Under the pieces are notes generated by a model, which searched no databases, was not told the origin of the DNA, and saw only the letters and a list, made by a program, of their open reading frames with translations. A program made the position numbers and the translations under genes. A DNA stretch of 32,800 bases, taken from Ilumatobacteraceae bacterium. GTDB lineage: Bacteria > Actinomycetota > Acidimicrobiia > Acidimicrobiales > Ilumatobacteraceae. Numbering within the stretch: position 1 is the stretch's first letter; each line of letters begins with the position of its first letter. Positions 1 through 32,800 of this stretch are shown here, piece after piece. Where the stretch lies: positions 1-32,800 of the forward strand of contig JAJTEQ010000015.1 of assembly GCA_021298195.1 (NCBI GenBank), in the 5' to 3' direction.

Positions 1-1
1 G

Positions 2-91
2 AACGGCATCGGCCCCAAGAGCAAGGCTGTCTACGGTGTGGACGGCTTCATTGGTAACGCGCTCGGCGAGAACTTCGACGCCGGCAAGTGA
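2..91 (+). CDS. C-terminal end of an unidentified protein (partial)
   Basis: An open frame enters from the left edge and encodes 29 residues (NGIGPKSKAVYGVDGFIGNA, then LGENFDAGK) before a TGA at 89-91. Codon use matches the neighbours, and a strong hairpin terminator follows 21 bp after the stop, which supports a real gene end. The fragment is too short to assign a family. It converges on a liv transporter operon, so a substrate-binding protein is possible, but nothing in these residues shows it. Confidence 0.6.
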   Translation, partial: NGIGPKSKAVYGVDGFIGNALGENFDAGK

Positions 92-112
92 TCCTGTAGT
101 TCCTCGGAACTG

Positions 113-147
113 GAAGGGCCCCCGGGAAACCGGGGGCCCTTCTCTTT
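113..147 (+). terminator. Strong hairpin terminator
   Basis: A perfect 13-bp stem (113-125 paired with 130-142) encloses a GAAA tetraloop and is followed by the pyrimidine-rich TCTTT. It ends the plus-strand gene that stops at 91. The stem can also form in the opposite direction and may stop transcripts from the convergent liv operon ending at 197, but the T-rich tail is only on the plus strand. The rest of 92-196 holds nothing else I can recognise. Confidence 0.85.
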
Positions 148-196
148 GTCCGATTTCGTGATCGATGCCGATTCCTCGTCATCCGCGCCGAGCTCT

Positions 197-937
197 TCAG
201 CCCCCGGTGGCTTTGACCAGGGTGCCGAGATACAACTCGATGACGTTGGGATCGGCCAGCAAATCGCGCCCGCTTCCCGTGTACGCGTTGCGACCCTGAT
301 CGAGCACGTACCCGCGATTCACGACTTGAAGGCAACGACGCGCGTTCTGCTCCACCATCAAGATCGCCACCCCGCTCTTGTTGATGGTTCGGCACTGCAC
401 GAACACCTCGTCCTGCAGCGCGGGGGACAGACCGGCCGATGGCTCGTCGAGAAGGAGGATCTTGGGTTCGAGCATCAAGGCACGACCCATCGCCACCATC
501 TGACGCTCGCCACCTGACAAGGCCGACGCCCGCTGATTGGCCCGATCGGCCAACTTCGGAAACATCGACGAGACGTACTCGAAGCGATCCTTGAACACCG
601 AGGGCTTCAAGAAGCAGCCCATCTCCAGATTCTCACGCACTGTGAGGCTGGGGAAGACGTTCTTGGTCTGCGGCACGTAGCCCACGCCCATCGGCACCAA
701 CTCGTGTGCCTGCCGCCCGGTGATGTTCTCACCGTTCAGGGTGATGGTGCCCGAGCGCACCTTGCAGAGGCCGAGGACGGCCTTCAGGAAGGTGGATTTA
801 CCGGCTCCGTTGGGGCCGATGATGCCGACGAACTCCCCCGCCCGCACCTCGAGATCGCATCCGTTCAGGATGTTGACCTCGGGGATGTATCCGGCCACCA
901 GGGAACGTGCGTCGAGAACCGCTTCGGATGTGGTCAT
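197..937 (-). CDS. livF: Branched-chain amino acid ABC transporter ATP-binding protein LivF
   Basis: Cytoplasmic ATPase subunit (246 aa, normal length) of a high-affinity branched-chain amino acid or amide uptake system. It has a Walker A motif (GPNGAGKS), the ABC signature LSGGERQ, Walker B (ILLLDEPSAG) and the switch region VEQNAR typical of LivF rather than LivG. It is the last gene of the minus-strand livH-livM-livG-livF operon. Its ATG overlaps the livG stop codon (ATGA, 934-937), which indicates translational coupling. The substrate cannot be read from the ATPase. Related systems import urea, short amides or aromatic acids, so branched-chain amino acid is a family-level label. Confidence 0.93.
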   Translation of the reverse strand: MTTSEAVLDARSLVAGYIPEVNILNGCDLEVRAGEFVGIIGPNGAGKSTFLKAVLGLCKVRSGTITLNGENITGRQAHELVPMGVGYVPQTKNVFPSLTVRENLEMGCFLKPSVFKDRFEYVSSMFPKLADRANQRASALSGGERQMVAMGRALMLEPKILLLDEPSAGLSPALQDEVFVQCRTINKSGVAILMVEQNARRCLQVVNRGYVLDQGRNAYTGSGRDLLADPNVIELYLGTLVKATGG

Positions 938-1806
938 TCGTCCTCCAGGAGGGACTGGCCCTGATGGGCTCCGAGGTACGCGTCGATGACCGCCGGATTC
1001 TTCGAGATGTCGTCGGGCGTCCCCTCGGCGATGATGCGACCCTCCGCCATGACCACTACCCAGTCGCTGATGTCGTGGACCATGTCCATGTCATGCTCGA
1101 CGAACAGGACGGTCATTCCCTGATCGCGCAGATCGCGGATGTGTGCATTCAAACTCTGCTTCAGCGCCGGGTTCACGCCGGCCATCGGCTCGTCGAGCAT
1201 GACGAGCGTCGGGTTGGTCATCAGGGCCCGCGCCATCTCCAGGAGTTTTCTCTGTCCTCCTGACAACGAGCCCGCGTATTCATCGCGCATGTGGGCCAGA
1301 TTGAAGCGCGCCAAAAGTGACTCGGCGCGTTCGGTGATATCGGCTTCCTGCGCACGCCAACGCGCCCCGAACAAGCCGTTCCACCACTTCTCCCCGACCT
1401 GTCCGGTCGCCCCGAGACGCATGTTCTCGATGACCGACAGCTTGGTGAGGCTCTTGGTCAACTGGAACGTGCGAACCATGCCCATCGCGGCCGTGCGATG
1501 TGATTGCACCTTCTCCATCGAACGACCGTCGAAGTTCCACGTCCCGGTGTTCGGTGTGTCGAACGACGTCATGAGGTTGAAGAAAGTGGTCTTTCCCGCA
1601 CCGTTTGGTCCTATCAAGGCCGTGATCGACCCGCGTTGAACCTCGAGGTGCGCCACATCGACGGCCACGATTCCTCCGAACTCACGACGAACGGAATCGG
1701 CGACAAGGATGGGATCGGGCTTGACCGATCCAGGCACCCGTTCGCAGGTGTCGAGAGCCGCACGGGCGCGCGAGGCGTGTTCGCTGTAGGTGCGCTCAGC
1801 GTCCAT
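934..1806 (-). CDS. livG: Branched-chain amino acid ABC transporter ATP-binding protein LivG
   Basis: Second ATPase of the liv transporter (290 aa). It shows Walker A (GPNGAGKT), the signature LSGGQRK, Walker B (LVMLDEPMAGVNP) and the LivG-type switch FVEHDMDMV, with a C-terminal segment ending in a YLG motif. The protein is about 30 residues longer at its N-terminus than a usual LivG; the ATPase fold begins near residue 31 (ILVADSV). The ATG at 1806 was chosen because it overlaps the end of livM by 11 bp, which fits coupled translation. A GTG further in would give a conventional length and cannot be excluded. It partners with LivF beneath the LivH/LivM permeases. Confidence 0.92.
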   Translation of the reverse strand: MDAERTYSEHASRARAALDTCERVPGSVKPDPILVADSVRREFGGIVAVDVAHLEVQRGSITALIGPNGAGKTTFFNLMTSFDTPNTGTWNFDGRSMEKVQSHRTAAMGMVRTFQLTKSLTKLSVIENMRLGATGQVGEKWWNGLFGARWRAQEADITERAESLLARFNLAHMRDEYAGSLSGGQRKLLEMARALMTNPTLVMLDEPMAGVNPALKQSLNAHIRDLRDQGMTVLFVEHDMDMVHDISDWVVVMAEGRIIAEGTPDDISKNPAVIDAYLGAHQGQSLLEDE

Positions 1807-2806
1807 CGAAAGCCATCTCCTTGCGATTGCCGACCAGGCCCTGCGGACGGAACACCATCAACAGGATGAGCGCGAGTCCGATCAACATGTAGTTCAGCTG
1901 TCCCACCTGGGTGGACTGCAGGATGGTGAAGTTGCCCACCTTGATGGGATCCTCGGCGATCTGACGCATGAAGTTGTCGATAAAGGTGAACAATCCCCAG
2001 AACAACATGGGACCGATGATCGATCCGGTCACCTTGGCCACCCCACCGAGCACGAGAGCGGTCAGGATGTAGAACGTGACGTCGCGGCTGTAGTTGTCGG
2101 GCTGAACGCTTCCGCGGTCTAGCGCGAAGATCATTCCCGAGAACGTTCCGATGACACCTCCGAGAATGAGCGACTGCATCTTGTAGGAGTAAACGTTCTT
2201 GCCCAAGCTGCGCACCGCGTCCTCGTCCTCACGGATGGCCTTGAGTACTCGGCCCCACGGGCTCTTCATGAGCTGATACACGAGGAAGCCGAATAGGGCA
2301 ACCACGAGCCAACCGATGACGAGGGTCCAGAGTTCGCGTCCGGTGAACGTGAAGGGCCAGAAGCCGTACTCGGCCGACTGCTGGATCCCGATGTCCGTGC
2401 CGATCTCGCGAAACGGTTCGGAGAAGTTGTTGATTCCGTCGCTACCGCCGAAATACGTCTTGAACTTCACCGACCGGACGATCAGACGGATAATCTCCGC
2501 CGCGGCGATGGTCACGATGGCGAGATAGTCGGCGCGCAAGCGCAACGTGGGGATGCCCATCAGAAGGCCGAGCAGGACCGAGAAGAGAACTCCGAGCGGG
2601 ATGCCCCACCACATCGGTATGTCGAAGTAGTGAGCGGTCATTCCCAAGCCGTAAGCACCGCAGGCCATGAAGCCGGCCTGCCCGAAGTTCAACAAGCCGG
2701 TGTAGCCGTACTGCACGTTCATGCCGATGGCGGCCACAGCGAAGTAGACCGCATTGACTCCGACCATACCTTTCAGGCTGTTCTCGATAATGAGGGTCCA
2801 GTCCAT
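1796..2806 (-). CDS. livM: Branched-chain amino acid ABC transporter permease LivM
   Basis: Integral membrane permease (336 aa) that pairs with LivH to form the channel of the transporter. It has many hydrophobic segments and the family hallmarks GYTGLLNFGQAGFMACGAYG near residues 35-54 and the EAA-like cytoplasmic loop SPWGRVLKAIREDEDAVRSL that contacts the ATPase, then GVAKVTGSIIGPM and a FRPQGLVG end typical of the family. Its ATG at 2806 directly abuts the livH stop at 2807, so it sits in the same transcript with no spacer. It overlaps livG by 11 bp. Confidence 0.92.
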   Translation of the reverse strand: MDWTLIIENSLKGMVGVNAVYFAVAAIGMNVQYGYTGLLNFGQAGFMACGAYGLGMTAHYFDIPMWWGIPLGVLFSVLLGLLMGIPTLRLRADYLAIVTIAAAEIIRLIVRSVKFKTYFGGSDGINNFSEPFREIGTDIGIQQSAEYGFWPFTFTGRELWTLVIGWLVVALFGFLVYQLMKSPWGRVLKAIREDEDAVRSLGKNVYSYKMQSLILGGVIGTFSGMIFALDRGSVQPDNYSRDVTFYILTALVLGGVAKVTGSIIGPMLFWGLFTFIDNFMRQIAEDPIKVGNFTILQSTQVGQLNYMLIGLALILLMVFRPQGLVGNRKEMAFDGR

Positions 2807-4171
2807 CTAGCCCACCCTTTGTGCCTTGCCGAGGATTCCCTGCGGACGGAAGAGGAGAACCAGAATCAGAACCACCAAAGCCGGAGTGGCCTTGAGTTCA
2901 GTGGGCACCACCAAGCTGGCGACTTCCACCATGATGCCCACCACGAAACCACCCACCAGAGCGCCGAAAGCCGATCCGAGACCACCGAGAGTGATTCCGG
3001 CGAACATCAGAAACAACAGACGGCTTCCCATATCAAAACTTGCCTGTTCGTCGAGACCACGGAAGACTCCACCGATCGCGGCCAGTGCACCACCGAGGAT
3101 CCAGACCAAACGGATGACGCGCTCCGAATCGATCCCGGTTGCGGAGGCCAGATCGGGGTTGTCGGACACCGCCCGGGTGGCTTTACCCAGCCGCGTGTAG
3201 CGCAACGCGAGAGCAACCGTAACGAGAATCAACAACGAGAGAATCGAGACCACCGTGTCGCGTGGCGTGATGCTGACCGGACCGATGTCCCATGCTCGCT
3301 GCAAGGTGAATTCGCGATACGGGCGGGTACGACCACCGAATCGGGACAAGAAGAAGTTTCGCAAAAGAATAGAAAGACCCACCGTCAACACCATCTGAGT
3401 GACCAATCCGATTCCTCGACGTCGCAGTTTCGAGAAGATTCCGGCGTTCAGGGCCCACCCGAAAAACCCACCGAACGCCACTCCGATCGGTGCGGCCCAC
3501 AGGATGTGGAATGTTCCCTGTTCGGACACTCCTGGCAGGAAGGCCAAGAAGCCGAGGAAGCTGAGGCCGGTGATATTGAAGACGAACGTGGCCAGACCGC
3601 CGAAGGTGACGATCTCGCCATGGGCGAAGTTGGTCAACCCCGTAGTGCCGAAGATCAGAGACAAGCCGACCGCACACATGGCCAACACCAAACCGAGGCG
3701 AATGCCGTCCAGGATCCGTTGTGACAGGCGCTCCACGAAGGTCTGCGACTCGCTCTGAGACTCCCCAGTGAAAAAGTTGATGATCTTGGTGGTGGTGACG
3801 AAACTGTCCTTGGACACGGTCTGAACCGGTGAGGACTTGGCGTCGAGGGATTGTCCGTCGGGCAGGGTCGACTCGTCCAGCGTGATGGTGTAGTCGGCCT
3901 TGTCCGGAACCGGAATGACGACCACGCCGGATTCGTCGGTCTCACCTGCCCCGACCTCGACTCCGTTGGCGTCGGTGACCGAAATGGAGACTCCGGCGAC
4001 GGGCTGGTTGTCGGTCTTGCCCGACGCGTCACGCGACTGTTCCTTCACCTGAATTCGAAGGGCGTAATCGGCCGCGTGAGCCGTGTTGGTCATCGACGCG
4101 AAGAACGAACCGAGCACCGACAGGAACATCAGGGTCAGGATTCGGCGGGCTCTCCGTCTCTGTGGTGGCAC
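2807..4171 (-). CDS. livH: LivH permease with N-terminal signal peptide and Ig-like domain
   Basis: The first gene of the liv operon (454 aa) is about 150 residues longer than ordinary LivH (about 290-305 aa). Residues 1-33 look like a signal peptide: an arginine-rich start (RRRARR), a hydrophobic core and an AHA|AD cleavage site. Residues 35-115 resemble a carboxypeptidase-regulatory or CNA-B type beta-sandwich (VAGVSISVTDANG, DESGVVVIPVPDKADYTITL). From about residue 146 the LivH permease follows, with TTGLTNFAHGEIVTFGG and the C-terminal LFRPQGILG. The reading frame is continuous, so the fusion is in the sequence and not an artefact of a missed stop. The start is GTG at 4171, with GGGGAG about 8 nt upstream. 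The extra domain would face outwards and may assist substrate delivery; that role is inferred. Confidence 0.88.
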   Translation of the reverse strand: MPPQRRRARRILTLMFLSVLGSFFASMTNTAHAADYALRIQVKEQSRDASGKTDNQPVAGVSISVTDANGVEVGAGETDESGVVVIPVPDKADYTITLDESTLPDGQSLDAKSSPVQTVSKDSFVTTTKIINFFTGESQSESQTFVERLSQRILDGIRLGLVLAMCAVGLSLIFGTTGLTNFAHGEIVTFGGLATFVFNITGLSFLGFLAFLPGVSEQGTFHILWAAPIGVAFGGFFGWALNAGIFSKLRRRGIGLVTQMVLTVGLSILLRNFFLSRFGGRTRPYREFTLQRAWDIGPVSITPRDTVVSILSLLILVTVALALRYTRLGKATRAVSDNPDLASATGIDSERVIRLVWILGGALAAIGGVFRGLDEQASFDMGSRLLFLMFAGITLGGLGSAFGALVGGFVVGIMVEVASLVVPTELKATPALVVLILVLLFRPQGILGKAQRVG

Positions 4172-4180
4172 CAGTTCACT

Positions 4181-4200
4181 CCCCGCCGTGCTGTGCGGGG
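4181..4200 (-). promoter_or_regulatory. Leader hairpin covering the livH ribosome binding site
   Basis: Inverted repeat CCCCGC (4181-4186) and GCGGGG (4195-4200) with an 8-base loop. Read on the minus strand, the 3' arm contains the GGGG of the livH Shine-Dalgarno sequence GGGGAG, just upstream of the GTG at 4171. Folding would hide the ribosome binding site. A possible minus-strand -10 (TAGCAT, 4223-4228) would put the transcript start near 4216, so the hairpin lies inside the leader. Regulatory use is inferred; short GC-rich repeats also occur by chance in this DNA. Confidence 0.35.
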
Positions 4201-4239
4201 TACCACCCCCGACGTCCCCGAGATGCTAGTCCTAGTCCA

Positions 4240-5154
4240 ATGGTCGGCGACAGTTCCTCGTCCCCGCGATCCCCGTGGGCACCGGTGCTCGCCGTGTTGG
4301 GGGCCGCGACCCTCTTTGGCACCACGGGTACCGCGCTCGCTCAGGGTCCCGCGTCGACCGATCCCTGGGCGGCGGCTTCCTTGCGCCTGTGCCTCGGCGG
4401 TGTCGTGTTGGCCCTCGTGGCGCGTCGGCACTTGGGCGGTCTCGCCCGGCACCGCGGGTGGGCCATGATCGGAGCAATCGGGGTCGCGGGCTACCAGACG
4501 TTGTTCTTCGCCGCCACCGACCGCACCGGAGTCGCGGTGGCGGCGTTGGCGACCATCGGAACGAGTCCGCTGGCGTCGCGGGCGATCGGTCGACTCCGTG
4601 GACGGCCCGCCCCCGCGCCGATCTGGTGGCTGGCCGCCGGAGTCCTCGGGGTCGGACTGACTCTGCAATTCGTGGCCGGCGAGGGCACGTCGGTGACGGA
4701 GCGATCCATCGATCCGTCGGGAGTCCTGTTCGCGGTGGTGGCCGGCGTGATGTACGCCGTGTACGCCGAATCCGGGGCGGTCCTGATCGAGCGAGGCGTT
4801 CAGTCGACGGCGTCGATGGCGACGATCTTCGTGGGAGGAGCGATTCTCACGTCGCCCATCCTCGCGTTCGCCGACCTCGATTGGTTCTTCACCCCCCGGG
4901 GCGCATCCATGATCGCGTATCAGGGAATCATCACACTGACGCTCGCCTACGTGGCTTTCGGATGGGGTCTGCGGACCTTGGCTCCTTCGGTCGTCGTGAT
5001 GCTGACCGTCCTCGAACCCGCGATGGCTTCGGTGCTCGCGGTGGTCGTTCTGGACGAGTCGTTGTCCGTACGGTCGTGGATCGGGGCGGCCCTGATCTTC
5101 GCCGGATTACCGATAGCGGGCGTGGCCGCCACCCGATCTACGGTCGAAACATGA
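4240..5154 (+). CDS. EamA/DMT-family transporter
   Basis: Membrane protein of 304 aa with the two-fold EamA (drug/metabolite transporter) layout: about ten hydrophobic segments in two repeats. The first starts at LAVLGAATLFGTTGTALA, the second at GVLFAVVAGVMYAVYAE, and the C-terminal LEPAMASVLAVVVLDESL is the characteristic EamA end motif. The substrate is unknown; relatives export amino acids, purines or other metabolites. The ATG at 4240 was chosen because the upstream in-frame start at 4162 would add a Pro/Arg-rich stretch and run into the divergent livH start. Its last codons overlap the next gene by 4 bp (ATGA, 5151-5154), so the two are co-translated. Confidence 0.85.
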   Translation: MVGDSSSSPRSPWAPVLAVLGAATLFGTTGTALAQGPASTDPWAAASLRLCLGGVVLALVARRHLGGLARHRGWAMIGAIGVAGYQTLFFAATDRTGVAVAALATIGTSPLASRAIGRLRGRPAPAPIWWLAAGVLGVGLTLQFVAGEGTSVTERSIDPSGVLFAVVAGVMYAVYAESGAVLIERGVQSTASMATIFVGGAILTSPILAFADLDWFFTPRGASMIAYQGIITLTLAYVAFGWGLRTLAPSVVVMLTVLEPAMASVLAVVVLDESLSVRSWIGAALIFAGLPIAGVAATRSTVET

Positions 5155-6092
5155 ACACACCGGCACCCATTCGCAACCGAGTGACGGAACTCCTCGGGGT
5201 CGACTACCCGATCGTCCAGGCGCCCATGGGCTGGATCGCACGATCCCAACTGGCGAGCGCGGTCAGCAACGCCGGAGGACTCGGAATCATCGAGACCTCT
5301 TCGGGCGAACTGGACGCGGTGCGACACGAGATCGGTCGTATGCGCAAGCTCACCGACAAGCCCTTCGGAGTCAACGTCGCGCAGATGTTCGTGCGCGATC
5401 CATCCATCGTCGATTTCGTGGTCGAACAGGGCGTTCGATTCGTCACCACCTCGGCGGGAGATCCGCGCCAGTACACCGCGACGCTCAAAGCCGCCGGTTT
5501 GACGGTCTTCCACGTCGTTCCGACGTTATCGGCCGCGCTCAAAGCCGTCGACGCCGGTGTCGACGGCCTGGTCGTGGAAGGAGGAGAAGGAGGCGGGTTC
5601 AAGAATCCTCGCGACGTCTCGACCATGGTGCTCCTGCCGCTCGTGTGCTCGAAAGTCGACGTGCCCGTCATCGCCGCCGGAGGCATCTGTGACGGCGTGA
5701 CCATGGCCGCGGCCTTCGCACTCGGAGCCGAAGGAGTGCAAATGGGAACACGAATGGTGTCGGCCGCCGAATCTCCGGTGCACGCGAACTGGAAGGAACG
5801 GATCGTGACCGGAGCCGAAACCGACACGGTCTTCTTGAATCGACTGTCCCGACCCGGCTTGCGGGCGCTACGAACGGAACGGACCACGCGATTGGAGAAA
5901 GAGGAGAACGTCTCGCTCTCGGAAATGAGTCGTGTCCAGGACTTGTACTTCGGTGGCGACATGGAGTCCTCGATCGCCCTCACCGGACAGGTCATGGGCC
6001 GTATCGAGGCCGTTCGTCCCGTCGCCGACATCATCGCCGACACGGTTCGTGTCTATCGCGAGACGATCGCGCGCCTCTCTGCGTCGAACTGA
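5151..6092 (+). CDS. Nitronate monooxygenase-family FMN oxidoreductase (NPD/2-nitropropane dioxygenase)
   Basis: TIM-barrel flavoprotein of 313 aa. Family marks are the N-terminal PIVQAPMGWIA, SNAGGLGIIE, KPFGVNVAQ, the phosphate-binding VEGGEGGGF, PVIAAGGICDG and ALGAEGVQMGTRM, which places it in the nitronate monooxygenase / FabK-like class. Such enzymes oxidise alkyl nitronates or reduce enoyl thioesters; the substrate here is unknown. The ATG overlaps the transporter stop. The 3' end overlaps the convergent ctaA by 40 bp (6053-6092), so both genes share their final bases on opposite strands. Confidence 0.85.
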   Translation: MNTPAPIRNRVTELLGVDYPIVQAPMGWIARSQLASAVSNAGGLGIIETSSGELDAVRHEIGRMRKLTDKPFGVNVAQMFVRDPSIVDFVVEQGVRFVTTSAGDPRQYTATLKAAGLTVFHVVPTLSAALKAVDAGVDGLVVEGGEGGGFKNPRDVSTMVLLPLVCSKVDVPVIAAGGICDGVTMAAAFALGAEGVQMGTRMVSAAESPVHANWKERIVTGAETDTVFLNRLSRPGLRALRTERTTRLEKEENVSLSEMSRVQDLYFGGDMESSIALTGQVMGRIEAVRPVADIIADTVRVYRETIARLSASN

Positions 6093-6955
6093 CGTTCCAG
6101 CGGTCCGACCGAGTACCACAGGTTGACCACGGCCATGAAAAAAGCCGTGGCGAGTGCGATGTGCACCGCCACCAACGCCGCGGGAATGTCGTTGAAATAC
6201 TGGACGTATCCGACCGTGGCCTGTATCACGCCGAGAACGAGTACGACCTCGATCGCGGTGTGCAGGGACCCGAAAGGCCTCCGCCTGATCCTCGTCAACA
6301 ACCACACGATGCACGACAGAGTGATGATCACGCTGATCCCGTGCAGGCGAGCAGCGGTCGTGATGGCAATGTCCAAACGCGGAGCGTTCTCGTCGCCGGC
6401 GTGAGGCCCCGCTCCGGTCACCACGGTTCCCGTGACCACCGCGACCGACGCCAGAACGGCGACGGTCCGCACCAGTCGAGTGTCGCCGGACGGGAGAGCG
6501 AGACGGTCGACGTCGCCTCCCGCCCGCCTCACGAGGATCCAGCCCGTACCGACCAGGAACATCGACAACAAGAAGTGTCCCTGGTTCGCCACCGGATTGA
6601 GATCGGTCAGAACCACGACGCCGCCGAGCACGATCTGGCCGATCACGCCGATCACGAGCAACCAGGCCAGACGTTCGAGATCGCGACGTCGTACCTCGAG
6701 AAACCGCGCCGCCAGAACCGCCGCCATCACCAGAACGGTCACGAGACCGGTGAACAGACGATTGAGTTGCTCCACGGCTCCGTGGAACGACGACACGTCG
6801 ATGAATCGCTCCTCGTTGCAGCGAGGCCAGTCCGAACATCCGAGTCCACTGCCAGTCAGGCGAACTGCGGCTCCCGTGATGACGATGACGACCAACGAAA
6901 CCAAGGCGGCGCGAGTGATCCAGGCATACCGAGCCGGAGACAACCGCCGAGACAT
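6053..6955 (-). CDS. ctaA: Heme A synthase (COX15/CtaA family)
   Basis: Membrane protein of 300 aa with eight hydrophobic segments that converts heme O to heme A for cytochrome aa3 oxidase. It shows VRLTGSGLGCSDWPRC with the conserved cysteine pair (C40, C46), the HGAVEQLNR segment (H58, E62), H127 in NQGHFLLSM, and two later histidines H205 (ARLHGIS) and H265 (AVHIALA), positions expected to hold the hemes. In the ExxHR position of Bacillus CtaA it has Asn65-Arg66, a variation I believe is common in actinobacterial members. No ctaB or oxidase subunit is adjacent. A leaderless promoter (TAGCCT, 6962-6967) sits 6 nt before the ATG. Confidence 0.92.
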   Translation of the reverse strand: MSRRLSPARYAWITRAALVSLVVIVITGAAVRLTGSGLGCSDWPRCNEERFIDVSSFHGAVEQLNRLFTGLVTVLVMAAVLAARFLEVRRRDLERLAWLLVIGVIGQIVLGGVVVLTDLNPVANQGHFLLSMFLVGTGWILVRRAGGDVDRLALPSGDTRLVRTVAVLASVAVVTGTVVTGAGPHAGDENAPRLDIAITTAARLHGISVIITLSCIVWLLTRIRRRPFGSLHTAIEVVLVLGVIQATVGYVQYFNDIPAALVAVHIALATAFFMAVVNLWYSVGPLERQFDAERRAIVSR

Positions 6956-6961
6956 GACGAC

Positions 6962-6967
6962 AGGCTA
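6962..6967 (-). promoter_or_regulatory. Leaderless -10 element of ctaA
   Basis: On the minus strand TAGCCT is followed by 6 nt (GTCGTC) and then the ctaA ATG at 6955. This spacing puts the transcription start on or next to the A of the ATG. The same layout recurs at several other genes in this window. Confidence 0.6.
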
Positions 6968-7001
6968 GGCGACCTTGTCCGGACGACCGACGGCGGCGGA
7001 C

Positions 7002-7007
7002 TACGGT
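7002..7007 (+). promoter_or_regulatory. Leaderless -10 element of the CrtC/AttH-like gene
   Basis: TACGGT lies 6 nt (CACATC) before the ATG at 7014, matching the leaderless pattern seen at other starts in the window. It also decides between this ATG and an in-frame TTG at 6975, which would lie upstream of the promoter. Confidence 0.6.
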
Positions 7008-7013
7008 CACATC

Positions 7014-8111
7014 ATGCTGTCATCCTTCGACGATTATCCGATCCATTCGGGTTCCGTACCGGTCAACGAGACCGCCACCAGTGACATCAACCATTACGAC
7101 CGGTACTTCTTCAACGGATACACGACCGATGCGTCGCTGTACTTCGGCGTCGCCATGGGTTTGTATCCCAACCGACACGTGGTCGACGCTTCGTTTTCGG
7201 TGGTCGTGAACGGCGCGGAGCAGATCTCGGTGCACGCATCCGCCCGCGCTCCCCTGGACCGCGCCGATGCGAACACGGTCGGTCCCATTCGTCTCGAGAT
7301 CCTCGAGCCGATGAAGCGGCATCGTTTGGTGGTCGAGTCCGCCGAACACGGACTACGCGCCGACTTGGTGTTCGTCGCCCGGAGCGAACCGGTTCAGGAG
7401 CCGCACTTCCTGGTCAAGGCGGGACAGCGGAGCGTTTTCGATTACACCCGTCTCACGCAGTTCGGCCACTGGAGCGGTTGGATCGAGATCGACGGAGTTC
7501 GTCGGGAAGTGCGGTCGGACACCACCCCCGGCTCCCGCGATCGCTCATGGGGCACCCGACCCGTCGGACCGTCAGCCGACACGGGTGCGCCCGTCGGAAA
7601 CCGCCAGTTCTACTGGTTGTGGGCTCCGGTGAATTTCCCCGGTTTCGCCACTCACTTCGACGTCAACGAACACGCCGACGGTGGTCGCTGGCATCAGACC
7701 GGGTTCTTCCTGAGTGACGGCGCGTCGCCCGCCGACGAGTATCCGGACGTCTCCTATTCGGTTTCGTGGCGACCCGGGACCCGGTGGGCGGGGTCCTTTT
7801 CCATCGAACTGGCGGGCGCCGGATTGCCCACCCGGATCATCGATCTCGAACCGCTCTACGAGTTTCAGATGATCGGACTCGGCTACGGCCACCCGGAATG
7901 GGGTCACGGATTCTGGAAAGGCGAGTTGGCGGTCGGCGGAGAACGCTGGGCACTCCCCGTCGACACCCCCTGCGATCCGCGACACCTGCACGTTCAGGCC
8001 ATCTGTCGAGCCACCTGTGACGGCGTCGAGGGAATCGGCATTCTCGAACAACTCGTCGTGGGCCCCCACGCACCCAGTGGCTTCGAACAACTGCTCGACC
8101 CGGCGCGTTGA
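7014..8111 (+). CDS. CrtC/AttH-like two-domain beta-barrel protein of unknown function
   Basis: Soluble protein of 365 aa without a signal peptide or membrane segment. The central RDRSWGTRP, followed by FYWLWAPVNFPGF and HFDVNEHADG, is the pattern of hydroxyneurosporene synthase (CrtC)/AttH-like double-lipocalin proteins that are abundant in mycobacteria and other actinobacteria and are mostly uncharacterised. The conserved Ser-Trp-Gly-x-Arg segment lies between the two predicted barrels. A hydratase or lipid-binding role is possible, but the sequence alone does not show one. It is transcribed alone, divergently from ctaA and convergently with the SDR gene (12-bp gap). The family assignment comes from motif memory. 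Confidence 0.6.
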   Translation: MLSSFDDYPIHSGSVPVNETATSDINHYDRYFFNGYTTDASLYFGVAMGLYPNRHVVDASFSVVVNGAEQISVHASARAPLDRADANTVGPIRLEILEPMKRHRLVVESAEHGLRADLVFVARSEPVQEPHFLVKAGQRSVFDYTRLTQFGHWSGWIEIDGVRREVRSDTTPGSRDRSWGTRPVGPSADTGAPVGNRQFYWLWAPVNFPGFATHFDVNEHADGGRWHQTGFFLSDGASPADEYPDVSYSVSWRPGTRWAGSFSIELAGAGLPTRIIDLEPLYEFQMIGLGYGHPEWGHGFWKGELAVGGERWALPVDTPCDPRHLHVQAICRATCDGVEGIGILEQLVVGPHAPSGFEQLLDPAR

Positions 8112-8123
8112 CCCCCGTCAGAA

Positions 8124-8912
8124 TCAGGTGTGCCGGATGGTGACGCCGCCGTCGACCGGAATGCTGACACCCGTAACGAACGACGAAGCCGGCAGGCACA
8201 AACTGAGGGTCACGTGCGCCACCTCTTCCGGATCGGCGTAACGACGAAGAGCCACGCGTCGGCCCGCGTACTTGTTCTTCGCCTCGTCCGGGATGCCCGC
8301 GGTCATGCCGGTGTTGATCGGTCCGGGACAGATGCAATTGACGGTGATACCGGTCGGACCCAACTCGACCGCGAGACTTCTCGTCAACCCCGTGACACCC
8401 GCCTTCGACGCCGAGTAGGCCGAGATTCCGGGAGTCGCCACGATCGCCTCGGTGGACGCGATGTTCACGATGCGACCGGCGTCGGACGCCCGCAGAAAGG
8501 GCAGGGTGGCCCGTATCGCCCGCACGTACGCGCTGAGGTTGATCGCCAACGTCCGATTCCAGGCCTCATCGAATGATTCGTCATCGAAGCCGAGCGGAGT
8601 CGGTCGGGATATCCCGGCGTTGTTGATGAGGGCATCCACGACGCCGGTGACCGATCCGAATCCCGCGATCACCGAACGCAGGGTGCGGTCGTCGGTCACG
8701 TCGACCACGTGAGCCGAGACGGCGTTCTCGCCGTGCACGGACGCGATCTCCGTGCCGGTCGTGACGACGGATTCGTTGTTGTCGAGGATGCACACCGTCG
8801 CGCCCTCGTCGGCGAAGAGATGGGCCGTGGCGCGGCCCATCCCGCTCCCGGCGCCCGTGATCACGACCCGACGCCCGGACACCGAGCGACTCAGCCGCGA
8901 CAGTCGACTCAT
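8124..8912 (-). CDS. SDR-family NAD(P)-dependent oxidoreductase
   Basis: Classical short-chain dehydrogenase of 262 aa, normal length. The cofactor motif TGAGSGMG lies near residues 19-26, the NNAG motif follows, and the catalytic Ser (NIASTEA) and Tyr-x3-Lys (YSASK) are present, as is the PGPINTGM segment. An acidic residue after the second strand (CILDNNE) suggests NAD(H) rather than NADPH. It is the last gene of a five-gene minus-strand operon; its ATG overlaps the stop of the upstream PPOX gene (ATGA, 8909-8912). Substrate unknown; 3-oxoacyl or secondary alcohol substrates are usual for this class. Confidence 0.9.
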   Translation of the reverse strand: MSRLSRLSRSVSGRRVVITGAGSGMGRATAHLFADEGATVCILDNNESVVTTGTEIASVHGENAVSAHVVDVTDDRTLRSVIAGFGSVTGVVDALINNAGISRPTPLGFDDESFDEAWNRTLAINLSAYVRAIRATLPFLRASDAGRIVNIASTEAIVATPGISAYSASKAGVTGLTRSLAVELGPTGITVNCICPGPINTGMTAGIPDEAKNKYAGRRVALRRYADPEEVAHVTLSLCLPASSFVTGVSIPVDGGVTIRHT

Positions 8913-9340
8913 CGACGCCACTGCTCCCGACCGGCGATTCCGTAATTGCGCAGGATCGTCGCACGGTCGGGCTCGATTCGAAGGAACACGTGAGTCGCCG
9001 CGGTCGGCCCACCCGGTTCGAACGGCGACAGGTCGTAACCCATCTTGTCCCAAAGTTCCGTGCGTCCCCGGTCGTCGTCGACGACGAACGCGTTTCCCCA
9101 AACGATGCACGAGTCCCAATTCGTGCCGGGCCCGACGGCGAAGTGAACCGACAACCGCGGGTTCATCCGCAGATTGGCCACCTTGCGACTGTCCGTGCGT
9201 ACGAAGGTCAGAATCGAATCGCCGAACCACGCCACCGCCACCGGTGCCACGTGGGGTTCACCAGCGGAACTCACGGTGGCCACGTACGCCAGGGGACCGT
9301 ACCGAGCACTGTCGGTGCGGACGTCGTGCAAGGAGATCAT
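8909..9340 (-). CDS. PPOX-class (pyridoxamine 5'-phosphate oxidase-like split barrel) protein B
   Basis: Small split-barrel flavin or F420-binding protein of 143 aa. The pattern LAYVATVSSAGEPHVAPV, then LTFVRTDSRKVANLRMNPR and a C-terminal RATILRNYGIAGREQW, is that of the PPOX superfamily common in actinobacteria. The ATG at 9340 overlaps the upstream stop as ATGA (9337-9340); a GTG at 9352 in the same frame would add four residues and is less likely. It is a diverged tandem copy of the next gene: the two share PGGP, the RA-ILR-YG-AG-E-W end and similar length. The substrate is unknown. Confidence 0.8.
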   Translation of the reverse strand: MISLHDVRTDSARYGPLAYVATVSSAGEPHVAPVAVAWFGDSILTFVRTDSRKVANLRMNPRLSVHFAVGPGTNWDSCIVWGNAFVVDDDRGRTELWDKMGYDLSPFEPGGPTAATHVFLRIEPDRATILRNYGIAGREQWRR

Positions 9341-9783
9341 GGTCTCGCCCACCGCTCGATGCCGGCCGCTCCGTACATGCGAAGGATGACCGCACGATCC
9401 ACGTCGATACGCATGAACGCCGTGTCGGGACTCTTGTCAGGTCCACCGGGTGCGAAGGCGTTCAGGTCGTAATCGAACACCCCGGTCCAGAGTCGACGTT
9501 TCGTCTCGAGATCGGCGAGGACCGTCGCGCGCCCCCACACCTCGACGCCGTCGCCGTTCTCGGTGACCTGCCAGTGCATCGCGACCCGATCGTTCACGGA
9601 GACGTTGTGACTCTTCACCGAGTCGGTCCCCACCATCACCCACAACACGTCGCCCTCCCAACAGGGGTGCACCGGGACCACGTCGGGCTCACCGTCGGCA
9701 CCCACCGTGGCCAGATGGGCCCACACACTCAATTTCGCGGCGAACTCTCTCACCTTCGACAACGACACCGCCTCAGCTCCCAT
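9337..9783 (-). CDS. PPOX-class split-barrel protein A
   Basis: Split-barrel protein of 148 aa, paralogous to the following gene. It carries WAHLATVGADGEPDVVPV, DSVKSHNVSVNDRVAMHW, and the end RAVILRMYGAAGIERW. Its ATG at 9783 is preceded by a clear GAGGAGGGAG ribosome binding site (about 9790-9800 on the complementary strand), the strongest Shine-Dalgarno sequence in this operon. It follows the methyltransferase gene after a 26-bp gap and overlaps copy B by 4 bp. Members of this superfamily bind FMN, F420 or heme; I cannot tell which applies here. Confidence 0.82.
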   Translation of the reverse strand: MGAEAVSLSKVREFAAKLSVWAHLATVGADGEPDVVPVHPCWEGDVLWVMVGTDSVKSHNVSVNDRVAMHWQVTENGDGVEVWGRATVLADLETKRRLWTGVFDYDLNAFAPGGPDKSPDTAFMRIDVDRAVILRMYGAAGIERWARP

Positions 9784-9809
9784 GCTGTTCTCCCTCCTCT
9801 GCCCGGACT

Positions 9810-10916
9810 TTAGGGCCTGATCTCATAGAAGGCGTTCAACGAGTGCTCGATGTCCAACCGCCGAAAACGCGTGAAGCCGGCTTCGACGGCCATCTCACGG
9901 GCTTTGCTCTCCGGCAAACCCAAGGTGCCGAGACCCGCTCCGCCGGGGACCGACATGGCCGACGACATGCACGACATCACGCTGATTCCGTACATCAGGG
10001 ACGCCATGGGATTCTTGCGCATCGTCTCCTCGAACGTGTCGAGGGCCTTGATGTCCACCAGCAGCCAGATTCCGTCGTCTTTCAAGCTACGCCGGATGGA
10101 TCCCATCACCTCCTGCGGATGAGTCATGTCGTGGATGCAATCGAAGGCGGTGACGAAATCCAGGGAGCCGTCCTCTGGCAGTGGATCGCGTCGCGGATCA
10201 CGGAACTCGACGTTCGACACCGACTCCCGAGCCTTGCGGTCCGCGGCTCGTTCGAGGGCGAACCGGGAAATGTCGTATCCGACCACGTGGGAGTTCGGGA
10301 ACGCGGACGCCATCCGTATCGCGGCGCCACCCGCACCACATCCGATGTCGGCGACCCGCGCCCCCGCGGTCAAACGTTCGGGCAGTCCGTCCATCGAGGG
10401 AAGCACGGTCGGGAGCAGGTGACTACGACTCCACGGTTCGAAGCTGCGCTCGATGCCCACCGCGCCATCGGGACCATGGCTGTCGTAATCATGTCCCACG
10501 CCCGTGCGGAAAGACTCGGGTAGCACCTGCAACGAGTTCATCGTTTGCGGCAACCGGTGGAACATCCCCATCCCGAATGCCGGATGGCTCTCGTCGGCGA
10601 GAACCACTCTCGCTTCCGGACCGAGGGCGTACCGGTCGGCGTCGGTGTCGTGCCTCACCTCGACGATTCGTGCCGCCGCCTGGTTGTGAATCCATTCCTG
10701 CACCCATCTCGGATGCAACCCGAGTCGTGCCGCCAGTTCGTCGCTCGTGAGGTACTGCTCGACGCGGGCCAACTCCGTGTACAGACCGAGTCGGTCACCG
10801 AGGTGGATCATTCCCGCGGTCACCGCCCCCTCGAGTTTGGAGAAGATGAGAAACGAGAACATCCGCACCTTGTCGGGGTCGGGTGGCGTCCCGAGGTCAG
10901 TAGGTCCGGTGCTCAT
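9810..10916 (-). CDS. SAM-dependent methyltransferase with N-terminal winged helix
   Basis: Class I methyltransferase of 368 aa. The N-terminal part (about residues 20-110) looks like a winged-helix/dimerisation domain (LTSDELAARLGLHPRWVQEW). The Rossmann-like domain follows with motif I ADIGCGAGG (189-197), VVGYDIS, and DFVTAFDCIHDM. The layout resembles the mycobacterial Rv2258c-type methyltransferases and the plant/bacterial O-methyltransferase fold. The substrate is unknown. Its start lies in the last 20 bases of the upstream histidine phosphatase gene (10897-10916), and CAGGAG about 10 nt before the ATG serves as a ribosome binding site. Near the C-terminus is a Met- and Ser-rich stretch (VMSCMSSAMSVPGG). 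Confidence 0.85.
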   Translation of the reverse strand: MSTGPTDLGTPPDPDKVRMFSFLIFSKLEGAVTAGMIHLGDRLGLYTELARVEQYLTSDELAARLGLHPRWVQEWIHNQAAARIVEVRHDTDADRYALGPEARVVLADESHPAFGMGMFHRLPQTMNSLQVLPESFRTGVGHDYDSHGPDGAVGIERSFEPWSRSHLLPTVLPSMDGLPERLTAGARVADIGCGAGGAAIRMASAFPNSHVVGYDISRFALERAADRKARESVSNVEFRDPRRDPLPEDGSLDFVTAFDCIHDMTHPQEVMGSIRRSLKDDGIWLLVDIKALDTFEETMRKNPMASLMYGISVMSCMSSAMSVPGGAGLGTLGLPESKAREMAVEAGFTRFRRLDIEHSLNAFYEIRP

Positions 10917-11583
10917 GATCCAAATGCTCCTGGTCGCTCAAACGTGTCAGACCGAACGTGTGACCGTCTCCCATCTCGTGGGACGTCAATCGGGTGATCG
11001 ACGCATGACCGATCACGAAGCGTTCCCATTCCCACGGGGTCGGTTGCAGCCCGAGCAGGTGACAGATCAGCACGCTGTTGGTGCCGGCGTGGGCGACGAG
11101 GAGAATCCGACGATGTCCCCCGTCGAACCTCCAGACCGGCAACGAGCCGGATACCGGTGTGGCGCCACGCTCGGCCATGAAGGCGCCGGCACCGGCATGG
11201 ATGCGACCGACGAACTCCTTCACCGACTCGCCCCCCGTCAGTCCGTGCCAGCGGTCATGAGACGCTCGCGAACGCTCCTCGGCGTAGGCGGCATCGGCCT
11301 TCTCCCTCGGTGTGCCGTGCCACAACGGATTGCGAATCTCTTCCAGCCAGTGCTGGGTGACCATCGTCGGGTCGTCGATTCCCCGATCCGAGAGCAAGGG
11401 ACGCGCGGTCTGTTGCGCGCGCACGAGTGGCGACACCCAGATTTCGTCGAACACCTCACCGAACAACGCGCCCGCGACAGCCCGAGCCTGTCTCTGTCCG
11501 CGCTCGGTGAGGGGAGGGTTGTCCACGTTCAGACCGTCGCGAACCCACTCCGGTTCGCCGTGTCGCACCAGGATCAGTTCCAC
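10897..11583 (-). CDS. Histidine phosphatase family protein (phosphoglycerate mutase-like)
   Basis: Phosphatase of 228 aa with the LVRHGEPEW motif at the extreme N-terminus (catalytic His8) and the second catalytic His in ILLVAHAGTNS, plus PLTERGQRQA and SPLVRAQQTA that complete the phosphate pocket. The GTG at 11583 is preferred because it starts right at the first strand of the fold and has GAGGAAGAGAG upstream. It opens the five-gene minus-strand operon running down to 8124. A leaderless 11-codon mini-ORF (11574-11609) overlaps this start. Substrate unknown; relatives act on phosphosugars, cobalamin intermediates or phosphoproteins. Confidence 0.87.
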   Translation of the reverse strand: MELILVRHGEPEWVRDGLNVDNPPLTERGQRQARAVAGALFGEVFDEIWVSPLVRAQQTARPLLSDRGIDDPTMVTQHWLEEIRNPLWHGTPREKADAAYAEERSRASHDRWHGLTGGESVKEFVGRIHAGAGAFMAERGATPVSGSLPVWRFDGGHRRILLVAHAGTNSVLICHLLGLQPTPWEWERFVIGHASITRLTSHEMGDGHTFGLTRLSDQEHLDHEHRTY

Positions 11584-11609
11584 CGGATCATCTCTCTTCC
11601 TCGCGCCAT
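11574..11609 (-). other. Possible leaderless 11-codon upstream ORF overlapping the phosphatase start
   Basis: On the minus strand TACGGT (11616-11621) is followed by 6 nt and an ATG (11607-11609) that opens a peptide MARGREMIRWN ending at TGA 11574-11576, a few bases past the GTG of the phosphatase gene (11583, different frame). The spacing is the same leaderless signature seen at real starts in this window. It may couple translation into the phosphatase gene, or the ATG may be incidental. Confidence 0.35.
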
Positions 11610-11665
11610 GCCCCGACCGTACTCGTCGTGTGGTTCCCGCACGGTCGTCCGACACGGCCTCGTTG

Positions 11666-11671
11666 TAGGGT
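11666..11671 (+). promoter_or_regulatory. Leaderless -10 element of the DoxX gene
   Basis: TAGGGT is followed by GATCGC (6 nt) and the ATG at 11678, the leaderless layout repeated throughout the window. Confidence 0.6.
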
Positions 11672-11677
11672 GATCGC

Positions 11678-12193
11678 ATGAATTTCTCCGGTCTCGACCA
11701 ACTCAATGTGGGGTTGTTGCTCCTTCGTCTCTGTCTCGGCCTTTTTCTCGCGTACCACGGTTACAACAAGGTCTTCGGTGGCGGGGGCCTGAAGGGCACG
11801 GCCGGATGGTTCGGAAGCATCGGTATGAAGTGGCCGGCGTGGCAGGCGCGTATCGCCGCCACCACCGAGATCGGCGCCGGAGTGATGTTGGCCGCGGGCT
11901 TCCTCACGCCGTTGGCCGCGGCGGGAGTGATCGGCATCATGGTGGTCGCCATCGTCGTCGCGCACGCCAAGGTCGGCTTCTTCGTGTTCCTGCCCAATCA
12001 GGGATGGGAGTACTGCGCGACGATCGCCATCGGGGCCGCGGCGGTCGGCATCATGGGGCCCGGCGACTTGTCCCTGGACAATTCCTTCGACTTGGTCGCC
12101 TCGGGGTGGACCGGTGCCGTGATCGCGCTCACGGTCGGTGTCGGTGGCGCAGTGCTCCAACTTCTCTCGTCCTACCGACCCACGGCATCCTGA
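11678..12193 (+). CDS. DoxX-family membrane protein
   Basis: Four-helix membrane protein of 171 aa. LLRLCLGLFLAYHGYNKVFGGGGL at the first helix and the following GTAGWFGSIGMKWP, then TTEIGAGVMLAAGFLTPLAAA, are diagnostic of the DoxX/SURF4 fold. Such proteins are associated with thiosulfate:quinone oxidoreductase subunits or, in mycobacteria, with a redox-protective membrane complex; no partner for either is adjacent here. It is transcribed from a leaderless promoter and its TGA overlaps the ATG of the next gene by one base (TGATG), indicating a two-gene operon. Confidence 0.88.
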   Translation: MNFSGLDQLNVGLLLLRLCLGLFLAYHGYNKVFGGGGLKGTAGWFGSIGMKWPAWQARIAATTEIGAGVMLAAGFLTPLAAAGVIGIMVVAIVVAHAKVGFFVFLPNQGWEYCATIAIGAAAVGIMGPGDLSLDNSFDLVASGWTGAVIALTVGVGGAVLQLLSSYRPTAS

Positions 12194-12711
12194 TGCCCGG
12201 TCGACGCTGGGTGCGGGCCGTTCTCGGTCTCATCTGTCTCGGGCTGGCCGCGTTCTGGGTGTGGGCACTGTTCTTTCCGCCCACCAAGGAGTCCGTCGTT
12301 CTCATCTCGGACCCATCGTGGTCCGAACGCGCCGAAGCGATTTGCCGTGAAGCGAACCTCAGCCGCGACGAATTGATGGATTTGACGCGCATCGAAGACG
12401 CCGGCACGGACGCCTTGGCTCGTCGTGCGGACATCATCGACGAAGCCACCGAGATCGTCGAGGGAATGGTGGACGAGATTCTCGTGGTGCGACCGACCGG
12501 AACCGAGGACGCCCGACTGGTCGAGACGTGGGAGAAGTTGTATCGCACCTTGATCGACGATCGTCGCCTCTACGCCGATGAACTGCGGGCCGGCACGAAC
12601 GACCCGTTCGCCGAAACCATGATCGAGTCTCCGGTCAGCTCCTACCTGAACGACTTCGCCACCGGCAATCGCATGTTGTCGTGCAAAGCGCCGATGGACC
12701 TGGCCGTCTGA
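12193..12711 (+). CDS. Membrane-anchored protein of unknown function
   Basis: Protein of 172 aa with one N-terminal hydrophobic helix (VLGLICLGLAAFWVWALFF, about residues 9-27) after a basic start, then a mostly helical, acidic soluble part that would face outwards. Two cysteines, one in AEAICREAN and one near the end in RMLSCKAP, frame the soluble domain and could form a disulfide, a pattern seen in many uncharacterised exported actinobacterial proteins. It is coupled to the DoxX gene by a TGATG overlap and converges with the acyltransferase gene 6 bp later. I do not recognise a family. Confidence 0.75.
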   Translation: MPGRRWVRAVLGLICLGLAAFWVWALFFPPTKESVVLISDPSWSERAEAICREANLSRDELMDLTRIEDAGTDALARRADIIDEATEIVEGMVDEILVVRPTGTEDARLVETWEKLYRTLIDDRRLYADELRAGTNDPFAETMIESPVSSYLNDFATGNRMLSCKAPMDLAV

Positions 12712-12717
12712 CACTTT

Positions 12718-13383
12718 TCATCCGACGCTTCGCCACTCCCCGTCCACGTACCGTCGAATGACCTTGGCGGGCGAACCCACGGCGACGCTGTACGACGGGA
12801 TGTCGCCCGTCACCACACTGTTGGCCCCGATGACGACGTGGTCACCGATGGTCGATCCGGGCAGAATCACCGAGCCGTACCCGATCCAGGAGCCGTCGCC
12901 GATCCTCACGGGTTTCTCCGGCATCGACTGGGCGCCGATCGGACGCGTCACGTCCTCGTATCCGTGGTTCTGATCGGTGACGTAGACGTTGTGCCCCGTC
13001 CAGACGTCGTCACCGATGGTGATGGAGAAGTGACCGACGATCGCACTCCCCTTGCCGATCAGACAGCGATCCCCGATGCTGACGACCGGATCGGTGATGC
13101 ACACCTGCCCGGGAGTCATGCCAGCCGACAAGGTGCACTGGGGACCGATCATGGTTCCGGATCCGACGTGTATGTAGCGCTCGTTGTAAATGGTGTTCGG
13201 TGGGTAACAGATCACGCTGTTCGCCCCGAAACGTCCGAAGCGTCGACCCCGAGGAGTCTCGGCACCGATGGCCCCGGCTTGAAACACCAGTTCGGTGAGG
13301 GGATGCACGATCCGCGAGATCATCTTGACCAGGTACCGCCGACCGCGGCCGGTCACGGGGGGCAGCAGGGCCGGACGGGACAC
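12718..13383 (-). CDS. Hexapeptide-repeat acyltransferase (left-handed beta-helix)
   Basis: Protein of 221 aa made of imperfect hexapeptide turns (VSIGDRCLIGKGSAIVG, ITIGDDVWTGHNVYV, VRIGDGSWIGYGSVILPG, STIGDHVVIGANSVVTGDI) closed by the typical VAVGSPAKVIRRY end. It therefore belongs to the maltose/galactoside O-acetyltransferase (LbH) group that transfers acetyl groups to sugars or related molecules; the acceptor is unknown. HNVYVTDQNHGYED matches the loop bearing the catalytic His. The GTG at 13383 is supported by TAACCT 6 nt upstream, giving a leaderless mRNA. The gene stands alone on the minus strand. Confidence 0.87.
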   Translation of the reverse strand: MSRPALLPPVTGRGRRYLVKMISRIVHPLTELVFQAGAIGAETPRGRRFGRFGANSVICYPPNTIYNERYIHVGSGTMIGPQCTLSAGMTPGQVCITDPVVSIGDRCLIGKGSAIVGHFSITIGDDVWTGHNVYVTDQNHGYEDVTRPIGAQSMPEKPVRIGDGSWIGYGSVILPGSTIGDHVVIGANSVVTGDIPSYSVAVGSPAKVIRRYVDGEWRSVG

Positions 13384-13389
13384 GCCGAG

Positions 13390-13395
13390 AGGTTA
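13390..13395 (-). promoter_or_regulatory. Leaderless -10 element of the acyltransferase gene
   Basis: On the minus strand TAACCT, then CTCGGC (6 nt), then the GTG at 13383. It supports that GTG as the start. Confidence 0.55.
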
Positions 13396-13465
13396 CCCAA
13401 CGAGATTCGACGAGTCCGAGGGACGGGTATGCGTCGTCCGGTTGTCACTTTCTGGTCGGAAATCA

Positions 13466-13515
13466 CAGGTTCACGTGACCTGGGCGGTGTCCGGAACGAC
13501 GCTGGTCGCTAGTTT
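13466..13515 (+). promoter_or_regulatory. panB promoter region with an inverted repeat
   Basis: In the divergent gap 13384-13574, CAGGT-t-CAC / GTGACCTG (13466-13482) forms an 8-bp inverted repeat with one bulged base around CACGTG, which could be an operator. Downstream, TAGTTT (13510-13515) is a candidate -10 that would give panB a leader of about 50 nt. Both are read by eye; no regulator is known. Confidence 0.35.
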
Positions 13516-13574
13516 GCCGTCGCTGGCATCGAGTGTCGAGTCACCGCGGTGGCGTCGAGAGGTTCGGAGTTCCG

Positions 13575-14390
13575 ATGAACGAACGCAAGAAGGTCACGGT
13601 TCCCGACCTCGGTCGGTGGCGCGAGTCCGGACGTCGCATCTCGATGATCACCGCTTACGACGCGATGTTCGCCCGCATCGTGGACGAAGCCGGAGTCGAC
13701 GTGATCCTGGTCGGCGATTCGGTCGGGATGGTCGTACAAGGACACTCGAACACGATTCCGGTCGACCTCGGCGAGATGGTGTACCACACCCGCAACGTGG
13801 CCCGGGCGGGCACGAAGGCCCTCGTCGTCGGAGATCTCCCGTTCGGGTCGTACCAAGCCAGCAGCCAGCAAGCCGTCGAATCGAGCATCGCCTTGACCAA
13901 AGCCGGAGCGGAGTGCGTCAAACTCGAGGGCGGTGTTCACGTGGCCGACGCGATCGCGGCCATCACGAGAGTCGACATCCCCGTCATGGGTCACATCGGC
14001 TTGACGCCGCAAAGCTTTCACCGCATGGGCGGACACAAGGTCCAAGGTCGCGTCGAGGGATACGAGGCTGGCAGCCGGAACCGCTTGCTCGAGGATGCGT
14101 ACGCCGTCGAACAAGCCGGGGCGTGCGCCGTCGTCATCGAGGGAGTTCCGATGGAGCTCGCCACCGAGATCACCATGAAGGTCGGCATCCCCACCATCGG
14201 CATCGGTGCCGGAAACGGCTGCAACGGTCAGGTGCTCGTGCTGCACGACGTTCTCGGCCTCTCGGAGTCCAAGCTCAAGTTCGTCAAGCACTACGCCGAC
14301 CTGCGGAGCAGCGCGGTTTCGGCGGTCCAGCGGTACGTCGACGAAGTCGGTTCCGGCGCGTGGCCGGACGCCGATCACTCCTTCAAGTGA
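13575..14390 (+). CDS. panB: 3-methyl-2-oxobutanoate hydroxymethyltransferase (PanB)
   Basis: First committed enzyme of pantothenate synthesis: it transfers a hydroxymethyl group from 5,10-methylenetetrahydrofolate to 2-oxoisovalerate, giving ketopantoate. The 271-aa protein has the usual length and motifs: MITAYDAMFARI, DVILVGDSVGMVVQGH, VGDLPFGSY, CVKLEGG, PVMGHIGLTPQS and PTIGIGAGNGCNGQVLVLHD. The ATG at 13575 is preferred over an in-frame GTG at 13533 because it starts at the conserved N-terminus and has GGAG upstream. Its TGA overlaps the GTG of panC (GTGA, 14387-14390). Confidence 0.95.
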   Translation: MNERKKVTVPDLGRWRESGRRISMITAYDAMFARIVDEAGVDVILVGDSVGMVVQGHSNTIPVDLGEMVYHTRNVARAGTKALVVGDLPFGSYQASSQQAVESSIALTKAGAECVKLEGGVHVADAIAAITRVDIPVMGHIGLTPQSFHRMGGHKVQGRVEGYEAGSRNRLLEDAYAVEQAGACAVVIEGVPMELATEITMKVGIPTIGIGAGNGCNGQVLVLHDVLGLSESKLKFVKHYADLRSSAVSAVQRYVDEVGSGAWPDADHSFK

Positions 14391-15235
14391 GCGCGATCTC
14401 GGCCCTCACTCCCGCCGACGTGACGTCGGCTCTGCGACCGCACCGCACCGCTTCGCGTCGCATCGGTTTCGTGCCCACCATGGGTGCTCTCCACGACGGA
14501 CATCGAGCACTCTTCGATCGTGCGCGCACCGAGTGCGACGTCGTGGTGGCGAGCATTTTCGTGAATCCGATGCAGTTCGAGAATCCGGACGATCTCGCGC
14601 GATACCCGGCGACGTTGTCCGCCGACCTCGAGATCTGCGCGTCCGCGGGCGTCGACCTCGTCTACCGTCCCGCCGCGTCCACGATGTACCCGGTCGGGTT
14701 CGACAGCCGAGTCGACGTGGGTCGAATCGGACGAGTGCTCGAGGGTCGTTCACGCGCGGGCCACTACGACGGCGTGGCCACGGTGGTCGCCAAGCTTCTC
14801 AACGTCGTGCGTCCCGATCGTGCCTATTTCGGACAAAAGGACTACCAGCAGATCCTGGTGGTCGCGAGAATGGTGCTCGATCTCGAGATCGGGGTGGACA
14901 TCATCACGGTCCCCACGGTGCGCGAGACGGACGGATTGGCGTTGTCCAGTCGAAACACCCGATTGGACGCGAACGCTCGCGCCCGCGCCGTCGCGATTTC
15001 ACGGGCCATCGCCGTCACCGCGACCCGTTTCGCACACGGAACGACCGGTGCACGAGAGCTGTCGAATGAAGCCATCGAGACGATCGAAGCGGCCGGGCTC
15101 GACGTCGATTACGTGACCATCACCGACCCGGCGACACTCGAACCACGAGAGACCGTTCGCGCCGGTGACGTCATCCTGGTGGCCGCGACGATCGACGGGG
15201 TCCGTTTGATCGACAACGCTATTCTCGGAGCATGA
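14387..15235 (+). CDS. panC: Pantoate-beta-alanine ligase (PanC)
   Basis: Condenses pantoate and beta-alanine to pantothenate with ATP, through a pantoyl-adenylate. The 282-aa protein contains the nucleotidyltransferase motif HDGH in PTMGALHDGHRAL, FVNPMQF, RAGHYDGVATVVAKL, AYFGQKDYQQ, and the KMSKS-like LSSRN. The GTG start at 14387 overlaps the panB stop. The 3' end overlaps the FAD oxidase gene by 4 bp, so the three genes form one unit. No panD or panE is visible in the window; beta-alanine and ketopantoate reductase must come from elsewhere. Confidence 0.95.
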   Translation: MSAISALTPADVTSALRPHRTASRRIGFVPTMGALHDGHRALFDRARTECDVVVASIFVNPMQFENPDDLARYPATLSADLEICASAGVDLVYRPAASTMYPVGFDSRVDVGRIGRVLEGRSRAGHYDGVATVVAKLLNVVRPDRAYFGQKDYQQILVVARMVLDLEIGVDIITVPTVRETDGLALSSRNTRLDANARARAVAISRAIAVTATRFAHGTTGARELSNEAIETIEAAGLDVDYVTITDPATLEPRETVRAGDVILVAATIDGVRLIDNAILGA

Positions 15236-16635
15236 CCGACGTCGTTCGTGCGGCATGCCTGTGGGACGACCTCGACCCGACCAGCGAAACGTCCGACGAG
15301 TTCCATACGTCCGCCGGATCGTCGGACCCGGGCGATGTCTCCGCCGACGTGGTCATCGTCGGGGCCGGTTTCACCGGTCTGTGGACCGCCCATTATCTGA
15401 ACCAGCTCGATCCCTCGTCACGGATCGTCGTGCTGGAGAGTCGGCGGGTCGGCTTCGGTGCGAGTGGGCGCAACGGCGGTTGGAGCTCGGCGTTGCTTCC
15501 GATGTCATTGGCCGCGTTGGTCCGGGACCACGGACGAGAAGCGGCCCTCGCGTTCGACCGCGCGATGAACGCCTCGGTCGACGAGATCTGCGCGCGAGCC
15601 CGAGGTATGGGTCTCGGCCGGCAGATCGCCAAAGGCGGTTACGTGCAGGTCGCCCGAACGCGGCCTCAATGGGATCGTCTTCGCGACGCGGTCACCGAGG
15701 CCCGCTCCTTCGGCATCACCGAGGATGATCTGCGCGTTCTGGACGTGGAGCAGACCTCGACCCTGATCGATGTCACGAACACCCTTGGTTCGGTCTTCAC
15801 ACCCCACTGCGCCGCGATACAACCAGGCTCGTTGGTGCGGGCCCTGGCCGCCGACCTTCGAGCCCGAGGCGTTCGGATTCTCGAGGGAGTGACCGTTCTT
15901 TCCATCGAACCCGGAAGGATCGTCACCGATCGAGGCCCGATGAACGCCCCGGTGAGCGTGCGCGCGACCGAAGCTTTCACCGTTCGATTGCGGCATCATC
16001 ACCGAAACGTGTTGCCGCTGTACTCGCTGATGATCGCCACCGAGCCCATAAGCGGCGATCTTCTCGACTCCCTGATCTCGGCGAGCCGACCGACGTTCAA
16101 TGACGCCCGCCATCTGATCGTCTACGGACAGCGCACCGCCGACGACCGGATCGCATTCGGCGGTCGCGGTGCCCCGTATCACTTCGGATCCCGCATCGAT
16201 CCGCGTTTCGACACTCACGACGGCATGGTTCGACATCTGACGACCGCCCTGCGCGAGATGTTTCCCGCTCTCTCCGATGTGTCGTTCACCCACCACTGGG
16301 GTGGACCTCTTGGGGCACACCGCGACTGGAACTGTTCGGTCCTCTTCGACCCGCGGACCGGAATGGCGAGCGCGGGAGGTTACGTCGGCGACGGCGTCAC
16401 GACCTCGAACCTTGCCGGACGGACCTTGGCCCATCTCATCACCGGACGGGAGACGGATCTGACCCGACTTCCGTGGGTCGGACACCAGAGTCGCACCTGG
16501 GAGCCCGAACCCGTTCGCTGGCTGGCGGTCAACGCGATGGCCAAGCTCGCCGCCTTGGCCGACGAACGCGAACGGACGACTGGTCGCCGCGCGCGCACCA
16601 TCGAACGGATCCTCGACCTCGTTCTGGGTCACTGA
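15232..16635 (+). CDS. FAD-dependent amine/amino acid oxidase (DAO family)
   Basis: Flavoprotein oxidase of 467 aa. After about 38 residues comes the FAD-binding Rossmann motif DVVIVGAGFTGLWTA, then VLESRRVGFGASGRNGGW, which is typical of the DAO/PuuB group (gamma-glutamylputrescine oxidase-like and related amine oxidases). The C-terminal GGYVGDGVTTSNLAGRTLA closes the FAD site. Its ATG overlaps the panC stop (ATGA, 15232-15235), so it is translated with panBC. A role in supplying a pantothenate precursor, for example amine oxidation towards beta-alanine, is an inference from that position. It converges on the ProA-like gene with a 7-bp gap. Confidence 0.85.
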   Translation: MTDVVRAACLWDDLDPTSETSDEFHTSAGSSDPGDVSADVVIVGAGFTGLWTAHYLNQLDPSSRIVVLESRRVGFGASGRNGGWSSALLPMSLAALVRDHGREAALAFDRAMNASVDEICARARGMGLGRQIAKGGYVQVARTRPQWDRLRDAVTEARSFGITEDDLRVLDVEQTSTLIDVTNTLGSVFTPHCAAIQPGSLVRALAADLRARGVRILEGVTVLSIEPGRIVTDRGPMNAPVSVRATEAFTVRLRHHHRNVLPLYSLMIATEPISGDLLDSLISASRPTFNDARHLIVYGQRTADDRIAFGGRGAPYHFGSRIDPRFDTHDGMVRHLTTALREMFPALSDVSFTHHWGGPLGAHRDWNCSVLFDPRTGMASAGGYVGDGVTTSNLAGRTLAHLITGRETDLTRLPWVGHQSRTWEPEPVRWLAVNAMAKLAALADERERTTGRRARTIERILDLVLGH

Positions 16636-16642
16636 GCACCCG

Positions 16643-18136
16643 TCAGCGACGTTGAGTCGCGTCCGGGGTGGACGCGTGGTACCGAACGCTGTACACACCG
16701 TCACCGGAGAGGATCCCGCCGCGAGCGAACAATCGTCCCTCCTCCCAATTCGACAGCCCGAGCTCCGGCCGTCGCAACGCGTACTGTCCATCGACCCAAC
16801 GCGTGAAGCCGTCGCCCGCGAACGGGGCGTCGCAACGATCGACGATCGCACGGGTTGCGGCTCCGTCACCGGTGAGAGCGCTCACGATGAAGCGGGGACT
16901 GTGTTCGTTGAACAAATCGATCGCCTCGTCGACATCCTCGACCACCAGGATCGAGACCTCGGGTGCATCGTCCCATTCCCATTCGATCGCCGAGTCGGAG
17001 AACTCGCCCTCCAGAACGTCGACCGTCTCGGGGACCGACGACATCTGGGCCCGTGCCGAATCGCCGAGTAGATGCACCGTGGCCCGGACGTTGCGTCGTC
17101 GCGCCGCGTCGACGATCCCCTCGAGTGACTCCCGCAGTGTCCGATCGACGTTCCCGACGAGCACGATCACGTTCACCGTGTTGCACACCTTCCGATCGAG
17201 CGATGCGGACACGCAGTCACGAACGCGACCTTCGGGGGCGTCCCCCCGCACGATCATCCATGCCCCACCGGTCCCGTGAAGGCTCACCGGAACCCCCGAC
17301 TGTCGGGCCACGGCGCCCAATTGAGCGACCGCTGGTCCGCTCCCCCGGGCCACGGCCAACGAGACACGAGGATCGCTGAACAATGCATGGCCTCCGGAAC
17401 GATCGGGTTCGTCGATCAACTCCACCGCACCCGCGGGAAGTCCGGCATCGAGCAGTGACGGACGCACGGCCAACTCCATGATCGCTCGCGCCGTGCCCAG
17501 GGCGTCACTCCCGATCCGCATGACCGTCGAGTTGCCCCCGCGAAGGACGCCGGTGGCATCGGCGAAGACGTTGGGGCGACCCTCGAAGACGAACGCGACG
17601 ACACCCAATGGTGCGCGCACGACATCGACGTTCCACGCACCGTGGTCGACGCGCTCGAGACTCGCACCGACCACGCTCTGCATTCCTCGCCAGAGCTCCA
17701 AACCGTCGATCATGCTCGCGCGCATCTTGTCGTCGATCACCAAACGTCCGACCGCTCGCCCTCTGCCGCGGGCATCGGTGACGTCGATCTCGTTGGCACG
17801 GGCGATCCGACCGAAGATCGCATCATCACGAAGTCGGTCGGCGAACAGTCGGTAGAAATCGGACACTCTGTCCTGATCGAGGTTGCGCATCACTTCGAAT
17901 GCCTTCCGCGCCCGAGCGACCGATCCTTCCACGGAGGCGGCCACCGCCGACGTCACGTGAATGAGAGTGCCGTCGGTCTGCAGCACCAGCAAACGGTCGC
18001 CGGGACGGAAAACACGGGCCAGATCCTCGTCGACGCGGACCCAATGGCGTCCGCCGAACGGGATCACCAGGCCGGGTTCCAGGGACGTCAACTCCCCCGT
18101 CCGCGTCCCGTTCGAGGACTCGTCATCCGTCACCAT
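16643..18136 (-). CDS. ProA-like aldehyde dehydrogenase with N-terminal extension
   Basis: Protein of 497 aa related to glutamate-5-semialdehyde dehydrogenase (gamma-glutamyl phosphate reductase, usually about 415-430 aa). Matches to ProA are PLGVVAFVFEGRPNVFADA (177-195), ARGSGPAVAQL, the catalytic cysteine in DRKVCNTVN (C318), and DGQYALRRPELGLS with RLFARGGI. The first 70 or so residues are extra and beta-rich (PFGGRHWVRV, PGDRLLVLQTDGTLIHV). No proB is adjacent, so this may be a paralogue with another semialdehyde or acyl-phosphate substrate rather than the proline enzyme. A leaderless promoter precedes the ATG at 18136. Confidence 0.75.
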   Translation of the reverse strand: MVTDDESSNGTRTGELTSLEPGLVIPFGGRHWVRVDEDLARVFRPGDRLLVLQTDGTLIHVTSAVAASVEGSVARARKAFEVMRNLDQDRVSDFYRLFADRLRDDAIFGRIARANEIDVTDARGRGRAVGRLVIDDKMRASMIDGLELWRGMQSVVGASLERVDHGAWNVDVVRAPLGVVAFVFEGRPNVFADATGVLRGGNSTVMRIGSDALGTARAIMELAVRPSLLDAGLPAGAVELIDEPDRSGGHALFSDPRVSLAVARGSGPAVAQLGAVARQSGVPVSLHGTGGAWMIVRGDAPEGRVRDCVSASLDRKVCNTVNVIVLVGNVDRTLRESLEGIVDAARRRNVRATVHLLGDSARAQMSSVPETVDVLEGEFSDSAIEWEWDDAPEVSILVVEDVDEAIDLFNEHSPRFIVSALTGDGAATRAIVDRCDAPFAGDGFTRWVDGQYALRRPELGLSNWEEGRLFARGGILSGDGVYSVRYHASTPDATQRR

Positions 18137-18142
18137 GCGAAC

Positions 18143-18148
18143 AGACTA
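18143..18148 (-). promoter_or_regulatory. Leaderless -10 element of the ProA-like gene
   Basis: On the minus strand TAGTCT, then GTTCGC (6 nt), then ATG at 18136. The divergent gene at 18206 has the identical 6-nt spacer GTTCGC. Confidence 0.6.
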
Positions 18149-18193
18149 GACATCGGCCCGGCTGTGCCCGCCGATGGACGCGCCCCTCTGGTC

Positions 18194-18199
18194 TACTGT
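18194..18199 (+). promoter_or_regulatory. Leaderless -10 element of the metallo-hydrolase gene
   Basis: TACTGT followed by GTTCGC (6 nt) and ATG at 18206; it decides the start of the metallo-beta-lactamase fold gene, since no Shine-Dalgarno sequence is present. Confidence 0.6.
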
Positions 18200-18205
18200 G
18201 TTCGC

Positions 18206-18916
18206 ATGGACGATCGCTTCTACTTTCGGCAATTGCTCTCGGGTCGCGACTTCGCCGCCGGGGATCCCTTGGCTCGCCAGATGGTGAACTTCGTGTACCT
18301 CATCGGCGATCGTTCGACGTCAGAGTGCGTGGTGGTCGACCCCGCGTACGGCATCGACGAACTGGTGGACCTCATCGAAGCCGATGGCATGAAGCTGGTG
18401 GGTGCGTTGGCGTCGCATTATCACCCCGACCACATCGGCGGTTCCATGATGAATTACCGGATCGAGGGGATCGCCCGATTGCTCGAGAGAGTCGACGTGC
18501 CGATTCACGTGAACGAGCACGAGATTCCGTGGGTGACCCGCACCACCGGCGTCAGCGAGACGAATCTCGTGTCGCACGCTTCGCACGACACGGTGAAGGT
18601 GGGCGGCGTCGACATCGAGTTGATGCACACTCCGGGCCACACTCCGGGCTCCCAGTGCTTCCACGTCGGCGGATGCCTGGTGTCCGGGGACACCTTGTTC
18701 CTCGATGGTTGCGGCCGAACCGACCTACCGGGCAGTGATCCCGCGGACATGTTCGAGAGCCTTCGTCGACTCGACAGCCTTCCGAGCAACACGGTGATCT
18801 ATCCGGGACATCGCTATTCGAACGAGCCGCACGAAGAGTTGGAGTCGGTGCGTCGGCACAACTTCGTGCTGAAGCCGATGGACAAAGAACAATGGATGAC
18901 GATTTTCGCGGGATGA
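18206..18916 (+). CDS. Metallo-beta-lactamase fold hydrolase (glyoxalase II/ETHE1-like)
   Basis: Cytoplasmic zinc hydrolase of 236 aa. The metal-binding signature is SHYHPDHIGG (HxHxDH), followed by the third ligand histidine in TPGHTPGSQCF, the bridging aspartate in LVSGDTLF, and the final histidine in YPGHRYS. GRTDLPGSDPADM is typical of glyoxalase II or persulfide dioxygenase-like members. It probably hydrolyses thioesters or oxidises persulfides; the sequence does not decide. It ends exactly where the convergent TauE gene ends (18916/18917), without any spacer. The leaderless -10 supports the ATG. Confidence 0.87.
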   Translation: MDDRFYFRQLLSGRDFAAGDPLARQMVNFVYLIGDRSTSECVVVDPAYGIDELVDLIEADGMKLVGALASHYHPDHIGGSMMNYRIEGIARLLERVDVPIHVNEHEIPWVTRTTGVSETNLVSHASHDTVKVGGVDIELMHTPGHTPGSQCFHVGGCLVSGDTLFLDGCGRTDLPGSDPADMFESLRRLDSLPSNTVIYPGHRYSNEPHEELESVRRHNFVLKPMDKEQWMTIFAG

Positions 18917-19642
18917 TCACAACACGGAGGTGAGAATCGCCGCCACGCCGGCCAGTGCCAGGAGCGAGAGCACGAGCCGCCGTGCTCCGGTCTCGGGGAC
19001 CCGGCCCCGAAGACGAAAACCGACCCGGGACCCGATCAGAAGGACGGGAATCGCCGTCAACGAGTGAACGAGCGCGTCCCTCGAGACGTCGCCGCTCAGC
19101 AGGAAAGCCATCAGCGAGACCACTCCCGACACCGTGAATACCGTGTTGATGGTCGGACGGAACACCTGCATCGGGAGACCGCGGGCCTGCAGCGCGAAGA
19201 CCAACGGCGGACCGTTCGTGGAGAGTGAGGAGGCCAGAGCTCCGCTCAGCGCTCCGCACACGACGTCGAGACGCCGTGATCCGGTGGCCACTCGGTTGGT
19301 GGCCAACAACAGCACCGCCAGGATCACGCTGACACCCAGCAGGGCACGCAGGACGTCCTCGTCGACTCGGGTGAACAACAACCAACCGAGCGGAAGCCCG
19401 ATCAGCGCCGACGCCACCATCCGTGCGACCAGATCCCGCTCGACATCGCGTCGACCGTGCCAGGCCTGGAACGAACTCGTGACCAGACCGAGAATCGTGG
19501 ACACCACCACCGCCTCCCGCGTCGGAAGGGCCAGGGCCATGAGGGGCACGGATAGAAGAGCGAAGCCGAATCCGACGGTGACCTGGGTGGTGGAGGCGAT
19601 GAGGACGGATACGACGAGCACCGCCGTCTCGGCGCCGGTCAC
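18917..19642 (-). CDS. TauE/SafE-family membrane transporter
   Basis: Integral membrane protein of 241 aa with about eight hydrophobic segments in two repeats. The repeat motifs are VGFGFALLSVPLMALALP near the N-terminus and SGALASSLSTNGPPLVFAL in the second half, the pattern of the TauE/SafE (DUF81) sulfite/organosulfonate exporter family. The substrate is not evident. The start is a GTG at 19642 that overlaps the stop of a possible leaderless mini-ORF (19639-19665). It is transcribed divergently from the carbamoyl-hydrolase operon, and the shared intergenic region holds the TTGACA-N3-TGTAAACT site, so it may belong to the same regulon. Confidence 0.82.
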   Translation of the reverse strand: MTGAETAVLVVSVLIASTTQVTVGFGFALLSVPLMALALPTREAVVVSTILGLVTSSFQAWHGRRDVERDLVARMVASALIGLPLGWLLFTRVDEDVLRALLGVSVILAVLLLATNRVATGSRRLDVVCGALSGALASSLSTNGPPLVFALQARGLPMQVFRPTINTVFTVSGVVSLMAFLLSGDVSRDALVHSLTAIPVLLIGSRVGFRLRGRVPETGARRLVLSLLALAGVAAILTSVL

Positions 19643-19665
19643 CCGACACCTCGCCGTACGTCCAT
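19639..19665 (-). other. Possible leaderless 8-codon upstream ORF before tauE-like gene
   Basis: On the minus strand TATCCT (19672-19677), then 6 nt, then ATG opens MDVRRGVG and stops at TGA 19639-19641. That TGA overlaps the GTG of the transporter (19640-19642) as GTGA. The promoter spacing matches the leaderless starts of real genes here, so ribosomes could load on this ATG and restart at the GTG. Confidence 0.4.
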
Positions 19666-19704
19666 GGGGCGAGGATAAGCGAGTGGGTCATGTCCGATCT
19701 GGCT

Positions 19705-19721
19705 TTGACAAAATGTAAACT
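19705..19721 (+). promoter_or_regulatory. Shared operator/promoter site 1 (TTGACA-N3-TGTAAACT)
   Basis: The 17-bp sequence TTGACAAAATGTAAACT is an imperfect palindrome (TTGACA against TGTAAA) and occurs again, with only the central AAA changed to TTT, at 27432-27448. Its last six bases TAAACT have the form of a -10 element, so a bound protein would block RNA polymerase. From there the transcript would begin near 19728, leaving a short leader with GGGGA before the ATG at 19757. A repressor of the TetR, GntR or similar class is the likely reader; none is encoded in the window. Confidence 0.65.
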
Positions 19722-19756
19722 TGCCGTGTGTCATCGCAGGTCAACGGGGACGAAGC

Positions 19757-21016
19757 ATGAGGCCGACGGACCGTGGAGTTCGTATCGATGCCCCGCGCTT
19801 GCGCGCCCGTCTCGATGACCTCGCCGAGATCTCCCCGATCCCCGGAGGTGGCTCGTGTCGTTTGGCCCTCACCGACGAGGACCGGGCCGGTCGCGACGTG
19901 GTGAGGTCGTGGATGATCGATCTGGGACTACGGGTGCAGGTCGACGCCATCGGGAACATCTTCGGGACGTGGGATTGTGCGCCCGGCGCTCCGGTCATGA
20001 CCGGCAGTCACATCGACACCGTCAGAACCGGCGGTCGGTACGACGGGAACTACGGCGTGCTCGCCGGACTCGAGGTGATCGAGACGTTGATGACCGCCGG
20101 CATGACCCCGTCGCGTCCGCTCAGTGTCGCGGTCTTCACGAACGAGGAAGGCGCGCGATTCCAGCCCGACATGTTGGGTTCACTCGCGTACGTCGGCGGT
20201 GTGAGCCTCGAAGCCGCCCTCGACATACGCGCGATCGACGGGGCGCGCTTGGGCGACGAGTTGACGCGGATCGGATACGACGGCCCGGCGCCGGTTCCCG
20301 GCCCGGCGCCGCACGCCTTCATCGAATTGCACATCGAGCAGGGACCGTTGCTGGAGGCCGAGGGCGTCACCATCGGTGCGGTCGACGGCGTGCAGGGTAT
20401 TTCCTGGCAGGAAGTCACCATCACCGGACAGAGCAATCACGCCGGGACGACCCCCATGCGCCTGCGCCACGATCCGGCCTACGTGGCGGCGTCGATTGCG
20501 GTCTTCCTGCGCGATCTGGCGACGGAGATGGGTGGCAACCAGGTGTGCACCGTCGGCAAGATCGACCTCGCCCCGAACCTGATCAACGTGGTGCCCGCCA
20601 CGGCCACCGTCACCCTCGATGTTCGCAACACCGACGAGGAGCTGTTGCAGATCGCCGAACGTCGGGTCTCGGATTTCCTCGACGACGTCGCGGCGAGAGA
20701 AGGCGTGAAGATCGAACGTCGACGACTCGCCCGCTTCGAACCCGTGGTCTTCGACCCCGAGCTCGTCGATCGAGTGGCCAAGATCGCCGGCGCTCACGGA
20801 CACGACGTGAAGCGGATGCCGTCGGGTGCCGGTCACGACGCCCAGATGCTGGCCCGCGTGTGCCCGAGCGCGATGATCTTCGTTCCCTCGCATCTCGGCA
20901 TCAGCCACAACGCCGCCGAGCACACCGACGACGAGGACCTGGTCGCGGGAGCGAACGTGCTCCTCGACATCATGTGGGAATTGGCCCAACGAGAACCGAA
21001 CGAGGAAAGCTCATGA
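19757..21016 (+). CDS. M20-family N-carbamoyl-L-amino acid hydrolase / allantoate amidohydrolase
   Basis: Zinc-dependent amidase of 419 aa that releases the carbamoyl group from N-carbamoyl amino acids, ureidopropionate or allantoate-type substrates. All metal ligands are visible: H85 in GSHIDTV, D96 in GGRYDGNYG, E130-E131 in FTNEEGARF, H192 in ELHIEQGP, and H384 in GISHNAAEHT. GISWQEVTITGQSNHAGTTPM is the dimerisation-domain signature of this subfamily. The ATG at 19757 follows GGGGACGAAGC; the upstream TTG at 19721 overlaps the promoter and was rejected. It is the first gene of catabolic operon A and overlaps the next gene by 4 bp. Substrate choice among L-carbamoylase, beta-ureidopropionase and allantoate hydrolase is open. 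Confidence 0.9.
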   Translation: MRPTDRGVRIDAPRLRARLDDLAEISPIPGGGSCRLALTDEDRAGRDVVRSWMIDLGLRVQVDAIGNIFGTWDCAPGAPVMTGSHIDTVRTGGRYDGNYGVLAGLEVIETLMTAGMTPSRPLSVAVFTNEEGARFQPDMLGSLAYVGGVSLEAALDIRAIDGARLGDELTRIGYDGPAPVPGPAPHAFIELHIEQGPLLEAEGVTIGAVDGVQGISWQEVTITGQSNHAGTTPMRLRHDPAYVAASIAVFLRDLATEMGGNQVCTVGKIDLAPNLINVVPATATVTLDVRNTDEELLQIAERRVSDFLDDVAAREGVKIERRRLARFEPVVFDPELVDRVAKIAGAHGHDVKRMPSGAGHDAQMLARVCPSAMIFVPSHLGISHNAAEHTDDEDLVAGANVLLDIMWELAQREPNEESS

Positions 21017-21978
21017 CCACGACTCGAACCTCCCGTACGATCGTCGTGGGCGCCGCCCAACTCGGGCCCGTTCAACGCACCGATGATCGCGCCTCGGTGG
21101 TCGCTCGCATGATCTCCTTGATGCGCGAAGCGTCGAGCCGTGGGTGCGATCTGGTCGTCTTCCCCGAATTGGCGCTGACCACGTTCTTCCCCCGCTGGTT
21201 TCTCGAGGACATCTCCGAAGCCGATCATTGGTACGAAACGTCGATGCCCGGTCCGCAGACCCAACCTCTCTTCGACGAGGCACAGCGTCTCGGCATCGGC
21301 TTCTCGCTCGGCTACGCCGAGCTGACGCCGGTCGATGCGGACGGAACGAGGCACCGCTACAACACCCAGATCCTCGTCGACCACACGGGTTCGATCGTCG
21401 CCAAGTATCACAAGGTGCACATTCCGGGACACGCCGGACACGAACCGAACCGACCTTTTCAACACGCCGAGCGCTACTACTTCGAACCCGGTCCCGAAGG
21501 CTTCGGTGTCTGGCGGGCCTTCGGCGGACTCGTCGGGATGATGACGTGCAACGACCGCCGCTGGCCCGAGTCGTACCGAGAGATGGGTCTCCAGGGCGTG
21601 GAGATGATCCTGTGCGGCTACAACACCCCGATCCACTACGTACCCGATCCCAGTCAGGACATCCTCCAAGGGTTCCACAATGCCCTCGTCATGCAGGCCG
21701 GTGCGTACCAGAACGGCACGTGGGTCGTCGGCGTGGCCAAAGGTGGCATGGAGGAAGGCGTCGATTCGCTCGGTCAATCGTGCATCATCGCTCCGAGCGG
21801 TCAGATCGTGGCCCAGGCGTTGACCACCGGGGACGAACTGATCGTGGCCTCGTGCGATCTCGACTGGTGCAAGCGCTACAAGGACACCTTGTTCGATTTC
21901 GACAAGTACCGACGACCCGAGGTCTACACCCGCATCACGTCCCAGCGTGGAGCGATCATCGCGCCGGAGAATGGTTGA
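21013..21978 (+). CDS. N-carbamoyl-D-amino acid hydrolase (nitrilase superfamily)
   Basis: Nitrilase-fold amidase of 321 aa. The catalytic triad is clear: E52 in FPELALTTFFPRW, K134 in KYHKVHIPGH and C179 in MMTCNDRRWPE. The segment around E52, with PGHAGHEPNRPFQHAERYYF and GYNTPIHYVP, closely follows the Agrobacterium D-carbamoylase as I remember it, so D-specific decarbamoylation to a D-amino acid, CO2 and ammonia is the best call. Related ureidopropionases are the alternative. The ATG overlaps the stop of the M20 gene (ATGA) and GAGGAAAG serves as ribosome binding site. Having L-type and D-type carbamoyl hydrolases side by side suggests a chiral or racemising ureido intermediate. Confidence 0.9.
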   Translation: MTTTRTSRTIVVGAAQLGPVQRTDDRASVVARMISLMREASSRGCDLVVFPELALTTFFPRWFLEDISEADHWYETSMPGPQTQPLFDEAQRLGIGFSLGYAELTPVDADGTRHRYNTQILVDHTGSIVAKYHKVHIPGHAGHEPNRPFQHAERYYFEPGPEGFGVWRAFGGLVGMMTCNDRRWPESYREMGLQGVEMILCGYNTPIHYVPDPSQDILQGFHNALVMQAGAYQNGTWVVGVAKGGMEEGVDSLGQSCIIAPSGQIVAQALTTGDELIVASCDLDWCKRYKDTLFDFDKYRRPEVYTRITSQRGAIIAPENG

Positions 21979-21981
21979 TAC

Positions 21982-24573
21982 ATGAGCACCGAATCGATCC
22001 AGCGTGTATCACTGCGAGTCAACGGCCGCGAGGTCGACGTACGTGGTGATCATCCGCACCTCCTCGCCGCTCTCCGCGAGGAGCTCGACATCACGTCACC
22101 CAAGGACGGTTGTTCTCCGTCGGGACAGTGCGGTTGTTGCACCGTCATGATCGATGGCAAACCGGTCGTCAGTTGCCAACAATCCTTGGAGAAGGTGGCC
22201 GGGAAGTCGATCGTGACGCTCGAGGGCGTCGACGACGCCGAGCGTGATCGTTACGCCGAGTCGTTCGCCGCCTGTGGTGGGCTGCAGTGCGGCTTTTGCA
22301 TCCCGGGCATCATCATGAGGGCCAAGGGTCAAGTCGACAAGAAGGGTGATCGACTGACCAAGAGCGACATGGCGAAGCATCTCGGCGCCAATCTCTGTCG
22401 CTGCACCGGATACGTCAAGGTGCTCGACGCCATCGAAGCCGTCGCCCTGAACCGTCCCCTCGTCGCGACCCAACCCGGGGGCGTCGGCTCGTCGGGCATG
22501 AAGTACGAGGCTCGTGATCTGGCGCTCGGTGATCGCGGGTACGTGGACGACATTCGAATCCCCGGGATGCTCCATGCCGCCCTCCATCTGACGGCGCACG
22601 CGCGCGCCGACGTCGTCTCCATCGACACCACCGCCGCCGAAGCGTCTCCGGGTGTCGTGGCGGTCTTCACCGCCGCCGATATTCCGGCCGAATTGAAGGT
22701 CGGGCTCATCCACAAGGATTGGCCGGTCATGATCCCGGTGGGCGGACGAACCAGTTACGCCGGCGACGTATTGGCGGTCGTAGTCGCCGACAGTCGTCAG
22801 GCCGCCCGAGCCGCCACCGAACTCGTGCGCGTCCAGTACGTCGCGCATCGACCGATCACCGACGCGCGAGCCGCCATCGCATCCTCCGAGATCGCCGTGT
22901 GGGGAACCGACGACAACGTGCTCAGCGTCAGCCGTTATGCCCGCGGTGACGTCGACGCCGCCCTCGCCGCTTCCGTCCACGTGGTGACCGAGACGTTCGA
23001 GACCCAACGAATCGAACACGCCTTCCTGGAGCCCGAGAGCACCGTCGCCGTTCCCGCCGGAGTCGGCGACGGTCGATCGCTCCATGTGTATTCGGGGGGT
23101 CAAGGCGTCTGGGACGACCGAAACGACATCGCTCGCGTTTTGGGGGTCGATCGTTCTCGGGTCACGGTCGAGTTGGTCACCAACGGTGGCGCGTTCGGCG
23201 GTAAAGAGGACATGAGCAACCAAGCGCACACCGCGTTGGCCGCCTGGCTGCTGGACCGACCGGTGAAATGCACGTTGTCGCGCGAGGAATCCTTCCTGAT
23301 GCACGCCAAACGACACCCGATCCGCATGGAGTACACCGCCGGCTGTGGCGCCGACGGACTCCTCACGGCTCTCCGAGTGCGCGCGGTGGGCGACAGTGGG
23401 GCCTATGCCAGCGTCGGTATGAAGGTTCTGGAGCGAATGGCCGGGCACGCCAGTGGCCCGTACCGGGTCGGCAGCATCGACGTCGAGGCCATCGCGGCCC
23501 GCACGAACAATCCGGTCTGCGGAGCCTTCCGTGGTTTCGGGGCCAATCAGGCCCAGTTTGCGATGGAGGGCGTGCTCGACCGCCTCGCCGATCGCGTGGG
23601 CATCGACGGTTGGACCATACGCAAGAGGAACGTCATTCGGCCCGGGCACGTCTGGGGACCGGGTCAGATCATGGACGACGGCTGCCTCGGAGCCGAAAAA
23701 TGTCTGGACGTCATCAAGCCTCACTACGACGCGGCGCGGCTCGCCGGACGTGCCGTCGGTCTCGGGCTCGGTCTGAAGAACAGCGGACTCGGTAACGGCT
23801 TCAAAGAGGTCAGTGGCGCGGTCATCCACTTCCGTGCCGACGGCGTCATCGAAGTTCGACACGGTTGGACGGAAATGGGACAAGGCATCAACACGGTCGC
23901 GTTGCAGGTCGCCGTCGAGGAACTCGGAATCGATCCCGAGGACGTTCGGGTGATCGTCGACACCACCCGGGAACTCGGGTTCGGACAAACGACCGGTTCA
24001 CGAGGAACCTTGATGGGCGCCGGCGCGGTGAAGGCCGCCTGCGAGGCCGCTCGGGCCGATGGTTGTCGTGTCGGGGTCGACTACCACGGCGAGTATCGGG
24101 TCGACTGGACCCAGAAACTCGGCGAAGTCGAGAACCCCACCATTCACTCCACGTTCGGCTACGCGGCCCAATTGGTGTCGATCGACCCGGAGAACGGGTC
24201 CATCGTGGAGGTGGTGGCGGCACACGACGTCGGTCGCGCCGTGAACCCGACGTTGTGCGAAGGTCAGATCGAGGGAAGTGTGCACATGGGACTCGGATAC
24301 GCCCTGACCGAGGACTTCCCCTCGGACCCGGACACTGGTTTCCCCACGGCCAAGACGCTGCGCTCACTCGGCATTCTGCGGGCCAAGGACGTGCCCCCGA
24401 TCACGGTCATCCTCGTGGAATCTCCCGAGCCGAACGCGCCGTACGGCATCAAAGGTGTCGGCGAGATCGGACTCGTGCCCACGGCCGGAGCAGTCGCCGA
24501 AGCACTGCGTCAGTACGACGGTTCCTGGCGTCGGCGCCTCCCGATGCGGCGCGTGGACGGAGACGACGAGTGA
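21982..24573 (+). CDS. Fused molybdenum hydroxylase, XdhD / selenium-dependent xanthine dehydrogenase-like
   Basis: One 863-aa chain joins an iron-sulfur subunit to a molybdopterin subunit. The first [2Fe-2S] cluster is in GCSPSGQCGCCTV (C44, C50, C53, with C65), the second in CGGLQCGFCIPG and LCRCTGY (C103, C106, C139, C141). The Mo domain from about residue 170 has GGQGVWDDR, GGAFGGKED, GAFRGFGANQAQ, EMGQGINTVA, QTTGSRG and the catalytic glutamate E828 in GIKGVGEIG. No FAD domain is present. This layout, including the five-residue gap between the first two cysteines, fits the E. coli XdhD / Se-dependent xanthine dehydrogenase family. It probably hydroxylates a purine or similar N-heterocycle. 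Four bases separate it from the D-carbamoylase gene. Confidence 0.85.
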   Translation: MSTESIQRVSLRVNGREVDVRGDHPHLLAALREELDITSPKDGCSPSGQCGCCTVMIDGKPVVSCQQSLEKVAGKSIVTLEGVDDAERDRYAESFAACGGLQCGFCIPGIIMRAKGQVDKKGDRLTKSDMAKHLGANLCRCTGYVKVLDAIEAVALNRPLVATQPGGVGSSGMKYEARDLALGDRGYVDDIRIPGMLHAALHLTAHARADVVSIDTTAAEASPGVVAVFTAADIPAELKVGLIHKDWPVMIPVGGRTSYAGDVLAVVVADSRQAARAATELVRVQYVAHRPITDARAAIASSEIAVWGTDDNVLSVSRYARGDVDAALAASVHVVTETFETQRIEHAFLEPESTVAVPAGVGDGRSLHVYSGGQGVWDDRNDIARVLGVDRSRVTVELVTNGGAFGGKEDMSNQAHTALAAWLLDRPVKCTLSREESFLMHAKRHPIRMEYTAGCGADGLLTALRVRAVGDSGAYASVGMKVLERMAGHASGPYRVGSIDVEAIAARTNNPVCGAFRGFGANQAQFAMEGVLDRLADRVGIDGWTIRKRNVIRPGHVWGPGQIMDDGCLGAEKCLDVIKPHYDAARLAGRAVGLGLGLKNSGLGNGFKEVSGAVIHFRADGVIEVRHGWTEMGQGINTVALQVAVEELGIDPEDVRVIVDTTRELGFGQTTGSRGTLMGAGAVKAACEAARADGCRVGVDYHGEYRVDWTQKLGEVENPTIHSTFGYAAQLVSIDPENGSIVEVVAAHDVGRAVNPTLCEGQIEGSVHMGLGYALTEDFPSDPDTGFPTAKTLRSLGILRAKDVPPITVILVESPEPNAPYGIKGVGEIGLVPTAGAVAEALRQYDGSWRRRLPMRRVDGDDE

Positions 24574-25589
24574 CCACCACCCCGGGTCTGGTGTGTGCTC
24601 ATCATCACCTGTACTCGTCCCTGGCCCGCGGGATGCCCGCTCCCGCGAAGCAGCCACGATCCTTTCTGGACATCCTCGAACAGATCTGGTGGCGCCTCGA
24701 TGTCGCCCTCGATGCCGACACCATTCGTTGGTCCGCGATGCTCGGGGCCGTCGAGGCTCTCACGGCCGGGACCACGGGCATCGTCGACCACCACGAGAGT
24801 CCATCCTTCATCGACGGATCGCTCGACATCATCGCCGAGGCCTGTGCGACGGTCGGGGTGCGGGTCAATTGTTCCTACGGGGTCACCGACCGCCACGGTC
24901 GTGACGGCGGCCAGCGTGGCCTGCGAGAGAACGAACGCTTCCTGCGTGCCGGTGGCCGCGGGATGGTGGGCGTGCACGCCGCGTTCACCTGCTCCGACGA
25001 TCTTCTTCGTTCGGCGTCGGACCTGGCCACGGAGCTGGGAGTGGGCGTGCACATCCATGTCGGAGAGGGCCCGGATGATCGCGAGGCGGCGCGTCGGCTG
25101 GAAAATCTCGCCGCGGACGAATGGCTGCTCGTGCATTGCGTGGAACTCGATCGGCCATTGAAAGGAACCATCGCCCACAATCCCCGCTCGAACATGAACA
25201 ACGCGGTCGGCTACGCCGCACCGACCGAACGGGAGAACATCGTCGTTCTCGGCACCGACGGAATCGGCGCCGACATGCTCGAGGAGATGCGCCTCGCCTA
25301 CGTGGCACTGCGCGCCCACGACGTCACGGCGAGCCCCGAAACTCCGTGGTCCTGGCTCGAGAACGGCTTTTCGTTTTTCCCCGAGTGTCGTGACGATGTC
25401 GTGGAATGGAGCTACGACCACGCCGACAGTCCCTGGCACGTCGCGTTCACCCCCGGTGTTCGGGCGATCAACGTCACCTCCGCCGAAGGTGAGCAGTTGC
25501 TCGTGGACGGCCGTCCCACTCGGGTGGACATCGACGAGATCCGCGCCAAGGCCGCCGAGTCCGCCCAGCGATTGTTCGCGAAGTTCTAG
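24570..25589 (+). CDS. SsnA-like aminohydrolase lacking the N-terminal beta domain
   Basis: Amidohydrolase-superfamily TIM barrel of 339 aa. It resembles E. coli SsnA (about 440 aa) in [28 protein letters not shown] and the [14 protein letters not shown] to [13 protein letters not shown] segment. Metal and catalytic residues are present: H11 and H13 (AHHHLY), H163, E166 (HVGE), H189 and D230. The protein begins only six residues before the first HxH, so the usual 55 or so residues of N-terminal beta-sandwich are absent and the barrel is also shortened around residues 185-200. The GTG start overlaps the preceding stop (GTGA), and no other in-frame start can extend it without a stop, since upstream bases are used by the hydroxylase gene. 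Likely deaminates or opens a heterocycle; exact substrate unknown. Confidence 0.8.
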
Positions 25590-25606
25590 AGAGGAACACC
25601 ACGACC

Positions 25607-26614
25607 ATGAACCAACCCGTTGCCATTTATCTCCAGGACGCTCACCGGATCCGCGAAGGCATGGAGTTCGCCCGCTACGCCGAGAGCAAAGGTTTCGATG
25701 CCGTGTGGCAGGCCGAGAGTCGTCTGGTACGCGAAGCGACGGTGCCCATGGCCGCTTTCGCCAGCGTCACCGAGCGCATCAAGGTCGGAAGTGGAGTCGT
25801 CGACTGCTGGAGTCGCAACCCCGCTCGGTTGGCCGCCACTTTCTCCACCCTCGACGACCTGGCTCCGGGTCGCGTCATTCTCGGAATCGGCGCCTGGTGG
25901 GATCCCTTGGCTCAGAAGGTCGGCATCGACCGCAGTCGACCGCTTCGGGTGATGCGCGAGATCGTGACCGTCGTGCGGGGTCTGCTCAACAACGAAACCG
26001 TGACGTTCGACGGCGACTACGTGCATCTCGACGGCGTCGAACTCGACTACGTGTACCAAGAACGTGCGCCGAAGAACGTGCCGATCTACATCGGTGCGAC
26101 CGGCATGCAGATGATGGAACTCACCGGTGAGATCGCCGACGGAGCCGTTCTCAACTACCTGGTTTCGCCCGGCTACAACGATCAGGCCCTGGAAGCGCTC
26201 GACAAGGGAGCGCGCAAAGCCGGGCGCACCCTGGACGACATCGATCGTCCGCAGTTGGTGGTGTGCAGCGTCCACGAGGATCGGCAGACCGCGCTCGACA
26301 TGGCTCGTCTCATGGTGACCCAATACCTCGGGCAGCAGCCGCACATCATGAAAGCGTCAGGTGTCCCCCAGTCATTGTTGGACGAGGTCGGCAACGTGCT
26401 CACGTGGCCCGCCACTCACGAGCAGGTGGTGGCGGCGAGCAAGTTGGTTCCCGACGAGATCGTCAACATGCTCACGGCCAGTGGTACTCCGGCCGAGGCT
26501 CGCGCCAAGGTGAAGCACTACATCGACCACGGCTGTACCTGCCCGATCCTCTACCCACTCGGAGACGTCAAGGCGATGATCGACGCCTTCGCCGGGTGGG
26601 ACGGAAAAGCCTGA
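25607..26614 (+). CDS. Luciferase-like (LLM) F420-dependent oxidoreductase
   Basis: TIM-barrel oxidoreductase of 335 aa in the luciferase-like monooxygenase superfamily, closest by pattern to F420-dependent methylene-H4MPT reductase-type proteins: [61 protein letters not shown] and [21 protein letters not shown]. Cofactor may be F420 or FMN. It is the last gene of operon A, 17 bp after the SsnA-like gene, with AGAGGAAC as ribosome binding site. By position it should act in the same catabolic route. RutA, which opens the uracil ring, belongs to the same superfamily, so a ring-opening role is a reasonable hypothesis. Confidence 0.88.
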
Positions 26615-26643
26615 CCGGATTCCCGGAGCCGAGCCTCGACAGT

Positions 26644-27438
26644 TCACCGTTCGGCGTAGGCCTCATCGGTCGCCGATCCAACCGCGTGCCACACCACGGA
26701 GACGGCCACCATCATCGGCCCGACGAGGGTCGCCACTTGCGCACCAACGGGCACGTCGGGGCTCAAGGCCACTCCGGCGACCACCGACCAGATCCACACC
26801 GTCATCGAGGCCAGGTTCCAGAACCTCCAGGACACCGCGCGGACCGGGTGGGCGAACTCGATGTCGGTGAGCGTGAGCACGGACAACACCACGATCACCA
26901 CGCTGCTGGACCATTGCGAGCCGCCCAGCAACCACAAGGTGGGAATCACCATGTTCCACGCCGACGGAAAGCCCCGGAACCAACCGTCGTCGCTCATCTG
27001 GTCGGTCCGACTGAACCAGAGCGACGAACTCAGCAACATCACCGCCACGACCAACATGCCGTAACGATCGTGGGGAACCAGTCCGAACTGCCACAGGAAC
27101 GCGGCCGGCACCAGGACGCACGTGACGAAATCGATGACCAGATCGAGCACGTACCCGTCGAAGCGGGTGGTCGCCTCATCGGGGAGCAGGCGTCGGGCCA
27201 AGGGCCCGTCGATTCCGTCGATCAACTGGGCCACCAGCAACCAGATGATGGCCAAACGCGCCGAACCGTCGAGGACCGCCACCAAGGCGGCCATACCCAC
27301 CAACGCCCCCGACGCCGTGAAGGCGTGCAAGGCCAACGAGAAGTCACGTTGAACCTCACGGGGGCGACCGAACCGGGACACGAGTGCTGACGCTACGTCC
27401 CGACCAGCCCGAGAAGACGGATCGACACCGGTTGACAT
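26644..27438 (-). CDS. pcs: Phosphatidylcholine synthase-like CDP-alcohol phosphatidyltransferase
   Basis: Membrane enzyme of 264 aa with about eight hydrophobic segments. The CDP-alcohol motif is complete: D77-G78-x2-A81-R82, then 12 residues, then G95-x3-D99-x3-D103. The 12-residue spacing, together with VIDFVTCVLVPAAF and GFPSAWNMV, points to bacterial phosphatidylcholine synthase, which joins CDP-diacylglycerol and choline, rather than PgsA or PssA, which have 8. The ATG at 27438 lies inside operator site 2 and has AGGAG 9 nt upstream; an earlier in-frame start at 27597 would overlap the divergent xanthine dehydrogenase gene and was rejected. It converges on the LLM gene with a 29-bp gap. 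Confidence 0.72.
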   Translation of the reverse strand: MSTGVDPSSRAGRDVASALVSRFGRPREVQRDFSLALHAFTASGALVGMAALVAVLDGSARLAIIWLLVAQLIDGIDGPLARRLLPDEATTRFDGYVLDLVIDFVTCVLVPAAFLWQFGLVPHDRYGMLVVAVMLLSSSLWFSRTDQMSDDGWFRGFPSAWNMVIPTLWLLGGSQWSSSVVIVVLSVLTLTDIEFAHPVRAVSWRFWNLASMTVWIWSVVAGVALSPDVPVGAQVATLVGPMMVAVSVVWHAVGSATDEAYAER

Positions 27439-27448
27439 TTTGTAAACT
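27432..27448 (+). promoter_or_regulatory. Shared operator/promoter site 2 (TTGACA-N3-TGTAAACT)
   Basis: TTGACATTTTGTAAACT matches site 1 at 19705-19721 in 14 of 17 positions, with differences only in the central three bases. TAAACT (27443-27448) is the -10, 6 nt before the GTG at 27455, so operon B would be transcribed as a leaderless mRNA. On the other strand the same bases contain the pcs start codon and part of its leader. Confidence 0.65.
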
Positions 27449-27454
27449 CCTGAC

Positions 27455-28303
27455 GTGCCCGTCCTCCGACCACGCTCCGTCGACCATCTCCTCGAATTGC
27501 TCGCCGACACCCCCGACGTGTCAGTTCTGGCCGGCGGCACCGACATGATGGTCGAGATCAATCTCCACGGTCGTCGACCCGGAACGGTCCTGCCCATCGG
27601 GTCTCTCGAGGAGTTGCGGGAATGGGAGCATCAGCGCCGAGCCGGCACGGTCACCATCGGTGCGGCGGTCCCCTACGCCGACATGGAGACCGGCGAACTC
27701 GCCGAACTGGTGCCGGCTCTCGCCCAAGCCGCCCGGACGGTCGGCTCGCCCCAAATTCGCGCGGCGGGCACCATCGGAGGGAACCTGGGAACCTGTTCGC
27801 CCGCCGGTGACATTCTTCCGGTCCTGTCGGCACTCGACGCGGTCATCCACGTTCTGCATCGCGATCATTCGCGTGACGTCCACTTTTCCGACTTCATGAC
27901 CGGCGTCAAGCGGAACTCCCTCCGGCCCGGTGAATTCGTCCACTCCGTCACCGTTCCGGTCACGCGAGGATGGCAGGGGTACGCCAAGGTCGGCACCCGC
28001 AACGCCATGGTGATCTCGACGGCCTCGGCCTGTCTCGTGCACGATGCCGTCGAGGGACACGTGGCGCTGGCTCTCGGAGCGGTCGCCCCGACCATCGTTC
28101 GCGCCTCGAGAGCCGAAGCCTGGTTGTCGAAACAGATCGACCTTCGGGGCTCGTTCAGCGTCTCCGTCGAGACCGCGCAGGAGTTCGGTCGCCGAGCGGC
28201 CAGCGAGACGAGCCCGATCTCTGACCATCGTTCCACTGCCGACTATCGCCGTCATGCGGTGTCGGTACTCGCTCGTCGTCTACTCGAAAGGTCCGCCGCA
28301 TGA
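27455..28303 (+). CDS. Xanthine dehydrogenase-family FAD-binding subunit
   Basis: FAD subunit of 282 aa (CoxM/PucC type) that passes electrons from the iron-sulfur subunit to the acceptor. FAD-binding motifs are VLAGGTDMMVEI near residue 25 and the second AGTIGGNLGTCSPAGD, followed by YAKVGTRNAMVIS. Length is normal. The GTG start is supported by the leaderless -10 in operator site 2 and by the absence of a better start. It is the first gene of operon B, and its TGA overlaps the next ATG (28300-28303). Together the three subunits form a classical (FAD, 2Fe-2S, Mo) hydroxylase, distinct from the fused enzyme in operon A. Confidence 0.92.
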   Translation: MPVLRPRSVDHLLELLADTPDVSVLAGGTDMMVEINLHGRRPGTVLPIGSLEELREWEHQRRAGTVTIGAAVPYADMETGELAELVPALAQAARTVGSPQIRAAGTIGGNLGTCSPAGDILPVLSALDAVIHVLHRDHSRDVHFSDFMTGVKRNSLRPGEFVHSVTVPVTRGWQGYAKVGTRNAMVISTASACLVHDAVEGHVALALGAVAPTIVRASRAEAWLSKQIDLRGSFSVSVETAQEFGRRAASETSPISDHRSTADYRRHAVSVLARRLLERSAA

Positions 28304-28806
28304 CCCGCCACTCCGACTCCGCGAACGAGTCGTACCGACTCAACGTCAACGGTTCCGACCGCGAGGTCACCGATGCGTGGGTGGGCGAGAGCCTCTTGTA
28401 CGTCCTGCGCGAACGTCTGGGATTGCCGGGCGCCAAGGGAGCCTGCGAGCAGGGCGAGTGCGGAAGCTGCACGGTCATCATGGACGACCGTGCGGTGTGT
28501 TCGTGCTTGGTCCTGGCCGCGTCGGCGACCGAATCACGGATCCTGACGGTCGAGAGCCTCGGGGACGACGGTCGACTCTCCGACGTCCAGCAAGCGTTTC
28601 TCGACGCCGGTGGTGTGCAGTGCGGATTCTGCACCCCGGGTTTCATCGTCGCCGTTCATCATCTCCTCGATCGGAACCCGCAACCCGATGACGAGGAGAT
28701 CAAAGAAGCATTGTCGGGCAACATCTGCCGTTGCACCGGATACGGTCGCATCCTCGAAGCCGTCAAGGTCGTCGCTCGCGGCCGGACGCACGGTGGTGCG
28801 GCATGA
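28300..28806 (+). CDS. Xanthine dehydrogenase-family [2Fe-2S] subunit
   Basis: Electron-transfer subunit of 168 aa (CoxS/PucE type). The plant-ferredoxin-type cluster is held by C49, C54, C57 and C69 (GACEQGECGSCTV), and the second cluster by VQCGFCTPG and ICRCTGY. The spacing CEQGEC (four residues) is the common one, unlike the five-residue gap in the fused operon A enzyme. It overlaps its neighbours at both ends by 4 bp (ATGA), as expected for stoichiometric synthesis of the complex. Confidence 0.93.
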   Translation: MTRHSDSANESYRLNVNGSDREVTDAWVGESLLYVLRERLGLPGAKGACEQGECGSCTVIMDDRAVCSCLVLAASATESRILTVESLGDDGRLSDVQQAFLDAGGVQCGFCTPGFIVAVHHLLDRNPQPDDEEIKEALSGNICRCTGYGRILEAVKVVARGRTHGGAA

Positions 28807-31079
28807 TCCTGGCCACCGGACTCGACACCCGATACGGAGCCCTGGGCTCCAACGCGAGCCGTCCCGACGGTGCCGCCAAGGTGCAGGGAGGCTTCGCCTT
28901 CTCCAGCGACATGTGGGCCGAGAACATGTTGTGGGGAGCGACCCTGCGCAGCCCGCACCCGCACGCTCGACTCGTGGACATCGACGTCTCCGACGCCTGG
29001 AAGATCACGGGCGTCGAATGCATCGTGACCGCTGACGACGTGCCCGGCGAGCCGAACTACGGCTTGATCATGCAGGACCAACCGGTGTTCGCCCGAGTGG
29101 GCGACGTCGTTCGCTATCTCGGAGAGCCGATCCTGGCGGTCGCCGCCGATCATCCGGAGACCTGCCGTCGAGCTTTGGCGGCGGTGAAAGTCACCTACGA
29201 GATACTCGAGCCGGTCACCGATGCCGAACGTTGCATCGACGGAAGCGCTCCCCCGATCCATCCCCTCGGGAACGTGTTCCGCCACCAGCGGATTCTCACG
29301 GGTGACCAGACAATCGTCGGTGAGATCCAGGTCGAGGGCACGTACGAGATCGGAATGCAGGATCAGGCCTTTCTCGGTCTCGAGGCGGCATTGGCGGTGC
29401 CGGATAGCGGTGGTGACGGAGTCGAGCTGTACATCGCGACCCAGTGGCTCCACGAGGATCGCAAACAGATCGCCGCCTGCCTCGCCATGCCCGAGGACAA
29501 GGTGCGTCTCGTCCTGGGCGGTGTGGGCGGAGCTTTCGGTGCGCGCGAGGACATCAGCCTCCAGGTGCACACCTGCCTACTGGCCTTGCGCACCGGACGT
29601 CCCGTTCGTATCGCGTACAGCCGCGAGGAGAGTTTCTACGGACACGTCCATCGTCATCCGGCCACGATCTGGATGCGTCATCACGCCGACGCGAGCGGAC
29701 GCATTCTGCGAATCGAATCACGGATGGTCTTCGACGGCGGGGCGTATTGCAGCACCTCGCCCGCGGTGTTGATCAACGCGATCACGCACGCCCAAGGTCC
29801 GTACAAATGCGACAACGCCACCGTCGACGGATGGGCGTTGCGCACCAACAATCCCCCGTGCGGCGCGATGCGCGGGTTCGGCGTCGTGCAGGCCTGTTTC
29901 GCTCACGAGAGCCAAATGGACAAGCTGGCCGCCGCCACCGGTTTGTCGCCGGTCGAGATCCGCCTTCGCAACGCCATGGAGACCGGAGATCGTCTGATCA
30001 CCGGTCAGATCATGGACAGCGTGGCGCCGGTGGCCCGGTGCATCACCGAAACCGATCGCATTCCGTTGCCGGCTCCCCTGCCCGAGAATGCCCACGAACT
30101 CCTGATTCCCGGTGGAACCGGACTCACGGCGCTGCCGTCGAACATCCGTCGCGGCATCGGCTGGGGCGTGAGCATCAAGAATCTCATGTATTCCGAGGGC
30201 TTCGACGACTTCTCGACCGCGCGTTGTCGGATCGCCGACGGAGCCGTTCACGTGAAGTTCGCCACGGCCGAGGTCGGGCAAGGCTTCGTGATGCTGGCCC
30301 AGCAGATCGCCCGCACGGTGCTCGGCGTCGATGACGTCTTCCTCGATCCGATCGACACCCAGGTGGGCTCGGCCGGCTCCACGTCGGCCAGTCGACAGAC
30401 CTGGATGAGCGGGGGCGCCGTCGATGCGGCGTGCCGCGCCGTGCGTGACGAACTACTCGATCGGGTGGCGGCCGATCGCGGACTGGTGCGCGCCGAACTG
30501 CGCGTCGAAGGAACGAACATCGTCGACTCGCTGACCGGGACCACGATTGCCGTCGGCGAGGTGATCGGAGAGTACGACATCGACCACACCGTCGAGTACC
30601 GCCACCCGGCGACCGAGGACCTCGACGAAGACGGACACGGAAACTGCCATGTTGCCTTTGCCTTCGTCGCTCACCGTGCCGTGGTCGACGTCGACCCGGA
30701 CCTGGGCCTCGTCAAGGTCGTACAGATCGCCACCGCCCAGGACGTGGGCCGGGTGCTCAATCCCCTCTCCGTCCAGGGTCAGGTGGAGGGCGGAATCGCC
30801 CAGGGCCTCGGACTGGCCGTGATGGAGGAGATCATCGTCACGGACGGAAAGGTCCGTAATCCCAGTTTCACGGACTACCTGTTACCGACTTTCCTCGACG
30901 CCCCGACGGTCGACATGATCCTCATCGAGGAGCACGAACCCAAGTCCCCCTTGGGCGCCAAAGGCGTCGGTGAGCCCCCGTGCGTCTCGGTCACACCGGC
31001 CATCGCGAACGCCATTCGCGACGCGGTCGGCCGTGAGTTGCCCCGGGTGCCCATTCGACCCTACGACATCTGCATCTGA
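28803..31079 (+). CDS. Xanthine dehydrogenase-family molybdopterin-binding subunit
   Basis: Catalytic subunit of 758 aa (CoxL/PucD type). It has RPDGAAKVQGGFAFSSDM at the start, TQWLHEDRK, GGVGGAFGAREDI, PCGAMRGFGVVQA, AEVGQGFVMLA, and the catalytic glutamate E724 in GAKGVGEPP. These bind the molybdopterin cytosine dinucleotide and hydroxylate an aromatic N-heterocycle or aldehyde. The AYRxxxR signature of CO dehydrogenase is absent, so CO oxidation is unlikely. PucD-like xanthine oxidation is my best guess. The ATG at 28803 overlaps the stop of the small subunit. A hairpin covers its stop codon (31075-31096). Confidence 0.9.
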   Translation: MILATGLDTRYGALGSNASRPDGAAKVQGGFAFSSDMWAENMLWGATLRSPHPHARLVDIDVSDAWKITGVECIVTADDVPGEPNYGLIMQDQPVFARVGDVVRYLGEPILAVAADHPETCRRALAAVKVTYEILEPVTDAERCIDGSAPPIHPLGNVFRHQRILTGDQTIVGEIQVEGTYEIGMQDQAFLGLEAALAVPDSGGDGVELYIATQWLHEDRKQIAACLAMPEDKVRLVLGGVGGAFGAREDISLQVHTCLLALRTGRPVRIAYSREESFYGHVHRHPATIWMRHHADASGRILRIESRMVFDGGAYCSTSPAVLINAITHAQGPYKCDNATVDGWALRTNNPPCGAMRGFGVVQACFAHESQMDKLAAATGLSPVEIRLRNAMETGDRLITGQIMDSVAPVARCITETDRIPLPAPLPENAHELLIPGGTGLTALPSNIRRGIGWGVSIKNLMYSEGFDDFSTARCRIADGAVHVKFATAEVGQGFVMLAQQIARTVLGVDDVFLDPIDTQVGSAGSTSASRQTWMSGGAVDAACRAVRDELLDRVAADRGLVRAELRVEGTNIVDSLTGTTIAVGEVIGEYDIDHTVEYRHPATEDLDEDGHGNCHVAFAFVAHRAVVDVDPDLGLVKVVQIATAQDVGRVLNPLSVQGQVEGGIAQGLGLAVMEEIIVTDGKVRNPSFTDYLLPTFLDAPTVDMILIEEHEPKSPLGAKGVGEPPCVSVTPAIANAIRDAVGRELPRVPIRPYDICI

Positions 31080-31096
31080 ACGACGGGGCGTTCAGA
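31075..31096. terminator. Hairpin shared by two convergent genes
   Basis: TCTGAACG (31075-31082) pairs with CGTTCAGA (31089-31096) around a 6-base loop. The left arm holds the stop codon of the Mo subunit (TGA 31077-31079) and the right arm that of the sulfatase (31092-31094, minus strand). It has no T-tract, so it may be a weak bidirectional terminator or an RNA-stabilising end. Confidence 0.45.
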
Positions 31097-32663
31097 GTCC
31101 GAGACGTTCGAACAGATCGTCGGGCGCGGAAATCTCCGTCAATGCCCCCCGCAGGACGTCGATGAGCATCGTCTCGGTGACGAGATGATCGGGTCGTCCG
31201 CTCAGATCGTCCGTCTGGCCCTGGTCGTTTCTCGCGTACAGGATGTTCCGATCCACGAGGCCGCCGATCGCCCAGAACGGCAACAAATCCCCCTCCACGA
31301 ACGGTTGGCGAATCACCGGGACGTCGGACCCGGGCATTCGGTCGAGGCGTGCACGAGCATCCGGCTTCGGAAGGCGCAGATCGGGCAGAGCGTGCACCGG
31401 CATCGTGCTCCAGCGGTTCGACCACATGCTCACGGGGAAGGCGCTGCCGACCGAGCCCCGGATGTAGCAGTGGTCGTCGGTGATCACCTGCACCTCTCGT
31501 CCCCAATAGCCGGTCAGAACGTGATCGCGCACGCGTGGGACGCTTCCCTGTAACAGCGGGATCAACGAACGGCCATGGGTGCGATGATCGGGCACGACGT
31601 CGAACACGTCGCACAGGGTCGCATGGATGTCCACCGACGTGGTCAGTGAGGACTCGCGTCGTGGCACCACGCCGGGCCACCTGATCATCAGCGGTATGTG
31701 ACCCAAGGGATCGTGGATCGGATATCCGGGCTTGCCCCACACGTCCCGTTCGCCGAGATAGTGGCCATGGTCGGTGCACACGATCACCGCCGTTCTGTCG
31801 GCATCCACGGAGTGTTCGATCGCCTCGAGCAAACGACCGAACCAATGGTCGATCATCGACAACTTCGCCCCGTAGGCAGCCCGCAAAGCCCGACCCGATC
31901 TCTCGTCGATGAGCCCCCTCGACAAACCGTCGACCGCGTACGGAGGCCAGATCATTCGCGGGTCTCCCGCTCGGTGATACCGACTCGCCCATGGTTCCGG
32001 CGTGTCGAACGGCTCGTGCGGGTCGAACTCGTCGACGAACAGCAGCGAGCGGTCGTGACACCCCGCGTTGCGAATGACCCAGTCGGTGGCTGCTTGCATC
32101 GTGCGGGGCCCGGGGAAATCCGCTTCGTCCCGGAACCAGGTTCTCGAATCGTTGTAGTTGTAGTGGATCCGCGGGGGGACGACGTCGATCGCCGCTGCGC
32201 CGATCCACGTCGGATCAGGGATCGTCTTCCATGGATCGTTCTCGTGACCGCGGAGATACTCCCAAGCCGTGAAGTCGGTGTGGTAGTTCTCCCCGCCCAC
32301 CTCGAACAGATGCGGGTGATCGGAGACCAACATCGAGGTGACCCCGGCCGTTCGCAGCGAGCGGGTGATGGCATCTTCCCAGATCTCGATCGATCCCCAA
32401 GGACGCCAGGGAAAATCGAGGGCGCCCACCAGGATGTCGTGCCGGGCCGGCATGCACGGAAGGGATCCGGTGTGATGGCGGTCGAACACGACCGCGGAAC
32501 TCGCGAAGCGGTCGAGATTCGGGGTCGTGAACTCCGTGGACCCATAGGCACCCAGCAGGTGTCTGTTGAGGCTGTCGAGCAGGACCACGACCACGTGATC
32601 CGGACGAGCGATCACCGATCCGGCGTTACGGAGGCGGGATTCGGGGGCCGAGACGGGGGTCAC
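31092..32663 (-). CDS. Formylglycine-dependent sulfatase
   Basis: Alkaline phosphatase-superfamily hydrolase of 523 aa. The sulfatase signature C70-M-P-A-R74 (SLPCMPARHD) provides the cysteine that is converted to formylglycine. Metal ligands are D30 (LLDSLNRHLLG) and the pair in CTDHGHYLGE. It should hydrolyse a sulfate ester, or less likely a phosphonate ester; the substrate is unknown. There is no signal peptide, so it is probably cytoplasmic and depends on a formylglycine-generating enzyme encoded elsewhere. GTG 32663 was chosen as start because TAGCGT lies 7 nt upstream; the longer frame to 32771 would overlap the divergent amidohydrolase. Confidence 0.87.
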   Translation of the reverse strand: MTPVSAPESRLRNAGSVIARPDHVVVVLLDSLNRHLLGAYGSTEFTTPNLDRFASSAVVFDRHHTGSLPCMPARHDILVGALDFPWRPWGSIEIWEDAITRSLRTAGVTSMLVSDHPHLFEVGGENYHTDFTAWEYLRGHENDPWKTIPDPTWIGAAAIDVVPPRIHYNYNDSRTWFRDEADFPGPRTMQAATDWVIRNAGCHDRSLLFVDEFDPHEPFDTPEPWASRYHRAGDPRMIWPPYAVDGLSRGLIDERSGRALRAAYGAKLSMIDHWFGRLLEAIEHSVDADRTAVIVCTDHGHYLGERDVWGKPGYPIHDPLGHIPLMIRWPGVVPRRESSLTTSVDIHATLCDVFDVVPDHRTHGRSLIPLLQGSVPRVRDHVLTGYWGREVQVITDDHCYIRGSVGSAFPVSMWSNRWSTMPVHALPDLRLPKPDARARLDRMPGSDVPVIRQPFVEGDLLPFWAIGGLVDRNILYARNDQGQTDDLSGRPDHLVTETMLIDVLRGALTEISAPDDLFERLGL

Positions 32664-32670
32664 GGCGACC

Positions 32671-32676
32671 ACGCTA
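32671..32676 (-). promoter_or_regulatory. Leaderless -10 element of the sulfatase gene
   Basis: On the minus strand TAGCGT followed by 7 nt and GTG at 32663. Confidence 0.5.
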
Positions 32677-32714
32677 GATGCCCGCCGTGTTGCCACCCCC
32701 CACCCACCAGACCG

Positions 32715-32720
32715 TACGCT
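32715..32720 (+). promoter_or_regulatory. Leaderless -10 element of the amidohydrolase gene
   Basis: TACGCT followed by GAACAC (6 nt) and ATG at 32727, the same layout as at other leaderless starts in the window. Confidence 0.6.
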
Positions 32721-32726
32721 GAACAC

Positions 32727-32800
32727 ATGACTTCCGAGCTCGGTTACGTGCCGTTCGATTGCGACAATCACTACTACGAGGCTCTCGATGCCTTCACCCG
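32727..32800 (+). CDS. Amidohydrolase family protein, N-terminus only
   Basis: The first 24 codons (MTSELGYVPFDCDNHYYEAL, then DAFT) run off the right edge. The segment PFDxDNHYYEALDAFT is the characteristic N-terminal strand of a large actinobacterial amidohydrolase-2 (TIM-barrel) group, where the first metal ligands usually sit in DADNHYYE; here a Cys replaces the common Ala. The leaderless -10 6 nt upstream supports the start. Nothing can be said of its substrate. Confidence 0.7.
   Translation, partial: MTSELGYVPFDCDNHYYEALDAFT

Follow-up and report, generated by a model that had tools for sequence, protein, structure and literature searches.

A gene block of an Acidimicrobiia bacterium as the probable core of a reductive uric acid pathway with an F420-type enzyme

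The reductive uric acid pathway of E. coli is encoded by xdhD-ygfM, ygfK, ssnA, hyuA, ygeW, ygeY and ygeX (Li et al., 2025). A preliminary description of a 32,800-nucleotide stretch of Ilumatobacteraceae DNA (the window, by which we mean that whole stretch) had linked one of its gene blocks to the E. coli ygeY-hyuA-ssnA-xdhD region and to purine breakdown, which raises the question of what these genes degrade, and in which direction. The link holds, and we consider it likely that the window carries the central genes of a reductive uric acid pathway of the F420 type, whose full scheme would run from XdhABC to a PLP enzyme. All named genes of the two operons were found, operon A consisting of the M20, D-carbamoylase, fused XdhD-type hydroxylase, SsnA and F420-type LLM genes, and the second molybdenum hydroxylase assigned to operon B was identified as xdhB-xdhC-xdhA:

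19705..19720, + strand: predicted operator palindrome TTGACAAAATGTAAAC, preceding operon A and lying between it and a divergent TauE-like gene
19757..21016, + strand: M20 family N-carbamoyl amino acid / beta-ureido hydrolase (ATG 19757; alternative TTG 19721)
21013..21978, + strand: CN-hydrolase of the N-carbamoyl-D-amino-acid hydrolase type (ATG 21013 overlaps the M20 stop)
21982..24573, + strand: fused [2Fe-2S]/molybdopterin hydroxylase, XdhD-type, near TIGR03311
24570..25589, + strand: short SsnA-like amidohydrolase without the N-terminal domain (GTGA overlap with the xdhD stop)
25607..26614, + strand: LLM-class, F420-type oxidoreductase, proposed yanthine reductase in YgfK's place
26644..27597, - strand: CDP-alcohol phosphatidyltransferase-like gene, splitting the operon
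27432..27447, + strand: predicted operator palindrome TTGACATTTTGTAAAC, before operon B
27455..28303, + strand: xdhB, FAD subunit, the sole one within the block
28300..28806, + strand: xdhC, [2Fe-2S] subunit
28803..31079, + strand: xdhA, molybdopterin subunit of xanthine dehydrogenase, above the pucD family cut-off

With their starts corrected to 21013 and 28803, the carbamoylase gene and xdhA each overlap the preceding gene by 4 bases. The CDP-alcohol phosphatidyltransferase-like gene is not thought to be a pathway member; the window also holds a COX15/CtaA gene. Synteny comparison revealed that the gene order is repeated across the genus and in some members of the family, and since it recurs in this way, the gene set is beyond chance. 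Moreover, operons A and B have one predicted operator in common, of which 25 exact copies were found in 24 genomes, 14 before the M20 gene and 11 before xdhB (25/25; control 0). A third predicted site precedes a PLP-enzyme gene in 14 of the 14 genus genomes searched, and the PLP-enzyme pair of the genome studied here (G000:C45) appears to belong to this regulon. Among the loci checked, the predicted operator is limited to the genus, except for locus L053; it was not found at the M20 start in 10 of the 23 loci in which that start is readable (1 of the 10 being cut by the contig end), and the HyuA gene was not among the places found in the operator searches.

The SsnA encoded here is the next gene after xdhD and adjoins the hydroxylase as in the reductive uric acid pathway. 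The protein comprises 339 aa and its start corresponds to roughly position 56 of E. coli SsnA, so that an N-terminal domain of ~56 residues is missing while the active-site signature is retained: WWRLDxALD, DHHxSP, RSNMNNxVGY, GTDGIGxDM and the metal-binding histidines and aspartate are common to both proteins. Its identity is 31% to the E. coli protein and 32% to that of Cetobacterium, and the latter two share 32% of their residues; against TIGR03314 the SsnA studied here reaches 231.4 bits, below the cut-off of 455.5, the protein not being full length. The predicted structure is confident (pLDDT 94.0, pTM 0.92), and Foldseek places it among longer deaminase-type amidohydrolases (best match 1p1m, TMq 0.83). 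A frameshifted or mis-started gene in this contig was ruled out because related loci show the same short form, with the start at the same residue in the loci listed (n=32). Upstream of the SsnA start, the frame is open for less than 45 codons in 59 of 112 loci and runs into the contig end in 1; the other 52 have a longer open stretch, which looks like out-of-frame sequence rich in arginine and proline. When the full-length SsnA proteins of E. coli and Cetobacterium served as queries, alignments began before residue 50 in 19 and 16 of 113 loci, respectively, in no case (0 of 113) with both queries at one gene, and the six early-starting alignments inspected were all low-similarity run-ons.

The idea that the gene set might be found only here proved false, as a single scan yielded at least 583 relatives of SsnA. 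Some related loci, few in number, supply the steps missing here in cis: among the 80 named loci, YgeX lies beside SsnA in 9 and HyuA in only 3 (L056, L104 and L111). The gene order in L056 is LLM-SsnA-XdhD-YgeX-HyuA, and L111 holds XDH, M20, CNH, XdhD, SsnA, LLM, YgeX and HyuA. An 8-oxoguanine deaminase or a relative of it occurs in 26 of the 80, two examples scoring above the family cut-off.

The distribution of the LLM enzyme follows that of SsnA in a particular manner. SsnA of this type occurs in 54 of 148 genomes of the order, accompanied by the LLM in 38 and by a short YgfK in 16, with neither both nor none in any; the 94 genomes that lack this SsnA contain one LLM and no YgfK. Among the 80 named loci, counted by tblastn since ORF clustering hid genes through wrong ORF choice, 44 carry the LLM, 23 YgfK, 0 both and 13 neither (less than 0.4 kb lying downstream in only 3 of the 13). 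The distance from the start of SsnA to that of the reductase is 0.9-1.4 kb for 30 of the 44 LLMs and for 17 of the 23 YgfKs. Ilumatobacter nonamiensis (L093) is of the YgfK type. Fisher values for this partition disregard relatedness; on a quick SsnA tree we count at least 5 exchanges between LLM and YgfK, 3 of them forced by the starred branches; of independent pairs, only 3 have support (sign test p 0.25). The line for LLM orthologues, 540 bits, was set after the scores had been seen (544.6 and up; then 417.5 and down), and G051, a YgfK genome, holds a more distant LLM at 394 bits; YgfK scoring covered 5 candidates per genome. A gene adjoining SsnA in 4 loci was checked in one of them as a candidate third reductase and turned out to encode a NUDIX protein. 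In the genome studied here YgfK was not found, the best TIGR03315 match spanning only positions 439-836 and being glutamate-synthase-like. Given this partition, we propose that the LLM would occupy YgfK's place as yanthine reductase.

The closest solved relatives of the LLM are the F420-dependent Mer, Fgd and Adf, with oxygenases ranking lower. Mer, the F420-dependent methylene-H4MPT reductase and the closest relative that is both solved and named, transfers hydride from F420H2; the LLM scores 176.6 bits against the Mer family (cut-off 276) and therefore is not Mer itself. The F420 biosynthesis marker cofD, the only one considered, is present in 36 of 37 relatives, including this genome, and from the relatives and the host cofD we infer that the enzyme uses F420 rather than FMN. 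A second F420-type LLM in the genome (TIGR03842) adjoins dihydropyrimidinase, CN-hydrolase and methylmalonate-semialdehyde dehydrogenase, sitting where a uracil reductase would be expected.

Of the two hydroxylases, xdhA scores 835.8 bits (above the pucD cut-off of 783.65) and the fused enzyme 820.1 bits against TIGR03311, a family of Se-dependent XDH (slightly below the cut-off of 830.45). The latter shares 24-26% identity with the XdhD enzymes of two classical clusters. In E. coli XdhD, Glu606 is a proposed determinant of specificity; the residue aligned with it is Pro in 17 of 17 relatives, though the region aligns poorly and identity is only 24%. Not being conserved, Glu606 was discarded as a specificity marker. 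The genome encodes selD (323.6 bits), and strict selenium dependence is not supported, as G038 has SsnA, XdhD and LLM but no selD above cut-off (best 52.3). XdhB may also serve XdhD as its FAD subunit. Urate oxidation by uricase, searched as PF01014 only, was rejected: the family is found in 0 of 37 genomes, versus 2 of 14 control genomes.

The M20 amidohydrolase belongs to the hydantoinase/carbamoylase family TIGR01879 (391.7 bits, cut-off 204), and its relatives include N-carbamoyl-beta-alanine amidohydrolase. The closest solved relatives of the CN-hydrolase are N-carbamoyl-D-amino-acid hydrolases (8i99, E 1.6e-119, query residues 2-302), a type that fits because the product of a D-hydantoinase requires it. 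Neither protein gave a blastp match to E. coli YgeW or YgeY at 1e-3; the two carbamoylases would replace YgeW/UacY and YgeY. The reported absence of hyuA and ygfK stands for the window, but the genome does encode HyuA, in another operon (G000:C82; 534.6 bits, cut-off 393.25) that looks like a pyrimidine operon; HyuA is above cut-off in 22 of 37 relatives. A canonical diaminopropionate ammonia-lyase, YgeX, was not found above cut-off in this genome (best 42.4 bits), where the PLP pair is present in the regulon instead, and only 1 of 37 relatives has one.

In the scheme that we propose, with each substrate assigned from sequence, XdhABC would convert hypoxanthine/xanthine to uric acid. The fused XdhD-type enzyme, for which XdhB is the probable FAD partner, would strip uric acid of its 6-oxygen and so form 2,8-dioxopurine (yanthine). 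The LLM, replacing YgfK, would then dearomatise the ring by transferring a hydride from F420H2, the short SsnA would hydrolyse the reduced ring to ureidomethyl-hydantoin, and the hydantoinase, in trans here, would open the hydantoin to 2,3-diureidopropionate. Both carbamoyl groups would next be cleaved off, putatively that of the 2-ureido group by the D-carbamoylase and that of the 3-ureido group by the M20 enzyme, to leave 2,3-diaminopropionate. A PLP enzyme from the co-regulated pair may convert this to pyruvate and ammonia, a role that YgeX would take in some related loci. The preliminary description had foreseen such an ending, in which carbamoyl groups are released and an amino acid is left, and had rightly singled out the LLM and the D-carbamoylase as added parts. 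Because of homology and the LLM/YgfK exchange, its order of hydroxylation, deamination and ring opening probably has the direction wrong: dehydroxylation and ring reduction would precede hydrolysis, with SsnA acting as a ring opener and not as a deaminase. Several observations speak against the scheme: the unconserved Glu606, the lack of a YgeX above the cut-off in this genome, the position of HyuA in a seeming pyrimidine operon, the scores of SsnA and XdhD below their family cut-offs and the 13 named loci in which neither reductase was seen.

RutA, which acts on uracil, is an LLM-class flavoenzyme of pyrimidine degradation, and the host is probably aerobic, as the COX15/CtaA gene suggests. 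Hence, the LLM could instead be an FMN/O2-dependent ring-opening oxygenase and the pathway oxidative; we regard this as improbable, since the LLM exchanges places with a reductase, its nearest solved relatives are F420 enzymes, and SsnA, with HyuA and YgeX where found, suits a reduced intermediate. Hydroxylases of the XdhD family usually oxidise, so that XdhD might work oxidatively beside an F420-reducing LLM in an operon for hydantoin/ureide salvage without any uric acid reduction. This reading seems very improbable to us, as the block already contains a complete XdhABC for purine oxidation, uricase is absent, and YgfK, the alternative to the LLM, acts as a reductase (PMC12507026).

Somewhat less remote, though still unlikely, is the degradation of another N-heterocycle (another hydroxylated purine, a pteridine or a pyrimidine) by enzymes working along the same lines, namely hydroxylase, ring reductase, ring hydrolase and carbamoylases. 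The unconserved Glu606, the low XdhD identity and the 8-oxoguanine deaminase neighbours, which could indicate 8-oxopurine entry, are consistent with it, whereas the SsnA signature, the YgfK exchange, the YgeX and HyuA genes of some related loci and the pucD-type XDH of the block all point to urate/yanthine and diaminopropionate.

The best reading is that the system is a variant of the known reductive urate pathway, with an F420-type reductase of a kind already predicted elsewhere. That pathway, elucidated recently in gut anaerobes, is known from E. coli and C. difficile, with YgfK as yanthine reductase and SsnA opening the ring instead of deaminating (PMC12507026), and is described as anaerobic (PMC12507026, PMC12990295). 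The locus resembles the E. coli system in its SsnA signature, fused Mo/FeS hydroxylase, ring reductase beside ssnA and ureido hydrolases, and in some related loci also in HyuA and YgeX. It differs in having the LLM for YgfK, the D-carbamoylase and M20 carbamoylase for YgeW/YqeA and YgeY, an SsnA without the N-terminal domain, HyuA in trans and a co-regulated PLP pair for YgeX. With the C. difficile variant (UacX, UacY) and the Cetobacterium plasmid cluster L154, which bears a D-aminoacylase, it has in common 2-ureido hydrolysis rather than phosphorolysis and a reductase other than YgfK; unlike here, UacY is a D-aminoacylase-type amidohydrolase, not a nitrilase-superfamily D-carbamoylase, and UacX is PydA-like, not of the LLM/F420 type. 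An F420-dependent yanthine reductase has been predicted in print for Chloroflexota, likewise an F420-type protein of the LLM class that takes the place of YgfK/UacX next to SsnA. That work built its SsnA network from IPR017700, outside which the short SsnA (231 versus the TIGR03314 cut-off of 455.5) may fall, and the text consulted describes neither operon anatomy nor an operator for such clusters and does not count exchanges. In the open-licence PMC literature, subscription papers being outside its scope, we found no paper on this gene set in Acidimicrobiia.

If this reading is true, the reductive urate pathway is widespread in Acidimicrobiia, though described as anaerobic. The clusters would be a ready-made test case for the reduction of purine rings by F420 enzymes, the LLM/YgfK exchange opens an uncharacterised F420 family to direct functional testing, and the two-carbamoylase ending may be of use for urate-lowering enzymes. 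It is conceivable, at somewhat under even chances, that probably aerobic actinobacteria dearomatise urate with F420H2 instead of uricase and that F420-type LLMs are general N-heteroaromatic ring reductases. The route from hypoxanthine would then be redox-neutral, XDH releasing the four electrons that XdhD and the LLM consume. Our collective results suggest that widespread, mostly uncultured actinobacteria probably degrade uric acid reductively, with an F420-type enzyme at the key ring-reducing step.

The window is an entire contig of a 2.39-Mb genome assembled in 107 contigs, and its two operons comprise the following genes.

Genes of operons A and B (window coordinates, strand)
19757-21016, +, M20 amidohydrolase, operon A
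21013-21978, +, CN-hydrolase, operon A
21982-24573, +, fused [2Fe-2S]/Mo hydroxylase, operon A
24570-25589, +, short SsnA, operon A
25607-26614, +, LLM oxidoreductase, operon A
27455-28303, +, xdhB, operon B
28300-28806, +, xdhC, operon B
28803-31079, +, xdhA, operon B

Within the operons, adjacent genes overlap by 4 bases or are separated by gaps of 3 to 17 bases, as in translationally coupled operons, and a CDP-alcohol phosphatidyltransferase-like gene on the opposite strand lies between operons A and B. Upstream of the block, a unit of panB, panC and a DAO-type amine oxidase gene (13533-16635) recurs in loci of the genus. A ProA-like dehydrogenase gene (16643-18136, -) and a metallo-beta-lactamase-fold ORF (17642-18916, +) overlap on opposite strands; since each recurs in the genus loci, the true start of the latter may lie later than that of the longest ORF. 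A branched-chain-type ABC permease (2807-4171) carries an extra N-terminal stretch resembling prealbumin-like/carboxypeptidase regulatory domains.

Using the hydroxylase as a query against 61 genomes, we examined 40 neighbourhoods. The order M20-CN-hydrolase-XdhD-SsnA-LLM-XdhB-XdhC-XdhA is conserved in the genus loci up to the limit of each contig or fetched stretch. Among 13 other genera of the family, each represented by one genome, it is conserved in three (L036, L041 and L045), in another up to the contig end (L042), and in another but with no LLM detected (L043). The remaining genomes of the family and order show some rearrangement or gave only part of the set close by, and the search of 61 genomes yielded no close XdhD in G027. 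A sequence scan of named genome contigs revealed at least 583 relatives of the short SsnA; the best 80 of these, which form our set of named loci, come mostly from Acidimicrobiia (among them the isolate Ilumatobacter nonamiensis) and in a few cases from records labelled Chloroflexi/Chloroflexota, Thermoanaerobaculia or Nitriliruptoraceae. The window's organism thus belongs to Acidimicrobiia, and probably to the family Ilumatobacteraceae.

We read the system as a variant of the reductive urate pathway of E. coli and C. difficile (Li et al., PMC12507026) in which the LLM enzyme stands in place of the yanthine reductase YgfK. Short SsnA occurs in 54 of the 148 genomes of the order, accompanied by an LLM orthologue in 38 and by a short YgfK (N-terminal domain) in 16, and in no case by both or neither. 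LLM orthologues scored at least 544 bits and the next matches at most 418, the dividing line having been set after this gap was seen; one YgfK genome (G051) holds a more distant LLM (394 bits). The 94 genomes lacking short SsnA contain an LLM in one case and YgfK in none, with YgfK scored throughout on five candidates per genome only, so that one may have been missed. Similarly, the best 80 of the at least 583 loci include 44 with LLM, 23 with YgfK, none with both and 13 with neither, and the reductase gene begins 0.9-1.4 kb past the ssnA start in 30/44 and 17/23 of them, respectively. In a quick tree built from 93 SsnAs (reductase partner known for 79), the partner switched at least five times, three switches being forced by well-supported branches; a paired sign test gave p 0.25, and so few pairs cannot yield significance. 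Since LLM replaces a known ring reductase repeatedly and exclusively, it most likely catalyses the same reaction as YgfK. The solved structures nearest to LLM belong to F420-dependent reductases and dehydrogenases, and 36 of 37 relatives, including the window's genome, carry the F420 biosynthesis gene cofD.

The short YgfK (cluster c9, 25 loci; median 627 aa) matches positions 5-397 of TIGR03315 plus ferredoxin-like clusters in the two proteins scanned (L055 and L103); both are missing the FAD/NAD(P)H half, which makes NAD(P)H an unlikely electron donor. Elsewhere in the window's genome (L148, contig C82, 9660-14584), genes for a CN-hydrolase, a dihydropyrimidinase (TIGR02033), a methylmalonate-semialdehyde dehydrogenase and a second F420-type LLM (TIGR03842, 580.8 bits, cut-off 295.45) stand in a row, which looks like a reductive pyrimidine operon with LLM in place of dihydropyrimidine dehydrogenase.

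The first residue of the short SsnA corresponds to approximately residue 56 of E. coli SsnA, and the 32 neighbourhoods listed start at the same residue. Ahead of this start, 59 of 112 loci have an open frame shorter than 45 codons, which could not hold the missing N-terminal domain; in 52 the frame extends further, with the look of out-of-frame sequence, and in one it runs into the contig end. Where full-length SsnAs align into the upstream stretch, similarity is low, and in no gene do both full-length queries do so. In the short form the SsnA signature and metal ligands match those of the E. coli protein. Its similarity to the E. coli and Cetobacterium SsnAs is on a par with that between those two, and it gives a complete, confident AlphaFold2 model that Foldseek matches to deaminase-type amidohydrolases. 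Hence, the short SsnA is probably an active enzyme that seems to have lost its N-terminal domain. The SsnA and XdhD scores lie under their NCBIfam cut-offs, which we count against the urate reading. Two loci, L069 (~16705-18015) and L088 (~16747-18030), encode next to the short SsnA, on the other strand, a second amidohydrolase whose alignment with Cetobacterium SsnA (184-187 bits) spans almost its whole length.

A shared operator links the two operons. Within the window, exact copies of the palindrome TTGACAWWWTGTAAAC lie ahead of M20 and xdhB and nowhere else (chance expectation, 0.01 matches), and TTGACAWWWTGTAAA, with up to one mismatch, is found at three places in the whole genome (control, none). 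We searched 24 genomes (15 of the genus, nine others) with the slightly wider TTDACAWWWTGTAAA; all 25 exact matches, directly before M20 (14) or xdhB (11), came from 14 genus genomes, leaving one genus genome, the nine others and the reversed control without any. A TauE-like gene diverges from M20 across the gap that holds the M20 sites, and it could also be under the predicted operator's control. In all 12 loci split by the phosphatidyltransferase gene, the site before xdhB is present; it is absent from the nine loci with no split or another order, four of which belong to other genera and have no M20 site either; among the loci checked outside the genus, only L053 has the operator before M20. 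The third site lies 5' of a PLP-enzyme pair on contig C45, homologous (65% and 45%) to a pair adjoining ssnA in other genera, and precedes the first PLP gene in all 14 genus genomes searched (11 exact, three with one mismatch); the second PLP gene was examined in the window's genome only. Two-mismatch places were left out because control matches appear at that level in several genomes. The C45 pair is the best candidate for the last, diaminopropionate-cleaving step in the genus.

A weaker operator copy, TTGCCAAACTGTAAA, sits within operon A, after ssnA and before the LLM gene, at G008:C146:72266 and G010:C74:3771 (L198 and L199), with a further match at G004:C58:2735. In another family, the two-mismatch TTTACAAACTGTCAA lies ~100 bases before xdhD (G040:C91:28731, L195; one reversed-control match in that genome), which may hint at a regulator that predates the genus.

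Some related loci appear to carry steps that the window lacks: LLM, SsnA, XdhD, YgeX (diaminopropionate ammonia-lyase) and HyuA (hydantoinase) adjoin one another in L056, L111 unites XDH, M20, CN-hydrolase, XdhD, SsnA, LLM, YgeX and HyuA, and L104 holds LLM, HyuA and SsnA. Among the best 80 of the at least 583 loci, HyuA occurs in 3, YgeX in 9, YgeW in 4, an 8-oxoguanine deaminase or relative in 26 and a Bmp-type ABC transporter in 34. Most of a classical urate cluster (dpaL, ygeY, D-aminoacylase, ssnA, guaD, FAD and XdhD-type subunits, hydA) is found on the 705-kb Cetobacterium somerae plasmid NZ_CP092520 (L154). The window's genome encodes a D-hydantoinase/dihydropyrimidinase on C82 (534.6 bits, cut-off 393.25), and 22 of 37 relatives have a match over the cut-off. 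Solved D-carbamoylases are very close to the window's CN-hydrolase, and this predicted type suits the D product that a D-hydantoinase forms, as well as the R configuration that Percudani mentions (PMC12990295). The M20 enzyme, of the N-carbamoyl-L-amino-acid/beta-ureidopropionase kind, could take the 3-ureido group, and the two predicted carbamoylases would match the pathway's need to process two ureido groups. Against the urate reading we count that no YgeX over the cut-off was found in the window's genome, that HyuA is not among the operator places, and that E. coli XdhD Glu606 is not conserved in 17/17 relatives, although the alignment at that site is poor.

Reductive urate pathways are known from anaerobes, and PMC12507026 already proposes an F420-dependent reductase beside SsnA for Chloroflexota. 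In the open-licence literature, we found no report of this gene set in Acidimicrobiia, of the short SsnA or D-carbamoylase ending, or of the LLM/YgfK partition or three-unit regulon; relative to that literature, these five features are what is new here, in a pathway of an already known kind.
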